Assembly: GCF_025742995.1 (NCBI RefSeq)
Contig: NZ_JAOVQM010000002.1
Coordinates: 186,001-250,000 of the forward strand
Reading direction: 5' to 3'
DNA: 64,000 bases
From: Paracholeplasma manati
GTDB lineage: Bacteria; Bacillota_I; Bacilli_A; Acholeplasmatales; UBA5453
Shown here: piece after piece, positions 1-64,000 of the stretch
How the letters are laid out: every line of letters begins with the position of its first letter
Position numbering within the stretch: the stretch's first letter is position 1
Position numbers and translations under genes: made by a program
The notes under the pieces: generated by a model
What the model was told of the DNA's origin: nothing
Seen by the model: only the letters and a program-made list of their open reading frames with translations
Databases searched by the model: none

Positions 1-626
1 CCTCCATCTACCAAAATATACTCGAAACAGATTTTGAAAACATGGGCAAAGATTCCATTCGTCTGTATGGAGAAGAAGCGATAGATATCCATTTTGGCGG
101 ATTAAAATTCCCTGTGAAACCAGGCGCATTCTTCCAAGTCAATACACCAGTAGCGCTCAAAATGTATGAAAAAGTAAAAACGCTAATCACAGGAAGAAGC
201 GTCATCGATGCGTATGCAGGGATGGCCTCGATTGGACAATTCATTTCATCGGCTGTCGACCAAGTGTACGCGATTGAATCGAACCATGACGCGGTTGAAT
301 CAGCGCTGATATCCATTGAAAATAATCAAATTAACAACGTTGAAGTCATTGAAAACGATGTCGCCTTAGCCATCGAACAATATCTGTCAAAAGTCGATAC
401 CATCGTGTTTGACCCACCAAGAAGTGGACTAGATGACACCACCAAAGCATTGTTGTTGGAAAAACCTGTATCAGAAATCATTTATGTGTCTTGTGACTTA
501 AAGACTTTAGTTAGAGACATCAACACGTTAAAAACCATATACAGGGTTACTTCAGTGACCCCGGTTAAAATGTTTTTCCATACCGTTGAAACAGAAACAA
601 TCGTCAGATTGGAAATGAACAAATAG
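1..626 (+). CDS. 23S rRNA/tRNA m5U methyltransferase (TrmA/RlmD family), 3' part
   Basis: The open frame runs in from base 3 without a start, so the N-terminal half lies outside the window; the first internal ATG at 42 is not a credible start. The visible 207 residues are the C-terminal Rossmann methyltransferase domain that moves a methyl group from S-adenosylmethionine to C5 of a uridine in RNA. Seen: the SAM-binding stretch VIDAYAGMASIG, the motif FDPPRSGLD, and YVSCD, whose Cys is the conserved catalytic nucleophile of this family. The C-terminal HTVETE matches the usual end of the family. An N-terminal TRAM domain and Fe-S cysteines are typical of RlmD but cannot be checked here, so the substrate (23S rRNA or tRNA) is left open. 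A strong hairpin terminator follows. Confidence 0.88.
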   Translation, partial: SIYQNILETDFENMGKDSIRLYGEEAIDIHFGGLKFPVKPGAFFQVNTPVALKMYEKVKTLITGRSVIDAYAGMASIGQFISSAVDQVYAIESNHDAVESALISIENNQINNVEVIENDVALAIEQYLSKVDTIVFDPPRSGLDDTTKALLLEKPVSEIIYVSCDLKTLVRDINTLKTIYRVTSVTPVKMFFHTVETETIVRLEMNK

Positions 627-627
627 T

Positions 628-675
628 AAAACCACTTCATACGCCTATTTAATAGCGATGAAGTGGTTTTTTTGA
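628..675. terminator. bidirectional intrinsic terminator
   Basis: A perfect 13-bp stem, AAAACCACTTCAT (628-640) with ATGAAGTGGTTTT (658-670), is followed by T residues on the plus strand and preceded by A residues. It sits between two converging genes; the minus-strand stop codon is at 676-678. It can end both transcripts. Confidence 0.9.
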
Positions 676-2007
676 TTAGAAAATCAAGATATCATCATAA
701 TACTTAAGATGGTGATATGTGATACCTAGAATGATTTCGTTTTTGGTATTAATAACACCATATAAACCTTGTTTTTTTACCACAGAAAAGCCACCTTTAA
801 AACGACTGATGTCTTCATACTCAAATGGGATGATGACGTTTCCATCTTGATCAATCGCACCCATGAGGTTTTGATCATTCATAACCACCATGAGTCCATC
901 ATAATACCCATAAGCTGGGTAAGTTGCTGGTTGGTAAGTGGTTTTAGAAACCAAGTTACCATTCCAATCGTAAATGGAAATCAATTCTCCATTGTCCATC
1001 GTAAGGATTCGATCTTCAGAAAATGAAATGATCCGTTCTGTCGGACTCGTAAAAAGAACATGCCCATCCAAATCTACGACGCTATAAACCAAATGGTTGT
1101 TTTCATTTAATCGCTTAACGATACTCAAACTGTTTAGTATGTATACAGGTTTAACACCATCATATAATGGATAAATTTCAACATAATTGGTTTCTAACGA
1201 CATAGAACCATTCAAACCCAGTTGTTGATAACCATGATCATTTTCGATATAAGCATAACCTTCATTATAGGGATAACAGGATTTGTAAAAAGTATCGGTG
1301 ATCAAATGCCCATTCAAATCGATATATGAACACGTATCTGGTATTTGATTCCCATGACGTTTGTAAACGATGGCACGACCATTAGAGAAGTAGCTATCAC
1401 CTTTACCAATATGATTGGTCTGGATTTGGATCACACCAAATCTGTCGATGAAGTCGATGGATGTATAATCGTCACCAAATATGATCGATAGACCATCTTC
1501 AAGAAAATGCGGTATCCCATCATATAAAAAGGGATTATAAGGTCTCCATGAGGTTAGGACTGTTCCATTCTCATCAATGTAGTTGAATGTTTGATCTTTG
1601 ATTACCATGGCTCTACCATAATTAAAAGTTGAGATGTCGTCGTATATGGCTTCAATAATGACCTTACCTTGTGGGATCATTAACCCCCATTTACCATCTT
1701 GTTCAAATCGAACGAAAGATTCATTACCTAAAGCATACGTACTATACTTGGCGTAGAGGTGGGTATTCTTGATGATACGTTCACCTCGATATGCTGTTTG
1801 ATAATCAGATTGATAATACCATCCTAGGAATTCATAACCATCTTTTTCAGGTGTTTGTACCACAGGCAAATAGCCAATCTCATCTAAGTCGATGACTTGG
1901 TTAGGTTCACCATTGTTAAAATGGATGGTAACTGTGACTTTTTTTGAACATCCATACAATAGACTGGTAAGAAAAAATAAGATAAATATAGCGATATACT
2001 TTTTCAT
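676..2007 (-). CDS. WG-repeat lipoprotein with N-terminal InlB-type repeat
   Basis: Surface lipoprotein of unknown role. The signal peptide KKYIAIFILFFLTSLLYGC ends in the lipobox LLYGC, so it should be anchored by a diacylglyceryl cysteine outside the membrane. After it comes a short Listeria-Bacteroides (InlB B-type) repeat with the marks GYEFLGWYYQ and HLYAKY, then several WG-type repeats (KWGLMIPQGKVIIEAIYDD, QGLYGVINTKNEIILG). WG repeats form beta-rich scaffolds thought to bind partners; no enzyme motif is visible. The start ATG at 2007 is chosen because AGGAAAGGA lies 7 nt upstream; a TTG at 2013 would add two residues and is too close to that site. A likely minus-strand promoter has TATAAT at 2059-2054 with TTGTTG 18 nt upstream. 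It is monocistronic. Confidence 0.8.
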   Translation of the reverse strand: MKKYIAIFILFFLTSLLYGCSKKVTVTIHFNNGEPNQVIDLDEIGYLPVVQTPEKDGYEFLGWYYQSDYQTAYRGERIIKNTHLYAKYSTYALGNESFVRFEQDGKWGLMIPQGKVIIEAIYDDISTFNYGRAMVIKDQTFNYIDENGTVLTSWRPYNPFLYDGIPHFLEDGLSIIFGDDYTSIDFIDRFGVIQIQTNHIGKGDSYFSNGRAIVYKRHGNQIPDTCSYIDLNGHLITDTFYKSCYPYNEGYAYIENDHGYQQLGLNGSMSLETNYVEIYPLYDGVKPVYILNSLSIVKRLNENNHLVYSVVDLDGHVLFTSPTERIISFSEDRILTMDNGELISIYDWNGNLVSKTTYQPATYPAYGYYDGLMVVMNDQNLMGAIDQDGNVIIPFEYEDISRFKGGFSVVKKQGLYGVINTKNEIILGITYHHLKYYDDILIF

Positions 2008-2201
2008 TTGCAAGTCCTTTCCTTAAGCATTATTTACGATATAAAGATAACTTATTATAACACATTTCTCAAATATACAACAAAAAAAACAAATATTTAA
2101 TAAAAATGGGATTCACAATTGGTAGTGACAAGATTCCGAATAATGTGAAAGTTAATATATTTTACTAAACTAATTCTTACAATGTAAAAAACGGGTAATT
2201 T

Positions 2202-2232
2202 TTGATTCAAACTGAAACGATAGTGATATAAT
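2202..2232 (+). promoter_or_regulatory. promoter of the MacB-like exporter gene
   Basis: An extended -10 box TGATATAAT (2224-2232) is preceded by TTGATT (2202-2207) with a long 19-nt spacer. Transcription would start near 2239. A dyad ACCTCAT (2234-2240) / ATGAGGT (2249-2255) straddles the start site and could be an operator; its right arm also provides the GAGG of the ribosome-binding site. Confidence 0.5.
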
Positions 2233-2263
2233 GACCTCATCCAAGAAATGAGGTTTTTATTTT

Positions 2264-4573
2264 ATGCTTAAACTACAGCACATTAAAAAGGATTATATGA
2301 TTGCGGGAAAACCATTCACCGCACTTCATGACATCAACTTAACATTTGATCGTAGCGAATTTGTTGCGATACTGGGGCCATCGGGTTGTGGGAAGACCAC
2401 ATTATTAAACCTGATTGGTGGTTTGGACCAATATACCTCAGGGGATTTAGTCATTGAAAACAAATCCACCAAACGGTTTGATGACCGCGACTGGGATGCG
2501 TATCGAAACAATAAAGTCGGGTTTATTTTCCAAAACTATAACCTCATCAACCATATCTCCATCATCGAAAACGTGGAACTTGGGATGACACTGGCGGGCA
2601 AATCTCTAGAAGAACGTAGAAAAAAAGCGGAAGAAGTATTGATTCGTGTTGGTCTTAAAGACCAAATGTACAAACGTTCTGCCCAATTATCGGGCGGACA
2701 AAAACAAAGGGTTGCGATTGCAAGAGCGTTAGCGAATGACCCAGAAATCATCCTAGCCGATGAACCCACAGGGGCGTTGGATTCGGTCACCTCAGTTCAA
2801 ATATTGGAACTTATCCAAGCAATTTCCAAAGAAAAACTCGTCATCATGGTGACCCACAATCAAGACCTAGCAGATACCTACGCTACCAGAACCATTCGAT
2901 TGCTCGATGGTAATGTCGTATCTGATACCAAAGTTCAATCCAAAGAAATTAAAGAAGATACCATCTATACCCCAAAGAAAACATCGATGTCTTATCTACA
3001 AGCCATCAAGTTATCTTTTAACAACTTAAGGACCAAACTCGCTAGAACCCTCATCACAGCGTTCGCTGGGTCGATTGGGATCATCGGGGTACTCCTCGTA
3101 TTAGGGGTGGGTAATGGGTTCAATAAAACCGTCTCTGATTTGGAACGTGGGGCTTTGGTTTCCATCCCAATCATGATCAATCAATACTCAGTAACCTTCG
3201 GACCACCAGACTTTAATGCACCTGAACCCGTATCGGATGGCTTCATTAAACCCTATGATTCAAGTGTACCTCAACAAGCTTATTTGAATAATTTATCCCC
3301 TGAATTCATTGCCTATCTTGAAGCGAATTTGAATCCTGAGGATTATACGACCATTGAATATGAATACGCCATTCAAACGTTACTCTTACAAGAACAAAAT
3401 GGCTTGTACCGTACCGTAGACAAAGGCGCGATTACCTTTGGACAAACGAACAAACCATTTTTAAATGAGTATTTTGATGTCATGGCAGGATCATTGACTG
3501 TAAATGACCCGAATGTCTATGAAATATTCATCTTATTGAACGATGAATATGGTGTCGATAAACGTGTATTAGAAGCTTTCAATTTACCAATCGATGGATC
3601 GGTAGAATATACTGATTTGATTGGTAAAACCTTGGTTTCACCTTATTATAATGATTATTATGTCGCTGATTCCACGACCATTGCAGGAAAGACCATCTTT
3701 GATGAAAACCCGGATTTATCCGTCGCTTTCAACAACGGTATGGTACTTAAAGTATCTGCAGTTTTAGCCCCTAAAGCTGAAAATGTATTTACCATCGATG
3801 ATGGTGTCTATCATTTAGATGACTTTAATCAAGTCTTATTGAGTAATGCATTAACCAGTGATATTGGGATTGCACAACAAAACTCAAATTATTATGTGAT
3901 TGAATTTAAAGCTCAAGGTCAAAGCACCAGACCTGCTGGCGCGAACTTCTTCGTAGCAGATTTGGAAAGACCGCTCATTGAGTCCTTCTTAGGTGTGGAT
4001 CAAAAACCAGTATCTATCAGCATTTATCCAGTATCTTACGAATCCAAAGAAGGCATCATTGATGTCATCGATGCTTACAATAAAGCCGCAGCAGAAGGCG
4101 ATCAAATCATCTATTTAGACCTCGCTGAAACCATTGGTTCAGCCTTAGGTAGTGTGGTGAACATGATTTCAATTGTGTTGGTCATTTTCGCTGGTATATC
4201 GTTAGTGGTATCCTCCATCATGATTGGTATCATTACCTATGTATCGGTCATTGAACGTACCCAAGAAATTGGGGTATTGCGTGCCTTAGGTGCGAGAAAG
4301 AAAGACGTCAAACGCGTCTTCAATTCTGAAACCTTCCTCATCGGTTTAACAGCAGGTATTTTGGGTTCAGTGATTACGTACATCTTATCCTTCCCAATCA
4401 ATATCATTGTTGAAAACCTCAATGCGCAAATGGCGAACATCATGCAGCTATCGTGGGTGCATGTGCTTTCCATGATTGCCGTATCGATTTCATTGACATT
4501 CATCGCTGGATTATTCCCTGCATCGTTAGCAGCGAAGAAGAACCCAGTTGAAGCATTAAGAGCGAACGACTAA
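2264..4573 (+). CDS. ABC exporter, fused ATPase and FtsX-type permease (MacB-like)
   Basis: A 769-residue fusion of an LolD/MacB-type ATPase (residues 1-230) and an FtsX-type permease. ATPase marks: Walker A GPSGCGKT at 38-45, signature [15 protein letters not shown], Walker [13 protein letters not shown] and the switch His in VTHNQ. The permease half has one membrane helix near residue 260, a large extracellular domain of about 340 residues, and three C-terminal helices ([19 protein letters not shown] onwards, with the typical [18 protein letters not shown] coupling loop). This family uses ATP to drive extracellular mechanical work: export of peptides or antibiotics, lipoprotein release, or activation of cell-wall enzymes. 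Unlike Gram-negative MacB there is no MacA partner next to it. The substrate is not known. Confidence 0.88.
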
Positions 4574-4575
4574 AA

Positions 4576-4620
4576 AATAAACGGTCACTTTCAAATTTAC
4601 TTGAAGGTGACCGTTTTGTT
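4576..4620. terminator. bidirectional terminator whose loop holds a stop codon
   Basis: A long stem, AAACGGTCACTTTCAA (4579-4594) with TTGAAGGTGACCGTTT (4601-4616), carries one G-T wobble. The six-base loop (4595-4600) contains the minus-strand stop codon TAA (4599-4597), so the stem overlaps the 3' end of the minus-strand gene and serves both converging genes. Confidence 0.88.
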
Positions 4621-5958
4621 TTCAATGGTTTCTAGCATAGCGAATAGTAAAAGGGTTGCGAGTGTGTAGACGATCATATACATCGTATTATCAATCAACC
4701 CATGGATTTGTGAGACTATAATACCGATGAGGATTAAACTCTTAACGATGAATCTATGTTTAAATAAGAATTTAAAGGTTTGATAGAAGTAGTAGACTAA
4801 TCCCAGTAATCCAAAGGTACCCATCACCGCTAAAGTATGGAATAAGGTTGAATGGAAGACTTGAATGCGATCTGGATTACCAATATCGGTCATTGCTTCC
4901 CAACCACCGCCAAAGACTGGGAATTCTTTATAGATATCCAACGCGTGTCTATATAAAGTGAGTCGATTGGATGTAAAACTATCCAAATCATCTAACCCAC
5001 CTTGAATCGCGATTTCATAGGCGATTTCTACCAACAGCCTCAATTCATATAGCGCTAACGCGATCAGAATAAAGGCGTAAATCATATTGAGTATGCCCCA
5101 TTTATTGGTTTTCTTAATGACGTAAGGGACGTAGATTAAGAAAGACAAGAACATCGATAAATAACCGCCTCTTGAGGCTGATACGAACACGACGAATCCG
5201 GTTAATAACGGGGTAATCCAGTATAATATATTTTTCGGATGTTTGATGATGAAATAAAATTGTGAACCCATCAATAAAGTAATGTGGATGACCACATCGT
5301 TGATGTTTGCCCACCCAAAATCACCATGGAACCATGACGATTTCATCCCTAATGAAATACGTTCTCTCATTGGTTTATCGAGATTTTCTAAGAAGAATCC
5401 TAGGCCAATGTTATAGGATAACTCAGCGAGTAACAAGAGGGATGCGAAGAAGAGTATTCTCATCATATAGGATTCATCGGTTTTTAAGGTTTGTCTGAAA
5501 AACTGATATAGAATTAAATAGATAAAACCAATCAATGAAAGTATAAGATAGGTCGGCGTAATATCGACATATATACTGGATGCGATATACGCTATCGCAA
5601 TCCATAAATACGGCTTGGTTAATACCCCTTTGGTAAACTTAACCTTAAACCGGATGAAATGAACGATGATACTGATGAATAAGAATATCGGAATCAGGAA
5701 AATCCATCCAAAGGAACTGATGGTATTCAAGTTTGGATTTTGCATATTGTACATATACATAATACCAATCAGAATTGGCATGGTATAAATGGTGTTTTCT
5801 ATCCAAATTAAGATTAATGATATCAGGATGATGAAAAAGAAGATGGTATAGAGGTTATACATTTGGTTTTCTCCTCTAGAGATAAAACCTAAAAAAGCCA
5901 ACCCATTGACCAGTAGTAGAAAGATATTGGATTTTAAGAAGGCTTCTAACTTTTTCAT
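4597..5958 (-). CDS. O-antigen ligase/polymerase-like membrane protein
   Basis: A 453-residue protein with about ten to twelve membrane helices. The motif SASRGGYLSMFLSFL in the middle, followed by a large loop (IYKEFPVFGGGWEAM) and HSTLFHTLAVMGTFGLLGL, matches the Wzy_C/O-antigen ligase superfamily, which joins lipid-carrier-linked sugars to each other or to an acceptor on the outer face of the membrane. The loop Arg and His are the usual conserved positions. In a bacterium without a Gram-negative outer membrane the likely product is a capsule polymer or a lipoglycan. Start ATG has GAGG 7 nt upstream. It lies 34 nt after the hydrolase gene and probably shares its transcript. No other sugar-polymer gene is adjacent, so the product is inferred only from the family. 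Confidence 0.75.
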   Translation of the reverse strand: MKKLEAFLKSNIFLLLVNGLAFLGFISRGENQMYNLYTIFFFIILISLILIWIENTIYTMPILIGIMYMYNMQNPNLNTISSFGWIFLIPIFLFISIIVHFIRFKVKFTKGVLTKPYLWIAIAYIASSIYVDITPTYLILSLIGFIYLILYQFFRQTLKTDESYMMRILFFASLLLLAELSYNIGLGFFLENLDKPMRERISLGMKSSWFHGDFGWANINDVVIHITLLMGSQFYFIIKHPKNILYWITPLLTGFVVFVSASRGGYLSMFLSFLIYVPYVIKKTNKWGILNMIYAFILIALALYELRLLVEIAYEIAIQGGLDDLDSFTSNRLTLYRHALDIYKEFPVFGGGWEAMTDIGNPDRIQVFHSTLFHTLAVMGTFGLLGLVYYFYQTFKFLFKHRFIVKSLILIGIIVSQIHGLIDNTMYMIVYTLATLLLFAMLETIENKTVTFK

Positions 5959-5992
5959 GAAAAAACCTCAGTATGTTTATTATAAAACAAAA

Positions 5993-6613
5993 TCAAGCCA
6001 TTCTAACCACACTATTGAATTTCTTTTCAAAACCTATGTGTGTTGTACGTCCATGACCAGGGTAACAAATGGTGTTGTCGGGCAATAAATAGAGTTTGTT
6101 CAATAGGCTATCTTTTAAGTCTTCAAAAGAGGATAGATATAAATCGGTTCTACCTACTGTCATATAAAAGAGGGTATCTCCTGAAAACAATACACCTTCA
6201 CTGGCTAAATAAAGACTGGTTCCCCCTTGAGAATGGCCTGGGGTATGGATGACTTTAAATACTAGATTTTGAAAAGAGATTTCTTGTTCAATATCTGTGT
6301 CTAACCAACTATCGACATGTACTTTATAACTTAAACGAGATATACCCATAGCAGGATCAAAGAATACAGCATCTAATTTAGGTGCGATGACTTCCGCTTT
6401 CGGGTATAAAGCTTTCAAAGCATTGATACCCCCAATATGATCAAAATGGCCGTGGGTCGCGTAGATGACATCGACTTCCAAATCATTATCCTTTAGAAAT
6501 TGTTTGACTGCCATTGAATCATAACCAGGGTCAATGACCAAAGCGTGTTGGTTCTTAACAACGATATAGCAGTTGCTTTTGATATCACCAAGTGTGAAAC
6601 GTTTGATTTCCAT
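5993..6613 (-). CDS. metallo-beta-lactamase-fold hydrolase (glyoxalase II-like)
   Basis: A 206-residue single-domain member of the glyoxalase II/YcbL group. The binuclear metal site is complete: THGHFDH (HxHxDH), HTPGHSQGG, GDTLF and CYPGHGRTT. The family hydrolyses thioesters such as S-D-lactoylglutathione or related thiol adducts, but this short form lacks the C-terminal glutathione-binding domain of true glyoxalase II, so the substrate is open (another thiol, or a persulfide). No signal peptide, so cytoplasmic. Start ATG at 6613 has GAGGTG upstream. It is the first gene of a two-gene minus-strand unit with the polymerase-like membrane protein. Confidence 0.85.
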   Translation of the reverse strand: MEIKRFTLGDIKSNCYIVVKNQHALVIDPGYDSMAVKQFLKDNDLEVDVIYATHGHFDHIGGINALKALYPKAEVIAPKLDAVFFDPAMGISRLSYKVHVDSWLDTDIEQEISFQNLVFKVIHTPGHSQGGTSLYLASEGVLFSGDTLFYMTVGRTDLYLSSFEDLKDSLLNKLYLLPDNTICYPGHGRTTHIGFEKKFNSVVRMA

Positions 6614-6726
6614 AGAAACACCTCATACTCATTATAGCGTTTTCTTTAGAAAGGTAAAGCAAAGCGGATTAAAACGTTTGTAAAAAAGTGATAATAAGCA
6701 TAAAATAAGGAGTGGAGGTTATATCG

Positions 6727-7653
6727 ATGAATATCTATCAAAACTACGCTGAGTTGGTGGGTAATACCCCATTACTCAGACTCAATAAATTAGAAAAAGA
6801 ATTGAAAACAGAAGGCCGATTGATTGCTAAAATAGAACGCTTCAACCCACTGTCGAGTGTTAAGGACCGTTTAGCAAAAGCAATGGTCGAAGATTTAGAA
6901 CGCAAAGGGCTGATTACCAAAGATACTGTATTGGTTGAACCAACCTCAGGTAACACTGGGATTGGTTTAGCATTCATCTGTGCAGCCAAAGGAATACCAC
7001 TTGTCATCATTATGCCTGAAACGGTGACCAAAGAACGTGTGATGACAATCAAAGCCTTAGGTGCTTGTGTTCTTTTAACCGAAGGACCGCTAGGGATGAA
7101 AGGCGCGATTGCGAAAGCAGAATCGATGCTTAAAGACTATCCAAACTACATCATGCCACAACAATTTAAAAACTTAGCCAATGCTGAAATGCACCGAAAA
7201 ACGACAGCGGTTGAAATATTAAGAGATACCGATAATCAAGTCGCTGCATTTGTTGCAGGGGTTGGTACTGGTGGTACCATCACAGGTGTTGGTGAAGTCT
7301 TAAAACAAACCATTAAGGACGTTGAAATTGTGGCAGTAGAACCATACGATTCATCTGTATTATCGGGTGAAAAACCAGGGTCTCACCGCATTCAAGGGAT
7401 TGGGGCTGGTTTCATTCCAAATGTCCTCAATGTAAAAATCATTGACAGAATCATTCGTGTCACGAACGATGATGCGATTCAAATGGCGAAATTGGTTGCG
7501 AAAACCGAAGGGGTATTCGTAGGCATTTCCTCAGGAGCTGCGTTGGTTGCTGCTGTTGAAGTCGCGAAAAACCCTAAGTACAAAGATCAAAACATCGTGG
7601 TAGTCTTACCAGATTCAGGGGAACGTTATCTATCCACTGGGGTATTTGAATAA
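6727..7653 (+). CDS. cysK: cysteine synthase (O-acetylserine sulfhydrylase)
   Basis: A 308-residue PLP enzyme that makes L-cysteine from O-acetyl-L-serine and sulfide. Seen: NPLSSVKDRLA with the PLP-binding Lys at residue 46, the substrate loop EPTSGNTGIGLA, the phosphate-binding GTGGTITGVGE, and SSGAALVAA near the end. Length is normal for the family. The start ATG at 6727 follows AAGGAGTGGAGG; an in-frame GTG at 6712 lies inside that ribosome-binding site and is rejected. The next gene, cysE, begins 1 nt after the stop, so the two steps from serine to cysteine are made together. No S-box or T-box leader is visible upstream. Confidence 0.95.
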   Translation: MNIYQNYAELVGNTPLLRLNKLEKELKTEGRLIAKIERFNPLSSVKDRLAKAMVEDLERKGLITKDTVLVEPTSGNTGIGLAFICAAKGIPLVIIMPETVTKERVMTIKALGACVLLTEGPLGMKGAIAKAESMLKDYPNYIMPQQFKNLANAEMHRKTTAVEILRDTDNQVAAFVAGVGTGGTITGVGEVLKQTIKDVEIVAVEPYDSSVLSGEKPGSHRIQGIGAGFIPNVLNVKIIDRIIRVTNDDAIQMAKLVAKTEGVFVGISSGAALVAAVEVAKNPKYKDQNIVVVLPDSGERYLSTGVFE

Positions 7654-7654
7654 T

Positions 7655-8284
7655 ATGTTTTTTAAAGAACTCCGGTTGACCATCAACCAAGCCAAGAAGA
7701 ACGACCCTTCCGCGCCATCTAAACTGACCATATTATTATCCTATCCAGGCATACACGCGCTGATGTATTATCGTGTGGCGAGATTCTTTTATAACATCAA
7801 ATGGACTGGTCTTGCAAGAATCATTTCCAATATCGGAAGAACATTCACCAACATCGATATTCACCCAGGGGCGAAAATCGGTAAAGGCTTATTCATCGAC
7901 CATGGGGCAGGTGTTGTCATTGGACAAACCGCCATCATCGGTGATGACTGCGTCTTATTCCATGGTGTCACTTTAGGATCCAATTCTACCAACGCTAATG
8001 GTAATCGCCACCCCATCTTAGGCGATCGAGTGACGATTTACGCGAACGCTACCTTAGTCGGTCCAGTGAAAATTGGAGATGACTCGGTGATAGGAGCGAG
8101 TTCAATCGTGAAACAAGACTTACCAGATAAAAGTGTCGTTGTGGGTAACCCAATGCGTTTCCTATCGATTGACGGCAAACGCGTCTACGATTCCACATGT
8201 GAATGTGAAATCATGAAACAAGAACTCGCTGCTATGAAAGAACGTTTAGAAGAACTTCAGAAGCAACTAGAATCCAAATCATAG
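7655..8284 (+). CDS. cysE: serine O-acetyltransferase
   Basis: A 209-residue enzyme that acetylates L-serine with acetyl-CoA, giving the substrate of CysK. The N-terminal helical part (HALMYYRVARFFY) is followed by hexapeptide repeats forming a left-handed beta-helix (HPGAKIGKGLFIDHGAGVVIGQTAIIGDDCVLFHGVTLG, with the catalytic His region DHG and the typical GNRHPILGD). Both parts match CysE. It begins at ATG 7655, 1 nt after the cysK stop; an upstream in-frame TTG at 7646 lies within cysK and lacks its own site. The C-terminus is a charged coiled coil (MKERLEELQKQLES) in place of the usual CysK-docking isoleucine end, so formation of the classical cysteine synthase complex is doubtful. Confidence 0.93.
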   Translation: MFFKELRLTINQAKKNDPSAPSKLTILLSYPGIHALMYYRVARFFYNIKWTGLARIISNIGRTFTNIDIHPGAKIGKGLFIDHGAGVVIGQTAIIGDDCVLFHGVTLGSNSTNANGNRHPILGDRVTIYANATLVGPVKIGDDSVIGASSIVKQDLPDKSVVVGNPMRFLSIDGKRVYDSTCECEIMKQELAAMKERLEELQKQLESKS

Positions 8285-8291
8285 AAGATAC

Positions 8292-8335
8292 TTAAGGCAC
8301 CGACTGCGCTAATACCGCACTCAGGTGCCTTTATT
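8292..8335 (+). terminator. cysE terminator, copy 1 of a duplicated hairpin
   Basis: AAGGCACC pairs with GGTGCCTT around an inner TGCG/CGCA stem and is followed by TTTATTTT. The same 44-bp sequence with one base change recurs at 9192-9235, exactly 900 bp further on. Confidence 0.85.
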
Positions 8336-8497
8336 TTCATTTAAAATGATTACTTATAAAAAAGTATGTCATTATTAAAATTTATGATATTATATTTATA
8401 ATCAATTTAGAATAAGTTCTATAAGAATAAACAAAATCAAATAGAAGGATTGGATCATACTAGTGAAAAAAAATCGAGCATTAATCATAAGGTCATA

Positions 8498-9151
8498 ATG
8501 GGTATTCAAACTATAGTCGACTCTTTCAAATATCACCCCAATTTACTTCGATTCTTTTGTAGAGGGCTTTTTGTTATATCAATAATTATATTTTTACTCG
8601 TAGATGAGATAGAAATCGCCTTATATACTTACATTTGTGGCATAATCATTATATTTATAATGGGACTTCTATTTCATAAGAAATCATCCACAAGAATTTT
8701 CAATAAAAATAATCCATTGTTTTGGGACACAATCTTTAGTCACCTTAAAGAAATTAGTGTCTTCGGATTGACATTATTATTGATGATACCTATAACCTAC
8801 CATACTCAAACAAATCAAAGTTTTGAGAAAATAGTGTTTCTTCCATTAATGTTCATTGAAGGCTATTTTTTTGGAAAAGGGATTATATTCATTCTAAAAG
8901 TATTGTTTTCAATGGCATTTAAGAAGGTATTAGACATGCGAAAGAACGAAATCATTTATAACTCGATTCTCGTATTTGTATTGTTTTTTGGGTATATTGG
9001 TTTTTATTGGTATTTGAGTATTTACGGCACCATTCATAGCCTGACATTATATACGCTTTTCCAAATAAATTATCTAATTTATATCATTTTGCCAGTGTCA
9101 CTTATCAATATAATTGCTAGTATAATAAAGAGACGAAATTCAATAGTATAG
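8498..9151 (+). CDS. uncharacterised multi-pass membrane protein
   Basis: I do not recognise this protein. From ATG 8498 it has 217 residues and about six hydrophobic segments (for example FVISIIIFLLV, YICGIIIIFIMGLLF, LTLLLMIPITY, IIYNSILVFVLFFGYIGFYWY, INYLIYIILPVSLINIIASII) with basic loops between them. There is no transporter or enzyme motif. The start is uncertain: ATG 8498 has AAGG 5 nt upstream; a TTG at 8450 would add 16 polar residues but its AGAAGG is only 1 nt away. The gene is clearly more AT-rich than cysE and the siderophore genes around it, stands alone, and is bracketed by two almost identical terminators. This suggests it was acquired by recombination. Confidence 0.6.
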   Translation: MGIQTIVDSFKYHPNLLRFFCRGLFVISIIIFLLVDEIEIALYTYICGIIIIFIMGLLFHKKSSTRIFNKNNPLFWDTIFSHLKEISVFGLTLLLMIPITYHTQTNQSFEKIVFLPLMFIEGYFFGKGIIFILKVLFSMAFKKVLDMRKNEIIYNSILVFVLFFGYIGFYWYLSIYGTIHSLTLYTLFQINYLIYIILPVSLINIIASIIKRRNSIV

Positions 9152-9191
9152 GTTAAAATTCATTTTTTTCCTATTGAACAAAGATTATTAT

Positions 9192-9235
9192 TAAGGCACC
9201 GAATGCGCTAATACCGCACTCAGGTGCCTTTATTT
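9192..9235 (+). terminator. terminator, copy 2 of a duplicated hairpin
   Basis: Same hairpin as at 8292-8335 with one substitution (C to A at the fourth position after GGCAC). It ends the transcript of the orphan membrane gene. Confidence 0.85.
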
Positions 9236-9254
9236 ATAATGTTTACTATATCTT

Positions 9255-9283
9255 TTGAAATGGTTTATGCAAAAAAATATAAT
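9255..9283 (+). promoter_or_regulatory. promoter of the siderophore importer operon
   Basis: TTGAAA (9255-9260), 17-nt spacer, TATAAT (9278-9283): a near-consensus sigma-A promoter. No Fur-box-like dyad was seen around it, although iron control would be expected for this system. Confidence 0.75.
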
Positions 9284-9311
9284 AGCCTTGTAACAAAAGG
9301 GTGGGTTTCTC

Positions 9312-10268
9312 TTGAAGAAAAGGCTTTATTTAGTCATTCTATTTGCGCTATTATTGATCCTATCGGTATCAATTGGCGTCTCTAATATCAAGTTCATCGA
9401 TGTCATTAAACTAGACCCGGATACGTGGTTTCTTTTACTGACGTCTAGATTACCAAGAACCATTGCGATCATCTTGACTGCAGTTGGTTTATCGATATCG
9501 GGTTTAATCCTTCAAACCATCAGTAAGAACAAGTTTATCTCACCTTCTGTGGTGGGTGTAACAGACAGTGCTCAGCTTGGTATCTTATTGGCTTATTTAT
9601 TGTTTGGAACCCTCAGTTTGACCTTTAAGTTGGTGTTTGCTTTTGGGTTTGCAGTATTGGGTTCCTTTGTATTTATTACAATCTTAAACAAAATCAAATT
9701 AAAAAATGAAATCTATGTCCCTTTAATTGGGATGATGTTTGGTAGTATCATCGCTGCGATTGTATCTTTTCTAGCTTTCCAATTCAATGCGACCCAATTC
9801 ATCGATACGATTGGGGTAGGCAGTTTTACAACCAAAATCGCGGGTAATTACGAATTGCTTTATGTCGTTATACCGCCACTCATTCTCGCATTTATATATA
9901 TGGTTCAATTTAACATCATCGGGATTGGGGAAGACTTTGCTAAAAACCTAGGGGTCAATTATAAACGAACCATGATGATGGGGTTAGTCATCATTTCGAT
10001 GGTAACTGCAGCCATCTTTGTGGTAGTCGGTTCTATCCCATTCATTGGATTGGTTGTACCGAACTTGGTATCTATTTATTATGGCGATAATGTCAAAAAG
10101 AATGCGATTGATATCGCCTTATTTGGATCTGTGTTTGTTTTGATTGGTGATATTCTTTCAAGGGTCATCATTTACCCATATGAGATACCTGTATCACTAA
10201 CCATGGGTGTCTTGGGCTCGATTATTTTCTTATATCTCATTTATAGGAGGATCAATCATGCCAAATAA
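9312..10268 (+). CDS. siderophore ABC importer permease 1 (FecCD family)
   Basis: A 318-residue FecCD/BtuC-type permease with about nine or ten helices. Family marks: RLPRTIAIILTAVGLSISGLILQTISKN near the N-terminus, the ATPase-coupling region LGVNYKRTM, and GSIPFIGLVVPNLV near the end. It pairs with the next permease to form the membrane channel for a ferric siderophore. The start is TTG 9312, preceded by AAGGGTGG about 8 nt upstream, with no better ATG. The order permease-permease-ATPase-binding lipoprotein is that of yclNOPQ and fatDCEB. The next gene overlaps by 11 nt, so translation is coupled. Confidence 0.9.
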   Translation: MKKRLYLVILFALLLILSVSIGVSNIKFIDVIKLDPDTWFLLLTSRLPRTIAIILTAVGLSISGLILQTISKNKFISPSVVGVTDSAQLGILLAYLLFGTLSLTFKLVFAFGFAVLGSFVFITILNKIKLKNEIYVPLIGMMFGSIIAAIVSFLAFQFNATQFIDTIGVGSFTTKIAGNYELLYVVIPPLILAFIYMVQFNIIGIGEDFAKNLGVNYKRTMMMGLVIISMVTAAIFVVVGSIPFIGLVVPNLVSIYYGDNVKKNAIDIALFGSVFVLIGDILSRVIIYPYEIPVSLTMGVLGSIIFLYLIYRRINHAK

Positions 10269-11235
10269 ATTCATTAAACCGTTAATTATGGTAGGGCTAA
10301 TCGCACTACTTGCAGTGATACTTTACCTCACCTATTGGCTCATCGGTATTGATGTGATTACCATTGGCCAATTAGTACGTGGGTTATCGAGACGTGGTGC
10401 CCGTGTGGTCGCGATGATTGTGGTCGCTTTCACGATGGGTATGACGGGACTATTCTTCCAAACACTGACTCAAAATCGAATCTTAACACCCAGTGTGATT
10501 GGGTTTGATTCAACGTTTGTACTCTCACAAACGCTCATTGTGTTTTTGTTTGGTAGTAGCACTGTACTGATTGCTAATCCATACTATAATTTCATATTAT
10601 CGACATTGGTAATGGTGTTTTCTTCCTTACTGTTATACGGATTCGTATTAAAAAAAGGGAAAAACAACCTCGCATTGCTCTTATTGGTGGGACTTGTATT
10701 TAGAACCCTCATGGGTAGCCTCACGTCATTTCTATCCAGAATCATCGATCCGGACGATTTTCTGGTGGTGACATCACGTTCGATGGCTTCCTTAACCAAC
10801 ATGAACACCGATATTTTATGGTATCTAGCACTACCAATCCTAGTCCTTGTAATCATACTGATGGCTAGGGATACGAAGTCTTTTGATGTCATGAATTTAG
10901 GGGAAGACCAAGCGAAAAGCTTGGGGGTATCCTATCATAAACTGATGAACCGTCATTTGATCTATATCGCGATTCTCATTTCGGTATCCACAGCTTTAGT
11001 CGGACCACTCATGTTCTTAGGGTTAATCACAGTCAATCTCTCAAGAGAAATACTCAAGACGGATTATCATAAACCGCTGTTATGGATGAGTAGCCTCTTA
11101 GGTATTGTGTTCCTAGTCTTGGGTCAATTCATTTTGACCACCTTGAACCTCAATACCTCACTAGCTACCCTCATCAACCTCATCCGTGGGTTATATATGA
11201 TTTCTATCTTGGTGAAAGGAGAAAAACAAGCATGA
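10258..11235 (+). CDS. siderophore ABC importer permease 2 (FecCD family)
   Basis: A 325-residue second FecCD permease, divergent from the first: the N-terminal motif reads RRGARVVAMIVVAFTMGMTGLFFQTLTQNRILTPS, and GPLMFLGLITVNLSREI takes the place of the usual PFIGLVVPH. About nine helices. The start ATG 10258 follows AGGAGG; the longer frame from 10207 starts inside the previous gene without a ribosome-binding site. The ATPase gene begins in an ATGA overlap at its end. The degenerate C-terminal motif is typical of the second permease in petrobactin/anguibactin-type systems. Confidence 0.9.
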   Translation: MPNKFIKPLIMVGLIALLAVILYLTYWLIGIDVITIGQLVRGLSRRGARVVAMIVVAFTMGMTGLFFQTLTQNRILTPSVIGFDSTFVLSQTLIVFLFGSSTVLIANPYYNFILSTLVMVFSSLLLYGFVLKKGKNNLALLLLVGLVFRTLMGSLTSFLSRIIDPDDFLVVTSRSMASLTNMNTDILWYLALPILVLVIILMARDTKSFDVMNLGEDQAKSLGVSYHKLMNRHLIYIAILISVSTALVGPLMFLGLITVNLSREILKTDYHKPLLWMSSLLGIVFLVLGQFILTTLNLNTSLATLINLIRGLYMISILVKGEKQA

Positions 11236-12011
11236 TTGAAATCCAACACTTAAATAAAAAATATGGTAGTTTGGTCGTCTTAGACGATGTCAGTCTGACC
11301 ATCAAAGAAGGCGCGGTTACTGCCCTCATTGGACCCAATGGGGCAGGTAAATCAACTTTATTAGGCGTGATTTCAAAACTGATTGAAGCCGATTCAGGTA
11401 CTGTTTTATTGGATGGGGAATCCATTTCAAAAATCAAGCCCAATGGTTTTGCCAAGGCGATAGCTATCCTTAAACAGACGAATCAAATCAATGTCAATTT
11501 AACGGTCAGAGAACTCGTTAGTTTCGGTCGTTGGCCGCACTCTAAAGGCAATCTTACGAAAGAAGATGAAGCCAAAATCGATGAAGCCATACAGTTTTTA
11601 AGACTTAAAGAAGTACAACATAAAAACATCAACCAACTCTCAGGAGGACAAAAACAACGTGCCTATATCGCGATGATTGTGGCACAAGACACGAAATATG
11701 TCTTACTAGATGAGCCACTCAATAACCTCGATATGCGATACTCTGTCGACATGATGCTCATCCTCCAAGATTTGGTTAAAAAGCTTGGTAAAACCGTCAT
11801 GATTGTTTTACATGACATCAATTTCGCAGCCACTTTCTCCGATCACATCATCGCGATGAAAGATGGCAAAATCATCAAAGAAGGTACCCCAGATCAAATC
11901 ATGGAAAAAGACATTTTAGATTATGTTTTTGACCACGAGTTTTGTATCGCCGGTGTCAATGGTAAAAAGTATTGTATATACTATCAAGAAAGTGTAGAGG
12001 AAAAGATATGA
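11232..12011 (+). CDS. siderophore ABC importer ATPase
   Basis: A 259-residue ATPase of the FepC/FecE class that powers uptake through the two FecCD permeases. Seen: Walker A GPNGAGKST, signature [15 protein letters not shown], Walker B VLLDEPLNNLD (with the D-loop following) and the switch His in VLHDINF. Start ATG 11232 overlaps the permease stop by 4 nt (ATGA), and the lipoprotein gene overlaps this stop in the same way. All four importer parts are therefore made from one message. Confidence 0.94.
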   Translation: MIEIQHLNKKYGSLVVLDDVSLTIKEGAVTALIGPNGAGKSTLLGVISKLIEADSGTVLLDGESISKIKPNGFAKAIAILKQTNQINVNLTVRELVSFGRWPHSKGNLTKEDEAKIDEAIQFLRLKEVQHKNINQLSGGQKQRAYIAMIVAQDTKYVLLDEPLNNLDMRYSVDMMLILQDLVKKLGKTVMIVLHDINFAATFSDHIIAMKDGKIIKEGTPDQIMEKDILDYVFDHEFCIAGVNGKKYCIYYQESVEEKI

Positions 12012-13009
12012 AAAAAATCTTGTTTTTAATCATGGTTATGTCCATGAGCCTATTTTTAGCAGCATGCACCATCGTGGATGACACGAAAGAATACCCAGAA
12101 ACAGTCACCATCACACAAACAGTCACACACGCAACTTCCAGTACGGATACTGAAAAAACCACAGAAACGGTAGAAGAAGTCATCCCAACCAACCCTAAAA
12201 ATGTTGCGATATTCGATTTTGGTGCTTTAGATATATTAGACCATGTAGGGATTGAAACCTTAGGTATCGAAAAATTAGCGATTGTCAAATCCAATGTACC
12301 AAGTTATTTAAGTAAATACAATGTCGATTCCGTAACCAATGCAGGCACATTGTTTGAACCGAATTTTGATAATTTAGATTTATTTAGCCCAGATTTAGTC
12401 ATCATCTCTTCAAGAAGTGCTTGGACCTATGACAAACTCAAAGCTGAACTGGGTGGGGTTGCCGTACTCAATGTCGCCGTCAATAACACCAAGTATTTAG
12501 AAAGTGTTGAAAACAACTTAGATAACTTAAAAGCAATTTTTGGCGGAAACGAAGCGTTTGATACCATGAAGACCACCCTTCAAACCAAAACCGCTGAAGT
12601 GAAACTACTCGCACAAATGAGCAATTTCAAAACCTTAATTGTCATGACCAATGGGGATGACATTTCAGGATATGGCGTTGGTTCTCGTTTTAGCTTCATC
12701 CACAATGAGCTTGCTTTTACAGCTGCCGATGCTAACTTCGGTAATGGTGATGCCAATACCCATGGTGACATCATTTCATTCGAATATATTCAAACCTTAA
12801 ATCCAGATGTCATCTTCGTGGTTGACCGTGCCGCTGCCATCGGTGGAGAAGCATCGACAGGTGTACTTGATAATGCATTAGTCAACGCAACAAATGCAGC
12901 ACAAAACAACCGCATTATCGTCTTAGATTCAATCGCTTGGTACATTGTATCTGGAGGATATCAATCTACCCTCACGATGATCAACGACACAAAAGCGCTC
13001 TTTAGTTAA
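12008..13009 (+). CDS. siderophore-binding lipoprotein of the ABC importer
   Basis: A 333-residue extracytoplasmic binding protein. The signal peptide MKKILFLIMVMSMSLFLAAC ends in the lipobox LAAC. The mature part has a Thr-rich linker followed by a periplasmic-binding fold: the Lys-rich start NPKNVAIFDFGALDILDHVG, LFSPDLVIISSR and LNPDVIFVVDR are typical of the YclQ/FatB/CeuE group, which binds ferric petrobactin or other catecholate siderophores. The substrate is therefore inferred. Start ATG 12008 is in an ATGA overlap and has AGAGGAAAAG upstream; an earlier in-frame start at 11972 is inside the ATPase gene. No siderophore biosynthesis genes are nearby, so it may scavenge siderophores of others. 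Confidence 0.9.
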   Translation: MKKILFLIMVMSMSLFLAACTIVDDTKEYPETVTITQTVTHATSSTDTEKTTETVEEVIPTNPKNVAIFDFGALDILDHVGIETLGIEKLAIVKSNVPSYLSKYNVDSVTNAGTLFEPNFDNLDLFSPDLVIISSRSAWTYDKLKAELGGVAVLNVAVNNTKYLESVENNLDNLKAIFGGNEAFDTMKTTLQTKTAEVKLLAQMSNFKTLIVMTNGDDISGYGVGSRFSFIHNELAFTAADANFGNGDANTHGDIISFEYIQTLNPDVIFVVDRAAAIGGEASTGVLDNALVNATNAAQNNRIIVLDSIAWYIVSGGYQSTLTMINDTKALFS

Positions 13010-13015
13010 GTCCTG

Positions 13016-13044
13016 TTGACAACCAACCAATAAATTGATACAAT
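13016..13044 (+). promoter_or_regulatory. secG promoter
   Basis: TTGACA (13016-13021), 17-nt spacer, TACAAT (13039-13044). It begins 7 nt after the stop of the siderophore lipoprotein; no terminator separates the two, so secG may receive some read-through. Confidence 0.8.
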
Positions 13045-13069
13045 AAAGTGTATTTTAGGAGGTACCCAC

Positions 13070-13294
13070 ATGAATTTTGCTGATTGGATCGCTATGGTAC
13101 TAGGTTTATTCTTAATCGTAGCAGTTGCTTTACAATCTTCACAAGACGATGTCGCAAGCGCATTTTCAGGTGAAAAATCAGAGTTATTTAAAAATTCAAA
13201 GGCGAGAGGCTTAGAACTCTTCTTAGTAAGATTCACCGCTGTTGTGTCCTTTTTATTTGTGGCTATGGTTATTACATCCATCCTTACCCACTAA
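13070..13294 (+). CDS. secG: protein translocase subunit SecG
   Basis: A 74-residue protein with two membrane helices (WIAMVLGLFLIVAVALQ and LFLVRFTAVVSFLFVAMVITSIL) joined by the loop QSSQDDVASAFSGEKSELF. The loop with its SAFSG and the two-helix layout are typical of SecG, the small subunit of the SecYEG channel that helps protein export. Length is normal. Start ATG has AGGAGG 7 nt upstream. It is a single-gene unit with its own strong promoter and terminator. Confidence 0.9.
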   Translation: MNFADWIAMVLGLFLIVAVALQSSQDDVASAFSGEKSELFKNSKARGLELFLVRFTAVVSFLFVAMVITSILTH

Positions 13295-13314
13295 GATAAC
13301 TGAAAAAACCAATT

Positions 13315-13346
13315 AAAATCCCTTATTCAATTAAGGGATTTTTTGT
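13315..13346 (+). terminator. secG terminator
   Basis: AATCCCTTA (from 13317) pairs with TTAAGGGATT (13331-13340) and is followed by TTTTT. Confidence 0.9.
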
Positions 13347-13380
13347 CGTGTAAACATGCTTATTGCACCTTAAGAAAATA

Positions 13381-13457
13381 ATAAAGTGCAAAAATTGCAC
13401 CTATAATGTAAGATAAAGTGCAAAAATTGCACCTATAATGTAAGATAAAGTGCAAAT
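13381..13457. repeat. tandem 32-bp repeats holding palindromic operators and -10 boxes
   Basis: Two perfect 32-bp copies (13381-13412 and 13413-13444) and a third partial copy (13445-13457). Each full unit holds the palindrome GTGCAAAAATTGCAC directly followed by TATAAT (13402-13407 and 13434-13439). A further half site TTGCACC lies just upstream at 13363. The array is immediately upstream of a gene whose product starts with a helix-turn-helix, so it is most likely its autoregulatory operator. Confidence 0.8.
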
Positions 13458-13488
13458 ATATGTTATCATATAAGTAGAGGTGTTATCT

Positions 13489-13971
13489 ATGACATTGAAA
13501 GAACAAAGAATCTATTTGGGTTTAACACAAACAGAAGTATCTAAAATGGTGAATATACCGCTTCGAACTTATAAAGATTATGAAAACAATCCAAAGAGAG
13601 TAAATTCGATTAAATACAAGTATATATTAGATAAACTGCTCGATTTTGGACACATCGATGAATCTCACGGTGTTTTGACATTAGATCAAATCAAACAAGG
13701 TATTTTCAAAGCAACCCAAAGCTATGAAATTGATTTTTGTTATTTATTTGGTTCATACGCAAGAAATGAAGCCACACCCAACAGTGATGTGGACTTGATC
13801 ATATCTACAAAAGCAACAGGTCTTCAATATTATGGTTTAGTTGAAACCTTAAGACAACACCTGCTTAAAAAAGTCGATGTGATTTTGTGGACCGATTTAA
13901 CATCCAATCCAGAATTAATTTATGCAGTTTTAAAGGACGGCATTAAGATTGTTGGTAAAGGAAAAGAATGA
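13489..13971 (+). CDS. HTH-nucleotidyltransferase antitoxin (MntA type)
   Basis: A 160-residue fusion. Residues 1-60 form an XRE-type helix-turn-helix (KEQRIYLGLTQTEVSKMVNIPLRTYKDYE). Residues 70-160 form a minimal nucleotidyltransferase with the full motif GS-x10-D-x-D (G88 S89 ... D100 V101 D102), so it is likely active. In studied MntA-HepT pairs this enzyme adds AMP to the toxin on a Tyr and so neutralises it. Start ATG 13489 follows AGAGG by 8 nt; a GTG at 13480 lies inside that site. The helix-turn-helix is not part of the classical short MntA and suggests direct binding to the tandem palindromes just upstream. The toxin gene overlaps its 3' end. Confidence 0.85.
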   Translation: MTLKEQRIYLGLTQTEVSKMVNIPLRTYKDYENNPKRVNSIKYKYILDKLLDFGHIDESHGVLTLDQIKQGIFKATQSYEIDFCYLFGSYARNEATPNSDVDLIISTKATGLQYYGLVETLRQHLLKKVDVILWTDLTSNPELIYAVLKDGIKIVGKGKE

Positions 13972-14281
13972 CCAGTATTTTGTTGAAAAAATAGCTAAAG
14001 ACATTGATTTCATCATAAAACATACCCAAGGTATGACCAAGGAAGCACTCGAAATCAATGAGGTGTTGATTGATTCTATCCTATTTAGATTCATTCAAAT
14101 CTCAGAAAGTATGAAACGTCTAAGTGACGATTTTAGAATCAGACATGCTGAAATTTCATGGGTTAGTGTGATAGGTTTACGAAATAAAATCGTGCATGAT
14201 TATGGGGATATTAGATTAGATGTGATTTATCAAACCATTCAAATGGATTTACCTAAACTGAAGGAAGTATTTCATTTTTAG
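13949..14281 (+). CDS. HEPN toxin (HepT/DUF86)
   Basis: A 110-residue all-alpha HEPN protein, the usual RNase partner of MntA. The active-site motif R-x4-H-x-Y is present as R78 N K I V H83 D Y85; R and H are the expected RNase residues and the Tyr is the known AMP acceptor in MntA-HepT pairs. The preceding FRFIQISESMKRLSDDF is typical of DUF86. The start is unusual: no ATG is in frame, and the ATG at 13968 (overlapping the antitoxin stop) leads to a stop after eight codons. TTG 13949, with AAGGAC about 10 nt upstream, is the best choice and gives a 23-nt overlap, so the toxin is translated only after the antitoxin. Confidence 0.85.
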   Translation: MLVKEKNDQYFVEKIAKDIDFIIKHTQGMTKEALEINEVLIDSILFRFIQISESMKRLSDDFRIRHAEISWVSVIGLRNKIVHDYGDIRLDVIYQTIQMDLPKLKEVFHF

Positions 14282-14324
14282 GGTTATTTGAGGCGCTTTT
14301 CTTATCATTAAAGGGATGCATTCA

Positions 14325-14353
14325 TTGACTAAAAATCATTTAGTTGATACAAT
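14325..14353 (+). promoter_or_regulatory. promoter
   Basis: TTGACT (14325-14330), 17-nt spacer, TACAAT (14348-14353), upstream of the hypothetical gene at 14389. The -10 context TTGATACAAT is the same as in the secG promoter. Confidence 0.8.
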
Positions 14354-14388
14354 AAACCTAGATATAACCATCAAAGGGGGATGGACCT

Positions 14389-14976
14389 ATGGACCGCGCC
14401 AAATTCATGAAAAAATATTTTCGTAAAAAGATTAAAGGTGCTCAAGATTTCGATGCTTATGCAAGAGCGGATTACGAGCAAGCCTTGGTGCGAGCTAGGG
14501 GTTTGCTTGGATTAGAAGAAGCTGATACCAATGAACTCAATCCATTGGTGGTCTCTTTACCTGAAGCCTTCTTTAAGGGATCTAGTGTCTTATTCAAGAT
14601 GTCTAAGAAAAACGACCACATCCGCTTCAATCAAGCGAGGGTCACCGTTCTCTTATTTGGTGAACATCAATTGTACTACTACACCGCATTAATCGACCAT
14701 GAACGCGGGGCGTTTTCGGATGATTACACCGTAGAAATCCCATATGGTTCGATTGTTTCCATAGAAACCAATTCCATTCGTTTCTATGAAAGAGGCACGA
14801 ACCACCACTATATTGATTTACAACTATATCTAGTCAATGACCACGCAATCACGGTTAGACTCAAAGATGTCGTGGTTGAACGTAAAGAACTTCAAGAAGG
14901 GGTATCCATCCCTGAAGATACGCAAACCGTACTCATCAATATCATGAAATTCTTGCGTGCGAAACGTGGATTATAG
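14389..14976 (+). CDS. conserved hypothetical protein
   Basis: I do not recognise a named family. The 195-residue protein is soluble and has no signal peptide. Residues 1-45 are basic and helical (MKKYFRKKIKGAQDFDAYARADYEQALVRAR). The rest alternates beta-strands (ARVTVLLFGEHQLYYYTALIDH, YTVEIPYGSIVSIETNSIRFYE, YIDLQLYLVNDHAITVRLKDVVVERK) and ends in a helix (VLINIMKFLRAKRG). This pattern, with IPYGSIVSIE and a final helix, resembles PH-like domains such as bacterial YdbT/YokE-type proteins, but this is only a guess from the layout. ATG 14389 follows AAAGGGGGA. It has its own promoter and terminator and so is monocistronic. Confidence 0.7.
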   Translation: MDRAKFMKKYFRKKIKGAQDFDAYARADYEQALVRARGLLGLEEADTNELNPLVVSLPEAFFKGSSVLFKMSKKNDHIRFNQARVTVLLFGEHQLYYYTALIDHERGAFSDDYTVEIPYGSIVSIETNSIRFYERGTNHHYIDLQLYLVNDHAITVRLKDVVVERKELQEGVSIPEDTQTVLINIMKFLRAKRGL

Positions 14977-15003
14977 CTCACACTTAGTGGGCTTTTTCTT
15001 TTG
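14975..15003 (+). terminator. terminator overlapping the stop codon
   Basis: AGCTCAC (14975-14981) pairs with GTGGGCT with one G-T wobble, followed by TTTTCTTTT. The left arm begins within the TAG stop codon. Confidence 0.75.
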
Positions 15004-15025
15004 AAATAACATCTTAGATAAATGT

Positions 15026-15054
15026 TTGACAATCGATATAAAACCATGTATAAT
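15026..15054 (+). promoter_or_regulatory. yceD-rpmF promoter
   Basis: TTGACA (15026-15031), 17-nt spacer, TATAAT (15049-15054): full consensus in both boxes. Expected for a ribosomal protein unit. Confidence 0.9.
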
Positions 15055-15073
15055 TAATCAAGCTGGTGATTGT

Positions 15074-15523
15074 ATGATTTTAACACTTGAAAAGCTAAAA
15101 ACCGAATATGCCAATAAGGGGTTCGATCTCTCATTAGACTTCAAACATCGATTGAAAGATCAAACACTGATGTATGACATTGATTTGGTCCGTGTTACGG
15201 GACAAGTCCAGTTTTTACAGAGCCGATATGTGCACTTTGATTTAAACATCGAAACCACCTTGACACTCCCTTGTGCCATCACATTGAAACCAGTGAGTTA
15301 TCCGCTCAGTTTTAAAATTGAAGAAGATGTTTCTGAAACCAGTGACGCTGAATACATGATCGTTGAAGACAAAATCAACCTAGGCGACATCATTTGGGGT
15401 GCCATCATACCGATGATCCCAATGCAAGTCTACGCTGAAGATGCTCCAAGGGATTTGTATGAAGAAGAACCAAAGGTGAATGAAGTATTCGCTCAATTAA
15501 AAGACCATTTTGACAAAAAATAG
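15074..15523 (+). CDS. yceD: YceD/DUF177 family protein
   Basis: A 149-residue protein of the DUF177 family, linked to 23S rRNA accumulation and found before rpmF in most bacteria, as here. Seen: a beta-rich N-terminal half, the segment [36 protein letters not shown] (the family position of the conserved Cys and its hydrophobic strand), and [23 protein letters not shown] in the C-terminal part with the typical aromatic/Pro pattern. Start ATG 15074 is chosen because the longer in-frame TTG at 15026 is the -35 box of the promoter. The ribosome-binding site is weak (GGTGAT). rpmF follows 11 nt after the stop. Confidence 0.88.
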
Positions 15524-15534
15524 GAGGTGTGAAG

Positions 15535-15720
15535 ATGGCAATTCCTTTTCGCCGCACGTCTAAGACTGCAAAAAGAAAACGTCGTACACACTACAAACTA
15601 AGCAAACCTACTTTAGTGGTAGACCCACAAACTGGTGACTTAGTATTACCTCACAGAGTATCTCCAACCACTGGGGAATACAGAGGCAATAAAGTAGTTA
15701 ACGTCAAAGAATCTGAATAA
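15535..15720 (+). CDS. rpmF: 50S ribosomal protein L32, zinc-free form
   Basis: A 61-residue basic protein with the diagnostic L32 start [22 protein letters not shown]. Zinc-binding L32 carries two CxxC pairs in the middle; here those places read [15 protein letters not shown] and SPTTGEY with no Cys at all, so this is a zinc-independent version. ATG 15535 follows GGAGGTG; the alternative GTG at 15529 lies in that site. It is co-transcribed with yceD and followed by a terminator. Confidence 0.95.
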
Positions 15721-15734
15721 ATCAGATTTAAAGA

Positions 15735-15760
15735 AGGATGCCGATGGGCATCTTTTTCTT
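15735..15760 (+). terminator. rpmF terminator
   Basis: GGATGCC pairs with GGGCATCT around a three-base loop, followed by TTTTTCTTT. Confidence 0.85.
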
Positions 15761-15852
15761 TACCCAAAATTTACCCCCATTTATAAATGACTTTACAAAG
15801 TAAGCATTTAGTTATAAGATATTCATGAATTCTTAAAATTGAGGTTTTTTAC

Positions 15853-17826
15853 ATGAAACGAATTAAAGACAAAGGATTTATCCTTTTAACCATACTTGCT
15901 TTTATCATCTTGACGATGTTAAACCGGGTCATGGTCACAGCACAATTTTTCAATCCAGGCATGAATTTGTATTATGAACCATTTGGCATTCGTATCAATG
16001 CTTGGTTAGGTGACTTAGGTCTACTCAGTGTCCTTGTAGGGCTATTTTTATTGTTATTTAAAAACAAGAAATATTTCATCCTATCCGTTTTAGGCTTAGG
16101 CATTGGGTTATCTGTATTGGTATTCTCACTCAAGATTTATCAATTCTATTATGGGACTGCTTTCTCATTTTTCAATGCGAGAACCTTCTCCAATAGTGCA
16201 CCTGTGCTTGGTCAACAATTGACCATCCACTTGTGGCGTAATCTCTTTAGAATGGGCCAATATATCGCCTTAATTCCAGCGTTCGCTTTTATTTATATTG
16301 GCGTTCAACTATTCACCCGTAAACCTTTCAAAGACAATCCAAATTGGCAGGATTCGGCACGCAAACGTCGTTTCGCCCTCAGCGCATTGCTCATGGGTTT
16401 GATGATGAGTACGTTCTCTCAGGTCGTCTATTATAACCACATCAACAATACATTTTATGAAGAACATCGTAACGCCTTAAAAGGGGTTCAAACGATGGGC
16501 ATTTATAATTATTACTTGGTCGACTTGATCAACTATACCGTGATTCCACAACCAGAACCGGTATTAGAGACCAAACCAGACTTGAAGGCAGAAGTGGATG
16601 CGTATATAGACAACGCCAAACAATCCTGTCCACTCAATTATGAGTCTAATCCAAGTTGTGTCAATGGTGAATTAACCGGTATTTTTGAAGGTAAGAAACT
16701 CGTCATTTTCCAATTAGAAGCGATGAACAATTACCTCATCAACTTAAGCGTTAATGTCGATGGTACGGATTATGAAATCATGCCATTCATGAATAGCATC
16801 GCAAATTCCAATGAAACACTCTATTATGACCATTTCTACTCCAACTTTGGTGTAGGTAAGACCAGTGACGCCGAATTTGCAGGGTTGACCGGTTTATATC
16901 CGACAGGCCAAATCGTTACATACTTTGATTACTTAGCGGAAAACTTTGAAACCATTCCAAGTTTATTTAAAGAACAAGGCTATACCACTTATGGTGTCAA
17001 TGGCTCTAATGAATCCTTTTACAAACGATTCATCAATTATGAATTGTTGGGTTTCGATGAGTTCGTTCCAGCTGAACGACTATTGGCAGAAAATTATTAT
17101 GACCCAGAAATCAATGTCATCAATGGTTGGGTCGATGATACTGTTATTTTCGATTACGTGACAGACGTTTTACAAAAAGACGAAGACCAATTCATCTTCG
17201 CCCTTTCCACCGTTAGCCATACCCCTTATTTTGATGTTGAAGGCATCACAGGTGTGAATGTTTGGGAAAACACCATCGAACGTGATTTAGGCAATTACTT
17301 TGATTTTAATCGTCGCTTTGATATCGTGTTTGAAGCGTTCTTCCAAGAACTTGAAAATTTGGGTATTTTAGAGGATACCGTCTTTATCATGTATGGTGAC
17401 CATACCGGCAATATGACGATGTCAGATTTAGAACAAATCTACCCTGAATTGACCCATCAAGAATTCCAAGAATTGTCACACAACGTACCGTTTATGATCT
17501 ACGCTCCTGGAATGGATTTAAGCCAATACGACTTAAACACATCGATGGTTCGTGGTCAAGCAGACATCAAACGTACCGTCAGCAACCTCTTTAATCTCAA
17601 TGAAGTCTATCATTTTGGTGTGGATATTACGTCTAATAATCGCTCCTATACCTATAACCCAATGACACTCGATTTATTTACTGACGATTATCATATGATC
17701 GTTCCGATGTTATATGTATCCAATTCGGATTATCAAGAACAGGCACAAACCATCGCTGACTGGTTCTTAGAATACAAATTGATCAACGACGCGATTTTAA
17801 AATATCGCTATTTCGATAACCCTTAA
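15853..17826 (+). CDS. ltaS: lipoteichoic acid synthase family protein (LtaS-like)
   Basis: A 657-residue protein with five N-terminal membrane helices (residues 8 to about 200) and a large extracellular sulfatase-fold domain. The enzyme class polymerises glycerol phosphate from phosphatidylglycerol onto a lipid anchor. Catalytic set: E289 in FQLEAMNN, the nucleophile T337 in GKTSDAE, and D516-H517 in YGDH, all in the places expected from LtaS. Length matches LtaS (about 650). ATG 15853 has GAGG upstream. The next gene, rsmH, starts 1 nt after its stop. In a cell without a wall the polymer would be a membrane lipoglycan or teichoic-acid-like layer. The extracellular linker contains an isolated pair of cysteines (NAKQSCPLNYESNPSCVNG) that may form a disulfide. 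Confidence 0.88.
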   Translation: MKRIKDKGFILLTILAFIILTMLNRVMVTAQFFNPGMNLYYEPFGIRINAWLGDLGLLSVLVGLFLLLFKNKKYFILSVLGLGIGLSVLVFSLKIYQFYYGTAFSFFNARTFSNSAPVLGQQLTIHLWRNLFRMGQYIALIPAFAFIYIGVQLFTRKPFKDNPNWQDSARKRRFALSALLMGLMMSTFSQVVYYNHINNTFYEEHRNALKGVQTMGIYNYYLVDLINYTVIPQPEPVLETKPDLKAEVDAYIDNAKQSCPLNYESNPSCVNGELTGIFEGKKLVIFQLEAMNNYLINLSVNVDGTDYEIMPFMNSIANSNETLYYDHFYSNFGVGKTSDAEFAGLTGLYPTGQIVTYFDYLAENFETIPSLFKEQGYTTYGVNGSNESFYKRFINYELLGFDEFVPAERLLAENYYDPEINVINGWVDDTVIFDYVTDVLQKDEDQFIFALSTVSHTPYFDVEGITGVNVWENTIERDLGNYFDFNRRFDIVFEAFFQELENLGILEDTVFIMYGDHTGNMTMSDLEQIYPELTHQEFQELSHNVPFMIYAPGMDLSQYDLNTSMVRGQADIKRTVSNLFNLNEVYHFGVDITSNNRSYTYNPMTLDLFTDDYHMIVPMLYVSNSDYQEQAQTIADWFLEYKLINDAILKYRYFDNP

Positions 17827-17827
17827 T

Positions 17828-18736
17828 ATGAAACACTATAGTGTATTACTCAAAGAGTCGATTGACGCACTCAAACTCAAAGAAAATGGCATTTACGTGG
17901 ACGCGACCCTTGGGGGTGGCGGACACAGTGAAGCCATTTTGTTGTCGTTAAAAGGCGGTCATTTATACGGTTTTGACCAAGACCAATATGCCTTAAAAAC
18001 CGCTCAAGAGCGGTTAAAAGGGTTTAATAACTTTACAGCAGTCGCTTCAAATTTTGAATTCATTCAAGAAGAACTAAAAGCCTTAGGTATCGATAAAATC
18101 GATGGGGTGGTCATGGATTTGGGGATGTCTTCCTTTCAAATCGATGACGCTTCCCGTGGTTTTTCCTATATGCAGGATGCGAAACTCGACATGCGCATGA
18201 ATCAACATCAAACCAAGACCGCGTATGACATCGTGAATAACGCGTCCTATGAAGAACTTGTCTATATGTTTGAAGTCTATGGAGAAGAGGATTTTGCTAG
18301 ACCAATCGCGAGAAAAATCATCGAATCCAGACCACTCAATACCACCTTTGATTTGGTCAAAATCACCGATATGTATAAATACAAATCAAAATCTCATTCA
18401 GCGAAACAAGTATTTCAAGCGCTAAGAATCGCTGTGAATGATGAGTTGGGTGTTTTAGAACGCACGTTACCAAAACTGCTATCGATGTTAAATCCCGATG
18501 GGGTGATGTCCATCATCACGTTCCATTCATTAGAAGATCGAATTGTCAAACACTTCTTCAAAACCAACAGCGAAGTTCATGTCCCTAAAGGGATTCCTAT
18601 GTTAAAACTACCCACCCCACCACTCAGATTGTTGACCAAAAAACCAATCTTACCTTCGGAACAAGAACTGACGGAAAACAGCCGATCAAACAGTGCGAAA
18701 CTCCGTGTCGCGATTAAAAATGAGGTGGCTGAATGA
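17828..18736 (+). CDS. rsmH: 16S rRNA m4C1402 methyltransferase RsmH
   Basis: A 302-residue enzyme that methylates N4 of C1402 in the 16S rRNA decoding centre. Seen: the start HYSVLLKESIDALKL, SAM-binding YVDATLGGGGHSEAIL, VMDLGMSSFQIDDASRGFSY, LDMRMNQ, and the C-terminal SIITFHSLEDRIVKHFF; all typical of RsmH/MraW. Length is normal. In most bacteria rsmH follows mraZ and precedes ftsL and penicillin-binding-protein genes; here it sits between an LtaS-like gene and a PLD-type gene, with no division or peptidoglycan genes. The start is 1 nt after the ltaS-like stop and the next gene overlaps its stop (ATGA), so three genes share a transcript. Confidence 0.95.
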   Translation: MKHYSVLLKESIDALKLKENGIYVDATLGGGGHSEAILLSLKGGHLYGFDQDQYALKTAQERLKGFNNFTAVASNFEFIQEELKALGIDKIDGVVMDLGMSSFQIDDASRGFSYMQDAKLDMRMNQHQTKTAYDIVNNASYEELVYMFEVYGEEDFARPIARKIIESRPLNTTFDLVKITDMYKYKSKSHSAKQVFQALRIAVNDELGVLERTLPKLLSMLNPDGVMSIITFHSLEDRIVKHFFKTNSEVHVPKGIPMLKLPTPPLRLLTKKPILPSEQELTENSRSNSAKLRVAIKNEVAE

Positions 18737-19812
18737 GACTCATTACCTATGGCAACGAAGCATTTAAAGCCATTTTAGAAGACATCGATCGTGCCCAACG
18801 AAGTATCCTCATTCAAATGTTCATTTGGCGTGATGATCAGATTGGTAATCAACTCTTAAATCACTTACAAAGTGCATTGGATCGAGGGGTTCAAGTCACG
18901 ATTCAAAAAGATGCTTATGGGTCTATTTTTGAAAAAGCAGAAGAGAATAAACAGAGCTTATTTCATAAAGACAAACAAAAAGGCATCCATATCTTAGCGA
19001 AAATCATCGATGTTGGCTACGCTGATGATAGAAAACCCAAAGGTTATCAACAAAAGCCCAATGAAGCCTTGAACAAATTCATTGGTCATCCGAACTTATC
19101 ACTATCAACCTCAATCCTCAAAGACCATACGAAGTTTTACATCATCGATGACACCATCTTTTATGTCGGTGGGGTCAATATCGAAGACAAAGAGAATGGA
19201 AAAGACATTCAAGGTAGAACCTATTTAGATTATATGGTGAGAATCGATAACCCCGATGAAGTGAACTATTTCCTATCGAGATTTGAAGGTAAAATAGCCT
19301 ATGATGCGAATCGAACGATTGAATATGTGATGAATAGACCAAACGATTTTCAAGTCATAAAAGACCTAACACACCTATTAAATCAAGCAAATTATCGCAT
19401 TTTGATGCATATGGCCTATTTCGGAGCGAAATCTGCCATGCAAGCCTTATTTAACGCTTTAAAGCGTGGTGTGAAAGTGACCATCGTGACCTCTAAAGTC
19501 TCTAACCTTCAAACCGAATATAATCTTTACTGGATGAATAAACTCCAACAAGCAGGTGCAGAAGTCTATTTATATGAAGGCTTGGTACATGCGAAAGCGA
19601 TTCTGATTGATGATACCTTCATCGTCGGATCAACAAACTTGAATAATTCAGCCTTTGATCAATTGGGTGAATGTTCACTGGTGGTTCAAGGGGATGCCGC
19701 TTTAAAAGAATCCTTCTTACAAAGCCATAAAGATATTTTGTCTAATACCATTCAAACGAACCCCATTAAATATTCAAAAATTAAGTCTTTTTTTGAACAA
19801 TTACTCAGTTAA
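18733..19812 (+). CDS. phospholipase D family enzyme (cardiolipin synthase-like)
   Basis: A 359-residue protein with two phospholipase D half-domains. The catalytic HxKxxxxD motifs are HTKFYIIDD and HAKAILIDD, each followed by the usual G(S/G)xN (VGGVNIED and VGSTNLNNSAFD). The family transfers phosphatidyl groups; a cardiolipin synthase role fits a membrane-lipid setting next to the LtaS-like gene. Unlike ClsA it has no N-terminal membrane helices, so it is like soluble ClsB-type enzymes, or another PLD activity such as a phosphodiesterase. Start ATG 18733 overlaps the rsmH stop by 4 nt. A terminator follows. Confidence 0.82.
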   Translation: MRLITYGNEAFKAILEDIDRAQRSILIQMFIWRDDQIGNQLLNHLQSALDRGVQVTIQKDAYGSIFEKAEENKQSLFHKDKQKGIHILAKIIDVGYADDRKPKGYQQKPNEALNKFIGHPNLSLSTSILKDHTKFYIIDDTIFYVGGVNIEDKENGKDIQGRTYLDYMVRIDNPDEVNYFLSRFEGKIAYDANRTIEYVMNRPNDFQVIKDLTHLLNQANYRILMHMAYFGAKSAMQALFNALKRGVKVTIVTSKVSNLQTEYNLYWMNKLQQAGAEVYLYEGLVHAKAILIDDTFIVGSTNLNNSAFDQLGECSLVVQGDAALKESFLQSHKDILSNTIQTNPIKYSKIKSFFEQLLS

Positions 19813-19841
19813 AAGCGTGATGATTTCACGCTTTTTCTTTT
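19811..19841 (+). terminator. terminator of the ltaS-rsmH-PLD unit
   Basis: AAAAGCGTGA (19811-19820) pairs with TCACGCTTTT, followed by TCTTTT. Confidence 0.88.
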
Positions 19842-19845
19842 CCTA

Positions 19846-19854
19846 TGCTATACT
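19846..19854 (+). promoter_or_regulatory. extended -10 promoter element
   Basis: TGCTATACT (19846-19854), an extended -10 element 23 nt before the GTG start of the DUF2804 gene. No clear -35 is seen because the preceding terminator occupies that place. Confidence 0.5.
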
Positions 19855-19877
19855 GAAAGTATAAAAGAGGTGTTATT

Positions 19878-20897
19878 GTGGAAAATCGTTTGACCAAAGG
19901 CCCTTTACTCGATGAACGAGGCAATCTCATCGAAGCGGGCTATCACGAAGATTTGATTCGTGCGTATGACCGTAAAGACATCACCGTCAAAGGGATGCGC
20001 ACCAAAGAATGGGATTACTACTACATCGGTAATCATAAACACGGCATCGCTTTTACGGTCGCTGATAATTCGTACATGTGGCTGGTTTCCATCACCACCT
20101 TTGATTTTGAACATAAAACTGAACATACCAAATCACCGATGGGCTTTTTCCCAATGAAGCGACTAGGTATGCCAAGTTCATCGAGGGTCGGCAACGTGGT
20201 CTTTCAAAAGAAGGGATTCTCGTTTGAATTTTTAATCGAAAATGATAAGCGACATCTCAAGGTTAGGATGGACCGTTTTAAAGACAATAAAACGCTATCC
20301 GCAGATATTGTTTTAACCGAAAAAGAAAACAGCTCCATGGTGATCGCGACGCCGTTTGAAACCAAAGGACATTTCTATTACAACCACAAAATCAATTTGA
20401 TGGATGTCTCCGGTAGTTATACGATTGGACAAGACACGTTCCCACTGGTAAATGCGTTTGGCACACTCGACTGGGGTAGAGGTGTTTGGACCTATAAGAA
20501 TACCTGGTATTGGTCCAGTGCTTCTGATTTATTCGAAGGCAAGCGCATTGGCTTTAACTTGGGTTACGGCTTTGGGGATACCTCAAAGGCCAGTGAAAAT
20601 ATGTTTTATTACGATGGACAGTGCTATAAGTTTGAAGACATCACTTTTAATATTCCAAAGAAGCATGACCAATATGATTACATGAGTCCTTGGACATTCA
20701 CCTCTAAATCTGGTGATATTGAACTCACATTTCATCCGATTTTAGACCGTCAAAGCGCGTCTAATGTGGTAGTCATCAAATCCATTCAACATCAAGTCTT
20801 TGGCAAATTCAGTGGCTATTTCACCTTAAAGAATGGTCAGAAAATCGAATTTCATAACGTCATGGGTTTCGCGGAACGCGTGGTTAATCATTGGTAA
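19878..20897 (+). CDS. DUF2804 family protein
   Basis: A 339-residue soluble protein of the DUF2804 family, recognised by its start GPLLDERGNLIEAGYHEDLIRAYDR, the MGFFPMKRLGMP segment and the central LDWGRGVWTYKNTWYWSSASD with NLGYGFGD. The family is beta-rich and thought to resemble lipocalin-like/carotenoid hydratase folds, but no biochemical role is established. There is no signal peptide. The start is GTG 19878 after AAGAGGTG; no ATG fits. It has its own promoter and terminator. Confidence 0.8.
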   Translation: MENRLTKGPLLDERGNLIEAGYHEDLIRAYDRKDITVKGMRTKEWDYYYIGNHKHGIAFTVADNSYMWLVSITTFDFEHKTEHTKSPMGFFPMKRLGMPSSSRVGNVVFQKKGFSFEFLIENDKRHLKVRMDRFKDNKTLSADIVLTEKENSSMVIATPFETKGHFYYNHKINLMDVSGSYTIGQDTFPLVNAFGTLDWGRGVWTYKNTWYWSSASDLFEGKRIGFNLGYGFGDTSKASENMFYYDGQCYKFEDITFNIPKKHDQYDYMSPWTFTSKSGDIELTFHPILDRQSASNVVVIKSIQHQVFGKFSGYFTLKNGQKIEFHNVMGFAERVVNHW

Positions 20898-20902
20898 ATT
20901 GT

Positions 20903-20932
20903 AAAAGACAGTCTCGAAAGGACTGTCTTTTA
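20903..20932 (+). terminator. terminator of the DUF2804 gene
   Basis: AAAAGACAGTC (20903-20913) pairs perfectly with GACTGTCTTTT (20921-20931). Confidence 0.88.
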
Positions 20933-20993
20933 ATTTCGACTACAATCGAAATTAAAAGCTAAAACGCATATAATTTCGACTATAATCGAAATC
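20932..20993. promoter_or_regulatory. two tandem palindromic operators centred on -10 boxes
   Basis: AATTTCGA-CTACAA-TCGAAATT (20932-20953) and AATTTCGA-CTATAA-TCGAAATC (20972-20993) are two near-identical dyads 40 bp apart. TACAAT and TATAAT lie at their centres, so a bound dimer would cover each -10 box. They precede the split ATPase gene at 21007. Confidence 0.7.
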
Positions 20994-21197
20994 AAGAGGT
21001 GATACTGTGATTAATCGAGAATTGTATATCGATGAGTTGTGGCGTTATAACAACACAATCAAGAAGTCCCCTTCCTCTTCAGGTAGTGGAATGAATTGAT
21101 TGTTTTTCTTTTGATTTATGTATACAAACACCCATAAATAATGTTATAATATAGTTGAATAATCTCAATACATAAACACTATGAAAGGGTGAACTGG

Positions 21198-22298
21198 ATG
21201 AACAAAGCCTTTAAGTTTCGAATCTATCCAAATGAATCTCAAAAGACTTTAATCCATATGACTCTAGGCCATAATCGCTTTCTCTGGAATAAGATGTTAG
21301 AAGATAAACAGAAACAGTATGAACTCACTAAAAACATCCTTCATCCCACACCTGCACAATATAAAGATGCTTATCCATTTCTAAAAGACATAGACTCTTT
21401 ATCTTTAGCCAATACACAACTCAATCAAGAAAAAGCTTTTAAACAATTCTTCAATCATAAACAAGACTTCCCTAAGTTTCATTCTAAGAAACAAGACTAT
21501 GGTTATACGACCAATCTTGTTAACAATAATATCGCTCTATTAAAAGGTTTTATCAAACTACCTAAACTGGGTGAAGTAAAGATCAAACAACATAGAGCCA
21601 TACCCAATGAGATGATTCTCAAAAGTGTAACGGTATCTAAGACTGGTACAGGTAAGTATTATGTTTCTATTCTATATGAATACCAAAAAGAGATTAAGAA
21701 AAAAGATGTAAAAGAATCGATTGGATTAGATTTCTCAATGACTCATTTCTATGTGGATCATGAAGGATTTAAATTGGATTATCCTAAAGACATCCAAACA
21801 GACTTCAATAAACTCAGAGTCCTTCAAAGAAGTTTATCTAGAAGAATCAAGGGTTCTAGTAACTATCATCAGAAAGTATTAGAAATCGCCTTATTACATG
21901 AAAGAATCAGACATAAAAGAGATGACTTTTTACATAAACTATCTAACGCGATAACCAAGCGTTATGATTTGGTGAGTGTCGAAGGATTGAATCTTAAAGA
22001 TATGTCTCAAACAAGTCCATATTACGCTAAGCAAATATCACGGTTTGGTTGGACTAGGTTTATATCATTCTTGAAGTACAAGTTAGAAACACAAGGTAAG
22101 ACTTTGATGGTGATGGACGAGTGGTATCCATCGTCAAAGAGATGTAGTTGTTGTGGGGACATCAAAACAGATTTGAAGTTATCTGAGCGAGTTTATCATT
22201 GTCCAAGTTGTGAGTTACATTTGGATAGAGATCATAACGCAGCGATCAATATCAACAAAGAAGGGTTTAGAAAGTATAAGTTAGCATTTCAGTTATAA
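21198..22298 (+). CDS. tnpB: RNA-guided endonuclease TnpB
   Basis: A 366-residue TnpB of the IS605 superfamily, the ancestor group of Cas12: an RNA-guided DNA nuclease that cuts the empty donor site and so helps the element persist. The N-terminal part starts KAFKFRIYPNESQKTLI with the usual HNRFLWNKML. The split RuvC triad is complete: D178 in IGLDFSM, E262 in VSVEGLNLKDM, D345 in LDRDHNAA. The zinc finger has C316/C319 (CSCC) and C335/C338 (CPSC). All key residues are present, so it may be active. ATG 21198 follows AAAGGGTG; an earlier GTG at 21189 lies in that site. TATAAT-like sequence precedes it near 21148. The omega-RNA lies at its 3' end. Confidence 0.93.
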   Translation: MNKAFKFRIYPNESQKTLIHMTLGHNRFLWNKMLEDKQKQYELTKNILHPTPAQYKDAYPFLKDIDSLSLANTQLNQEKAFKQFFNHKQDFPKFHSKKQDYGYTTNLVNNNIALLKGFIKLPKLGEVKIKQHRAIPNEMILKSVTVSKTGTGKYYVSILYEYQKEIKKKDVKESIGLDFSMTHFYVDHEGFKLDYPKDIQTDFNKLRVLQRSLSRRIKGSSNYHQKVLEIALLHERIRHKRDDFLHKLSNAITKRYDLVSVEGLNLKDMSQTSPYYAKQISRFGWTRFISFLKYKLETQGKTLMVMDEWYPSSKRCSCCGDIKTDLKLSERVYHCPSCELHLDRDHNAAININKEGFRKYKLAFQL

Positions 22299-22404
22299 AC
22301 AAATAAGAACCGTAGGGACTACGGGGATAGCCTATTGAGTCACTGGCGGGTACGCTGGTTTGGATAGGAAGCCCCCACTTCTATTTAAGTGGTGGGTAGT
22401 TCAC
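22240..22404 (+). ncRNA. omega-RNA (right-end guide RNA scaffold of TnpB)
   Basis: Structured segment covering the end of tnpB and the element's right end. Visible stems: CCGTAG/CTACGG (22310-22324), ACTGGCG/CGCTGGT (22342-22359), an outer CCTAT/ATAGG pair enclosing it, and CCACTT/AAGTGG (22375-22392) extended by CCC/GGG. In known TnpB systems this region forms the scaffold, and the bases just outside the right end are the guide: here AGATAAGCCATTCATC, which is the coding sequence of the split ATPase. The 5' end is an estimate. Confidence 0.6.
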
Positions 22405-23545
22405 AGATAAGCCATTCATCAAATTGATTACGGGTATGCGGCGTGTGGGGAAGTCCACATTGATTGATTTATATATCCAAAAATTAATTGAAACAGGGGT
22501 ATCCAAAGATCAAATACTGAAAATCAATCTAGAATTACCAGATTTTTTCAATATAGATAATTATCGTGATTTATCCGATTATGTTCTCTTTTGGGCGAAA
22601 GAGAAAACAGCCCCACTGTATGTATTTATCGATGAAATCGGTCGTGTTCAATCATGGGAAAAAGCCATCAATGGTTTTCATACATTGAATCGTTTCGATT
22701 TATATATCACCGGATCAAACGCCTATTTGTTATCAACGGATTTATCCACATTTTTAGCCGGTAGATATGTTGAAATACCTGTCTTACCTTTGTCATATAA
22801 AGAATTCACCCGTTTATATCCAAAATCTGATTTCAATGATTTTATTAGATTTGGTGGTATGCCATCCATATCACCATTGGGTTTAGTGTATGAAACTTCT
22901 ATGACTGTGCTGAGAGATTCATTTCGATCAGCGGTTTTACAAGATGTTATAACGAGACATCAAATCAGACAAACCGTTGTTCTTGAGCGACTCATTCAGT
23001 ATATTTTTACGAATACAGGCAAAACATTTTCAGCTTTATCCATTGTCAATTACTTAAAATCTCAAAGAATCGCCGTATCTGTTGACACCATTTTATCTTA
23101 TCTAACGATTTTGGAGAATGCATTCTTAATCTATCGCGTTAAAAGGCATGATTTGATTGGTAAAGTCATATTAAAAACCGAAGAGAAGTACTATATCTCT
23201 GATCATGGATTCAGGGAAGCCATCGCAGGAAACAATTTTACTGTGATTGAAATGATCCTTGAAAATATCGTTCTGATTGAACTAAAAAGAAGAGGATATC
23301 AAGTCTATATCGGTAAAGTAAATGATCTAGAAATCGATTTTGTTGTCAAGAAAGATGGTCAAACTGCTTATTATCAAGTCGCCTATTTACTTATAAATGA
23401 TTCGACACGATCAAGGGAATTTGATGTGTTCCAGCTTATTACTGACAATCATCCAAAATATGTATTATCGATGGATACAATCAACTTCTCAAAAGATGGT
23501 ATTATCCATAAAAATATGATTGACTTTTTATTAGAGTAACGTTAA

Positions 23546-23579
23546 AAAACACCCCATTCATCATCGAATGGGGTGTTGT
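23546..23579. terminator. terminator between converging genes
   Basis: AAAACACCCCATTC pairs with GAATGGGGTGTTGT (23566-23579). The run of A residues on the left gives a U-tract only for the minus-strand fur-like transcript; for the plus strand the tail TATTT is weaker. Confidence 0.8.
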
Positions 23580-23581
23580 AT

Positions 23582-24007
23582 TTAGTATGTTTTTTTCTTT
23601 CTCGCACCAATGGTGATACGGACATAATCAATTTGTAAATCCTTGAGTTCAGGGATTTGTTTGATGAATTCGAAGACATCGGTATTATTGATTTCGGTAA
23701 TCTTATTGGTATCTTTGACGACTACGTGGATATGGCTATCGGCGTTGTGCATTGGGTTATCAATCGCGAGGTCATAATACTTGGTATCGTTGATGAACAG
23801 TTCAACCACGATGCGTTGTTCGATTAAAAAATCCAAGTTGTTGTAAATCGTCGATATATTCGTAAACCCTTTTTTCGCAAGCGCAGTTTGAATTTCCTTG
23901 AAGGTTAAATGGTTATTTTCAAGGACGTCAATCATCGCTTTACGGCTATTGGTGATACGAAGATTTTTTTTGCGTAACTTATTGAAATAGGTCTCACGAG
24001 AATCCAT
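23582..24007 (-). CDS. Fur family transcriptional regulator
   Basis: A 141-residue metal- or peroxide-responsive repressor. The N-terminal winged helix (LRKKNLRITNSRKAMIDVLENN ... FTNISTIYNNLDFLIEQRIV) is typical. The C-terminal dimer half keeps a metal-ligand segment ADSHIHVVVKDT where Fur/PerR/Zur have HxHxxCxxC, but the CxxC pairs of the structural zinc site are absent. Metal specificity (Fe, Mn, Zn or peroxide) cannot be read from the sequence. ATG 24007 follows AGGAGG and directly abuts the stop of plsC (0 nt gap), so both come from one message. Its targets could include the siderophore importer at 9.3 kb, but no shared operator was seen. Confidence 0.88.
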   Translation of the reverse strand: MDSRETYFNKLRKKNLRITNSRKAMIDVLENNHLTFKEIQTALAKKGFTNISTIYNNLDFLIEQRIVVELFINDTKYYDLAIDNPMHNADSHIHVVVKDTNKITEINNTDVFEFIKQIPELKDLQIDYVRITIGARKKKTY

Positions 24008-24781
24008 TTAATTACCTCCTACGTAGTCACTATGCGTCGTGTAGTATGCAGTAATTATCTTTTGGAGTTCATCCGTATTGTAAGATAATGTTTCATATTT
24101 CGTCTCTAAATGCTTCAATTGATAGGGCGGTAATATGTGCAGTTCTACGCATGGCTTGCGCTTTAAGTACTTATAAAGCCCTTTAGGCTTCTTAAATATA
24201 AATACCATAGGTATTATATCAACATTCGCGTTAAAAGCGAAACGAAATGCTCCTTTTTTAAATGGACGGATGTGGTCACAGTACGGTCTTAGGGACGCTT
24301 CTGGGAATACTGCGATCATATTATTGCCTGATAAACGTTCATTGAGTAGCTTTTGGTAACGGATGATCCCTTCTTTAGAATCTGGAATCGGTGCGCCACC
24401 AATGATGTGAAATAACTTACCAACGATGGGTAAGCCTAGGTTGGTTTTTAACATGGTGTAATAGATCCGTTTTGGAAAGAAGGAAGCCCCTAATAAAAAG
24501 GAATCAAATTGATGGACGTGGTTGGATACAATGACCGCCCCTTTTTTACGGTATGCTTTGAATATTTTCTTGTTTTTAATTCTAAAACGCAAGAAGATGA
24601 ATCCGTAAAAATAGACAAAAACAATCTTGATTATAAACACCAAGATTTTCGATAAAATGCGTGTATGCCATTTTTGCCCAAAATAATCGAAATCCTCTGG
24701 TAAATCTACCGGTTTCGCTTCGATCGTCTTAAACGTATGCTCGTTTTCGTCTTTGGGTTTCAAGTCTTCTTTAATATCCAT
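24008..24781 (-). CDS. plsC: 1-acylglycerol-3-phosphate acyltransferase (PlsC-like)
   Basis: A 257-residue membrane-associated acyltransferase that makes phosphatidic acid from lysophosphatidic acid. The family motifs are SNHVHQFD (NHx4D, catalytic) and FPEASLRPYCDHIRPFKKGAFRFA in the place of the usual FPEGTRS, followed by DIIPMVF. One hydrophobic stretch near residue 50 (ILVFIIKIVFVYFYGFIFL) anchors it. The N-terminal 40 residues are charged and not part of the core. The minus-strand promoter has an extended -10 TGATATAAT around 24815-24823. It is divergent from nadD and is followed directly by the Fur-family gene. Confidence 0.85.
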   Translation of the reverse strand: MDIKEDLKPKDENEHTFKTIEAKPVDLPEDFDYFGQKWHTRILSKILVFIIKIVFVYFYGFIFLRFRIKNKKIFKAYRKKGAVIVSNHVHQFDSFLLGASFFPKRIYYTMLKTNLGLPIVGKLFHIIGGAPIPDSKEGIIRYQKLLNERLSGNNMIAVFPEASLRPYCDHIRPFKKGAFRFAFNANVDIIPMVFIFKKPKGLYKYLKRKPCVELHILPPYQLKHLETKYETLSYNTDELQKIITAYYTTHSDYVGGN

Positions 24782-24843
24782 GACTACCCCTTAAAAAAGT
24801 GATACTTCTTATCTATTATATCATAGGTCAATGCATTCATGTG

Positions 24844-24859
24844 TGACTATAAATAGTCA
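24844..24859. promoter_or_regulatory. perfect palindrome in the plsC/nadD divergent region
   Basis: TGACTAT-AA-ATAGTCA is a perfect 16-bp dyad that covers the position of the nadD -35 box. An extended -10 TGATATAAT lies at 24867-24875, so the transcript would start only a few bases before the ribosome-binding site. It is a candidate operator of an unidentified repressor. Confidence 0.55.
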
Positions 24860-24890
24860 TATTGTGTGATATAATGAATTGGGTGAGGCC

Positions 24891-25454
24891 ATGATCTTAG
24901 TATATGGTGGGGCGTTTAATCCCCCAACCAAAGCACACAAAATCATATTTGAAACACTGATGAAAACCTATCAGCCGTCGCTGTTTATTTTCATCCCGGT
25001 GGGGAAAGCCTATCCTAAGGCACAACTCGTGGACTTTCATCATCGGAAAGCGATGCTTGAACTGTTGTCTGCTAACCATCCAAACGTCCTCGTTTCTGAC
25101 TTTGAACAAACGGATGCGTTTAAAGGCACCATCAGTGCACTTGACCACTTCAAATATCTTTATCAGACTGAGGTCAAATTTGTCTTGGGTTTAGACAATG
25201 TCCTCGATTTACCCAATTGGATTGAATACCCAAGATTGATGGCTGAAAACCAGTTCATCGCGATAGACCGTCAAGGTTCTGTGAGAAACTTCATTGCACA
25301 ACACTATCCAGACCATCAACACCAATTTGAAACCATCGAACTCGATATCCCGATGTCATCTACCCTGTTTAGACAAGACCCTAAATCCTTTAAACACCTG
25401 ATTGACGAACCGGTATACGATTATATCCAAAAGCACCATCTATACGGAGTGTGA
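24891..25454 (+). CDS. nadD: nicotinate-nucleotide adenylyltransferase
   Basis: A 187-residue enzyme that joins AMP from ATP to nicotinate mononucleotide, giving deamido-NAD. The nucleotidyltransferase start LVYGGAFNPPTKAHKII holds the TxxH motif, and MSSTLFRQDP near the end is the SSTxxR motif; VLGLDNVLDLPNW sits in the expected place between them. ATG 24891 is chosen: GGGTGAGG lies just upstream, while the longer frame from TTG 24879 overlaps that site. NadE, the next step, starts 4 nt after the stop. Confidence 0.92.
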   Translation: MILVYGGAFNPPTKAHKIIFETLMKTYQPSLFIFIPVGKAYPKAQLVDFHHRKAMLELLSANHPNVLVSDFEQTDAFKGTISALDHFKYLYQTEVKFVLGLDNVLDLPNWIEYPRLMAENQFIAIDRQGSVRNFIAQHYPDHQHQFETIELDIPMSSTLFRQDPKSFKHLIDEPVYDYIQKHHLYGV

Positions 25455-25458
25455 TTCT

Positions 25459-27321
25459 ATGTATCATCAAGGCTTCCTTAAAATTGCGTTGGTTACCCCT
25501 AGTCTAGAAGTAGGGAACCCCGAATATAACGTTTCTGAAATCCTCAAAACCATTCAAACATTGGATGTTGGGGTTGCGTTATGTCCAGAATTATCGATCA
25601 CAGGCTATGCTTGTGGTGATTTATTCTATCAAGACGCTCTCATCATGAACGCGAAAAGACAACTCAAACGTTTATTAGAAACCTCCACCTTTAAAGGTGT
25701 TTTGGTCGTTGGGTTACCCCTCGACATCGAAGGCGTTTTATATAACACAGCTGTGGTGATCCAAGGGCCTAAACTCTTGGGTATCATCCCTAAAAAGTAC
25801 TTACCAAACACGTATGAATACTATGAAAAACGTTGGTTCAACTCTGGATTAGACATCCAAATCAAAGAGATTGAATTGTTGAATCAAGTCGTGCCATTTG
25901 GCGATTTGATTTTCGAAGATAACGATAAAAATATCCGCTTTGGTGTGGAAATTTGTCAAGACATGTGGACCAATTTCTCCCCAGGCAACGCCCTCGCTTT
26001 GAATGGCGCGAATATGATTTTGAACTTATCCGCTTCGAATGAATATCTAGACAAAGAAGCCTCAAGACGCATGGTCGTTGTTGAAAATTCACGACGTAAT
26101 GCAGGGGCTTATGTGTATGTATCTTCTGGGATGATGGAATCCTCTTCGGATACCGTCTTTTCTGGACACAACATGGTCGCTGTCAATGGACAACTCCGAG
26201 ATGAAAAATTCTTCAATACCCCGAAGACACAAGTCTTGTTGACCGAAGTGGATTTTGGTGAAATTCATTTTACAAGAAGACACGACACCAATTTAAAAGA
26301 TGCGTTACATCGCGTCAAAATGGACATCACAAGAATCCCGGTTCATTTCGAAGATAACGACAACTTTGTTTTTTCAAAACCACTCAATGAGTTACCGTTC
26401 GTACCAAAACCAAAACAAGCCAAAAAAGCCTTTGAAGACATCAAGCGCATTCAAGTCCAAGCGCTTGCGAAAAGGTTGTTACATGTCAATATGCCAACCC
26501 TTGTGATTGGTGTTTCAGGCGGTTTAGACTCGACCTTGGCTTTACTCATCGCCCATGAAACCTATCTGTTTTTAGGGTGGGACCCTAAAGGTATTTTAGG
26601 GGTGACCATGCCTGGTTTAGGTACCTCTGATCGCACTAAAAATAATGCCGTTCAATTGATGGAAATTTTGGGGATTACCCATAGAGAAATCTCCATTGTA
26701 GAAGAAACCCACAAGCATTTTGAAATGATCAAACAAGACCAAAATCAAACCGATATTACCTATGAAAATACCCAAGCGAGAATTCGTACCATGACTTTGA
26801 TGAACCTCGCTAATAAACACAACGGTATTGTTTTAGGTACCGGTGATTTATCGGAAATCGCCCTTGGTTTTATGACTTATAATGGCGACCAAATGAGCAT
26901 GTATGGCATCAATGCAGGTTTACCAAAAACCTTGGTTAGATTCATGGTCGAAATGTATTCAAATGTTCATGAAAACTTGAAGGATATCTTGATGGATATT
27001 GTCTTCACCCCAGTTTCACCAGAGTTGATCAAAGACCAAAAAACCGAAGATATTTTGGGTAAATATATGATCAACGATTTCCTCCTTCACCGCTTGTTAC
27101 GCTGTGGGGATGAACCCGAAAAAATGGCCTTTTTACTCAAACAAGTCTTTAAGGTCGACGATACCGAAGCGAACAAGAGAACACAGTATTTCTTGAACCG
27201 TTTTTACAACCAACAATTCAAACGTCAAGTCTTACCTGACGGTCCAAAAATTCTCGACATCACGCTCTCGCCACGAGGGGATTTTAGAATGCCGAGTGAT
27301 ATCAAAGTGGTGATTAAATGA
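25459..27321 (+). CDS. nadE: glutamine-dependent NAD+ synthetase
   Basis: A 620-residue two-domain enzyme that converts deamido-NAD to NAD+ using ATP and the ammonia of glutamine. Residues 1-290 are the nitrilase-type glutaminase with its triad: Glu in CPELSITGYACGD, Lys in IPKKYLPN and Cys in GVEICQDMW. Residues 320-600 are the synthetase with the PP-loop GVSGGLDSTLALLI and GTGDLSEIALGFMTY. ATG 25459 follows GGAGTG; the longer frame from 25402 is inside nadD. It forms one operon with nadD, and mnmA overlaps its stop by ATGA. The pair allows NAD synthesis from nicotinate, but no de novo genes are seen here. Confidence 0.95.
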   Translation: MYHQGFLKIALVTPSLEVGNPEYNVSEILKTIQTLDVGVALCPELSITGYACGDLFYQDALIMNAKRQLKRLLETSTFKGVLVVGLPLDIEGVLYNTAVVIQGPKLLGIIPKKYLPNTYEYYEKRWFNSGLDIQIKEIELLNQVVPFGDLIFEDNDKNIRFGVEICQDMWTNFSPGNALALNGANMILNLSASNEYLDKEASRRMVVVENSRRNAGAYVYVSSGMMESSSDTVFSGHNMVAVNGQLRDEKFFNTPKTQVLLTEVDFGEIHFTRRHDTNLKDALHRVKMDITRIPVHFEDNDNFVFSKPLNELPFVPKPKQAKKAFEDIKRIQVQALAKRLLHVNMPTLVIGVSGGLDSTLALLIAHETYLFLGWDPKGILGVTMPGLGTSDRTKNNAVQLMEILGITHREISIVEETHKHFEMIKQDQNQTDITYENTQARIRTMTLMNLANKHNGIVLGTGDLSEIALGFMTYNGDQMSMYGINAGLPKTLVRFMVEMYSNVHENLKDILMDIVFTPVSPELIKDQKTEDILGKYMINDFLLHRLLRCGDEPEKMAFLLKQVFKVDDTEANKRTQYFLNRFYNQQFKRQVLPDGPKILDITLSPRGDFRMPSDIKVVIK

Positions 27322-28445
27322 AAGTGATTTTAGGTTTATCTGGTGGCGTCGACAGCAGTGTCGCTGCCATTAAATTATTGGAACAAGGCTATGAAGTCGA
27401 AGCCGTATTCATGCGAAACTGGGACTCTGCAGCCAACCAAGACGTCTATGGGAACCCCACCGTCAATGACGATATGTGTGCCCAAGAAGTCGATTATCAA
27501 GATGCGTTAAAAGTGGCCAATCAAATTGGCATTAAACTCCATAAAGTCGATTTTACCCAAGAATATTGGAATCAAGTATTTCAGTATTTTTTAGGCGAAT
27601 ACAACCGTGGTAGAACCCCAAATCCAGACATCTTATGCAACACGGAAATCAAATTCAAAGCGTTCTTGGATTATGCGAAAGGGTTGAAAGCCGATTACAT
27701 CGCGATGGGTCATTATGCGAAAACCGAAGTGGTCGATGGTAAGGTATTGTTAAAGCGCGCTCATGACGATAACAAAGACCAAACCTACTTTTTATCACAG
27801 CTTACCGAAACTCAAATCGAACGGGCTTTATTCCCCCTTGGCGATATCGATAAACCGGAAGTGAGAGAGATTGCGAAAGCACACAACCTCGCGACTGCAG
27901 TGAAAAAAGATTCGACTGGGATTTGTTTCATTGGTGAACGTCAATTCAACCAGTTCTTAAGCAACTATCTCTATAAAAAACCAGGCAAAATGACCAAACT
28001 CGATGGGACATTTATCAAAGCCCATGATGGGTTGATGAATTACACCATCGGTCAACGTAAAGGCTTGGGCATTGGTGGTTTAAAAGATTATGATTTAGAA
28101 CCTTGGTTTGTCGTCGGTAAAGATGTTTCAAACAACATCCTTTATGTCGAACAAGGCTTTCATCACCCTTATCTATATTCCAACCGTTGTATCGTCAAAG
28201 ACGTAGTTTGGCGTTATGACAAAGCCTTAGAAGGTAGAACGTTCTCCGCTAAATTCAGATACCGTCAAAAAGATACAGATGTGTTTTTAAAATGGCTTGA
28301 TGATACCACACTAGAAGTATCTTATCCAACCACCGTTCGTGCGGTGACCCCTGGCCAAGCATGCGCCATCTATGAAGGCGATGTCTGCGTGGCAGGTGGG
28401 TTCATCGACACGGTTTATATGAATGAAGAAAGAAGACACTATTGA
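27318..28445 (+). CDS. mnmA: tRNA-specific 2-thiouridylase MnmA
   Basis: A 375-residue enzyme that thiolates U34 of tRNAs for Lys, Glu and Gln. Seen: PP-loop GLSGGVDSSVAAIKLLEQGY, AVFMRNWD, the first catalytic Cys in NPDILCNTEIKF, the second in DSTGICFIGER, and GQRKGLGIGG. Length is normal. Start ATG 27318 overlaps the nadE stop (ATGA), and the MFS gene starts in a TGATG overlap at its end. Confidence 0.96.
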   Translation: MKVILGLSGGVDSSVAAIKLLEQGYEVEAVFMRNWDSAANQDVYGNPTVNDDMCAQEVDYQDALKVANQIGIKLHKVDFTQEYWNQVFQYFLGEYNRGRTPNPDILCNTEIKFKAFLDYAKGLKADYIAMGHYAKTEVVDGKVLLKRAHDDNKDQTYFLSQLTETQIERALFPLGDIDKPEVREIAKAHNLATAVKKDSTGICFIGERQFNQFLSNYLYKKPGKMTKLDGTFIKAHDGLMNYTIGQRKGLGIGGLKDYDLEPWFVVGKDVSNNILYVEQGFHHPYLYSNRCIVKDVVWRYDKALEGRTFSAKFRYRQKDTDVFLKWLDDTTLEVSYPTTVRAVTPGQACAIYEGDVCVAGGFIDTVYMNEERRHY

Positions 28446-29614
28446 TGCGAAAAGCGTGGCTGCTCTTAGCCTTTTCACTCTTGGTGGGGTTAGGGATGAA
28501 TTTAGCCCATCCCGTCACACCAGCCCATTTAAATACGATTGGCATTGATAAAGCCATGTTTGGTGTGATGTTCGCCAGCATGAACTTAGGTCAATTCATC
28601 TTCGCTCCTTTTTGGGGTAATTTAGGCGACCAAAAGAACCGCACTTGGGTCGCTTTTATTGGATTGGTTGGGTATGCTATATCTCAGTTTCTATTTGGGT
28701 ATGTGACGAATGTCTATTTGGTCATTCTCGTTCGTTTTATGGCAGGGGTATTCGCCTGTGCGATTTTATCAAACGGATTAGCCCACATCTCAGTGAATAA
28801 AAATTTCGAGAATAACAAAGCTAAACTCATATCGTTATTCGTCGCCTTTAACGTCATGGGTGCGACCATCGGTTATTACATCGGTGGGTTTGTGGGTGAT
28901 TTCTTTGTTGGTCAAGAATACGTGCTCATGTATACCCAAGGATTCTATAACCTAATCCTCGCAGGATTAACCATTACTTTCTTAAAGATGGATGAGGAAA
29001 TCAAAATCGTTAAAAAACGCCAAAGTGCGATTGCACAGTTGGCACAAATTAAAAAACTATCCAAAGAGTTATTCCTTTTAATCATCATCATCGCGTTGGT
29101 TTCCATCTCACAAACCAACTTCTCAAAGTATCTGGATATGTACATTAAGGATTTACACTATAAACCATCCGTCAATGGGACTTTGGTATTTGTGACAGGG
29201 ATTGTTACCCTCATCATGAGTTTCTTAGTCGTACCCCATTTGAATAAACGCTATAAAGAAACCAACACCATTTTGGTCGTGGTCATTTTACAAGCCATCT
29301 TTACGGCACTCACATTCAGCTTAAATCAAGATTTATTCCTTGTTTGGGGTTATACGTTCTTCATGGTTTATATTGCTGGTAAAGCCATCTATGAACCGAC
29401 CATCGCGTCTCATTTATCGAAGTATACCGATGTATCCCCTGGGGTGCTCATGGGGTCACGTCAAAGTGCAATTTCATTGGGTGCGATCATTGGACCGTTG
29501 GTTGCAGGCATCATTTATGATGACATCGGGGTCTATTTATTCTTAATCCTGTCGGGTATTTTAGCCCTCAGTGCTGTATTGTTATTTATCTATAAAGAGC
29601 GGGTGAACATATGA
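28445..29614 (+). CDS. MFS transporter
   Basis: A 389-residue protein with twelve predicted helices in two halves joined by a basic loop (DEEIKIVKKRQSAIAQLAQIKKLSKE). The loop between helices 2 and 3 reads GNLGDQKNRTWVAFIG, the classical MFS motif A (GxLxDrxxRR). The layout resembles TetA/NorA-type drug exporters, but the substrate cannot be told. ATG 28445 overlaps the mnmA stop by one base; the preceding TTG 28442 is unnecessary. recD2 overlaps its stop by 4 nt. Its place between tRNA-modification and DNA-repair genes gives no hint of substrate. Confidence 0.88.
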   Translation: MRKAWLLLAFSLLVGLGMNLAHPVTPAHLNTIGIDKAMFGVMFASMNLGQFIFAPFWGNLGDQKNRTWVAFIGLVGYAISQFLFGYVTNVYLVILVRFMAGVFACAILSNGLAHISVNKNFENNKAKLISLFVAFNVMGATIGYYIGGFVGDFFVGQEYVLMYTQGFYNLILAGLTITFLKMDEEIKIVKKRQSAIAQLAQIKKLSKELFLLIIIIALVSISQTNFSKYLDMYIKDLHYKPSVNGTLVFVTGIVTLIMSFLVVPHLNKRYKETNTILVVVILQAIFTALTFSLNQDLFLVWGYTFFMVYIAGKAIYEPTIASHLSKYTDVSPGVLMGSRQSAISLGAIIGPLVAGIIYDDIGVYLFLILSGILALSAVLLFIYKERVNI

Positions 29615-31812
29615 GAACGTTAATCGGTAATGTCACCCACTATTTATTTAGAAACCAAGATAATGGGTATTCGATTGCGAAAGTGATCTTAGAAGATGAA
29701 TCTGAAGTCATCATGACAGGCTATTTCCCTGAATTATCCAAAGAAGTGACCTACAGTTTTACTTGTGAAGAAACGACCCATCCAAAATATGGCATTCAGT
29801 ATAAAGTCATCCAATTCGATAAAGCGGATGTGCAAAACAAAGAAGGCTTAATCGCATATCTTTCCTCTGATTTATTTACGGGGATTGGTCCGGTTAAAGC
29901 CCGTAAAATGGTCGAGTTATTTGGCGACCAAACCATCAAAAAGATTTTAGATGACAAATTGATTCTCATGCAAGTGGGTTTAAACCGTCTTCAAATCGAA
30001 CGTTTTTATCAACAGCTGTATGACAACCAAGTGATAGAATCGACTTTAGTGAAGTTGTATGGCTATGGCTTATCTTCAAAGATGGCGATGAAACTATTCA
30101 ACAAATACAAAGATGAAACCCTATCGGTTTTACAAAAGAACCCATACAAGTTGATTGAAGACATCGATGGCATTGGCTTTCAAAAAGCAGACGCCATCGC
30201 AGCCTTATTTTCCATTGAAAAAGACGATCCTAGACGCATTCAAGCAGCCATCCTGTATGGGATTAAAACATTCTCTTTTTCAAAAGGGGATACCTTCTTG
30301 TATGAAAACCAATTGGACTATATTTACCAAACCTTTTTACCAGATATTGACAACCGTAAAATCGATGTGGGACTCGAACAATTAATCGCACAAAATCATG
30401 TTTTACACAACGAAAACAAGTATTTCTTAAAACAAATCTTTGATACAGAACTATCGGTTTCTAACCACATCAAGCGATTGATGGTAGACAGAGAAGACCG
30501 TTCGAATGAAATTCATAACCTCATTGAACGCGCACAATTTGATTTGGGTATCGAATATACCGAAAAACAAAAAGCCGCGATTTTGTCGGCATTAGGATCA
30601 TCCATTTCTGTCATTACTGGGGGTCCTGGTACAGGGAAAACCACCGTTATTTCAGGGATTTTATATGTGTATTCTAGACTCCATCAAATTGATTTGACCA
30701 AAGAGTCCGCCAGTGAAGATATCTTGTTGGTCGCTCCAACGGGGCGTGCATCTAGGCGGATGCAAGCTGTGATGAATGTCAAAGCGATGACCATTCACCG
30801 TGCATTGGGTTATAACTATGATGGCGTATTTTACTACAACGATAACATCCAACTCCCACAAGATTTAATCGTCATCGACGAAGCCTCGATGATCGATATT
30901 TTCCTCGCTGAAAATCTATTTAAATCCATCCCAGCACACACCCAAGTTATCATTGTTGGTGATGAAGACCAGTTGCCATCGGTTGGACCTGGCTATGTAT
31001 TAGGCGATATTATCGCATCCAATCAAGTACCAGTGATTCGACTCAAAGAAATCCACCGTCAAGCTAAAAATTCAAACATCATTTCACTGGCTCAAGCGGT
31101 CAATGAACAACGGGTAGAAGATACCGATTTTGATTCAAAAGAAGACATCAAATTCATGAATTTAGAGTCGAGTAAAATCATCGATACCATTCGCTATACC
31201 GTGAAGGCAGCACTCGATTTGGGTTATGATCTTTACGAGGATATCCAAGTCTTAATCCCGATGTATAAAGGGCCTTTAGGTATTGACGCCGTCAATAAAG
31301 TTTTACAAGAATCTCTCATGGATTTTAAGAAAACCATCACCTATGGTGAAAAAGTCTTCACGATTGGTGATAAAGTCATTCAACTCGCCAATTCACCGGA
31401 AAAAGGCATCATGAATGGGGACATTGGGATCATTAAAGACATTTCAAAATCCAAAGACAATGAAGACATCATTTATATCTCATTCGATGACCATGTGATA
31501 CCTTTCCAAAAAGGGGATTTAGAAGACCTAAATCACGCTTACGCGATTTCCATACATAAATCTCAAGGTAGTGAATATAAAGTCGTGATCATGCCTCTAG
31601 TACGTGCGTACATGCGTCTGTTAAGAAAAGAGCTGCTTTATACCGGTATCACGAGAACCAAAACCCATCTATCTCTACTAGGGGATTTAAGTCTCATTGA
31701 ACAAGCGTCTAAAGTATTGAATGAAAAACGACAAACCCGTTTAGCCCATTACTTGAATGAATCGATTGAATCGGTTGAAGTAGAACTGTCACCTTATGAT
31801 TTTTTAGAATAA
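29611..31812 (+). CDS. recD2: RecD-like DNA helicase (RecD2/YrrC)
   Basis: A 733-residue 5'-3' superfamily 1B helicase of the RecBC-independent RecD2 class. The N-terminal third has an OB-like part (TGYFPELSKEVTYSFTCEET) and helix-hairpin-helix repeats (LFTGIGPVKARKMVELFGD, YGLSSKMAMKLF, IEDIDGIGFQKADAIA). Helicase motifs: Walker A GGPGTGKTTV, DEASMID, GDEDQLPSVGPG and the C-terminal AISIHKSQGSEY with LLYTGITRTK. It acts in replication-fork restart and mismatch or recombination repair. Length matches RecD2 (about 720-800). It is the last gene of the nadD-to-recD2 transcript and is followed by a terminator. Confidence 0.93.
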   Translation: MRTLIGNVTHYLFRNQDNGYSIAKVILEDESEVIMTGYFPELSKEVTYSFTCEETTHPKYGIQYKVIQFDKADVQNKEGLIAYLSSDLFTGIGPVKARKMVELFGDQTIKKILDDKLILMQVGLNRLQIERFYQQLYDNQVIESTLVKLYGYGLSSKMAMKLFNKYKDETLSVLQKNPYKLIEDIDGIGFQKADAIAALFSIEKDDPRRIQAAILYGIKTFSFSKGDTFLYENQLDYIYQTFLPDIDNRKIDVGLEQLIAQNHVLHNENKYFLKQIFDTELSVSNHIKRLMVDREDRSNEIHNLIERAQFDLGIEYTEKQKAAILSALGSSISVITGGPGTGKTTVISGILYVYSRLHQIDLTKESASEDILLVAPTGRASRRMQAVMNVKAMTIHRALGYNYDGVFYYNDNIQLPQDLIVIDEASMIDIFLAENLFKSIPAHTQVIIVGDEDQLPSVGPGYVLGDIIASNQVPVIRLKEIHRQAKNSNIISLAQAVNEQRVEDTDFDSKEDIKFMNLESSKIIDTIRYTVKAALDLGYDLYEDIQVLIPMYKGPLGIDAVNKVLQESLMDFKKTITYGEKVFTIGDKVIQLANSPEKGIMNGDIGIIKDISKSKDNEDIIYISFDDHVIPFQKGDLEDLNHAYAISIHKSQGSEYKVVIMPLVRAYMRLLRKELLYTGITRTKTHLSLLGDLSLIEQASKVLNEKRQTRLAHYLNESIESVEVELSPYDFLE

Positions 31813-31817
31813 TCAGC

Positions 31818-31850
31818 AAAAACACCCATTCAAACGGGTGTTTTTTTAGT
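31818..31850 (+). terminator. terminator of the nadD-recD2 operon
   Basis: AAAACACCC (from 31818) pairs with GGGTGTTTT and runs into seven T residues. Confidence 0.9.
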
Positions 31851-31989
31851 CTTAAATGCACATTACACATGTATTACAAAAAAATTAATAGTTTGTGATG
31901 CAAAGTATTTTTTTAAAAATAAGTATCATTGTATAATTTCGAGTAATGGTGAATATATCTAAAGATATCACCGGACGGGAGAAATGAAC

Positions 31990-34890
31990 ATGATAAAAAA
32001 AGTGTTCGGTTTGTTTGTCGCATTGAGCTTTGTTCTGATTTTGGCTGCCTGTGCTGAGCCATCAGCCATTCAAAAATCCTTTGAAGAACAAGCATTGGAT
32101 TACAACATTCACTTAAAAGCTTTGATTCAATCAGGGTATTTAAGTACTGTGGACAGTTATCACCCATATACTATTCAAATAGAAAATGAAACAGAACCAA
32201 AAACGTACCAAGCAAGAAGACTCGTTTTTGCTTACACAGATGAACAGTATAATGACCTGTTTTTAGAACTAGGTATTAAAGAAAGGGACTTTTATTGTAT
32301 CGCGGATTTTGATGCTTTCATGAAAAACACTATTTTGGATTCTGAAATCGATCAAAAATCCTTCCCTTTGAATTATCTTGGTATCGTAGATACACCTGCT
32401 CAAATTACGAATGTTCCAACCCTACATGGGGATTATTTCACTGTAGCGAGATATTCGGTTAATTATAATAGAAAGTTTAGCAGTGGCTCAATTTATGCCA
32501 ACTTAGATATTTCTGATTTTTTAGATGAAAATGGTCTATTTACTCAAGATATGTATTTGGAACATATTTATGAAAAGTATACCATCGAGGAACTTGAGGA
32601 ACTGCTTATTGAAAGAGCTGAAAGAACCATTAGTCTTATCGACCTCGTTAAATATAAATTCGGATATTATTATGTGCCAAGTGAAATATTCTGGCCAAGT
32701 GGTATTGAACTACCCGAAGCAGGTCCTAAGTGCAGTGTTTCTAAGTTGATTGAAGTCGAAAACAAGACCTCTGCTTTTTATGGGTTAGTTACTGGTGCAT
32801 CCACGTTAACTGACCTTGCTGGAACCGAAAACTATACCACGTTCGCCCCATCTAACGATGAGTTAAAAGCCATTTTGGACAATAAGAATGGTCGTTTCAC
32901 TAAAGATGAAGCAACCAGAGATAAAGAAGAATTCCTCCAAAATCATACCGTTCTCGGTAGTTACAGTTTCGCTGATTTACGAGATATGGCCCCTTATACA
33001 TTAGAATCCTTATCGGGTAATAATCTCTATGTGGTTTCGGATGGTACGAGGGTATTTATCAATGGGTATGAGATTAAAGAGTCTGACATGGCGGCTACCA
33101 ACGGATTTGTCCATGAATTGGATGGCGTTTTATATAGACCAGTGAGGTCCACAGATAAAAACTTAGTGGAAGTACTTGAAGCGAGTGATGAATTCTCTGT
33201 GTTATCCAGTCATTTATCCACGCTCAATTTAAGTCCGACATTGACAGAAGGTGATTACACAGTCATCGCGCCATCGAAAACCAGTTATGAAGCTTGGTTA
33301 TCGTTAAGAGAATTGTCGATTGACAGTACTGCTGACCATGAGTTAATCACCAACACGTTATTATCACATGTGATACCAGGGTCGTACTCAGTGGATCAGC
33401 TCCTCAATATGACAAAATCATCACCAATATTATTTGAAACCTTGGCTGAGGGGGGAATGATCGAAATATCTCAAGACGCCTCCAAAGTACTCTATGCCAA
33501 TGGTGTACCATTCTTATCAGACAGTTTATCCGCTTCTAATGGGTATGTTCATTCGATTGATAGCGTACTCGAACCAGAAGTATTATTAGACTTGTTCGAA
33601 TTAATCACATCCTTAGAAGACTTATCGAGATTTGATGAATTACTCGATATTCTTGCACAAAATGCGATTTTCTTACCAGTCGATGATTATACATTATTCG
33701 CACCAACCAATGATGCGATATTGGATTGGATGATTGAAACCAACATCGATATTTATAGTCCGAATGCAGTCGATACAGTCTACGCATTCGTTCAGTCACA
33801 CATGGCATCCGGTATTAATAGCCGTGCACAACTATCCAGTTTAAGTGCGAACGGTCCTACCGATGTGCCATCATTATTACCAAACGTCTCGATTACCATT
33901 TCACAAGACACTGAAGGCAATCTATACGCCAATGGTGTGATGGTTGTGAACTCTTATGAAGCGTTGAATGGTGTCATTCATACCGTGAATACCGTCTTAT
34001 TACCAGACGAACCCAATACCCTATTATCGGTATTAACCGATTTAGGTCAGTTTTCAATCTTCCTTCAATTGATGGAGGGAGCTGGTTTACAAAGTTACTT
34101 AACAACGGTTGAAGGCACCTATACGGTATTCGCACCAACCAACCCTGCGTTTGAAGCGTTAATGGCTGAACTTCAAATCGATGTGGCCGGCTTAAGTGCA
34201 TTACCAGGGTTAGAGGGTATTCTTCAGTATCATATCGTTGAAGGTACTTTAACAAGAACTGACTTGAACACCCGTTTTGATAATGACAACACCTTGCTTA
34301 CAACCTTATTAATGAATCGTGACCTGTTGTTATCTAAAAACTTAGATGATCAACTCACGGTGAATGACATCGTATTGTTGCCAAACGATGGTCCTGCAGA
34401 CAATGGGTATGTATTTGGTATCGGTGCTGTATTGATGCCTGAACCATCTGAAGAAGAACCTGTCATGGGCAATATCATCGATGTCCTCAATGAAGGTGGC
34501 GTCTTTACCACTTTAGTTGCAGCCCTTGAAACCACAGGTCTTGACCTCTTGTTGGTGGGTACTGAACCGTACACAGTATTCGCACCACTCGATGGGTATT
34601 TCATGGTCAAAATGATTCAAGATGAAATCACCTTAGAAACCTTACTGGCTGACCCAGGTCTATTGGAATTTTTAAGATCCCATATCGTTTTGGGTTCATG
34701 GGATGCTGATAGTCTGAAGGCTTTAGTACTCAGTGGCCAAAATATCATATCGACATTGAATGGGAACTTACTAACGATTTCTGAAACCGATGGTTACTTA
34801 TTCATCAATGGTAAAGACATCATCGTACCGAATATGCTCGCGACCAATGGTGTGGTTCACTCCATGGCGGGATTCTTAGTGGATTTATAG
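31990..34890 (+). CDS. fasciclin (FAS1) multidomain lipoprotein
   Basis: A 966-residue surface lipoprotein. The signal peptide MIKKVFGLFVALSFVLILAAC ends in the lipobox ILAAC. Residues 25 to about 250 form a unique region. After that come five FAS1 repeats at roughly 255-385, 390-525, 528-665, 668-810 and 825-966, each marked by the first strand motif (TTFAPSNDEL, TVIAPSKTSY, TLFAPTNDAI, TVFAPTNPAF, TVFAPLDGYF) and ending in a VHxxxxVL(E/L)P-type strand. FAS1 domains mediate adhesion and matrix binding. ATG 31990 is preferred over ATG 31984 because GGGAG is 8 nt away rather than 2. A -10 TATAAT is at 31932-31937. The gene is monocistronic, with a bidirectional terminator behind it. Confidence 0.88.
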   Translation: MIKKVFGLFVALSFVLILAACAEPSAIQKSFEEQALDYNIHLKALIQSGYLSTVDSYHPYTIQIENETEPKTYQARRLVFAYTDEQYNDLFLELGIKERDFYCIADFDAFMKNTILDSEIDQKSFPLNYLGIVDTPAQITNVPTLHGDYFTVARYSVNYNRKFSSGSIYANLDISDFLDENGLFTQDMYLEHIYEKYTIEELEELLIERAERTISLIDLVKYKFGYYYVPSEIFWPSGIELPEAGPKCSVSKLIEVENKTSAFYGLVTGASTLTDLAGTENYTTFAPSNDELKAILDNKNGRFTKDEATRDKEEFLQNHTVLGSYSFADLRDMAPYTLESLSGNNLYVVSDGTRVFINGYEIKESDMAATNGFVHELDGVLYRPVRSTDKNLVEVLEASDEFSVLSSHLSTLNLSPTLTEGDYTVIAPSKTSYEAWLSLRELSIDSTADHELITNTLLSHVIPGSYSVDQLLNMTKSSPILFETLAEGGMIEISQDASKVLYANGVPFLSDSLSASNGYVHSIDSVLEPEVLLDLFELITSLEDLSRFDELLDILAQNAIFLPVDDYTLFAPTNDAILDWMIETNIDIYSPNAVDTVYAFVQSHMASGINSRAQLSSLSANGPTDVPSLLPNVSITISQDTEGNLYANGVMVVNSYEALNGVIHTVNTVLLPDEPNTLLSVLTDLGQFSIFLQLMEGAGLQSYLTTVEGTYTVFAPTNPAFEALMAELQIDVAGLSALPGLEGILQYHIVEGTLTRTDLNTRFDNDNTLLTTLLMNRDLLLSKNLDDQLTVNDIVLLPNDGPADNGYVFGIGAVLMPEPSEEEPVMGNIIDVLNEGGVFTTLVAALETTGLDLLLVGTEPYTVFAPLDGYFMVKMIQDEITLETLLADPGLLEFLRSHIVLGSWDADSLKALVLSGQNIISTLNGNLLTISETDGYLFINGKDIIVPNMLATNGVVHSMAGFLVDL

Positions 34891-34895
34891 TAAAT

Positions 34896-34933
34896 AAAAG
34901 TCTAAACTCAAAATATTGGGTTTAGACTTTTTT
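34896..34933. terminator. bidirectional terminator
   Basis: AAAAGTCTAAACTC pairs with GGGTTTAGACTTTT (one G-T wobble), followed by T residues; the mirrored A run serves the converging minus-strand gene. Confidence 0.88.
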
Positions 34934-34935
34934 CT

Positions 34936-35196
34936 TTATATTTTCTTAACTTTTAAACGTTGAAAGTTTTCAATCAATCGCTTGGTTTCTTCAGTGGTTA
35001 ACACACGGCCATATGAAATGATGACATTGTCCACAATTAAACCTGGGGTTCTAAGTAAACCCGATTGAGCGATAGACTTCATGTCAGTAACATAAAGCAC
35101 TTGTGCATCCAACCCCATTTCAGAAACCGCTCTTACGACGTTTTCGTGAAGCTTCTTACAATTTACACAACCTGAACCTAATACCTTGATTTCCAT
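34936..35196 (-). CDS. small thioredoxin-like redox protein
   Basis: An 86-residue single thioredoxin fold of the archaeal MTH895/TM0996 type. The redox motif is CVNC (residues 10-13, GSGCVNCKKLHENV), with the cis-Pro in RTPGLIVDN. These short proteins are often found beside ArsP-type permeases, as here, where the permease gene ends 12 nt upstream. Start ATG follows AGGAGG. A role as electron donor or metal/metalloid carrier for the permease is inferred from that context only. Confidence 0.85.
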   Translation of the reverse strand: MEIKVLGSGCVNCKKLHENVVRAVSEMGLDAQVLYVTDMKSIAQSGLLRTPGLIVDNVIISYGRVLTTEETKRLIENFQRLKVKKI

Positions 35197-35208
35197 GTTT
35201 AAATCCTC

Positions 35209-36222
35209 CTAAATGAATAAATAGCCAAATGCGTTAAACAAATAACCGACCAACAATATACCCACAGTAACAATCCCTACAAACGTCACGAGTAATTTGG
35301 TTTTTACCACTTTTTTCAACATCACGATGGATGGTAATGATAAAGCGGTGACCGCCATCATAAACGATAAAACCGTGCCTAACCCAACGCCTTTTAAGAT
35401 CAAAGCCTCGGCGATTGGTAGTGTACCAAAGATATCGGCGTACATTGGGATCCCAACAAGGGTAGCGAGAACCACAGAGAATGGGTTATCTTGACCCAAC
35501 ACCATCTCAATCAAAGCTTGTGGGATATAACCGTGAATGATCGCGCCGATACCGACGCCAATCAAAACATATAACCAAACTTTATGAATCACTTCTTTGA
35601 CTTGTGCAATCCCGTAGTTCACACGGTCTTTTTTCGTCATTTCCATCGGTTCACCCAAATCGGTCATCATCATTGGACTGGGTTCTTTAACGAAATCTTC
35701 CACGTATTGATCCATTTTGAAGAGACTGATCAAAGTACCACCGATGATCGCGATGATTAAGCCAGTCACGACATAGGCTAAAGCGACCCACCCATTGAAG
35801 ATGGTTGCGAGAAGTAGAATCGAAGCGAGGTCAACCAGTGGCGATGAAATTAGGAATGAAAAGGTGACCCCAATTGGTAAACCCGCTTTGGTGAACCCAA
35901 TAAAAATCGGAATGGATGAACAAGAACAAAATGGGGTAACAGTACCTAATAACGCACCAATCGTATTCGCCCATATACCCTTAAATTTGCCTAAGATAGC
36001 TTGTGTTTTCTCAGGTGTGAAATACGACTGGATATAACTCGATATAAAGATTAAAATCGATAATAGAATAAAAATCTTAATCACATCATAGAAGAAGAAC
36101 ACCAACCCATGAAACAGTGGTGAATCTGCTTCTACGCCAAGTGATTGAAATAACCATTCGAAAAACTGACTTAACCAAGTCATTTTCAGAAACATGTCTG
36201 AAAACCAAGACCATATATTCAT
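35209..36222 (-). CDS. ArsP-family permease (organoarsenical or metal efflux)
   Basis: A 337-residue membrane protein of the permease/UPF0718 family with about eight helices and a polar central loop. The diagnostic segment is LLGTVTPFCSCSSIPIFIGFTKAGLPIGVTFSFLISSPLVD, whose cysteine pair is required for trivalent methylarsenical transport in ArsP. LVGIPMYADIFGTLPIAEALILKGVGLGT is the second conserved block. Related proteins act on copper or zinc, so the substrate is not certain. Start ATG 36222 follows GAGGAT. It is co-transcribed with the thioredoxin-like gene. A palindrome lies just upstream, over its probable transcription start. Confidence 0.82.
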   Translation of the reverse strand: MNIWSWFSDMFLKMTWLSQFFEWLFQSLGVEADSPLFHGLVFFFYDVIKIFILLSILIFISSYIQSYFTPEKTQAILGKFKGIWANTIGALLGTVTPFCSCSSIPIFIGFTKAGLPIGVTFSFLISSPLVDLASILLLATIFNGWVALAYVVTGLIIAIIGGTLISLFKMDQYVEDFVKEPSPMMMTDLGEPMEMTKKDRVNYGIAQVKEVIHKVWLYVLIGVGIGAIIHGYIPQALIEMVLGQDNPFSVVLATLVGIPMYADIFGTLPIAEALILKGVGLGTVLSFMMAVTALSLPSIVMLKKVVKTKLLVTFVGIVTVGILLVGYLFNAFGYLFI

Positions 36223-36236
36223 ATAAAAATCCTCAC

Positions 36237-36263
36237 ATAGATAATCATCTATACATCATTATA
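36237..36263 (-). promoter_or_regulatory. arsP promoter with overlapping palindrome
   Basis: On the minus strand TATAAT occupies 36263-36258, followed downstream by the perfect dyad ATAGAT-AATC-ATCTAT (36237-36252) at the expected start site. The shape recalls ArsR/SmtB-type operators, but no arsR gene is in the window. Confidence 0.5.
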
Positions 36264-36265
36264 TA

Positions 36266-36298
36266 ACAAAAAAAGGCGTTTTGTATACGCCTTTTTGG
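36266..36298 (-). terminator. aquaporin gene terminator
   Basis: AAAAAGGCGT (36270-36279) pairs with ACGCCTTTTT (36287-36296); the minus-strand transcript then runs into a U-tract. Confidence 0.85.
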
Positions 36299-36299
36299 T

Positions 36300-36959
36300 T
36301 TATTCTAATTGATTTGAAACATGTGCTGCTAAGAAAGAACCTAAGAGTGGGAACAAAATGAATACCCATACTTGTTCTAAAGCAACCCCACCTTGGAATA
36401 ATGCAGGGGATAAACTTCTCGCTGGGTTGACACCAACACCGGTTAAGTCAAAACCAAATAAAATAATCGCGATTAAGGATAAACCGATGACCAATCCCGC
36501 AAATGGTTGTGTCTTCTCGGATTTGGTAACCCCTAAGATGACCAACATGAAGAAGAAGGTCAATAGCAGTTCAACCAAACCACCAAATAACAATTCTACG
36601 AAACCATCTTGTGGTAGTGCTGCCGATACGGTATTCGCGCCGAGTGCAGCGTTAGAACCTAAGAATACAACCAATAGCCCTGAAGCGAGGACTGCACCTA
36701 AAACTTGACCGAGTACGTAAACCCCAAGTTCTAGCGCGGATAATTTTTTCTTTAAGAACATCGTGAATGTGACGGCTGGATTGAAATGACCACCAGACAT
36801 ATGACCCACTGCGAACGCCATTAAAACCACGGTTAAACCGAAAGTTAAGGCTGTTAACAAGCGATCACCACCAGACATCACTGCGACGCCTGTACCAAAC
36901 AACACGAGTACGAATGTACCCAAAAATTCTGCTAAACCTTTTTTAAAATTAATAGACAT
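36300..36959 (-). CDS. aquaporin/glycerol facilitator family channel
   Basis: A 219-residue MIP-family channel with six helices and both NPA boxes: GHFNPAVTFTMF and GVNPARSLSPALF. The residue pattern after the second NPA (ARS) is that of water-type channels (AqpZ) rather than GlpF, which has ARD. Such channels pass water and sometimes neutral solutes including arsenite. It precedes the ArsP-type permease on the same strand, but a terminator separates them. ATG 36959 follows GGAGGT. Confidence 0.9.
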   Translation of the reverse strand: MSINFKKGLAEFLGTFVLVLFGTGVAVMSGGDRLLTALTFGLTVVLMAFAVGHMSGGHFNPAVTFTMFLKKKLSALELGVYVLGQVLGAVLASGLLVVFLGSNAALGANTVSAALPQDGFVELLFGGLVELLLTFFFMLVILGVTKSEKTQPFAGLVIGLSLIAIILFGFDLTGVGVNPARSLSPALFQGGVALEQVWVFILFPLLGSFLAAHVSNQLE

Positions 36960-37036
36960 GATGATGTACCTCCATCGATTATTGTATCACTTGAGGTATC
37001 ATAGGTGAAGTGAAGTGACTTCACAAATGGCGGGTA

Positions 37037-37065
37037 TTGTAAAAATAGAATATATTTTCTATAAT
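37037..37065 (+). promoter_or_regulatory. promoter of the GNAT gene
   Basis: TTGTAA (37037-37042), 17-nt spacer, TATAAT (37060-37065). The start site near 37072 leaves a leader of about 145 nt before the coding region. Confidence 0.75.
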
Positions 37066-37109
37066 AAAGATAGATTTGGAGATGAGAAGATGTTGATTTA
37101 GTCTATGCA

Positions 37110-37187
37110 TTACCGTATAACACCTTTTTTTGTGTTACAGGTAAGGGTAGACGCTACAATCAACCTCTTTTTTTGCGTTATCCTTAC
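37110..37187 (+). promoter_or_regulatory. structured 5' leader with two competing hairpins
   Basis: Hairpin 1: TTACC (37110-37114) and inner TAACAC (37118-37123) pair with GTGTTA (37132-37137) and GGTAA (37140-37144). Hairpin 2: GTAAGGGTA-ACGC (37141-37154, one bulged G) pairs with GCGT-TAT-CCTTAC (37175-37187). The right arm of hairpin 1 and the left arm of hairpin 2 share 37141-37144, so the outer stems exclude each other. Both loops hold runs of seven or more T. It matches no riboswitch class I know. Confidence 0.5.
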
Positions 37188-37216
37188 AAATAAAAGTGAT
37201 AAGGAGAAAACAATAT

Positions 37217-38176
37217 ATGATCACATTTAAATTCTATGAAGACAACGATTTTTACACATTAGAACAATTCATCCTCAATAGCTATAACTACGACGTACCA
37301 GCTTGGGGATTATCCAGACATGAATTCTGTCGAGCATTACACCCGGATTTTAAACATGCCCACAAAGCGTGGACCGAATCCATGGGCGTATTTTTAGAGG
37401 ATGGCAACATCATTTCAGCCGTCATTTCTGAAGGTTGTTACGATGGAGATGCCTTCTTTCTATTCGATTCAAAAGCACGTGGTGAAGACGTTAACCTGCT
37501 CAAACGCATGATCAAATTCGCAATCACCCATTTGTACGCCATCGAATCCGATGACATTCAAAGAACCCTTCATTTATATGTACCTAATTGGCATACCACA
37601 CTGAAAGACTTGGTGCTTACCATGGGCTTTACAAAAGAAGATTATGAAGAAACCTCGATGCACATCGACATTAAAGAACAACCATTTGAAGTGAAACTAC
37701 CTGAAGGGTATCACTTCAACACAACCCCTGTACCCGCCTTCTATTTATCCAATACCCATCGTCACGCGTTTGGGTATGGTTTACCACACGCTGAACAGGG
37801 GTCCACGGCTTTTTCAAAACTACGTACGATGAAGCATTATGACCCATCCTTAGAAGTGGTGGTGTTAGATCCTGAAGATAGACCTGTCGCTTTTGGTATC
37901 GGTTGGGTAGATGAAACGATGCCATACGCGGAACTTGAACCATTGGCTGTGGTTTGGTGGGAACGCCGTAAAGGCTTTGGTAAAGCGGTGATTTATGAAT
38001 TATGTAACCGAATCAAAGCCAAATACCCACACGTTTCAAGCATGACTGGTGGCGATCAACCATTTTATAAAGCCATTGGGTTTTATCCAAAATCCAAAAC
38101 CCCAAGGTATCAATTTCAAATGAAAATCTATAAGTCTTGGGATGAACGTTCTAAAAACGAACAATATCGATTTTAA
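37217..38176 (+). CDS. tandem GNAT-fold N-acetyltransferase
   Basis: A 319-residue protein that looks like two GNAT domains in tandem. The C-terminal one (about 175-315) has a convincing acetyl-CoA loop, WWERRKGFGKAVIYELCNRI, after the strand PYAELEPLAVV. The N-terminal half (about 1-165) has strands and a helix in the right order (MGVFLEDGNIISAVISEGCYDGDAFFLF) but no clear acetyl-CoA loop, so it may be degenerate, as in mycothiol synthase-like and Eis-like proteins. Substrate unknown. ATG 37217 follows AAGGAG with 10 nt spacing; an upstream frame from 37196 lies in the leader. Expression is probably controlled through the long leader. Confidence 0.78.
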   Translation: MITFKFYEDNDFYTLEQFILNSYNYDVPAWGLSRHEFCRALHPDFKHAHKAWTESMGVFLEDGNIISAVISEGCYDGDAFFLFDSKARGEDVNLLKRMIKFAITHLYAIESDDIQRTLHLYVPNWHTTLKDLVLTMGFTKEDYEETSMHIDIKEQPFEVKLPEGYHFNTTPVPAFYLSNTHRHAFGYGLPHAEQGSTAFSKLRTMKHYDPSLEVVVLDPEDRPVAFGIGWVDETMPYAELEPLAVVWWERRKGFGKAVIYELCNRIKAKYPHVSSMTGGDQPFYKAIGFYPKSKTPRYQFQMKIYKSWDERSKNEQYRF

Positions 38177-38180
38177 TGAA

Positions 38181-38217
38181 AAAACAGGTAAGGCAATTAA
38201 ACCGCCCTACCTGTTTT
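38181..38217. terminator. bidirectional terminator
   Basis: AAAACAGGTAAGGC pairs with GCCCTACCTGTTTT with one mismatch. The right arm reaches the stop codon of the converging UPF0316 gene (38216-38218). Confidence 0.85.
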
Positions 38218-38779
38218 ATTTAAATAGTTTTTTCATGGGGTTGATATAACCACCCGAAACATTCGATATTTCATTAGAAACAATCATCGCTTTCGGATGA
38301 ATCAATTTAATGCCTTGAACGACTTTTGAAGCGTCTCTACGGTTCGCATAGATCATGAGTACGGATTTTTCATCGTCTTTACCCATCGCTTCTAATGAAG
38401 TCACACCAAAGCCAGCTTCACGTAAGTGGGCACAAATATCGGTTGCGAGTGCTTTCGATGTAATGGTTTGAATGAGGACTTTCCCAAACGCGAGTTTTTG
38501 TTCGATGAGTGATCCAACATAAACCCCAGCTGCGAAACCAAAACTATAAGCCACACCTTTCATAGGGGACTCTGTGATGCCATTGATGACAGAACTTGCG
38601 ATAAAGACCCACAGGAAGATTTCAACAATCGCTAAAGACGTACCGATTTTACGATACCCTTTCGAGATTAAAATGATTCTCATGGTTCCAATCGAGACTT
38701 CTACAATCTTCGCTAAAAAGATAAATAATAATTCATAAAACGGGGTTACCGTTAAGATTTCAAGGATGTTTTGCCACAT
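38216..38779 (-). CDS. UPF0316 (DUF2179) membrane protein
   Basis: A 187-residue protein of the UPF0316/YebE group. Three membrane helices (LLFIFLAKIVEVSIGTMRIILISKG, LAIVEIFLWVFIASSVING, VAYSFGFAAGVYVGSLIEQKLAFG) are followed by a C-terminal DUF2179 cytoplasmic domain (VLIQTITSKALATDICAHLREAGFGVTSLEAMG...). DUF2179 domains bind small ligands in some relatives; the role of this family is unknown. Start ATG 38779 has AGGTGGTG upstream. It is not linked to the genes on either side. Confidence 0.85.
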   Translation of the reverse strand: MWQNILEILTVTPFYELLFIFLAKIVEVSIGTMRIILISKGYRKIGTSLAIVEIFLWVFIASSVINGITESPMKGVAYSFGFAAGVYVGSLIEQKLAFGKVLIQTITSKALATDICAHLREAGFGVTSLEAMGKDDEKSVLMIYANRRDASKVVQGIKLIHPKAMIVSNEISNVSGGYINPMKKLFK

Positions 38780-38838
38780 ACAATCACCACCTCAATCATT
38801 CTATCATATCTGTGCTAAAAATGTACTTAAAAAGTGTG

Positions 38839-39546
38839 TTATGAAACCACTTTTTTAAGGGCTAAAATCTCATCTTCAGTCAGGGGTCTAAAGGTGCCTT
38901 TTTTGAGGTTTTCATCCAGTTTAATTGGACCAAATGAAACCCGTTTTAAATACGTTACAGTCATATCTAATACCATGAACATGCGTTTGACTTGATGGTA
39001 TTTTCCCTCTTTGATGGTCAATAAAGCGGTATGTTCTGACAACAGTTCAATGTGGCTTGGCATACAAAGATAACCATCTTCTAAAGTGACACCCGTTTCA
39101 AATAAAGACGTATAAATGGCTTTATAATCACCACTAAATTCAACGTAATAGGTTTTATCGACATGATATCTTGGCGATAATAATTGATGGGCTAGTAAAC
39201 CATCATTGGTGATGATGAGTAACCCTTCTGTATCCAAATCCAATCGCCCCACTGGGAAGGTTTGAAGATGGTCATACCCATGGATTAAATCTTTAGTCGT
39301 TTTATGCATGGGGTCGTAATTCGATGAAATCACACCTGCTGGTTTATGTAACATCAAATAGACGTGTTTGGTATAATTAGAAACCGCACCAGCGACGATG
39401 ATTTCATCATTGGTTTCATCGATTTTTTGATCGTCTTTTTTAATGACCACCCCATTGACTTCAACCAACCCTTTGGAGATGATTCTTTTAACTTCACTGC
39501 GTGTACCATAGCCTGCATGGGCTAAGTATTTATCTAGTCTCATCAT
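38839..39546 (-). CDS. rRNA pseudouridine synthase (RsuA/RluB family)
   Basis: A 235-residue enzyme that converts specific uridines of rRNA to pseudouridine. The N-terminal S4 RNA-binding domain (MRLDKYLAHAGYGTRSEVKRIISKGLVEVNG) is followed by the catalytic domain with PVGRLDLDTEGLLIITNDG, in which the Asp of RLD is the nucleophile, and KEGKYHQVKRM near the end. The short form fits RsuA (16S) as well as RluB/E/F, so no exact position is given. The start overlaps the Nudix gene stop in ATGATGA; ATG 39546 and 39543 are both possible. Confidence 0.92.
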   Translation of the reverse strand: MMRLDKYLAHAGYGTRSEVKRIISKGLVEVNGVVIKKDDQKIDETNDEIIVAGAVSNYTKHVYLMLHKPAGVISSNYDPMHKTTKDLIHGYDHLQTFPVGRLDLDTEGLLIITNDGLLAHQLLSPRYHVDKTYYVEFSGDYKAIYTSLFETGVTLEDGYLCMPSHIELLSEHTALLTIKEGKYHQVKRMFMVLDMTVTYLKRVSFGPIKLDENLKKGTFRPLTEDEILALKKVVS

Positions 39547-40031
39547 AATGTTTTGTACCTCTGGTAGATTCGATAAGCTACCCCTAATGGGTTTAATAAA
39601 GATTCATCGATGGGTAGTAAGTACCAGTTTACATCATCGACTTCCGATGACAACTTGAAGGGTGCTTTCTTGACTTTGGATATATAACACAAGAAGAGGG
39701 TATCTAAACGCTCATGATAAAACGATTCTAGGTAGGTCAGTTCATCAACTGTTTGACCAATCTCTTCGTAAACTTCCCGTTTCACCGTGTTTTCTGCCGA
39801 TTCACCTGGTTTATAATAACCGGCAACAAAAACCAAGTGTTGTTTTGAAACATAGTCTTGTTTAAGTAAAGCGACTTCGTTATATTCATTGATCACCATG
39901 GTGAGGATGCATACAGGACTATGTTCAAAAATGGGCTTGTGACAGCCTTCACAAAAGGGGACTAAGCCTTCATCGCCAATTTCTTTGGTATGGAGTAATT
40001 GACCACAATGTGGACAGTAAATAGATTTCAT
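39543..40031 (-). CDS. Nudix hydrolase with N-terminal zinc ribbon (NudC-like)
   Basis: A 162-residue protein. Residues 6-33 form a zinc ribbon (CPHCG ... CEGC). The Nudix box is complete: GYYKPGESAENTVKREVYEEIGQTV. The ribbon plus Nudix layout is that of NudC-type NADH pyrophosphatases, which also remove NAD caps from RNA, but the NudC signature SQPWPFPxS after the box is missing, so the substrate is uncertain. ATG 40031 follows GAGG. Translation is coupled to the pseudouridine synthase gene downstream. Confidence 0.85.
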   Translation of the reverse strand: MKSIYCPHCGQLLHTKEIGDEGLVPFCEGCHKPIFEHSPVCILTMVINEYNEVALLKQDYVSKQHLVFVAGYYKPGESAENTVKREVYEEIGQTVDELTYLESFYHERLDTLFLCYISKVKKAPFKLSSEVDDVNWYLLPIDESLLNPLGVAYRIYQRYKTL

Positions 40032-40116
40032 AGGTTAACCTCGCGATTCTATTGTATCAAAGTTTGTGTCCTATTTTATAAAAATAGATGTCTTGTGGTG
40101 AAAAACCGATAATTTA

Positions 40117-40145
40117 TTGTAAAAATATTAAATTTCCCTTATAAT
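40117..40145 (+). promoter_or_regulatory. promoter of the cyclic-di-GMP operon
   Basis: TTGTAA (40117-40122), 17-nt spacer, TATAAT (40140-40145). The same box pair as for the GNAT gene at 37 kb. Confidence 0.75.
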
Positions 40146-40181
40146 GATGATTGTTAGGACTTAGAAAACGGGGAAATTTAA

Positions 40182-42353
40182 GTGTATAAAAATATTTATG
40201 AAAGACTCTTTGAAGAGTCAAGTTTAGGATTTGTTCATAACAAAATGATTTTTGATGAACAGCACCGTGCCATTGATTTTATCATCTTAAATGTCAATCA
40301 AGCATATCTCGATCAAATGAACGCGACACGTGAACAACTGGTTGGTAAACGTGTCAGTCTATTCTCTTCAGAAACCAATACCCATTTAGGCAATTGGATT
40401 CAATCGTATGAAAAAGTGTTTACGACCGATGAAACAGTCGAATTTATTCAATACTCATCGCTCTTACGCAAAACTTATTTCGTCAAAGCGTTTAAGATCA
40501 GTGACGATGAGTTTGTCGCGAGTATCGATTTATACGATTCATACAAACAAACGTATGAAAGCGCGAAGATGGAACAAAACCTCATCTTAAATGCGATCGC
40601 AGAAGGGATCATCGTTGTTTCAAATGACTATCTCATCACACACATCAATTCGAGTGCCAATCACATCTTAGGACACGACAATGATTTGTCCTTATTGGGT
40701 AAAGATATCTTTGAGGTATTATTTCAAGATGCTCAAGCATCTAAACGAACGCAATTTAAAGATGTTGTTCCCTATTTACCACTATACAATCGGGTGACAC
40801 AACTGCGTAAAAACGATGGTACTTGGCTCGATGTCTCCTTGTCCATTCTACCTAAAGCTGGTAGAAATTCAGAGATTGGTTTTGTCATTTCGTTTCAAGA
40901 CATCTCTCAGCTACAAGGTTTAAAGCGAGACTTACAACAAAGTGAACATACCAAACAAATTCTAGTAGACCATTTACCCGGCATGATTTATCGTTGTAAG
41001 ATGGATGAAAACTGGACGATGACTTTCATCAGTGAAGGGATTAAAACCCTCACAGGGTATGACGTCAATGAAGTCATCGATAACAATATCATCGCATTTA
41101 ACGACATCATTCATCCCAATTATCGTGAGCTTTTACAAGATACCTGGCAAGAAATCATTGACCAAAAATCCATATTTGAAAAAGAATACATGATCATTAC
41201 CAAAGAAGGCAAAAATAAATGGGTTTATGAACAAGGCAAACCCATCTATGATGAAACTGGAAACGTGATTGCTTTAGAGGGGATCATCATCGATTTAAAT
41301 AAGCGTCGTGAACGCGATTTAGAAATCGAACACATGATATACCATGACCAGTTGACGGGTCTCAAAAATCGTCTCTATTTTGATGAAACATTGACGTCAT
41401 TAGACGATGAACAAGCTTATCCATTTGGTGTTTTAATCGCGAACATCGATAACATGAAAATGATCAATGACAACTTTGGTCGAACTGCCGGTGACCAAGT
41501 CATCTTGGATTTCGCGGGTATTTTACGTGCTTATGAAAAGAAGAACTTCATCGTAGCCAGAACTGGTGGGGATGAGTTTTCGATCATCCTCAAAAACACA
41601 CCAAGCCTTGAAACCTATGAAATCATGCTTGAGATTCAAGACAAAGCGAAAACATTTACCTATGATGGACCCAACGGATTACAGTATCAAATGACCGTAT
41701 CTTGTGGCTATGAAACCAAGCTCGACCATGAATCGTCTATCAAAGACATCATCCGTAGTGCGGAAGACTTCATGCATAGACGTAAGTTACTTGCCCATAG
41801 CCGCTCCAATCGTGACTCTTTGTCATCGATTAAAGCGACGATGGTTGCGAACTCACAAGAAACTCAAGATCACATGGAACGCATGGGGGAAATCGCCCTT
41901 AAAGTTGGTGTGAAATTAGGCTTAAAACAAACCACGATGGATGACCTTTATTTACTCGCGATGTTACACGACATCGGTAAAATTGGGGTACCATTCCATA
42001 TCATTAATAAACCAGGCCCACTCACCGATGACGAGTGGGAAGTCATGAAAAAACACCCACTCATTGGGTATCAAATCGCCATATCATCGGTCGATTTAAA
42101 ACCGATTGCAGAAGGGATTTTGAATCACCACGAACGTTACGATGGTAAAGGTTATCCAAACCAAGTCAAAGGTAGAGACATTCCGCTAATAGCGCGAATT
42201 GTGTCGATCATTGACGCGTATGATGCCATTACCCAAGACCGCCCATATCGACCTAAAAAATCACATGAAGCGGCGATTGAAGAAATTAAAAAACATGCAG
42301 GGACTCAGTTTGACCCTGATATTGTAGATATATTTGTCAAAGTGTTTGAATAG
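40182..42353 (+). CDS. PAS-GGDEF-HD-GYP cyclic-di-GMP enzyme
   Basis: A 723-residue cytosolic protein. Three PAS-type sensor domains (about 5-120, 130-245, 255-375; the third has the PAC end WVYEQGKPIYDETGNVIALEGIIIDLNKRRE), a GGDEF domain (about 385-535, ARTGGDEFSI, no RxxD inhibition site before it) and an HD-GYP domain (about 545-720, LAMLHDIGKIG and HHERYDGKGYP). GGDEF makes cyclic-di-GMP from GTP and HD-GYP breaks it down, so the protein may switch direction with the PAS signal. There are no membrane helices. The start is GTG 40182 after GGGGAAA. The next gene, a second GGDEF protein, follows 11 nt later. Confidence 0.92.
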   Translation: MYKNIYERLFEESSLGFVHNKMIFDEQHRAIDFIILNVNQAYLDQMNATREQLVGKRVSLFSSETNTHLGNWIQSYEKVFTTDETVEFIQYSSLLRKTYFVKAFKISDDEFVASIDLYDSYKQTYESAKMEQNLILNAIAEGIIVVSNDYLITHINSSANHILGHDNDLSLLGKDIFEVLFQDAQASKRTQFKDVVPYLPLYNRVTQLRKNDGTWLDVSLSILPKAGRNSEIGFVISFQDISQLQGLKRDLQQSEHTKQILVDHLPGMIYRCKMDENWTMTFISEGIKTLTGYDVNEVIDNNIIAFNDIIHPNYRELLQDTWQEIIDQKSIFEKEYMIITKEGKNKWVYEQGKPIYDETGNVIALEGIIIDLNKRRERDLEIEHMIYHDQLTGLKNRLYFDETLTSLDDEQAYPFGVLIANIDNMKMINDNFGRTAGDQVILDFAGILRAYEKKNFIVARTGGDEFSIILKNTPSLETYEIMLEIQDKAKTFTYDGPNGLQYQMTVSCGYETKLDHESSIKDIIRSAEDFMHRRKLLAHSRSNRDSLSSIKATMVANSQETQDHMERMGEIALKVGVKLGLKQTTMDDLYLLAMLHDIGKIGVPFHIINKPGPLTDDEWEVMKKHPLIGYQIAISSVDLKPIAEGILNHHERYDGKGYPNQVKGRDIPLIARIVSIIDAYDAITQDRPYRPKKSHEAAIEEIKKHAGTQFDPDIVDIFVKVFE

Positions 42354-42364
42354 GAGAACCCCTT

Positions 42365-43729
42365 ATGGATGGTTTGTTAAAACGAATTAAAGTTTTTCTA
42401 ATCACATTCATAACCCTCCTATCGCTTTTAACCATTTTTGGTATATATAGTCCGCTTTCACAGACCATTGAAAAAGAAAAACGTATGAACTTCATCACCG
42501 CAGCAGAAATCTACCGTGATTCCGTTCAATCGTTTATCACCATTTCATTGCAGGATGCGAATATCATCGCATCTAACTACGATACCAAACAAATGATGAA
42601 AGGCTATTGGGAAGGTAACATCTCACAAGCAGATATCACTGCTTATTTTACTGCGTCCTTTCCTACAAACATGGCTTTATTTGATTATGTGGTATACGCA
42701 GAAATCGGAACGAATAACTTTCCATTATCCACTTATGGTAGTCCGGTAGAAACCTACACCTATCAAGACATCATTTTTGACTTTTATGATCATGAACTCA
42801 TCCCATTAGATACTGGCTACGTGCTTCGTGTGACCTATCCAGTCACCATGAATTTCACCAATGTCGGATATTTGATGATCTATTTTGATTTATCCAGTGC
42901 GGTGTTGTCCAGTGATAACATCACCCTAAACTTATACAAAAATGACTCATTTATACAATCAGTGTACGCAGAAGGGAAAAGACTAGAGGTTGATGGTGAA
43001 ATCATCTATGTCCATGATGAACATGTCGACTATGTGGGTGCGTTCAACGGGAATCAAATATTTTATGTCATTTCCATGACCAATGCCGATTTGTATGGTA
43101 ACACCAACTCAATCGTTAAATACGCCATCCTCGGTTTGATGCTCGTTATATTTCTAGCGTTCATTGTGTTTAACACTTCCGTTTATCAAAAAGCTGGTTC
43201 AATCATCCAAGAAACCAACCTTTTAAAGGATGAAATCACGCAAATCGCGGATATAGACTCATTGACTGGTGCTTTTTCAAGAAGTTACTTTGACCGTTAC
43301 GCAGCGGCGTTTGAACAACGCTATGCAGATGGCTGGGTAGCCAGCCTCATCATGATTGACTTTGATAACCTCAAAGCCATCAATGACACCTATGGTCACT
43401 TAGCTGGCGATACCGTTTTACAAAATATCTCTAAACTCATTCAAGAATCTTTACGTGCCAATGACTTGTTCTTTAGATTTGGTGGCGATGAATTTGTCGT
43501 CATTTTAGAAGACTGTGAACGTGAACTCGCCGAGAAGATTGCGAAAAGACTGAATGTAGAAATCCAAAAAGCTTCGGAATCCTTACCCTATGTCGTATCC
43601 ATTTCCTATGGTATTTCCATGCTCTCACATGACAGCAATCTTAAAAAAGTCATTCATGAAGCGGATGTCCAAATGTATTTAGACAAAAAACAAAAAAATC
43701 AAAAAGATTATGACTTATTCGACGTTTAG
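42365..43729 (+). CDS. membrane-bound diguanylate cyclase
   Basis: A 454-residue protein with one helix at residues 9-30, an extracellular sensor of about 220 residues (Cache-like alpha/beta pattern, no firm match), a second helix at about 258-278 (YAILGLMLVIFLAFIVFN), a short coiled linker and a C-terminal GGDEF domain. The active site is RFGGDEFVVIL, and RAND five residues before GGDEF is the RxxD inhibitory site, so product feedback is expected. It makes cyclic-di-GMP in response to an outside signal and should work with the bifunctional enzyme encoded just before it. ATG 42365 follows AGGAGA. A terminator overlaps its stop. Confidence 0.92.
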   Translation: MDGLLKRIKVFLITFITLLSLLTIFGIYSPLSQTIEKEKRMNFITAAEIYRDSVQSFITISLQDANIIASNYDTKQMMKGYWEGNISQADITAYFTASFPTNMALFDYVVYAEIGTNNFPLSTYGSPVETYTYQDIIFDFYDHELIPLDTGYVLRVTYPVTMNFTNVGYLMIYFDLSSAVLSSDNITLNLYKNDSFIQSVYAEGKRLEVDGEIIYVHDEHVDYVGAFNGNQIFYVISMTNADLYGNTNSIVKYAILGLMLVIFLAFIVFNTSVYQKAGSIIQETNLLKDEITQIADIDSLTGAFSRSYFDRYAAAFEQRYADGWVASLIMIDFDNLKAINDTYGHLAGDTVLQNISKLIQESLRANDLFFRFGGDEFVVILEDCERELAEKIAKRLNVEIQKASESLPYVVSISYGISMLSHDSNLKKVIHEADVQMYLDKKQKNQKDYDLFDV

Positions 43730-43754
43730 ACCTAACAATCTAAACGTTTTGTTT
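43722..43754 (+). terminator. terminator of the cyclic-di-GMP operon
   Basis: ACGTTTAGA (43722-43730, overlapping the TAG stop) pairs with TCTAAACGT (43739-43747), followed by TTTGTTTT. A TATAAT at 43755-43760 right after it probably serves the next gene. Confidence 0.8.
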
Positions 43755-43781
43755 TATAATAAAGGTAAGGGAGATGAAATC

Positions 43782-44213
43782 ATGAAAAAATATGAAAAAT
43801 GGATTTATCTTGGACTTTATGTCATCACATCTTTAATTTATCTACAACTCTTAATTGGCTTTTTCCGTTATGAAGATGCCTCAGGCATTGTATTATTCTT
43901 ACTCACCATGATTTTATTCAATATCTTATATGGGGTATATTCATTCAAAGTGAAAACCAACCCGATGGCTTTGTTATTATCCATATTTTACTTCATTTGG
44001 TTTTCAGTGGTATTCTTTAATATTCAAACCGAAGGGTTCGTCATTTTACCAAGATACGACATTTATTATCTATGGATCGATGGCACGTATTTCCCTGCGA
44101 AACTAGAAGCCTTAAATGCGTATTTCGAAACCGTACTCGCGGTATCGGTTTATGCCATTCCGCTATTACTATTACTCAATATGGAACTGTTCAATAAAAT
44201 CAAGAAAGGATAA
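43782..44213 (+). CDS. uncharacterised four-helix membrane protein
   Basis: I do not recognise a family. The 143-residue protein has about four hydrophobic segments: WIYLGLYVITSLIYLQLLIGFF, GIVLFLLTMILFNILYGVY, PMALLLSIFYFIWFSVVFFNI and ETVLAVSVYAIPLLLLLNMEL. The loop before the last helix is outside or inside depending on topology and carries ILPRYDIYYLWIDGTYFPAKLE. No signal peptide or catalytic motif. ATG 43782 follows AAGGGAG; a longer frame from 43710 would begin inside the terminator and GGDEF gene. A small winged-helix-like gene follows after 7 nt. Confidence 0.7.
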   Translation: MKKYEKWIYLGLYVITSLIYLQLLIGFFRYEDASGIVLFLLTMILFNILYGVYSFKVKTNPMALLLSIFYFIWFSVVFFNIQTEGFVILPRYDIYYLWIDGTYFPAKLEALNAYFETVLAVSVYAIPLLLLLNMELFNKIKKG

Positions 44214-44220
44214 TATACCC

Positions 44221-44400
44221 ATGGATGATCAAGCTATAGTATTACAAGTCTTAGAAAATGCCGGTGTACCACTCTCACAAAAAGAAATCGAAGCCCAGTC
44301 GGGTTTAGATCCTAAAGTCGTTGATAAAGCGATGAAGGCTCTTAAAAAAGATGAGAAGATTGTCTCTAAAATCCGTTGTAAATGGGAACCAAACCATTAA
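44221..44400 (+). CDS. small winged-helix-like protein
   Basis: A 59-residue protein, MDDQAIVLQVLENAGVPLSQKEIEAQSGLDPKVVDKAMKALKKDEKIVSK followed by a short basic tail. The helix-turn-helix pattern (LSQKEIEAQSGLDPKVVDKAMKALKKDEKIV) followed by a strand is that of a minimal winged helix, as in MarR/DprA-type wings. It may bind DNA or be a small partner of a regulator. ATG 44221 follows AAAGGA with about 10 nt spacing; the longer frame overlaps the previous gene. It shares the transcript of the four-helix membrane protein and ends at a terminator. Confidence 0.72.
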   Translation: MDDQAIVLQVLENAGVPLSQKEIEAQSGLDPKVVDKAMKALKKDEKIVSKIRCKWEPNH

Positions 44401-44404
44401 TATG

Positions 44405-44430
44405 AATATCCCATTTGGGATATTTTTTCT
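44405..44430 (+). terminator. terminator
   Basis: AATATCCC (44405-44412) pairs with GGGATATT (44417-44424), followed by TTTT. The ribosome-binding site of the next gene comes directly after. Confidence 0.85.
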
Positions 44431-44442
44431 AGGAGGAAATGC

Positions 44443-45453
44443 ATGGAACCACAGGTAAAAGCCTTATTTAATGAATCGATGCTAGAGGTTGCGAAAACAC
44501 TGTATCCAATGGATGAAGGGTCACTCAAACTATTGGGTGGATTTGAATCCTTTGTGTATGAATATACGCTCAACCAACAACGGTATATTTTAAAGTTCAC
44601 ACATAGTTCGCACCGTACCAGAGATCAAATCGATTCAGAGTTTGATTTTGTGAATCATTTATATCAACAGGGGGCACGGGTTTCTAAACCTGTCACCACT
44701 CGTCACGGCAACTATACGCATAGAATCCCTGCGGATATGGGTTATTTCACGTTGTCTTCAACCGAAAAAGCAGCAGGTATTCGAACCAAAGACTTACTGA
44801 CTAACCCAACATTGATCGACAACTATGGTCAAACCATCGGGGCTTTTCATCGTTCGACCATGACTTATCAACCAAGTTTCAACATCGATCGACGATTCAC
44901 CTGGTATGACGATTCATTGATTTTGGATGCGAGAAAGTATTTAGATGATACCGATTTATTTATATTGGGTGAACTGAATTCAGTCATCGAAGCGATCAAA
45001 CAAATCCCGATGTCTTTAGACAATTACGGATTGATTCATACCGACATCCATGCCGGTAACTTTTTAGTCGATCAAGATCAAAATCTAACCGTGTTTGATT
45101 TTGATGATTGTGCCTATTTTTATTTCTTAAGTGATATCGCCATCGCGATCTTTTATACCGTCTTTTTCAATCCAAACCGTCATGAGGTTGCTAAACCTTT
45201 CATCAAAGCGTTGTTAAAAGGCTATATGAAACAACACACCTTAAAAAAATCCGATTTTTTACGAATCGAATTATTCTTTAAGCTAAGAACCCTCATTTTA
45301 TATCTCGCACTCAAACGCAGTACTCAACCAACAGATCCTTTCACACAAAAATACAACAGCATTTACTTAGAAGACCTCAAACAGCACAAACCGTTTCTCA
45401 ACCTAGATTACGATATGCTTTATGAAGAAGTTCAAAAAGAATCGATGGTATAA
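44443..45453 (+). CDS. aminoglycoside phosphotransferase-like kinase
   Basis: A 336-residue APH-fold small-molecule kinase. Seen: the N-lobe start LKLLGGFESFVYEYTLNQQRYILKFTHS with the ATP-binding Lys in YILKF, the catalytic loop LIHTDIHAGNFLVDQ (HxDxxxxN) and the metal-binding TVFDFDDC. The family includes homoserine, choline and SrkA stress-response kinases, so neither the substrate nor drug resistance can be claimed. ATG 44443 follows AGGAGG. The GH5 gene begins 21 nt after its stop on the same strand. Confidence 0.85.
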   Translation: MEPQVKALFNESMLEVAKTLYPMDEGSLKLLGGFESFVYEYTLNQQRYILKFTHSSHRTRDQIDSEFDFVNHLYQQGARVSKPVTTRHGNYTHRIPADMGYFTLSSTEKAAGIRTKDLLTNPTLIDNYGQTIGAFHRSTMTYQPSFNIDRRFTWYDDSLILDARKYLDDTDLFILGELNSVIEAIKQIPMSLDNYGLIHTDIHAGNFLVDQDQNLTVFDFDDCAYFYFLSDIAIAIFYTVFFNPNRHEVAKPFIKALLKGYMKQHTLKKSDFLRIELFFKLRTLILYLALKRSTQPTDPFTQKYNSIYLEDLKQHKPFLNLDYDMLYEEVQKESMV

Positions 45454-45474
45454 TAATCAAGAAAGAGGTACACT

Positions 45475-46476
45475 ATGGAACACATCAGAGGCGTCAATTT
45501 AGGTGGTTGGTTCGTCTTAGAATCTTGGATGAGACCAGCGTTATTCGAAGGATTAACCGGTCCGGATGAAACCCACTTTATGCAAAACCATAAAGATCCC
45601 CATCAAGCACTTGACAACCATTATCAAACCTTCATCACAGAAGCCGATTTCCAGTACCTTAAAGCACACAACATCACACAGGTAAGGCTACCTGTGCCAT
45701 GGTGGTTTTTAGGTACCGATTTGTATCACCGTTCGAAAGAACACATCGATCGTGCGTTTGAATACGCCAATCGTTATGGGATTCAAATACTACTCGATTT
45801 ACATACCGCACCTGGTTGTCAAAATGGCTTTGATAACGGTGGAATCACCGGTGTCATCGATTGGCCAAAAGACAAGAAAAATATCGATCAAACGATTGAA
45901 GTATTGAAATCGTTGGTGAGCCTTTATCATGAAAACAACGCCTTTGTTGGGATCGAAGTTTTAAATGAACCACACAGTTCAATCGATATTGATATCATCT
46001 TAGATTTCTATGAAAGAAGTTACCAAGAGATTCGAAAGATCACTCAAAAGCTTATTGTTTTCCATGACGCCTTTAGACCTAAGTTAGGTGTTTGGAAAAC
46101 CTTCTTCAAAAACAAGGACAATGTCGCTTTTGACTTACACTTATACCACTGTTTTGATGAACGAATCGTCAACGGTGGCGAACTCAATCACCTTAAAGTG
46201 GTGATCGAAGAACGGCACCAAATGATTCAAAACCTCTCTAAGTTTGTCAGAGTCATTGTAGGCGAATGGTCGTTGGGTTTGAGAGAATCCAAGATGGATT
46301 TTAAGGATCCATTTTCCCATGACTTATTTGTCAGACTGTTAGCGGATTTACAACTGTATGTGTATAATCAAGCCTTTGGGTTCTATTTTTGGAACTACAA
46401 AATTGACCGTGAATCCCATTTGAATTGGGACATGAGACGCATGATTGATGCCGATTTATTACCTAAAAACTATTAA
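45475..46476 (+). CDS. glycoside hydrolase family 5 enzyme (beta-glucanase-like)
   Basis: A 333-residue TIM-barrel hydrolase. It starts with RGVNLGGWFVLESWMRP, a mark of the exo-beta-1,3-glucanase side of GH5. Catalytic residues: acid/base E165 in LNEPH and nucleophile E264 in GEWSLG; HLYHCFD and FGFYFWNYK lie in the usual strands. There is no signal peptide, so it acts on imported oligosaccharides or on glycolipids inside the cell. ATG 45475 follows AAGAGGT. It is followed by a DsrE-like gene after 15 nt. Confidence 0.85.
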   Translation: MEHIRGVNLGGWFVLESWMRPALFEGLTGPDETHFMQNHKDPHQALDNHYQTFITEADFQYLKAHNITQVRLPVPWWFLGTDLYHRSKEHIDRAFEYANRYGIQILLDLHTAPGCQNGFDNGGITGVIDWPKDKKNIDQTIEVLKSLVSLYHENNAFVGIEVLNEPHSSIDIDIILDFYERSYQEIRKITQKLIVFHDAFRPKLGVWKTFFKNKDNVAFDLHLYHCFDERIVNGGELNHLKVVIEERHQMIQNLSKFVRVIVGEWSLGLRESKMDFKDPFSHDLFVRLLADLQLYVYNQAFGFYFWNYKIDRESHLNWDMRRMIDADLLPKNY

Positions 46477-46491
46477 ACCGAGGAGAAACCC

Positions 46492-46797
46492 ATGAAAGCA
46501 CTGTTTCATATCGACGAAAGACACAAATGGCCATTATTATCGATGAATATCAAAAACTTATTACAAATGAGCCCAGTGATGAATATCGCTGTGGTCATCA
46601 ATTCAGAAGCGGTTGAACTATTCATTAAATCTACTGTGAAGCTTGAACCTAATGTGAAATACTACTTATGTGAGAACTCTATAAAGACGAGAAATCTCAA
46701 TCCAAACGATGTTTTACCAGGTACTGAAATCGTGAAGAGTGGTGTCTATCAGATTGTCTTATTACAAAATCAAGGTTATGCTTATATAAAACCGTAA
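46492..46797 (+). CDS. DsrE/DsrF-like protein
   Basis: A 101-residue alpha/beta protein. The start KALFHIDERHKWPLLSMNIKNLLQ followed by NIAVVINSEAVELFI and the end VYQIVLLQNQGYAYIKP matches the DsrE/DsrF-like (DUF1791) group, whose members are linked to sulfur-carrier chemistry. The position of the usual active Cys reads YYLCENSIKTRNL, so one Cys is present. ATG 46492 follows GAGGAG. Its stop codon is part of the terminator hairpin. Confidence 0.8.
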   Translation: MKALFHIDERHKWPLLSMNIKNLLQMSPVMNIAVVINSEAVELFIKSTVKLEPNVKYYLCENSIKTRNLNPNDVLPGTEIVKSGVYQIVLLQNQGYAYIKP

Positions 46798-46815
46798 ATT
46801 GATACGGTTTTTTTC
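46788..46815 (+). terminator. terminator overlapping the stop codon
   Basis: AAACCGTA pairs with TACGGTTT (46803-46810) around a six-base loop and runs into a T-tract. A TATAAT at 46827-46832 follows it and can start the next gene. Confidence 0.85.
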
Positions 46816-46857
46816 TTTTCTTAATGTTATAATTGAATTAATGACGAGGTTAATCGA

Positions 46858-47265
46858 ATGAAGAAAATATATATAATTTTATTTTTAATGATCATCACTT
46901 TGAGTGGTTGTCAAAATAACGGTACCATCGTAAGGTATTCAGATGATTTATCCATCAAACAGGATGGCATCATTTATTTGGTGGATAGTTTCTATGAGAA
47001 TGGTTCTAATCTGACTTTTAGAATATCCATTGAGAATACCACCGATGAGTCACAAATCTTAAAACTCGAAGACTTATTCATCACTCGGTTATCCAACGAA
47101 GTAGGATATCCTGTGAATTGTCGTATCTTCGACAATGAAGTCACAGTTTCATCAAAATCGAAACAAAACTTATCGTGTGTGGTTGTATTACCAACATCGA
47201 TTGAAGATGAACACTACAAATTAACATTTAACCAGTTTGTTTTTAACTTGTTTGAGAAGAAATAG
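46858..47265 (+). CDS. small lipoprotein
   Basis: A 135-residue lipoprotein: signal MKKIYIILFLMIITLSGC with lipobox TLSGC. The mature part is beta-rich (IIYLVDSFYENGSNLTFRISIENTTDESQILKLEDLFI ... KSKQNLSCVVVLP) and looks like an immunoglobulin-type fold of the DUF4352/telokin-like kind, which fits a surface domain of unknown role. ATG 46858 follows GAGG. The first gene of the AT-rich island begins only 8 nt after its stop with no terminator between, so transcription probably runs on into the island. Confidence 0.75.
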   Translation: MKKIYIILFLMIITLSGCQNNGTIVRYSDDLSIKQDGIIYLVDSFYENGSNLTFRISIENTTDESQILKLEDLFITRLSNEVGYPVNCRIFDNEVTVSSKSKQNLSCVVVLPTSIEDEHYKLTFNQFVFNLFEKK

Positions 47266-47273
47266 AGGAAAAT

Positions 47274-48140
47274 ATGGATAAAAAAAGAATTTTGGAAATT
47301 ATTGATATTCTGTCACATTCTATAAAAGAAAAGGATAACTACCTTGTTGACGAGTTAAAGGGTCTTATTTTTGATGAAAAACTACCGAAATATTTAACTA
47401 TGATAGATCAAGTTTCTATCGATCTAGACTATGAAAAAGAGTTTTCTTTGTATTTGAAGCAAGAACGCCTAATTAAAGAAGTAAGTGTTGAAAAGTATTA
47501 TGACTCTTTAAATAAAGTGAAAGAAATACTCGAATACAGTTATAACATTACAATACCTTTTAACCTATACACAGTTTCAGATCATAATTGGTTCACAAAC
47601 ATGATCATTGATTTTGAAAGTAATCAAAAGAATATAAACCTAAACTTAAAATGGCATCACATACTTTCTGCAGCATATAATAATTATAAGTATTTCTTGA
47701 AGATAAAAAATCGTACCTTCAAGAAAGTTATGTTGAATTCTAAAACTATTTTTTATTGTGATGTGGCTAACAAAAAGATCTGTAGAAAACCATCAAAATC
47801 AAACTTAAAAAAAGTTGGATCTGATAATAGTCTATATTTTGGAATTAAAGATGAAAGTATAATGTACGACTTGATTAAAAATATCCTTAATGTTGATGAT
47901 AATGAATTTAATCGTAAATTTAAAATGAAAGCATATAACCAGATTATTGATGTAGAAACTAACCTCAATAAACAAAATCAAGTACAAGTTAAAATAATCG
48001 GTGATGGAAAAATGGCTTATATTTTTGACTTATATCAAATTAAACAAATGAATCAGATCAACCCTGATAACATATTTTTTTGTATTGACTTTAAAAATAA
48101 CGAAATTACAGTTATATATGAGAGTGAAATCAATGCATAA
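47274..48140 (+). CDS. unknown protein, first gene of the MORC-Z1 methylation island
   Basis: I do not recognise this 288-residue protein. It is soluble, rich in Lys, Asn and Ile, and has no signal peptide. Residues 1-80 look alpha-helical (ILEIIDILSHSIKEKDNYLVDELKG). The middle holds WHHILSAAYNNYKYFLKIKNRTFKKVM and an isolated Cys pair (FYCDVANKKICRK). The end is beta-rich (QVQVKIIGDGKMAYIFDLYQIKQMNQINPDNIFFCIDFKNNEITVIYE). No nuclease or DNA-binding motif is clear. ATG 47274 follows AGAGGAAA. It overlaps the first methyltransferase gene by 8 nt (ATGCATAA), so it is coupled to it and probably part of the same system, perhaps a specificity or control subunit. Confidence 0.65.
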   Translation: MDKKRILEIIDILSHSIKEKDNYLVDELKGLIFDEKLPKYLTMIDQVSIDLDYEKEFSLYLKQERLIKEVSVEKYYDSLNKVKEILEYSYNITIPFNLYTVSDHNWFTNMIIDFESNQKNINLNLKWHHILSAAYNNYKYFLKIKNRTFKKVMLNSKTIFYCDVANKKICRKPSKSNLKKVGSDNSLYFGIKDESIMYDLIKNILNVDDNEFNRKFKMKAYNQIIDVETNLNKQNQVQVKIIGDGKMAYIFDLYQIKQMNQINPDNIFFCIDFKNNEITVIYESEINA

Positions 48141-49218
48141 ACTAAAACTAGCAACTGTTTTCAGTGGAATTGGGTCAGTAGAACACGCATTAATAAAACA
48201 AAGCATACCATTTGAAACTGTTTTCGCTTGTGACTCAGGCGAAAGATATTTAAATCAAACTGAAAGTGAGATAAAAGACGATATCCATCTTAATCAAATT
48301 AGAGACGTCAAAAAGCATATTAATAACCTGTATAACAAAGAAAGAAAACCTAATTATGTACGTGAAACATATTTTGCCAACTATGACATTGATGATAGTA
48401 GATGGTACGATGACATTCGATTCATTGATGGTAACAAATACATAAATCAAGTTGATTTATTTGTAGGTGGGAGCCCTTGTCAAAGTTTCTCAATTATGGG
48501 AAAAAGAGCCGGTTTAGATGATACAAGAGGTACACTTTTCTATCATTTCGCACGTCTTGTAAATGAAATCAAACCCGAAGTGTTCATTTTTGAGAATGTA
48601 CCAGGTATGCTAACGCATGATTATGGGAACACTTGGGATGTAATTAAAGGAGTATTTAAGCAACTGGACTACAATATTAAGTTTGAAGTTATGGATGCGA
48701 TAGATTTCGGTATTCCTCAAAGGAGAAAAAGACTATTTGTTGTGGGATTTAGAGATAAATCAATAGAATTCGAGTTTCCGAAAGGTCAACAAAATTTTGA
48801 ACCAATAACAACATTTTTGGAAGAAAACAATGAAATTGAATCCCATTTCTATTTAGGAAAAAAAGGATTTGAATTTGTAACAAATCCAAAATATAAAAAT
48901 AGAGCTAAAATTCTAGGTGATACTATTAGAACACAAAAAGCAAATCAACAGTTTAATTGGAATGGTGATTTTGTTTTTGTACCTACTGCATCAATTACGA
49001 ATGACCAAGTTAAAAGAAGAGCATATGAAGGTATTTACAATAATCAACATGGATACATTAGACAACTCACCAATAGAGAATGTTTGAACCTTATGGGATA
49101 CAGCTCAAATTTTAAAATTGTCGTTCCCAAAATGCAAGCATATAGACAAGCTGGTAATTCTATTGTAGTCAATGTAATGGAAGCATTAATTAATGAAATT
49201 ATGAAAGTGATGAAATAA
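48133..49218 (+). CDS. DNA (cytosine-5)-methyltransferase 1
   Basis: A 361-residue m5C methyltransferase, moving a methyl group from SAM to C5 of cytosine in a specific DNA site. Motif I FSGIGSVEHAL, motif IV GGSPCQSFS with the catalytic C116, motif VI ENVPG, motif VIII QRRKRLFVVG and motif X QAGNSIVVNV are all present in the standard order; the target recognition part lies between VIII and IX (about 230-310). Between motifs I and IV there is an unusual insert of about 70 residues that it shares with the next protein. ATG 48133 overlaps the previous stop by 8 nt; a longer frame from 48085 lies in the previous gene. Confidence 0.93.
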   Translation: MHKLKLATVFSGIGSVEHALIKQSIPFETVFACDSGERYLNQTESEIKDDIHLNQIRDVKKHINNLYNKERKPNYVRETYFANYDIDDSRWYDDIRFIDGNKYINQVDLFVGGSPCQSFSIMGKRAGLDDTRGTLFYHFARLVNEIKPEVFIFENVPGMLTHDYGNTWDVIKGVFKQLDYNIKFEVMDAIDFGIPQRRKRLFVVGFRDKSIEFEFPKGQQNFEPITTFLEENNEIESHFYLGKKGFEFVTNPKYKNRAKILGDTIRTQKANQQFNWNGDFVFVPTASITNDQVKRRAYEGIYNNQHGYIRQLTNRECLNLMGYSSNFKIVVPKMQAYRQAGNSIVVNVMEALINEIMKVMK

Positions 49219-50324
49219 TGAAAAAGATTAAAGTTGCAACAGTATTTAGTGGTATTGGTGCATTTGAATTTGCACTTAAACGATTGAAAATCCCAAATGA
49301 AATCATATTTGCTTGCGATAATGGTGGAAGAATCATTGATTATGATTATGATAAGGAAATACAAATTGTTAAATCACTTAAAAATCCGTTAGAAAAGAAA
49401 AAGTATGTAGACGAATTATATAAATCTAATACTAGGAGACATAACTTCGTGAAAGACTCGTTTTTAGCTAACTACTCCATGGATGAAAATAAATTTTACG
49501 AAGATATACGTTTACTGGATGGTAATGATTTTACTGATCAGGTCGACATTCTAGTTGGAGGTAGTCCATGTCAAAGTTTTTCCTCAGTAGGATATAAAAA
49601 AGGACTGGAAGATGCACGTGGGACACTGTTTTTCGACTTTATAAGACTCATTAATGAGATAAAACCTCGCATTTTTATTTATGAAAATGTAAGAGGTATA
49701 AAAAACCACGATCACGGAAATACATGGGAAATAATGTCTGGTTTATTTAAAGACACAGGGTATAAAATAACTTCTAAATTACTTAATGCCAAAGATTTTG
49801 GTGTTCCACAAAATAGGGCAAGAATGTTTGTAATAGGAATTAAGGATCAAAATGATTTCAGTCTAGATAATATTAATATAGATTTGAAATATAAAATGCA
49901 AGATTTTCTAATAGATCACTGCTCTTTCGGGAATTTTACATATGATAAATCCGGAGAGTTAGTTATTCATAATAACCCAGGTGAAATAGGATCCCGTTAT
50001 TATTTATCGGAGAAAATAAAAAAATATGTTTTAAAATCAGGTACGAAAAGTTTTTATCAAAAACCTGTGATTAATAAAGAAATCGCTAGAACAATTTTAT
50101 CAACTATGGGAAATTGTCATAGAGCTGGTATAGATAATTATGTAGATCACGATGGCCAAATTCGAATGTTATCGGAACGAGAAGCTCTAAGATTAATGGG
50201 TTTTACTGATGATTTTCGAGTCGTTGTATCAGTTGCTCAAATGTACAAACAAGCGGGAAATTCGATAGTGGTTGATGTACTAATCGGTATTGTTAGAGAA
50301 TTATTTAATCAAAATATTCTATAG
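49218..50324 (+). CDS. DNA (cytosine-5)-methyltransferase 2
   Basis: A 368-residue paralogue of the preceding enzyme. Motifs: I FSGIGAFEFAL, IV GGSPCQSFSSVG with C118, VI ENVRG, VIII QNRARMFVIG and X QAGNSIVVDV. It has the same insert between motifs I and IV (down to similar LLDGNDFTDQVD / FIDGNKYINQVD), but the recognition region differs (FLIDHCSFGNFTYDKSGELVIHNNPG). This pattern fits an old tandem duplication, with each enzyme reading a different strand or site, as in systems with asymmetric recognition sequences. Start and previous stop overlap by one base (TAATG). The Z1 gene follows after 20 nt. Confidence 0.93.
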   Translation: MKKIKVATVFSGIGAFEFALKRLKIPNEIIFACDNGGRIIDYDYDKEIQIVKSLKNPLEKKKYVDELYKSNTRRHNFVKDSFLANYSMDENKFYEDIRLLDGNDFTDQVDILVGGSPCQSFSSVGYKKGLEDARGTLFFDFIRLINEIKPRIFIYENVRGIKNHDHGNTWEIMSGLFKDTGYKITSKLLNAKDFGVPQNRARMFVIGIKDQNDFSLDNINIDLKYKMQDFLIDHCSFGNFTYDKSGELVIHNNPGEIGSRYYLSEKIKKYVLKSGTKSFYQKPVINKEIARTILSTMGNCHRAGIDNYVDHDGQIRMLSEREALRLMGFTDDFRVVVSVAQMYKQAGNSIVVDVLIGIVRELFNQNIL

Positions 50325-50344
50325 AATTTTTGGGAGAGAAAAAT

Positions 50345-53134
50345 ATGGATATTAGCAATATAAAGTATGCTAAAATTCGAGATTGGATTAAACAATCACG
50401 AAAAAGAGGTTTAAGCTGGGATAAAATAGAATTGCTTAATCAATCTTCAATTGAAGAATTTTTATCTAAACTAAATGTTAATAAAATTGAACAATATTGG
50501 GACATTGATATTGAAACATGGCATCTAATCGTTAATGACGAGAAAATTGCGGAAATGGAAAGCTTAACAGCTGAGATCATTGGAGTCCCAACCATAGTAG
50601 CAGAAGATCCGCAAAATTACTTAGATTTACCTTTATCAAATGATGAAAATAGTCTATGGAATTTGTATTCAAACAAGCTTAGAGAAAAAAAGTTTAAAGA
50701 AAGAACAATTCGAAATATTGAAGAATCATCTAGAAGTATTTTAGTACAATTAAAGGATAAAACCGAAGAAGATAGACCAGTAAAAGGTTTAGTAGTAGGT
50801 AATGTTCAATCAGGTAAAACTGCTAACATGGCTGCATTGATCGCTATGGCAGCTGATATTGGATTTAACTTTTTTGTTGTTTTATCAGGCACGATTGATA
50901 AACTTAGAGAGCAAACACAGGATAGATTGTATGGGGATTTGGATCTCAATAGTAATCTTCAAATTCAACTTTTAACAAATTTATCGAGTAAGACAGCATC
51001 GCCTTTCCGTTTACAAGACCTAAAGTTTGAAAAAAAATCAAAAAAGAGATATCTATATGTTTGTCTAAAAAACCAAGCAGTTTTAAAAAACCTAAATCAA
51101 TGGATAAATAAGGATCAATTAAGTAAAGAAGGCATAAAATTGCTAGTTATTGATGATGAAGCTGATCAGGCAGGTATTAATACATTAGATATTGATAGTG
51201 ATGAAAGAACGAAAATCAATAAATTGATTATTGACCTTGTAGCAAATCGTAACTATAAAAGTGAAAAGCAACCTAAAAGCTTTGGTGCAGTAAACTATAT
51301 TGGTTATACGGCAACTCCATATGCAAATATATTGAATGAAGCCAAACCAGAATCATTGTATCCAAGTAGCTTTATCGCTACTCTAGCCGTATCAGACGAG
51401 TACTTCGGACCCCAACAAATTTTTGGACTCGACGATTCGAATTTGTTAGGACTCTCAATTGTTAATAAAATCGATATAAATGACGTTAAATTAATTAAAA
51501 AGGATGATCCAAATTTCGATAGTGAATTACCACCGTCATTTAAAGAGTCAGTTATGTGGTTTTATTGCTCAGTTGCTGCATTGAGATTATCAGGCTATAA
51601 AAAACCTTTAAGTATGTTGATTCATACGAGTCAAAAACAAAAGGATCATAGTGATATTTATCAAAGACTTAAGGAGTGGATAAAAAAAGAATCAAATAGA
51701 ATTGATGATTTTATTTTTAAAATGAAGAAAGTTTGGGACCAACAAACTAAACAATTTAATAAATCGTATCTACGACTTCAATATCCAAAATATGGAGTTT
51801 TAGACAAAGAAATTAATGATTATCCTAATTTTGATGACTTTAAAATTGAGTTGAAATCTTTAATAGATCAACAACCATGTAATATTGAGTTGGATTATGA
51901 CAATGATAAGTTAGTTTATACTACTGGAATGCATTTATGCATCGACAACTGTAAATATAACGGTGTTGATTTTAATGGAAGACATTTTAGACTAGCTTAC
52001 CCTGACCCCAAGAATTGTAGTATAACCGCACCAGCATTCATTGTAATTGGTGGTTCGACTTTATCTCGTGGATTAACACTCGAAGGATTAGTTAGCACTT
52101 ATTTTTTAAGAACAACCAAACAAGCAGACACACTAATGCAAATGGGTAGATGGTTTGGATATAGGCATAATTATGAGCTTTATCCTAGAGTATGGTTGAC
52201 TGATAATGCAATCATACAATTCAAATATCTTTCAAACTTGGATTTTAAACTTAGAAACGAACTTTCATTTATGGAAAAGATGGGATTGTCACCACTAGAC
52301 TATGCACCGAGAGTGATATTTGATCCTGATTTAGCAATTATTCAAATTACTTCAAAAAATCGCATGCAAGGAGTTGAAGAAGTTGATGCAGATTTTTCAG
52401 GATATCAGGCTCAAACTACTGTGTTTTATAAGGATATACGTACATTAGAAAAAAACATTCAATCAACAGAATCCTTTATAAAAACTTTAGGAAATCCTAT
52501 TTTGAATAATCCAGTTAATATCCATGCAAAAGATGCATATATATGGAAAAATGTAAATCATACAAAAGTTTTTGAATACCTTTCTAATATGAAATACCCT
52601 GACCATATAAAACTAATGAAAGGGTACGAAGGCATTAAAGAATGGTATATAGAGGCCAAAAAACAAGATTTAGTTCAAAATTGGAATGTAGCAATCTCTG
52701 GTATTCAATCAGGTAAAGAAACATACATTTCAGGGTTAAAAGTCAAAAAAGTTAATCGTTCAAAAGTTAAGAATAGTAATCCTGATGAAATATCAATAGG
52801 AGTTTTAAGGGATAGTAAGGATATACTTCTTGATATCGATTTAGATCAAAATCCTGATCTCATCAACGTCTTTAAAGATGATTCAATTAGTCCTTTGGTG
52901 ATCAGAGAAAAATCATGTGTATCAAAGATGCCACAGTTATTAATATATGTAATTGATAGAGATTCCAAGGCGATTAAAAAGGATTCACAAGTAAGATTGG
53001 ATCTAAACTCTTCCGTAGATGTGATTGGTATATTTTTGTTGTTACCAAGAATAAGTTCATCCAACAAAGATCAGTACGTTAGAGTGAAAATAATACCAAA
53101 CATTGATTTTGAAGGAGTAGATGAAGATGCTTAA
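50345..53134 (+). CDS. Z1-domain superfamily II helicase/ATPase
   Basis: A 929-residue protein of the Z1 family. Walker A GNVQSGKT (152-159), Walker B VIDDEAD (270-274), GYTATPYANILNEA, then VIGGSTLSRGLTLEGL and the Z1 hallmark MGRWFGYR starting at 600. The N-terminal 130 residues and the C-terminal 250 are family-specific. Z1 proteins are associated with MORC-type ATPases, restriction nucleases and DNA methyltransferases in predicted restriction systems; they are thought to move along or remodel DNA. ATG 50345 follows GGGAGAG; a TTG at 50330 lies in the same site. It overlaps the MORC-like gene by 8 nt. Confidence 0.9.
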   Translation: MDISNIKYAKIRDWIKQSRKRGLSWDKIELLNQSSIEEFLSKLNVNKIEQYWDIDIETWHLIVNDEKIAEMESLTAEIIGVPTIVAEDPQNYLDLPLSNDENSLWNLYSNKLREKKFKERTIRNIEESSRSILVQLKDKTEEDRPVKGLVVGNVQSGKTANMAALIAMAADIGFNFFVVLSGTIDKLREQTQDRLYGDLDLNSNLQIQLLTNLSSKTASPFRLQDLKFEKKSKKRYLYVCLKNQAVLKNLNQWINKDQLSKEGIKLLVIDDEADQAGINTLDIDSDERTKINKLIIDLVANRNYKSEKQPKSFGAVNYIGYTATPYANILNEAKPESLYPSSFIATLAVSDEYFGPQQIFGLDDSNLLGLSIVNKIDINDVKLIKKDDPNFDSELPPSFKESVMWFYCSVAALRLSGYKKPLSMLIHTSQKQKDHSDIYQRLKEWIKKESNRIDDFIFKMKKVWDQQTKQFNKSYLRLQYPKYGVLDKEINDYPNFDDFKIELKSLIDQQPCNIELDYDNDKLVYTTGMHLCIDNCKYNGVDFNGRHFRLAYPDPKNCSITAPAFIVIGGSTLSRGLTLEGLVSTYFLRTTKQADTLMQMGRWFGYRHNYELYPRVWLTDNAIIQFKYLSNLDFKLRNELSFMEKMGLSPLDYAPRVIFDPDLAIIQITSKNRMQGVEEVDADFSGYQAQTTVFYKDIRTLEKNIQSTESFIKTLGNPILNNPVNIHAKDAYIWKNVNHTKVFEYLSNMKYPDHIKLMKGYEGIKEWYIEAKKQDLVQNWNVAISGIQSGKETYISGLKVKKVNRSKVKNSNPDEISIGVLRDSKDILLDIDLDQNPDLINVFKDDSISPLVIREKSCVSKMPQLLIYVIDRDSKAIKKDSQVRLDLNSSVDVIGIFLLLPRISSSNKDQYVRVKIIPNIDFEGVDEDA

Positions 53135-55154
53135 TATTGAAATATTAAAACAAAAAAAGATGCAAATGTCAGGAAGTAAAATCTTAGACTCAATACAAAA
53201 CAAAACAATGCAAAATATAGATTTGTTTGTTAGAGAAGCTGTTCAAAACAGCATAGATGCATTTGATACTAGACAAAAGTCTTCAGAGATTAATATAGAT
53301 ATAAATTACAAGTCTTTTGATTCTTATGCGTTATGCAATAAACTTGAGATGATTGGTGAAGTAATATCAAAAAGAAATGACCTGGTCGATAAATACTTGT
53401 CATTCAGCGATAAGAATTGTATAGGTCTTGTAGGAGACCTAGATCCTGAAGTGGTTAGCAAATTTGCAAACAAACAAGATCAAAACCTATATAACTTAGT
53501 ATATGATGTCATGTACAAGAAAAGTGAATCAAACTCTGGAGGTTCATGGGGTATTGGTAAAACCTCGTTTTATAGATTAGGTATTGGTATAATTTTTTAT
53601 TATTCTAGAATTAAGATAAATAATGAATATCAATCAAGACTGGTCGGTGTATTAATTGAAAACGAACTTAGAAGTAATAGTATTATAAAGACCAGTGAGT
53701 ATAGTGGGATAGCTTTTTTTGGAAAACAAAAAAATGATTATACAATACCTGTTACAGATGATCATGAAATCCTTAGTTTCTTAAGTGTTTTTGATTTGAA
53801 ACCATATGAAGGAAATGAAACAGGTACAATTTTAATTATACCGTATGTTGATGAAATGGTTTTTCTGCCAAATTGTCAAGGAAATTTCGGAAGAAATACT
53901 ATTTTTCCTTGGGAAAGAGATTTGAGGAAGGCTTTTGAACTATCCTTCCAAAAATGGTATTTTCCTCGCTTCAACAACAAATCGGTTAAACCTTATATTT
54001 CACTCACGTATAATGGGAATAAATTTGATAGTTTTAATACATTCGAAGTTTTTAAACATTTACAATTAATGTATAATTATAAATTCTCCGACCATGAACT
54101 TTATCAAGTTAAAGATATCGAAATAAAAGACTTAGGTATAGTTGGAAGATTCATATTTGGAGTTTTTGATGATGATCAATTAAAAATCAATCCACCTCAT
54201 AATCAACATTCACCATTTCAATTCTTAGGAATAGTACATGATGATGAGGATGCGATTGACAGTAACGAGCCAATCATCATGTTTACGAGAAAACCAGGTA
54301 TGATAATTGACTACAAAAAATCTTTTCCATGGGTCTCGCCCAAACTATCAACACCACCAAATCAGTATTTCATAGGTATTTTCATACTTGAAACGAATGA
54401 TGAGTTGGAAGCATACTTCAGAGCAAGTGAAAAAGCAGATCATATGGATTGGGGCGATATCGGTAGCTTCACTAATAAGAAAATGGTCGATTTACAACCA
54501 TTCAAATTAATAACTTCTCGTTTACGTAAAATTCAAAAAGCTCAACAAAAAAATCTAGATGATCCGATTTCAGAAGATAATTTGAAGGAATTAGGGAAAA
54601 TCTTGGCAAATATGTTATTACCAAATGAAGACTATGGCGATTTACCAACACTAAAAACCCCACCAAATGGAAGAGGTGGTGGGACTGTTATCGGCAAATC
54701 AAGAATACACAAATTGAGCATAGAAGATATTTCATATGAAAAGTACGTAACAATGTTAGTTAGGCTTCAATGGAAATCAACGATAAATAGAATTGAGATT
54801 TTTTTTAAGATTTTATCTGGTTCTAAGGCCATTTCTATCGATGAGTGGAATCAAATCGGTCTTGATTCTCCTTTCAAGATAGAAAAAATCGGAGTTTTTA
54901 TTTTACAAATTGATAAGAATAAAAACATCAAGAACAACACATTCTTCTTTAACGAGAATCAAAGTATTACAGCATTTGAGGACTTTACTATTGAGAAGAT
55001 TATATCAGAAAATGGAAGTACCATTGGATATAGATTCAATAACATTAAGCATATCGAAATTGATATTAGAATTGCTTTATATTTGACCGTTATTGACAAA
55101 TCAATAAATATTGATTTAGTCCACACAATTGATCGAGGTAACAGCGATGAGTAA
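53127..55154 (+). CDS. MORC/MutL-like GHKL ATPase
   Basis: A 675-residue protein of the bacterial MORC-like group. The N-terminal GHKL (Bergerat) ATPase fold shows the N-box E37-AVQ-N41 (REAVQNSIDAFD), a degenerate G1 region (GLVGDLDPEVV) and the glycine-rich lid GGSWGIGKTS (138-147). The rest of about 480 residues contains beta-rich S5-like and family-specific parts. Such ATPases dimerise on ATP binding and are thought to clamp DNA. In this gene order they are known from predicted restriction systems with Z1 helicases. ATG 53127 has AAGGAG 9 nt upstream; ATG 53121 would be too close. It overlaps both neighbours by 8 nt. Confidence 0.85.
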   Translation: MLNIEILKQKKMQMSGSKILDSIQNKTMQNIDLFVREAVQNSIDAFDTRQKSSEINIDINYKSFDSYALCNKLEMIGEVISKRNDLVDKYLSFSDKNCIGLVGDLDPEVVSKFANKQDQNLYNLVYDVMYKKSESNSGGSWGIGKTSFYRLGIGIIFYYSRIKINNEYQSRLVGVLIENELRSNSIIKTSEYSGIAFFGKQKNDYTIPVTDDHEILSFLSVFDLKPYEGNETGTILIIPYVDEMVFLPNCQGNFGRNTIFPWERDLRKAFELSFQKWYFPRFNNKSVKPYISLTYNGNKFDSFNTFEVFKHLQLMYNYKFSDHELYQVKDIEIKDLGIVGRFIFGVFDDDQLKINPPHNQHSPFQFLGIVHDDEDAIDSNEPIIMFTRKPGMIIDYKKSFPWVSPKLSTPPNQYFIGIFILETNDELEAYFRASEKADHMDWGDIGSFTNKKMVDLQPFKLITSRLRKIQKAQQKNLDDPISEDNLKELGKILANMLLPNEDYGDLPTLKTPPNGRGGGTVIGKSRIHKLSIEDISYEKYVTMLVRLQWKSTINRIEIFFKILSGSKAISIDEWNQIGLDSPFKIEKIGVFILQIDKNKNIKNNTFFFNENQSITAFEDFTIEKIISENGSTIGYRFNNIKHIEIDIRIALYLTVIDKSINIDLVHTIDRGNSDE

Positions 55155-56073
55155 TATTTCCTTATATCCTGCATTGAATTCAATTTTAGTCAATGAAATT
55201 GTTAAAACTAAGTATGACTTTTATTTCGAAGATAAGTATTCTAAAAAGTACCCATTACGACAAGAACAATTAGATAAGAAATCAATTAAAGTCACTGATC
55301 CAAACGAAGACTGGGTTTATCGTGATAACGGACTATATATTAAGATTAGTACAAAAATTCTATCATGTGATAGGATGTTCTTAAATCCTGAAGTCGCGTG
55401 TATTGATGCACAAGTTGGATATGGTATAGAGTGGTATTCTCAAGAGTCTAGACAAAGAGGTTTTGTTGTAATTGGTGAATGTAATAAAGATACTAAAGAC
55501 AACAATAAACAAGTCGAATTGATGCTTAATTACAAGGATTTTAAAGATAATGTAAACTTTGATATTGTGTTTTTTATTGATACTCCTGGTAGTGCAGATG
55601 ATAAACATAGGCATCTAGCTAATGAACCGGGAATTATTATCGGCTCAAGTAGACTATTTTCCTTGATTCTTGAAGGTTCTGGATCAATTTTCCCTGTTAT
55701 GAGTATCGCGGATGCACTAAAACCATTATGGGAAGTCAAAGTTGATATAGAATCTGTTGAAGAAGACCAATTCAACAAAGATTACGTTTGTATCTACTTA
55801 AACAAGGAACATAAAGATTATAAATATATAGATAAGGGTAGTAAAGAGTTTAACATTAGTTTTTTGAAGGATGTCCTATCGTCTGCAATAACTCAAATTA
55901 TTTCTACATTGATTGAAGGTTGTGAGGATCATAGTATTGATTCTAATAGTGAAGAAGGAACGATCATGAGGATATTGTATTATTTCCAAGAAAAACATAA
56001 ATTTGATTATAGTTCAATTACAAATTTATCAAATTCTATAAAACTATATTTTGATAAGGAGTTCAAATTTTAA
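55147..56073 (+). CDS. unknown protein of the MORC-Z1 island
   Basis: I do not recognise this 308-residue soluble protein. It has an alternating alpha/beta pattern: SLYPALNSILVNEIVKTKYDFYFEDKYSKK, a region RQRGFVVIGECNKDTKDNNKQVELMLNYKDF, FDIVFFIDTPGSADDKHRHLANEPGIIIGSSRLFSLIL, and a helical end FLKDVLSSAITQIISTLIEGC. It could be a structural subunit or a second, divergent nuclease, as such systems often carry two; no PD-(D/E)XK or other active site is certain. ATG 55147 follows CGAGGT and overlaps the previous stop by 8 nt (ATGAGTAA), which argues that the two are made in fixed ratio. Confidence 0.7.
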   Translation: MSNISLYPALNSILVNEIVKTKYDFYFEDKYSKKYPLRQEQLDKKSIKVTDPNEDWVYRDNGLYIKISTKILSCDRMFLNPEVACIDAQVGYGIEWYSQESRQRGFVVIGECNKDTKDNNKQVELMLNYKDFKDNVNFDIVFFIDTPGSADDKHRHLANEPGIIIGSSRLFSLILEGSGSIFPVMSIADALKPLWEVKVDIESVEEDQFNKDYVCIYLNKEHKDYKYIDKGSKEFNISFLKDVLSSAITQIISTLIEGCEDHSIDSNSEEGTIMRILYYFQEKHKFDYSSITNLSNSIKLYFDKEFKF

Positions 56074-56074
56074 A

Positions 56075-56788
56075 ATGACTAAATTTTTAAGCAAATTAGA
56101 AGCTGAAAAACACTATATTCATTATTTTGAAACTAAAAATATAGGTGATTTGAGTGATGAATATAAGCAAATTAGAATTGAAATTATGAAAATTTTTGAA
56201 AAATACAAAAACCTTAAGGGTTATGAGTTTGACTATCGTTTTGCAGTAGATTTCTATATAATTATGAATGAAATAAAAACGTTTAAACCATACCTAACAA
56301 ACTATGATTATTGGAGGTATATTTGTTTAGATGTTGCCCCTGAAGTCATAGATTTTAGACATCCTATTGATGATCCCTATAAAGAATCAACAAAGGAGTA
56401 CTACTATAAAAAAAATTTGAGAATGTATTTTCCAACACTTTATTGGTATGTTCATTTATCATGGCAAAATACAAGAGAAGAAACGTTAAAAGCACTTGAA
56501 GACAATACGACTGATACGATTTTAAACTTGGTTGAAAGACCTGGGAAAAAAGGAATATCAATTGATTTATTCCGAAAGATAATGTACTACTATTATCACG
56601 TAGATAAGAAGGATAGAAAGGTCATAGATTCAATTGATAATAAGAGCTATTCATTGTTTAGAAGAGTAATGATATTACATTTGTCAAAGTTAAATACAAT
56701 TATTCCAAATAAATATAGAGAGGGTATAGATGGTTATGTTAGGATGTTGTTTGCTAGTTTTGGCATAACTTTTTCGGAGGATTTATAA
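56075..56788 (+). CDS. unknown helical protein of the MORC-Z1 island
   Basis: A 237-residue, mostly alpha-helical soluble protein rich in Tyr and Lys. Notable segments: NYDYWRYICLDVAPEVIDFRHPIDDP, MYFPTLYWYVHLSWQNTREETLKALE and the end IDGYVRMLFASFGITF. The aromatic WRY...R pattern recalls proteins annotated as DUF6339, which occur in similar neighbourhoods, but I am not sure of this. ATG 56075 is chosen; AAGGAG lies 13 nt upstream, which is long. TTG 56051 would start inside the previous gene. It is followed by the nuclease gene after 2 nt. Confidence 0.65.
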   Translation: MTKFLSKLEAEKHYIHYFETKNIGDLSDEYKQIRIEIMKIFEKYKNLKGYEFDYRFAVDFYIIMNEIKTFKPYLTNYDYWRYICLDVAPEVIDFRHPIDDPYKESTKEYYYKKNLRMYFPTLYWYVHLSWQNTREETLKALEDNTTDTILNLVERPGKKGISIDLFRKIMYYYYHVDKKDRKVIDSIDNKSYSLFRRVMILHLSKLNTIIPNKYREGIDGYVRMLFASFGITFSEDL

Positions 56789-56790
56789 TA

Positions 56791-57693
56791 ATGAATTTGT
56801 TAGACGAAATCAAACTTTACTATGCTTCCCTTGATAAAAATCGAGTAAGAGTGCTTAAGTCAATTAATCCATTTATTACATACTTGTATATGGATAGCTC
56901 AAGCTATGCTGTTGTTATCCCAGTAGATGAAAACTATCCTTTATATTTCGATGAATTTTCTGGATTTATCATACAAACTATTGAGATGTTAATAGAGAAT
57001 AAAACAACTCGAGTTTTAATGCTTAAATCAAAATCACTTAAAAATTTGGATCAATTTGTAATTATTGCCAATAATTTTAGCGATCCGGGATTGAATGGTA
57101 TTTTAAGACAAAGTTTACTAAATAATCCATTAGAGTGGTCAAATAACTGGAAACAATTTTTTGGTAATCAATATATAAATAAAGAATCGTATGACATATT
57201 TGGTGAACTAATAATCTATGATTACCTGTATGGAATAGACAAAACAGTAAAATGGACTGCATTAGATAGAGGCACCCATGATTTTGAGTCTATCGGTTTC
57301 AGTTATGAAGTTAAAACAACTACAAATAAATACGAGTCAATCGTAACAATCAGCAGTCAAAACCAACTACATAGTCATGTGCCAATAAAGCTATTCTATG
57401 TCAAAGTAGAGAAAAATCCAAACGGAATTTGCATAGACGAAGCATTAGATTCATTAAAGGAAATGGGAATCGATGTTGACATAATAAATACTTACCTTGA
57501 AAAAAATAACCTTCAAAAGGGCAAGATTGAACGCAAAGATAAGTATGTAATACTCGAAAAAAGAGAGTATTTAATTGATACTTCATTCCCACAAATATTT
57601 CCTGAAGAGTTTGAATCTTTCAAACATAGAAATAGGATACTCAAACTCACTTATACTATTGATTTATCAGGCATAGAATATCAATCCTTTTAA
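56791..57693 (+). CDS. PD-(D/E)XK nuclease of DUF4420 type
   Basis: A 300-residue protein that ends the island. The nuclease core is visible as D164 (RGTHDFESIG) followed by the E173-V-K175 of SYEVKTTT, i.e. a PD-(D/E)XK site, with IVTISSQNQL next, whose Gln often helps hold the metal. The N-terminal 110 residues (YAVVIPVDENYPLYFDEFSGF) match the DUF4420 layout. It is the likely DNA-cutting subunit of the system, cleaving sites not protected by the two methyltransferases. ATG 56791 follows GGAGGAT with a long spacing of about 11 nt. A strong terminator follows. Confidence 0.82.
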   Translation: MNLLDEIKLYYASLDKNRVRVLKSINPFITYLYMDSSSYAVVIPVDENYPLYFDEFSGFIIQTIEMLIENKTTRVLMLKSKSLKNLDQFVIIANNFSDPGLNGILRQSLLNNPLEWSNNWKQFFGNQYINKESYDIFGELIIYDYLYGIDKTVKWTALDRGTHDFESIGFSYEVKTTTNKYESIVTISSQNQLHSHVPIKLFYVKVEKNPNGICIDEALDSLKEMGIDVDIINTYLEKNNLQKGKIERKDKYVILEKREYLIDTSFPQIFPEEFESFKHRNRILKLTYTIDLSGIEYQSF

Positions 57694-57715
57694 CATATGT
57701 TTTTTATTTGATCTG

Positions 57716-57742
57716 AAAAGAAGCCAATCAGGCTTCTTTTTC
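57716..57742 (+). terminator. terminator of the island operon
   Basis: AAAAGAAGCC pairs perfectly with GGCTTCTTTT around AATCA, followed by T residues. It marks the right end of the island transcript. Confidence 0.9.
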
Positions 57743-57779
57743 AATTAAATATAAAAAAATTCACTTGATTAGATAGTGG

Positions 57780-57827
57780 TTATCAAAAACATATAACTAT
57801 GTTATAATACCAATGTAAACGCTTTTA
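57780..57827 (+). promoter_or_regulatory. promoter with a cre-like site and a spacer palindrome
   Basis: TTATCA (57780-57785), 17-nt spacer, TATAAT (57803-57808). The dyad AACATA-TAAC-TATGTT (57788-57803) lies in the spacer. TGTAAACGCTTTTA (57814-57827) matches the CcpA site consensus TGWAANCGNTNWCA with one mismatch and covers the expected start of transcription. Repression of the operon by CcpA is likely. Confidence 0.7.
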
Positions 57828-57847
57828 TTTCGAAGGGAGAATTTTAC

Positions 57848-58930
57848 ATGAGTGATTTTAAAGTATTCGAGTACATGGAAAAACACAAGTACGAACAGGT
57901 AGTCTATTTCTATGATAGGACTACAGGCTTAAAGGGTATTACAGTGATTCATAATACCACATTGGGGCCAGCCCTTGGTGGCACTAGAATCTGGAATTAT
58001 GAATCAGAAGACGCAGCAGTCATGGACTGCTTAAGACTCGCTAGAGGGATGACCTATAAGGCAGCAGCTGCAGGGTTGAACCTAGGCGGTGGTAAGACCG
58101 TATTAATTGGAGACGCAACCAAAGTCAAGAGCGAAGCGTATTTCAGAGCTTTAGGTCGATATGTTCAAGCCTTAAATGGTCGATATATCACCGCTGAAGA
58201 CGTCAACACCAGCACGAAAGACATGAGCTATGTGCATATGGAAACCGATCATGTTGTTGGCCTTGAAGGTAAATCAGGGAACCCATCCCCAGTCACAGCT
58301 TTAGGTGCATTATATGGTATTAAGGCTTCACTCAAATACCGTTTTGGTAATGAAGACATTTCTAAGTACACTTTCGCAGTTCAAGGTGCAGGACAAACAG
58401 GTTATTATCTCATCAACCATTTAGTAGAATTGGGTGCTAAGAAAGTTTATTTCTCAGAAATCAACCCTAAGTACATTGAAAGAATGAAAAACGAACATCC
58501 AGAAGTGGAATTCGTGAACCCAGATCAAATCTATAGCATGGATGTAGACGTATTCTCTCCATGTGCATTAGGTGGCGTACTCAACAATCAAACTATCCCA
58601 CAAATCAAAGCGAAAATCATTGCAGGTACAGCCAATAACGTATTATTAGATGAAGATATCCATGGACCAATGATCAAAGACAGAGGTATTTTATACGCAC
58701 CTGACTTTGTGATCAATGCCGGTGGTTTAATCAACGTTTATGTAGAATTGATGAATTGGCCTCAAGAAAAAGCACTTGCGGATGTTAAATTGATTTATGA
58801 TCGTCTATTGGAAATCTTTGAAATTTCTAAACAACAAGACATCCATACCCAATTGGCAGCCAAAGTGTTTGCGAAAAACAGAATTGAAACCATTAAAAAC
58901 TTACACGATAACTATATACCCAAAAGATAA
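57848..58930 (+). CDS. Leu/Val/Phe dehydrogenase family protein
   Basis: A 360-residue NAD-dependent amino acid dehydrogenase that reversibly deaminates branched-chain amino acids to 2-oxo acids and ammonia. Seen: LGPALGGTRIWNY, the catalytic Lys in ARGMTYKAAAAGLNLGGGKTVL, the second Lys region GGGKTV, DVNTS, and the NAD-binding QGAGQTGYYLI. These match leucine dehydrogenase rather than glutamate dehydrogenase. ATG 57848 follows GAAGGGAG. It heads a five-gene operon with a 2-oxoacid:ferredoxin oxidoreductase, which would take the 2-oxo acids on to acyl-CoA, giving reduced ferredoxin. Confidence 0.9.
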   Translation: MSDFKVFEYMEKHKYEQVVYFYDRTTGLKGITVIHNTTLGPALGGTRIWNYESEDAAVMDCLRLARGMTYKAAAAGLNLGGGKTVLIGDATKVKSEAYFRALGRYVQALNGRYITAEDVNTSTKDMSYVHMETDHVVGLEGKSGNPSPVTALGALYGIKASLKYRFGNEDISKYTFAVQGAGQTGYYLINHLVELGAKKVYFSEINPKYIERMKNEHPEVEFVNPDQIYSMDVDVFSPCALGGVLNNQTIPQIKAKIIAGTANNVLLDEDIHGPMIKDRGILYAPDFVINAGGLINVYVELMNWPQEKALADVKLIYDRLLEIFEISKQQDIHTQLAAKVFAKNRIETIKNLHDNYIPKR

Positions 58931-58942
58931 GGAGTGATTCTA

Positions 58943-59164
58943 TTGGCTAAGTATCAACTGGATTTTAACAACGATGCTTGTAAAGGCTGTGAGCTATGTG
59001 TCAATAGCTGTCCAGTTAAAATCTTGGGTATGTCGAATACCCGAATGAATGCCTCAGGTTACGCACTCGTGGATGTCTTAGACATCGACAAATGCATCGG
59101 CTGCACGTTTTGTGCAGTCATCTGTCCGGACTCTGTCATCAAGGTGGTAAAGCACGATGCCTAA
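58943..59164 (+). CDS. 2-oxoacid:ferredoxin oxidoreductase, ferredoxin (delta) subunit
   Basis: A 73-residue protein with two CxxCxxCxxxC clusters (CKGCELCVNSCP and CIGCTFCAVICP), each binding a 4Fe-4S cluster. It passes electrons from the thiamine centre to external ferredoxin. The start TTG 58943 is chosen because AAGGAG lies 8 nt upstream; GTG 58934 overlaps that site. It overlaps the alpha subunit gene by 8 nt (ATGCCTAA). Confidence 0.92.
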   Translation: MAKYQLDFNNDACKGCELCVNSCPVKILGMSNTRMNASGYALVDVLDIDKCIGCTFCAVICPDSVIKVVKHDA

Positions 59165-60224
59165 AAAACTCATTAAGGGTAATGAAGCGATTGCTTTATC
59201 CGCGATTAGTGCAGGGGTAGATGCTTATTTTGGGTATCCAATTACCCCACAAAACGAAGTGCCTGAATATTTATCAAAATACATGCCTGAACATGGTAAA
59301 GTCTTTGTTCAAGCAGAATCAGAAGTTGCTGCCATCAACATGGTTTATGGTGCAGCTGGCGCAGGTAAACGTGTCATGACGTCATCTTCATCGGTTGGGA
59401 TTGCTTTAAAACAAGAAGGCATGTCCTATATTGCTGGTGCAGAACTACCGTGCTTGATTGTATCAGTCATGCGTGGTGGTCCTGGTTTAGGTGGTATTCA
59501 ACCGTCTCAAGCCGATTACTACCAAGCTACCCGTGGTGGCGGTAATGGGGATTATCATACCGTGGTTATCGCACCAGAATCGATTCAAGAAACTGTCGAT
59601 TATATCAAAGAAGGCTTTGATATCGCCGATATTTATCGAAACCCAGTCATGATATTGATCGATGGTCTCATCGGTCAAATGATGGAAGCGGTCGATATGG
59701 ATAAAGAAGTACCCAAAAGAAAGCTCCCTGAAAAATCATGGGCAACAATTGGTACAGAACATCATCCAGGTAGAAACATTGTCAATTCGTTATATTTAGA
59801 CGCACCAAGATTAGAAGAACACAATTTAAACTTAAAAGCGAAGTATGATGCCATCAGACAAAACGAAGTGAAAGTCGAAATGTTTAATATGGAGAATCCT
59901 GACTATGTAATAGTAGCTTATGGATCGGTTGCGAGAATTGCGAGAAGCTCGATTGAAATGCTCAAGGAAGTGGGTATTAATGTCGGAATGATTCGTCCAA
60001 TTACCGTTTGGCCATTTCCTAAAAAAGCATTTGACCAAATTCCTGAGTCCTGCAAAGGTATTTTAGTCACTGAAATGTCTTTAGGACAAATGCTAGATGA
60101 CGTTGAAATCGCGAATAAAGGAAGACATGAGATTGCCTTTTATGGGCGTACTGGCGGGATGGTTCCGGATCCAACTGAAATCAGAGATGCCATTATCAAC
60201 TTTAAGAAATGGGTGATATCATGA
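59157..60224 (+). CDS. 2-oxoacid:ferredoxin oxidoreductase, alpha subunit
   Basis: A 355-residue subunit of the VorB/KorA type. Seen: KGNEAIALSAISAGVDAYFGYPITPQNEVPEYL at the start, QAESEVAAINMVYGAAGAGKRVMTSSSSVGI, the SVMRGGPGLGG loop, and the C-terminal transketolase-like part VAYGSVARIARSSIEMLKEVG. The subunit sequence and the presence of separate gamma and delta chains fit 2-oxoisovalerate or 2-oxoglutarate oxidoreductases; the preceding dehydrogenase gene favours branched-chain 2-oxo acids. Start and stop overlap both neighbours. Confidence 0.92.
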   Translation: MPKKLIKGNEAIALSAISAGVDAYFGYPITPQNEVPEYLSKYMPEHGKVFVQAESEVAAINMVYGAAGAGKRVMTSSSSVGIALKQEGMSYIAGAELPCLIVSVMRGGPGLGGIQPSQADYYQATRGGGNGDYHTVVIAPESIQETVDYIKEGFDIADIYRNPVMILIDGLIGQMMEAVDMDKEVPKRKLPEKSWATIGTEHHPGRNIVNSLYLDAPRLEEHNLNLKAKYDAIRQNEVKVEMFNMENPDYVIVAYGSVARIARSSIEMLKEVGINVGMIRPITVWPFPKKAFDQIPESCKGILVTEMSLGQMLDDVEIANKGRHEIAFYGRTGGMVPDPTEIRDAIINFKKWVIS

Positions 60225-60967
60225 CTGTAAGATATGAAAAATCATTGGGTTTAACAGAACGCAAAACGCATTATTGTCCAGGGTGTACACATGGCATATT
60301 GCATAAAATTGTAGCGGAAGTTTTAGTCGAACTTGGCGTTTTAGGCAAGACTGTTGGTGTCGCTTCTGTTGGATGTTCAGTCTATTCATATGAATATTTT
60401 AATTGCGATATGCAACAAGCACCACATGGTCGTGCTTGCGCTACCGCGACAGGCATCAAACGTGTTTTACCAGACAATGTGGTATTTACCTATCAAGGCG
60501 ATGGCGATCTCGCATCCATTGGGATTGCAGAAACGATTCACGCCGCGAACCGTGGTGAAAACATTACAGTTATTTTCGTGAATAACGCTACCTATGGTAT
60601 GACGGGTGGTCAAATGGCTCCAACCAGCTTGGTCGGTCAAAAAACAACTACGTCACAACTCGGTAGAGATCCACATAACCAAGGTTATCCGATTAAAGTC
60701 ACTGAAATGCTTTCCCATCTAGATGGTGTAGCGTATTTGGAAAGAGTGGCGTTAACGAGCCCTCAAAACGTTAAAAAAGTCAAAAATGCAGTGAAAAAAG
60801 CCTTTACTTTACAACTTGAAAAGAAAGGTTTTACGATGATCGAAGTTTTATCGACTTGCCCAGTCAACTGGGGTATGACACCGATCAACGCGATGAAGTG
60901 GGTTGAAGAACAAATGGTGCCAGTCTTCCCATTAGGTGTTTATAAGGATGTGACCAAACATGACTAA
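60221..60967 (+). CDS. 2-oxoacid:ferredoxin oxidoreductase, beta (ThDP) subunit
   Basis: A 248-residue thiamine-diphosphate-binding subunit. Seen: HYCPGCTHGILHKIVAEV, the ThDP/Mg motif GDGDLASIGIAE ... NNATYGMTGGQMAPTS, and CPVNWGM near the end. Cys residues in CPGC are usual. ATG 60221 is in an ATGA overlap; ATG 60209 is within the alpha gene and lacks a site. It performs the decarboxylation and CoA-acyl transfer. Confidence 0.93.
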   Translation: MTVRYEKSLGLTERKTHYCPGCTHGILHKIVAEVLVELGVLGKTVGVASVGCSVYSYEYFNCDMQQAPHGRACATATGIKRVLPDNVVFTYQGDGDLASIGIAETIHAANRGENITVIFVNNATYGMTGGQMAPTSLVGQKTTTSQLGRDPHNQGYPIKVTEMLSHLDGVAYLERVALTSPQNVKKVKNAVKKAFTLQLEKKGFTMIEVLSTCPVNWGMTPINAMKWVEEQMVPVFPLGVYKDVTKHD

Positions 60968-61487
60968 AACCATTCGTATCGCTGGATTTGGTGGTCAAGG
61001 GGTTATGTTATTAGGTCAAATTTTAGCCTACAGTGCTACACTCAAAGGGATGCACGCCATTTGGGTACCGACTTATGGTCCTGAAACCAGAGGTGGGACA
61101 GCCAACTGTATGGTGACCATTTCAGATACACCGATCTATTCACCTGTATTTAAAGACTCGGATGACCTCATCGTTTTAAATGAACCAAGTTATCAAAAGT
61201 TTAAACACACCGTTAAAAACGATGGGTTCATGCTTTATAACGAATCTTTGATTCATTTAGATGAACAACCTAAATACCAATCCAAAGGGGTCAAAGCCAA
61301 TGATTTAGCCATTTCTATTGGTGAATCGAGAGCTATCAACTTTGTATTGCTAGGTGCTTATCTCAAACGAACCAACCTATTTGATGAACAAACCATCATC
61401 GAATCGTTAAAATATTTCTTTGGTTCAAAGAAAGAACACCTTATTGATGTCAATAAACAGGCATTCAATTTAGGTCAAGCGGCTTAA
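60960..61487 (+). CDS. 2-oxoacid:ferredoxin oxidoreductase, gamma subunit
   Basis: A 175-residue gamma-type subunit. The start IRIAGFGGQGVMLLGQILAYSA and TYGPETRGGTANCMVTIS are the family marks. It completes the four-chain enzyme. It overlaps the beta gene by 8 nt (ATGACTAA). A long hairpin terminator follows. Confidence 0.92.
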   Translation: MTKTIRIAGFGGQGVMLLGQILAYSATLKGMHAIWVPTYGPETRGGTANCMVTISDTPIYSPVFKDSDDLIVLNEPSYQKFKHTVKNDGFMLYNESLIHLDEQPKYQSKGVKANDLAISIGESRAINFVLLGAYLKRTNLFDEQTIIESLKYFFGSKKEHLIDVNKQAFNLGQAA

Positions 61488-61497
61488 AAAAATAGGA

Positions 61498-61543
61498 AAC
61501 AAACTGCACGCTATCATGTTATGATAAAAGCGTGCAGTTTTTA
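61498..61543 (+). terminator. terminator of the branched-chain operon
   Basis: AAACTGCACGCT (61501-61512) pairs with AGCGTGCAGTTT (61529-61540); an inner ATCAT/ATGAT pair extends the fold. A short T-tract follows. Confidence 0.88.
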
Positions 61544-61560
61544 CGTTAAGAGGTGGCTCC

Positions 61561-62973
61561 ATGAAAAAAATGGTTTTAACAACCTTGATGTTGTTATTGT
61601 TTTTATTGGCTGGTTGTCAGTCTAAGCAAATTAAATCGTATACATTTAAACCGTATCTCACCACAGGTGATAAAACATCGTTACTATCCGAAGGCATTGA
61701 CATCACATCGGGTGAAGCCAATCCTTCCATCTATAAAATCACGGTAGATACCAAAAAAAAATATCAAACCATCGATGGATTTGGGGCAGCGATGTCTGAA
61801 TCCGCTGCGTATGTATTATCAAGTTTATCCGAAACCAAACGCAACGAAGTGATGACTGCGTTGTTTGGCGAAACAGGTATCGGTATTGATTTTGTTCGTA
61901 TCCCGATGGGTGCGTCTGATTTCGCTTTGAATAACTATACCTATAATGACCTCACCAGTGGTACCGACATGACATTAGAACAGTTCTCCATCCAAAGAGA
62001 CTTGCTCTATGTTGTTCCCCGCTTACAACAGGCCCTAGCCCTCAATCCGGACTTGAAACTCATGGGTTCTCCGTGGAGTGCCCCAGCTTGGATGAAATCC
62101 CCACAAAAACTCAATGGGGGTTCACTCAATCCAATCTATCACGCTGTTTATGCCGATTACTTTGTCAAATTCATTGAAGCGTATGACGCTGCAGGGTTAC
62201 CGATCTACGCGGTTACCCCTCAAAATGAACCACTCCATGAAACCAGTGGTTACCCATCGATGATGATGACTGTGGCTCAACAAATCAATTTCATCAAAGT
62301 CTTAGGGCCAAAATTTGAAGAAAACAACATTGATACCAAAATCATTGGCTATGACCACAACTGGGACAATACCTATTATCCTCAAGCCTTATTGAATAAT
62401 GAAGACATCGAACCGTATTTGGATGGCGTTGCGTTCCACTGTTATGCAGGTAATTACACTGCACAACAAGCCATCCAAACCAGTTACCCTGATCGTGGTA
62501 TTTGGTTTACCGAATGTTCGGGTGGCCGTTGGGCAACCAATTTCGCATCCAACATCAGTTGGAACCTTGAAAATGTCTTTATGGGTTCATTAAATTACGG
62601 GGCTCGTTCTGTATTGTTATGGAATCTCGCTTTAGATGAACAAGATGGCCCTCAAAATGGGGGTTGTACCAACTGTAGAGGTGTGGTCACCGTGAATGAT
62701 AATGATACCTATACATTAAATGAAGAATACTATATGATTGGTCATTTCTCTAAGTTTGTGGATAAGGATGCGAGCAGAATTGATGCGAAATCCACCTCAC
62801 CAAACTTGATTACCAGTGCTTTTACCAACCCGGATGGATCGGTTGTGATTGTTGCACACAATAAAACCAACGCCGATATGCTCATCCAAGTCGATATCGA
62901 CGGTCATACCTTCAATTACTTGATTAAACGCATGTCTACAGTCACATTTGATGGAACGGCTTTATATGAGTAA
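61561..62973 (+). CDS. GH30 glycosidase lipoprotein (glucosylceramidase-like)
   Basis: A 470-residue surface enzyme. The signal MKKMVLTTLMLLLFLLAGC ends in the lipobox LLAGC. The GH30 TIM barrel shows TIDGFGAAMSESAAYVLSSL, acid/base E223 in TPQNEPLHE, and nucleophile E318 in IWFTECSGG, plus the typical beta-sandwich end (FTNPDGSVVIVAHNKTNADMLIQVDIDG). The family splits beta-linked glucose or xylose from glycolipids and polymers; the subgroup with NEP-ECSGG is close to glucosylceramidases and beta-1,6-glucanases. ATG 61561 follows AAGAGGTG. The Nudix gene overlaps its end by 8 nt. Confidence 0.9.
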   Translation: MKKMVLTTLMLLLFLLAGCQSKQIKSYTFKPYLTTGDKTSLLSEGIDITSGEANPSIYKITVDTKKKYQTIDGFGAAMSESAAYVLSSLSETKRNEVMTALFGETGIGIDFVRIPMGASDFALNNYTYNDLTSGTDMTLEQFSIQRDLLYVVPRLQQALALNPDLKLMGSPWSAPAWMKSPQKLNGGSLNPIYHAVYADYFVKFIEAYDAAGLPIYAVTPQNEPLHETSGYPSMMMTVAQQINFIKVLGPKFEENNIDTKIIGYDHNWDNTYYPQALLNNEDIEPYLDGVAFHCYAGNYTAQQAIQTSYPDRGIWFTECSGGRWATNFASNISWNLENVFMGSLNYGARSVLLWNLALDEQDGPQNGGCTNCRGVVTVNDNDTYTLNEEYYMIGHFSKFVDKDASRIDAKSTSPNLITSAFTNPDGSVVIVAHNKTNADMLIQVDIDGHTFNYLIKRMSTVTFDGTALYE

Positions 62974-63433
62974 CTACATCAAAGACATACGCGCCATCGT
63001 TGGAAACACCCCGATCAGAAGTGTATCCACAGGCATCATTGTTGAATATGACAATCAAATTCTCCTACAACACCGTAGCGATACTAACGATTATGGTACC
63101 CCAGGTGGGAATGTCGAACTCGATGAAAAAGTGATCGAGGCTGCGAGAAGAGAATTGTTTGAAGAAACGGGCATTCAGGTAAAAAACCTAGAACTCTTTG
63201 GCATTTATTCAGGCGAATCTCAAATAACCATCTATCCCAATGGGGATATCACCTATTACGTCGTCATCGTACTCTATACCAAATTATCTGAAAAACCAAT
63301 CTTGATTAAAGATGAGGAGTCCCATGGACTTGACTTCTATGGTAAAAATCAATTACCAAAACCTCTCAAACCAACCGATATCGCTTGGATTGATGCTTGG
63401 GTGAAGGGCAATTTTGATATTAAAGTGGACTAA
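62966..63433 (+). CDS. Nudix hydrolase
   Basis: A 155-residue Nudix enzyme with the full box GGNVELDEKVIEAARRELFEETGIQV. The N-terminal NTPIRSVSTGIIVEYDNQILLQHRSDTNDYGTPGG is typical of ADP-ribose or nucleotide pyrophosphatases of the YjhB/MutT type; the substrate is open. ATG 62966 overlaps the GH30 stop by 8 nt (ATGAGTAA); a longer frame from 62948 lies in that gene. A terminator follows. Confidence 0.88.
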   Translation: MSNYIKDIRAIVGNTPIRSVSTGIIVEYDNQILLQHRSDTNDYGTPGGNVELDEKVIEAARRELFEETGIQVKNLELFGIYSGESQITIYPNGDITYYVVIVLYTKLSEKPILIKDEESHGLDFYGKNQLPKPLKPTDIAWIDAWVKGNFDIKVD

Positions 63434-63462
63434 AAGTGTGTGAAAACACGCTTTTTTCTTTT
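63432..63462 (+). terminator. terminator
   Basis: AAAAGTGTGT (63432-63441) pairs with ACACGCTTTT (63446-63455) with one T-G wobble, followed by TT CTTTT. Confidence 0.8.
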
Positions 63463-63619
63463 GTTAATGGAAATGTCTTAAAAGTTCATAACTTTGACAC
63501 AATGATTTGTATAATGAGAGGTAGAAAGCATAGGATGTTAGATGAATAAAAGTAAATTATGTTTTTCATATATACATTACTTTTGAAAAAGTCTATAATC
63601 ATAACTAGAGGTGATCGAT
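63463..63619 (+). promoter_or_regulatory. leader/promoter region of the final ABC gene
   Basis: Two -10-like boxes are present, TATAAT at about 63510 and at 63594-63599, neither with a convincing -35 at 17 nt. Between them is a four-codon frame (ATG TTA GAT GAA, stop) with GAGAGG before it, which is too short to call. No clear operator was seen. Confidence 0.35.
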
Positions 63620-64000
63620 TTGGACAATATTGTCAGTATTAAAAATTTAACCAAATCCTATGGTCAAACCCAAGCGCTGAAAAATGTCAATTTAGACTTA
63701 ACCAGCGGGAAGATCATTGGATTGCTCGGACCAAACGGGTCCGGCAAAACCACACTCATCAAAATCTTAACAGGCCTTTTACAACAGTATGAAGGCTCTG
63801 TAACCATTGATGGGAAATTATTAGGACCTGAGACTAAAGCCATAGTTTCGTATTTACCAGACCAATTGTATTTTGATTCATGGATGAAGATCAATGATTT
63901 GAAAAACTATTTTATGGACATGTATGAAGACTTTAGCCCTGTACGTTTCAACGAGTTGATTTATCAGTTTCAAATTCCGAGTCGGGATTTGATTCGTAAA
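63620..64000 (+). CDS. ABC transporter ATP-binding protein, 5' part
   Basis: The frame from TTG 63620 (after AGAGGTGAT) stays open to the window end, giving 127 residues. It starts MDNIVSIKNLTKSYGQT and has Walker A GPNGSGKTT, then a Q-loop region in which SYLPDQLYFDSWM takes the usual Gln place. This fits YtrB/CcmA-type export ATPases, which often follow GntR-type regulators, but the regulator and permease lie outside the window or are absent. The signature and Walker B are beyond the end. Confidence 0.88.
   Translation, partial: MDNIVSIKNLTKSYGQTQALKNVNLDLTSGKIIGLLGPNGSGKTTLIKILTGLLQQYEGSVTIDGKLLGPETKAIVSYLPDQLYFDSWMKINDLKNYFMDMYEDFSPVRFNELIYQFQIPSRDLIRK

What the first reader, a model, noticed from the sequence alone, without database searches (positions are those of the whole stretch)
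21007..23539. TnpB element precisely splitting an ATPase gene, with its guide reading the split site
Removing 21057-22404 joins the two gene halves in frame (AACAAC-AC + A-GATAAG). The element has an intact RuvC triad and zinc finger, right-end scaffold stems, and no tnpA. By the known TnpB mechanism the guide is the flanking ATPase sequence, so the enzyme would cut the uninterrupted ATPase allele next to a motif ending in CAC. This gives a natural, readable donor site and target-adjacent motif.
Basis: partly seen in the sequence, partly recalled or inferred. Interest (0 to 1): 0.62.

Follow-up and report, generated by a model that had tools for sequence, protein, structure and literature searches.

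The report
TnpB-only insertion sequence splitting ATPase gene

Summary
The window holds a 1,354-bp IS200/IS605-type element with tnpB but no tnpA (IS1341 layout), inserted near the 5' end of an AAA_14/DUF4143 ATPase gene. Insertion, intact TnpB and right-end RNA scaffold are confirmed. The element is 21051-22404, between TATAA and the guide AGATAAGCC. So the target-adjacent motif is not "...CAC": 32 of 34 left ends read in the genus follow TTTAA, this one TATAA, one CTTAA. Four of the five complete copies have an empty site in a same-species genome; that genome lacks the ATPase. All nine left ends found in this genome lack tnpA and no TnpA over the Pfam cut-off was found, whereas all six copies in a sister species carry it. 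TTTAA plus a UUCAC scaffold end is already published for Sulfolobus TnpB. Verdict: new member of a known kind, junction and motif corrected. No uninterrupted allele of this ATPase was found in the genus, so the proposed natural target is inferred only.

The parts
21007..21050 (+). 5' fragment of the ATPase gene (GTG start, ...LWRY + AA)
   Evidence: sequence; joined reading RYKDKPFIK matches uninterrupted homologues
21046..21050 (+). TATAA: target/transposon-adjacent motif of this insertion (TTTAA at 32 of 34 left ends read in the genus)
21051..22404 (+). whole element, 1,354 bp, tnpB-only IS200/IS605 type
   Evidence: ends shared by copies at unrelated sites; empty sites
21051..21100 (+). conserved left end (first 50 bp shared with tnpA-carrying copies of a sister species)
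   Evidence: alignment
21198..22298 (+). tnpB, 366 aa, RuvC D/E/D and zinc finger intact
   Evidence: dN/dS 0.11-0.18 among the five own complete copies
22310..22404 (+). right end encoding the omega-RNA scaffold: stems 22310-22324, 22331-22368, 22371-22397, ending TTCAC (22400-22404)
22405..22420 (+). guide segment AGATAAGCCATTCATC (first 16 nt of right flank)
   Evidence: position right after TTCAC; only perfect match in G000/G002 is this site
22405..23539 (+). 3' part of the AAA_14/DUF4143 ATPase gene (Walker A GMRRVGKST retained)

Best explanation
An IS1341-type (tnpB-only) member of the IS200/IS605 family inserted 3' of TATAA inside an AAA_14/DUF4143 ATPase gene, without target duplication. 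It was most likely mobilised in trans by a Y1 TnpA that is no longer detectable in this genome. Shown: element ends, multiple copies, empty sites, TTTAA rule, intact tnpB under purifying selection, conserved right-end fold. Inferred from the known family mechanism: the tnpB 3' end yields an omega-RNA whose guide is the right flank; TnpB then cuts an empty allele or donor joint, (TTA)TATAA followed by AGATAAGCC..., so that repair from the occupied copy restores the element. The occupied site is spared because the guide's own copy follows TTCAC.
For: Ends shared by copies at unrelated sites. Empty sites for four of five complete copies in a same-species genome. ATPase homologues L118 and L117 read TATAAAGAyAA (KYK/GYK + DKPFIK). 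RuvC and zinc finger residues align with solved ISDra2 TnpB. Low dN/dS in all 45 pairs of ten full copies. Three-stem right end. No tnpA at own copies, while all six copies in sister genome G001 have tnpA directly upstream of tnpB. Published SisTnpB7: TTTAA cognate TAM, guide begins right after UUCAC, a target flanked by TTCAC is not cut, and -4T changes have the second least effect.
Against: No RNA or cleavage data. No uninterrupted allele of this ATPase in seven genomes of the genus. The site motif is TATAA rather than TTTAA, so cutting efficiency is uncertain. Covariation in the scaffold is slight: 4 of 28 pairs, two of them resting on one distant sequence. The interiors of at least four copies are missing from the assembly, so a hidden tnpA cannot be wholly excluded.
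Confidence: 0.9

Rival explanations
1. One reading: element 21057-22404, motif ending in CAC to the left of the target.
For: The junction is in frame.
Against: CAACAC is shared by copies at unrelated sites; homologues have YKDKPF, not YNNTDKPF; empty sites fit the 21051 boundary.
Confidence: 0.02
2. A dead, immobile relic: TnpB and its RNA are no longer made or used here.
For: No tnpA over the cut-off found in the genome; this copy has an atypical motif TATAA.
Against: Open tnpB in all five complete copies; dN/dS 0.11-0.18 among them; strain-specific insertions with empty sites indicate movement since the two genomes separated.
Confidence: 0.1
3. An element that restores the ATPase at the RNA level (intron- or IStron-like), so that the gene is not really interrupted.
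For: Exact removal restores the frame.
Against: No Rfam intron among the three matches at E<=1 in 20900-23700; other copies lie at unrelated TTTAA sites; DNA insertion explains the exact junction.
Confidence: 0.02

Closest known systems
SisTnpB7 / SisTnpB1 IS605 elements of Sulfolobus islandicus (PMC11043419: passages and section 7 read; PMC10640517: passages read)
   Same: TTTAA motif; for TnpB7 the guide follows conserved UUCAC; RuvC nuclease TnpB
   Different: Archaeal, tested in cells and in vitro; in PMC10640517 tnpB-only copies are given TTTAT, here tnpB-only copies use TTTAA
ISDra2 TnpB (PMC8612924: passages read; solved structures 8bf8, 8h1j)
   Same: Whole-length homology, catalytic residues, right-end RNA, guide = flank
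   Different: TTGAT motif; element carries tnpA
IS1341 group as defined in PMC9956272 (passages read)
   Same: Only tnpB between left and right ends; 1,252-1,393 bp is the length range given there for the shorter ones
   Different: Close tnpA-carrying relatives share its first 50 bp and right end, so it may be a tnpA-less derivative
ISEfa4-family element of Enterococcus faecium (annotation of NZ_LR135385.1)
   Same: TnpB 42% identical; right end ending GTAGTTCAC; same first stem
   Different: Carries tnpA

Membership tests
IS200/IS605 TnpB | OrfB_IS605, TNB and HTH domains over cut-off | tested here: met
   Pfam 85.9, 82.4, 58.1 bits; NCBIfam guided_TnpB 301.9 bits over cut-off 100; the narrower IS200_TnpB exception model scores 345, under its cut-off 425
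IS200/IS605 TnpB | RuvC D/E/D triad and zinc finger | tested here: met
   alignment with solved ISDra2 TnpB
IS200/IS605 element | insertion 3' of a fixed motif without target duplication | tested here: met
   TTTAA at 32 of 34 left ends read; four empty sites
IS200/IS605 element | subterminal hairpins at both ends | tested here: inconclusive
   right end z -2.14, left end z -1.37 as single-stranded DNA
IS200/IS605 element | Y1 transposase TnpA | tested here: not met
   absent in element; no match over the cut-off in own genome; hence filed as tnpB-only (IS1341 layout)
IS1341 group | tnpB alone, no tnpA-derived stretch over 20 bp | tested here: met
   no match to the interior of sister tnpA (query 528-946) in own-genome copies at E<=0.001
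TnpB RNA-guided nuclease | right-end RNA with guide, cleavage next to the motif | not testable with these tools
   fold only

The most novel reading that the evidence does not exclude
In this species every detected copy has lost tnpA, yet the nuclease stays under purifying selection. At one site shared by two genomes, the flank is 400/400 identical while the element's left end differs at 8 of 119 aligned positions plus a 2-bp indel. TnpB-driven homing or conversion between copies, rather than TnpA transposition, may now be what keeps and refreshes these elements.
Probability: 0.07. Interest if true: 0.6.

Novelty: new member of a known kind. Interest (0 to 1): 0.2.

Why it matters
It gives a corrected donor site and motif for a mollicute TnpB family, with natural filled/empty pairs in one species. 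It is also a case where tnpB-only copies seem to have outlived tnpA, useful for asking what TnpB does without its own transposase. It does not change the known picture of TnpB.

Tried and rejected
Distant DNA search against plasmids gave only three short partial hits. Rfam matches near the element are below gathering scores. The protein tree of 17 TnpBs does not settle whether tnpB-only copies arose once: 3 changes, one origin not ruled out, most forks weak. Upstream palindromes as a general mark of such ATPase genes: among 28 homologue loci scanned, only L118 showed a matching perfect palindrome, and L132 was uninformative because of N runs. Changed motifs at the four empty alleles (3 of 20 motif bases versus 20 of about 339 others, my arithmetic from the alignments) were considered as escape from TnpB, but the numbers are too small and drift plus ascertainment suffices. 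Self-targeting elsewhere: the guide has no other perfect match in G000 or G002; the one-mismatch site in each genome is preceded by AAGATG, not TTTAA. 'Ref70' in the literature: one search, only an unrelated paper. 'Acholeplasma' with 'TnpB': one search of the held library, no paper.

Rows dropped: nine of 41 pattern matches to the left end were left out of the motif count (three lie inside tnpB, six are unrelated sequence); additionally kept only motifs within one change of TTTAA and gave 32; two G002 left ends that failed the pattern (L149, L173) were read by eye and added, making 34 left ends at 33 distinct flanks (L149 shares its flank with L020). Not every fragmentary left end listed was read.

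Full report
What is there. The window lies in an unnamed 1.87-Mb genome, G000. Its genus includes G006, whose contig lengths (70,494; 188,735; 78,576; 37,797; 27,952) equal those of Paracholeplasma vituli 92-19 contigs, so the host is a Paracholeplasma-like mollicute. TnpB (21198-22298, 366 aa) matches OrfB_IS605, Cas12f1-like_TNB and HTH_OrfB over their cut-offs and NCBIfam guided_TnpB. Against solved ISDra2 TnpB it aligns along residues 2-356, with the RuvC D, E, D positions and the CxxC...CxxC zinc finger kept (which residues are catalytic is recalled). The split gene matches AAA_14 and DUF4143.

Boundaries. The element has four further complete copies in the genome (85-97% identical) and eight ends cut by contig ends, four left and four right. 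All nine left ends begin CAACACAATCAAG after unrelated flanks, and all nine right ends finish GTAGTTCAC before unrelated flanks. The element is therefore 21051-22404. The closest uninterrupted homologues (66, 60 and 54% identical) read DYQ-NKPFIK, GYK-DKPFIK and KYK-DKPFIK; the latter two have TATAAAGAyAA in the DNA. This supports the 21051 junction and suggests that TATAA was there before the insertion.

Motif. Of 34 left ends read in the genus and in MAG UBA6235, 32 follow TTTAA, the window copy follows TATAA and one follows CTTAA (selection told in Tried and rejected). All 24 distinct right ends found finish TTCAC. The same pairing of TTTAA and UUCAC is published for SisTnpB7, where TTCAC-flanked targets are not cut, -4T changes had the second least effect and -3T changes the most (PMC11043419, passages and section 7). 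For SisTnpB1, most single changes in TTTAA had weak effect (PMC10640517, passages). By analogy TATAA may still be used, though this is untested.

Empty sites. Flank-joined queries for five complete copies were searched in seven genomes of the genus, own included. In the same-species genome G002 four of the five sites are empty. Across 90 bases at the junction one is identical (90/90); the other three are contiguous with 4, 8 (plus one gap) and 11 mismatches, counted from the alignment scores. At these three the motif in the empty allele is TATAA, TTCAA and TTCAA. The fifth site, the window's, cannot be compared: in G002, window 19801-20899 (98.9%) and 23544-23976 (99.8%) flank 1,067 unrelated bases with a lipoprotein-like gene. 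The ATPase itself was found in none of the six other genomes of the genus, apart from one distant homologue (37%) in G006. Hence no natural uninterrupted allele is in hand.

Transposase. The only Y1 match in the own genome is a 222-aa protein below the Pfam cut-off. All nine left ends of the genome are of the tnpB-only type: five complete copies, and four ends that fit tnpB-only better than tnpA-carrying left ends. Six of six tnpB copies in G001 have tnpA directly upstream. Among 61 genomes searched (own included), 19 have a Y1 match over the cut-off; G002 was not among them, but in a DNA search its matches covered only the left end and the tnpB start of a tnpA-carrying element. The interiors of the contig-end copies are missing from the assembly, so absence of tnpA is likely, not proven. 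Across ten complete copies (five own, five of six G001 copies) dN/dS is 0.08-0.30 in 45 pairs, 0.11-0.18 among the ten own pairs.

RNA. Twenty right ends (19 from the genus and UBA6235, one distant) fold into three stems; 24 of 28 pairs show no two-sided change, 4 do, and two of those rest on the single distant sequence. The window's right end folds at z -2.24. The evidence for the scaffold is mostly conservation, little covariation.

Mechanism. By the ISDra2 model (PMC8612924, passages) TnpB would cut the empty donor joint next to the motif, and repair restores the element. A gene-drive role in plasmids is reported for the family (PMC11870625, abstract). For this copy every step after the DNA anatomy is inference.

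Verdict. An ordinary new member of a known kind, with the junction and motif corrected. The mildly unusual points are the apparent genome-wide loss of tnpA with tnpB kept, the TATAA site, and the shared site with differing element ends.

Noticed in passing
L020 (G000) and L149 (G002), left end of element: Same insertion site in two genomes: 400/400 identical flank but the element's first 121 bp differ at 8 of 119 aligned positions plus a 2-bp indel. Conversion or independent insertion; unexplained.
   Followed up: partly
window 20931-20954 and 20971-20994: Two near-palindromic repeats TAATTTCGACTAYAATCGAAATYA just upstream of the ATPase start; the homologue L118 has two similar ones at the same place, other homologues mostly not. 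Possible operator.
   Followed up: partly
G002 contig C45 (L074), slot equivalent to window 20900-23543: The ATPase slot holds a lipoprotein-like gene in the same species and only about 57-72 bases in G006 and G004: a variable gene slot.
   Followed up: partly
window 22304-22390; L183 2348-2479; L106 2978-3064: Rfam Ref70 (Enterococcus sRNA 70) matches the right ends of this element, of a sister copy and of an ISEfa4-family element at 29-31 bits, far below its gathering score of 115; two other TnpB loci in that call gave no match. Ref70 may itself be an omega-RNA; not shown.
   Followed up: partly
L030-L035 (G000): A second TnpB family (423 aa in L031 and L032), six matches in the genome; in the two loci read no tnpA ORF of 90 aa or more lies beside it.
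   Followed up: partly
G002 empty sites for L010, L011, L012: Three of four empty alleles have a changed motif (TATAA, TTCAA, TTCAA) where the filled allele has TTTAA; too few to interpret.
   Followed up: partly
L022 1459-2127: 222-aa Y1-like protein just under the Pfam cut-off in G000; a similar sub-threshold match (open frame 230 aa) in G004.
   Followed up: no

What the first reader, a model, noticed from the sequence alone, without database searches (positions are those of the whole stretch)
47274..57693. Eight-gene MORC-Z1-nuclease island with two m5C methyltransferases
Seen: one coupled operon with an unknown gene, two cytosine methyltransferases, a Z1 helicase, a MORC-like GHKL ATPase, two unknown genes and a DUF4420-type PD-(D/E)XK protein, AT-rich against both flanks, ended by a strong terminator. 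Known: MORC-like ATPases, Z1 proteins, REase-fold proteins and methyltransferases have been grouped by comparative genomics as a predicted restriction system. Inference: it is a multi-subunit restriction/anti-phage system in which the MORC ATPase and Z1 translocase bring the nuclease to unmethylated DNA. The extra first gene, the doubled methyltransferase and two orphan subunits set this version apart.
Basis: partly seen in the sequence, partly recalled or inferred. Interest (0 to 1): 0.88.

Follow-up and report, generated by a model that had tools for sequence, protein, structure and literature searches.

The report
Paired-methyltransferase Z1–paraMORC2 restriction operon
This is a horizontally acquired eight-gene bacterial immune operon that very probably marks the cell's own DNA with two partner methyltransferases and cuts unmarked invading DNA with an ATP-driven motor plus a nuclease; relatives exist in dozens of genomes, and its middle three genes turn out to be a portable cassette attached to many different restriction systems.

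Summary
In detail: eight coupled ORFs at 47274-57693, 30% GC against 38.5% around, closed by a terminator-like hairpin. In congeners the same chromosomal slot carries other restriction-type cargo.

Interpretation partly corrected. The GHKL ATPase is paraMORC2 (ExxxH signature 34/34; MORC motif 0/37). It is not the MZA system: far below the MzaC and MzaD cut-offs, no AIPR, different gene order. The 'orphan' genes are not orphans. g6 and g7 (g7 = divergent DUF6339) belong to a five-gene core Z1-paraMORC2-g6-g7-DUF4420, conserved in 22 other fetched loci. The GHKL-g6-g7 triad also recurs without Z1 or DUF4420, in the same order, near FokI-, HpaII-, NgoFVII- and HNH-type nucleases; it is homologous to PADLOC's uncharacterised candidate PDC-M33A/B/C.

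The two methyltransferases are an old matched pair (two supported clades, same six loci), as expected if the target is asymmetric and each enzyme protects one strand. One relative replaces DUF4420 by a PLD-B3 nuclease of CglI/NgoAVII type, which supports DUF4420 as the cutter. g1 is rare, found only with the paired subtype.

Verdict: a new variant of the paraMORC restriction operons predicted in 2008. Mechanism inferred; no biochemistry.

The parts
47274..48140 (+). g1, 288 aa, unknown family; optional subunit of the paired-methyltransferase subtype
   Evidence: No match in PADLOC or NCBIfam and no significant match in Pfam. 36% identical over 231 residues to L027 in the same g1-M1-M2-Z1 order; C-terminal half in L029. 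In 386 genomes of the class the only strong matches are the window, G1073 and G1068; the two foreign matches have the lengths and contig positions expected of L027 and L029. None on plasmids or phages.
48133..49218 (+). M1, cytosine-5 DNA methyltransferase, 361 aa
   Evidence: PF00145 1.9e-67; motifs FSGIG, PCQ, ENV, QRRKR, GNS present; clade M1, 6 loci, support 99/95
49218..50324 (+). M2, cytosine-5 DNA methyltransferase, 368 aa
   Evidence: PF00145 1.6e-65; motifs intact; clade M2, the same 6 loci, support 99/99
50345..53134 (+). DEAD-Z1 superfamily II helicase-like motor, 929 aa (MzaC-related, below the family cut-off)
   Evidence: PF10593 6.2e-51; NF041933 MzaC 272.6 bits vs cut-off 1500; Walker A GNVQSGKT, DDEAD and DTLMQMGRWFG nearly invariant in about 30 sequences
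53127..55154 (+). paraMORC2 GHKL ATPase, 675 aa
   Evidence: N-box QNS..DA, D97xxxxG, GGSWGxGK and E437xxxH441 conserved (E and H 34/34; numbering from the ORF start at 53121); MORC motif GhXhhpXXRhl found in 0 of 37; PADLOC PDC-M33A 1.1e-6
55147..56073 (+). g6, 308 aa, beta-rich protein with C-terminal helices; PDC-M33B-like position
   Evidence: 29-sequence family; no significant Pfam, PADLOC or PDB sequence match; AF2 pLDDT 89; weak Ig-like sandwich similarity to PDE-delta/RhoGDI, TM at most 0.28 of query; homologous to the middle gene of Z1-free triads, hhalign P 2.8e-5 vs control 0.35
56075..56788 (+). g7, 237 aa, all-helical, divergent DUF6339; PDC-M33C-like
   Evidence: 12 of 31 relatives hit PF19866, best 5.6e-42; 5 of 31 hit PDC-M33C PDLC04586, best 2.1e-37; AF2 pLDDT 92; no PDB fold match
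56791..57693 (+). DUF4420 PD-(D/E)XK nuclease, 300 aa (MzaD-related, below the family cut-off)
   Evidence: PF14390 3.5e-16; E139, D164, E173 28/28 and K175 27/28 conserved; NF041934 MzaD 27.5 bits vs cut-off 420; slot taken by a PLD-B3 restriction nuclease in L038
57715..57741 (+). terminator-like hairpin at the downstream island boundary
   Evidence: -18.2 kcal/mol for 57706-57756, z -5.33; homology with congeners resumes at 57733-57749
47266..57733 (.). whole inserted island in an exchangeable slot between a small 135-aa ORF with a lipoprotein-like N-terminus and a Glu/Leu/Phe/Val dehydrogenase gene
   Evidence: Homology to three congeners stops at 46838-47275 and resumes at 57733-57785; the slot holds PLD-helicase-DUF3427 + NUDIX (G997, G153) or MutH-type nuclease + m5C methyltransferase (G996)

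Best explanation
An ATP-dependent, multi-subunit restriction-modification system. M1 and M2 each methylate a cytosine on one strand of the same, probably asymmetric, target, so self DNA is protected on both strands. On unmethylated DNA a complex holding the DUF4420 PD-(D/E)XK nuclease binds and cuts, and the DEAD-Z1 subunit hydrolyses ATP to move on duplex DNA and lets complexes communicate, as in CglI. The paraMORC2-g6-g7 cassette is an ATP-gated clamp: the GHKL dimer closes on DNA, with g6 and g7 as adaptors that couple the clamp to motor and nuclease, and so licenses cleavage. Shown here: gene content, intact motifs, the conserved core, the paired-methyltransferase clades, the nuclease-slot replacement, the portable triad and the exchangeable chromosomal slot. 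Inferred: restriction as the function, an asymmetric site, the CglI-like motor role, the clamp role, and the adaptor roles of g6 and g7. g1 is inferred to be a rare accessory, role unknown.
For: Five-gene core in the same order in 22 other fetched loci, including Bacteroidota and a Methanobrevibacter MAG. Motor, ATPase, nuclease and methyltransferase motifs intact. L038 replaces DUF4420 by an RE_NgoFVII PLD+B3 nuclease in the same slot, the nuclease class that works with a Z1 ATPase in CglI/NgoAVII (PMC4267653; PMC5737866). M1 and M2 fall in separate supported clades across the same six loci. Pairwise distances of the five core proteins correlate (r 0.55-0.78, none of 2000 permutations as high); the Z1-linked GHKLs form one clade with SH-aLRT 100 in a quick tree. 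Exchangeable slot with other restriction-type cargo. In the paraMORC3-type Shedu protein VcSduA, mutations that abolish catalytic activity abolish phage defence (PMC12137116).
Against: No restriction or methylation data exist for this locus. The triad occurs without Z1/DUF4420 (13 loci), so it need not be mechanistically tied to them. In L015 the M1/M2 pair sits with a core of another lineage, so methyltransferase type does not strictly track DUF4420 as the specificity determinant. L011 keeps the rest without DUF4420. g1 is not shared by all paired loci.
Confidence: 0.6

Rival explanations
1. Two systems in one operon: a Z1-DUF4420-m5C restriction system, with an independent embedded defence (paraMORC2-g6-g7, PDC-M33-like) that acts by its own mechanism, for example abortive infection triggered when restriction is inhibited.
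For: The triad is found near unrelated nucleases and methyltransferases, including D12-type m6A methylases, and near a reverse transcriptase. PADLOC lists PDC-M33A/B/C as a candidate system of its own. Embedding of one defence inside another is documented (PMC12255303).
Against: In the Z1 lineage the triad lies between Z1 and the nuclease slot with overlapping genes, and its GHKLs form one clade. g6 and g7 show no recognisable toxin or nuclease domain. 10 of 13 Z1-free triad loci have an m5C or m6A methyltransferase in the fetched stretch, so even the free triad looks restriction-linked.
Confidence: 0.25
2. A divergent MZA system working as MZA does.
For: The best named families for the Z1 and DUF4420 proteins are MzaC and MzaD.
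Against: Scores far below the curated cut-offs (272.6 vs 1500; 27.5 vs 420 bits). No AIPR among the eight proteins. MZA-type loci on plasmids have ATPase(~490 aa)-Z1-PD-(D/E)XK-AIPR order with no g6/g7 detected.
Confidence: 0.08
3. Regulatory or DNA-maintenance locus (orphan methylation, repair) rather than defence.
For: GHKL ATPases and RE-fold nucleases also work in mismatch repair; Vsr genes lie near several relatives.
Against: Sporadic distribution, low GC, insertion in a slot that carries restriction cargo in congeners, swap with a restriction nuclease, intact nuclease motif.
Confidence: 0.05

Closest known systems
paraMORC restriction operons predicted by Iyer, Abhiman and Aravind 2008 (PMC2292703)
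   Same: GHKL+S5 ATPase with the paraMORC2 ExxxH motif, SFII helicase with DThhQXuRhFG motif, RE-fold nuclease with E-D-ExK motif, cytosine methyltransferase
   Different: M1/M2 pair, the g6-DUF6339 pair as invariant core, and g1; the 2008 text that I read names none of these (its Figure 2 was not readable here)
MZA system (NCBIfam/PADLOC Mza models; Gao et al. 2020 from memory)
   Same: Z1 and DUF4420 proteins are homologous to MzaC and MzaD
   Different: No AIPR, different ATPase and gene order, g6/g7 present, scores far below cut-offs
CglI / NgoAVII ATP-dependent restriction systems (PMC4267653, PMC5737866)
   Same: DEAD-Z1 motor plus separate nuclease plus m5C methyltransferase; CglI has an asymmetric site; relative L038 carries the same PLD-B3 nuclease type
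   Different: The window's nuclease is DUF4420, there are two methyltransferases, and a GHKL cassette is added
PADLOC candidate PDC-M33 (M33A, M33B, M33C)
   Same: GHKL, ~290-aa and DUF6339-type proteins in the same order; GHKL hits M33A, relatives of g7 hit M33C
   Different: Window g6 and g7 do not hit the models directly; here the triad is built into a Z1-DUF4420 operon
Shedu/paraMORC3 VcSduA (PMC12137116)
   Same: GHKL ATPase coupled to a nuclease in phage restriction
   Different: Single fused protein with DUF4263, no motor, no methyltransferase

Membership tests
paraMORC2 restriction operon (Iyer 2008) | ExxxH motif in C-terminal part of S5 domain | tested here: met
   E437 34/34, H441 34/34
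paraMORC2 restriction operon (Iyer 2008) | SFII helicase with DThhQXuRhFG | tested here: met
   DTLMQMGRWFG, nearly invariant
paraMORC2 restriction operon (Iyer 2008) | RE-fold nuclease with E-D-ExK | tested here: met
   E139, D164, E173, K175; DUF4420 3.5e-16
paraMORC2 restriction operon (Iyer 2008) | DNA methyltransferase in operon | tested here: met
   Two PF00145 genes
MORC proper | GhXhhpXXRhl motif in S5 domain | tested here: not met
   0 of 37 sequences by regular expression
MZA system | MzaC and MzaD above curated cut-offs | tested here: not met
   272.6 vs 1500 and 27.5 vs 420 bits
MZA system | AIPR protein MzaE | tested here: not met
   No AIPR match in the eight proteins
CglI-type restriction system | DEAD-Z1 motor and m5C methyltransferase | tested here: met
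CglI-type restriction system | PLD+B3 R-protein | tested here: not met
   DUF4420 instead in the window; present in relative L038
CglI-type restriction system | NTP-dependent site-specific cleavage | not testable with these tools
   needs biochemistry
PDC-M33 (PADLOC candidate) | GHKL protein matches PDC-M33A | tested here: met
   1.1e-6, 25.7 bits, best stretch residues 31-210 only
PDC-M33 (PADLOC candidate) | M33B and M33C proteins in order after M33A | tested here: inconclusive
   Window g6 and g7 no direct hit; 5/31 g7 relatives hit M33C; hhalign of g6 and g7 families to Z1-free triad families P 2.8e-5 and 9.5e-16
Two-methyltransferase (asymmetric-site) restriction systems | Two distinct methyltransferases kept together | tested here: met
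   Clades M1 and M2 over the same six loci
Two-methyltransferase (asymmetric-site) restriction systems | Non-palindromic target, one strand per enzyme | not testable with these tools
   needs methylation calls

The most novel reading that the evidence does not exclude
The GHKL-g6-DUF6339 triad is a transferable module that upgrades otherwise unrelated restriction systems (DUF4420, PLD-B3, HpaII, FokI-type, HNH; m5C or m6A marks) by a common ATP-gated DNA-clamp step; in this lineage it became an obligate part of a Z1-motor enzyme with a two-strand m5C code.
Probability: 0.3. Interest if true: 0.8.

Novelty: new variant of a known kind. Interest (0 to 1): 0.52.

Why it matters
paraMORC ATPases were proposed in 2008 as relatives of eukaryotic MORC chromatin proteins working in restriction systems. 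This family gives a compact conserved complex (Z1, paraMORC2, g6, g7, DUF4420) with natural nuclease swaps, so the role of the GHKL clamp and of two unknown protein families can be tested genetically. It also gives context to an uncharacterised PADLOC candidate (PDC-M33).

Tried and rejected
MZA membership (features not met). MORC proper (motif absent). Recent duplication of the methyltransferases (separate clades). A McrBC swap in L025/L028: only L025 has an AAA/MrcB_N gene downstream, while the L028 gene in that place reads as something else, so it was dropped. Homology of g1 to the small ORFs in L013/L024/L015 or to the 329-aa ORF of L008-type loci: hhalign not significant (few sequences, low power). 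Viral carriage: no relatives of GHKL or g7 in IMG/VR by these scans. PDB sequence searches for GHKL, Z1, g6 and g7 gave no relative. No Rfam element in 44000-60000. No paper in the held library mentions DUF6339; none found for PDC-M33, whose probable source preprint is not held. First comparison of g6 with only three triad proteins was not significant; ten proteins gave P 2.8e-5.
Full report
OBSERVATION. The eight ORFs are present at the stated coordinates, on one strand, with overlaps of 1-8 bp or gaps of 1-20 bp at every junction. The island has 30.0% GC against 38.5% in the rest of the window and ends in a hairpin at 57715-57741 (z -5.3). Its start is 8 bp after the stop of a conserved small gene, so a promoter of its own would have to lie inside that gene; read-through from upstream is my inference.

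FAMILIES. Pfam finds two m5C methyltransferases, Z1 and DUF4420, and nothing convincing for g1, GHKL, g6 and g7 taken singly. NCBIfam and PADLOC place Z1 and DUF4420 next to MzaC and MzaD but, in NCBIfam, far under the curated cut-offs. The fifth protein has the GHKL motifs and the ExxxH signature that Iyer et al. give for paraMORC2 (34/34 sequences), while their MORC motif is absent from all 37.

SYNTENY. A scan of 84,980 species genomes with the GHKL alignment gave 34 loci. Profile annotation shows the core Z1-GHKL-g6-g7-DUF4420 in this order in 22 of them plus the window; several others are cut by contig ends. One or two m5C methyltransferases lie before, after or inside the core. The first phylum search found GHKL relatives in only 3 of 392 genomes, the window's own included, so the system is sporadic. 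Core protein distances correlate (r 0.55-0.78).

NUCLEASE SLOT. In Sporosarcina locus L038 the DUF4420 position, between g7 and the methyltransferase, holds an RE_NgoFVII PLD+B3 protein. R-proteins of that class work with a DEAD-Z1 ATPase in CglI and NgoAVII: ATP hydrolysis is needed for cleavage at an asymmetric site (PMC4267653; PMC5737866). This is the best evidence here that DUF4420 is the cutter and Z1 the motor.

THE TRIAD. g7 is a divergent DUF6339 (12 of 31 relatives hit it). Searching 989 genomes with g7 alone gave 17 loci in 16 genomes, and in all of them g7 follows a 270-330 aa gene that follows a GHKL gene; in L054 the GHKL was assigned by position. Nine of these loci lack Z1 and DUF4420. 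Profile comparison confirms homology of the three positions: GHKL 1.5e-38, g7 9.5e-16, g6 2.8e-5 against controls of 0.35-0.53. Nearby genes include FokI-type, HpaII, NgoFVII and HNH nucleases, D12 methylases and a reverse transcriptase. PADLOC names proteins of these free triads PDC-M33A, B and C. So g6 and g7 are not orphans but parts of a portable cassette; the Z1-linked GHKLs form one clade (quick tree, SH-aLRT 100). Models of g6 (beta-rich, weak Ig-like similarity) and g7 (all helical, no match) give no enzyme hint.

PAIRED METHYLTRANSFERASES. The tandem enzymes of the window, L013, L015, L024, L027 and L029 fall in two separate clades (99/95 and 99/99). They are therefore an old co-inherited pair. 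Restriction systems with two m5C enzymes typically recognise asymmetric sites, one enzyme per strand (general knowledge, HgaI as example); the site was not determined. Five of the six also group in the Z1 tree, L015 does not, so the pair can move between cores.

G1. It occurs only with paired methyltransferases: L027 in the same order, L029 as a C-terminal half at the other end of the operon. In 386 genomes of the class no other strong match appears.

SLOT. In three congeners the flanking genes are conserved and the slot holds a PLD-helicase-DUF3427 plus NUDIX pair (two genomes) or a MutH-type nuclease with an m5C methyltransferase. In C. diphtheriae an island with Z1, DUF4420 and Dcm-like genes likewise replaces a PLD-helicase (pfam11907) and MutT pair (PMC5379612).

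CONCLUSION. A new variant of a predicted class of ATP-dependent restriction systems, with the mechanism inferred by analogy to CglI and GHKL clamps. The main rival, an independent defence embedded in a restriction operon, remains open at about one in four.

Noticed in passing
window 47266-57749; L086, L087, L088: Chromosomal slot exchanged between congeners: PLD-helicase-DUF3427 + NUDIX (G997, G153, the latter with an added NERD protein) or MutH-type nuclease + m5C methyltransferase (G996).
   Followed up: yes
L066 (G494:C16:1-19000): Two copies of the cassette side by side: GHKL-g6-g7-DUF4420 next to Z1-GHKL-g6-g7-MT-DUF4420.
   Followed up: partly
L013:6752-7258, L024:6600-7127, L015:8167-8673: Three other paired-methyltransferase loci have a 168-175 aa ORF of unknown family near the pair or Z1 (L013/L024 39% identical); not detectably related to g1.
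   Followed up: partly
L008:9125-10114, L011:14912-15901, L012:15700-16689, L023:15586-16578: A conserved 329-330 aa unknown protein follows a single M1-like methyltransferase in four loci; an Mrr-type nuclease follows it in L012.
   Followed up: partly
L025:9716-15065 and L028:9716-15095: Bacteroidota loci keep GHKL-g6-g7-m5C methyltransferase but lack Z1 and DUF4420; a 79-aa ORF precedes the GHKL gene in both.
   Followed up: partly
L070:4923-10332: A triad with a reverse transcriptase gene upstream and an enlarged g7 (471 aa).
   Followed up: no
L011:13002-14915: Core without DUF4420: the methyltransferase follows g7 directly, so a nuclease is missing or elsewhere.
   Followed up: no
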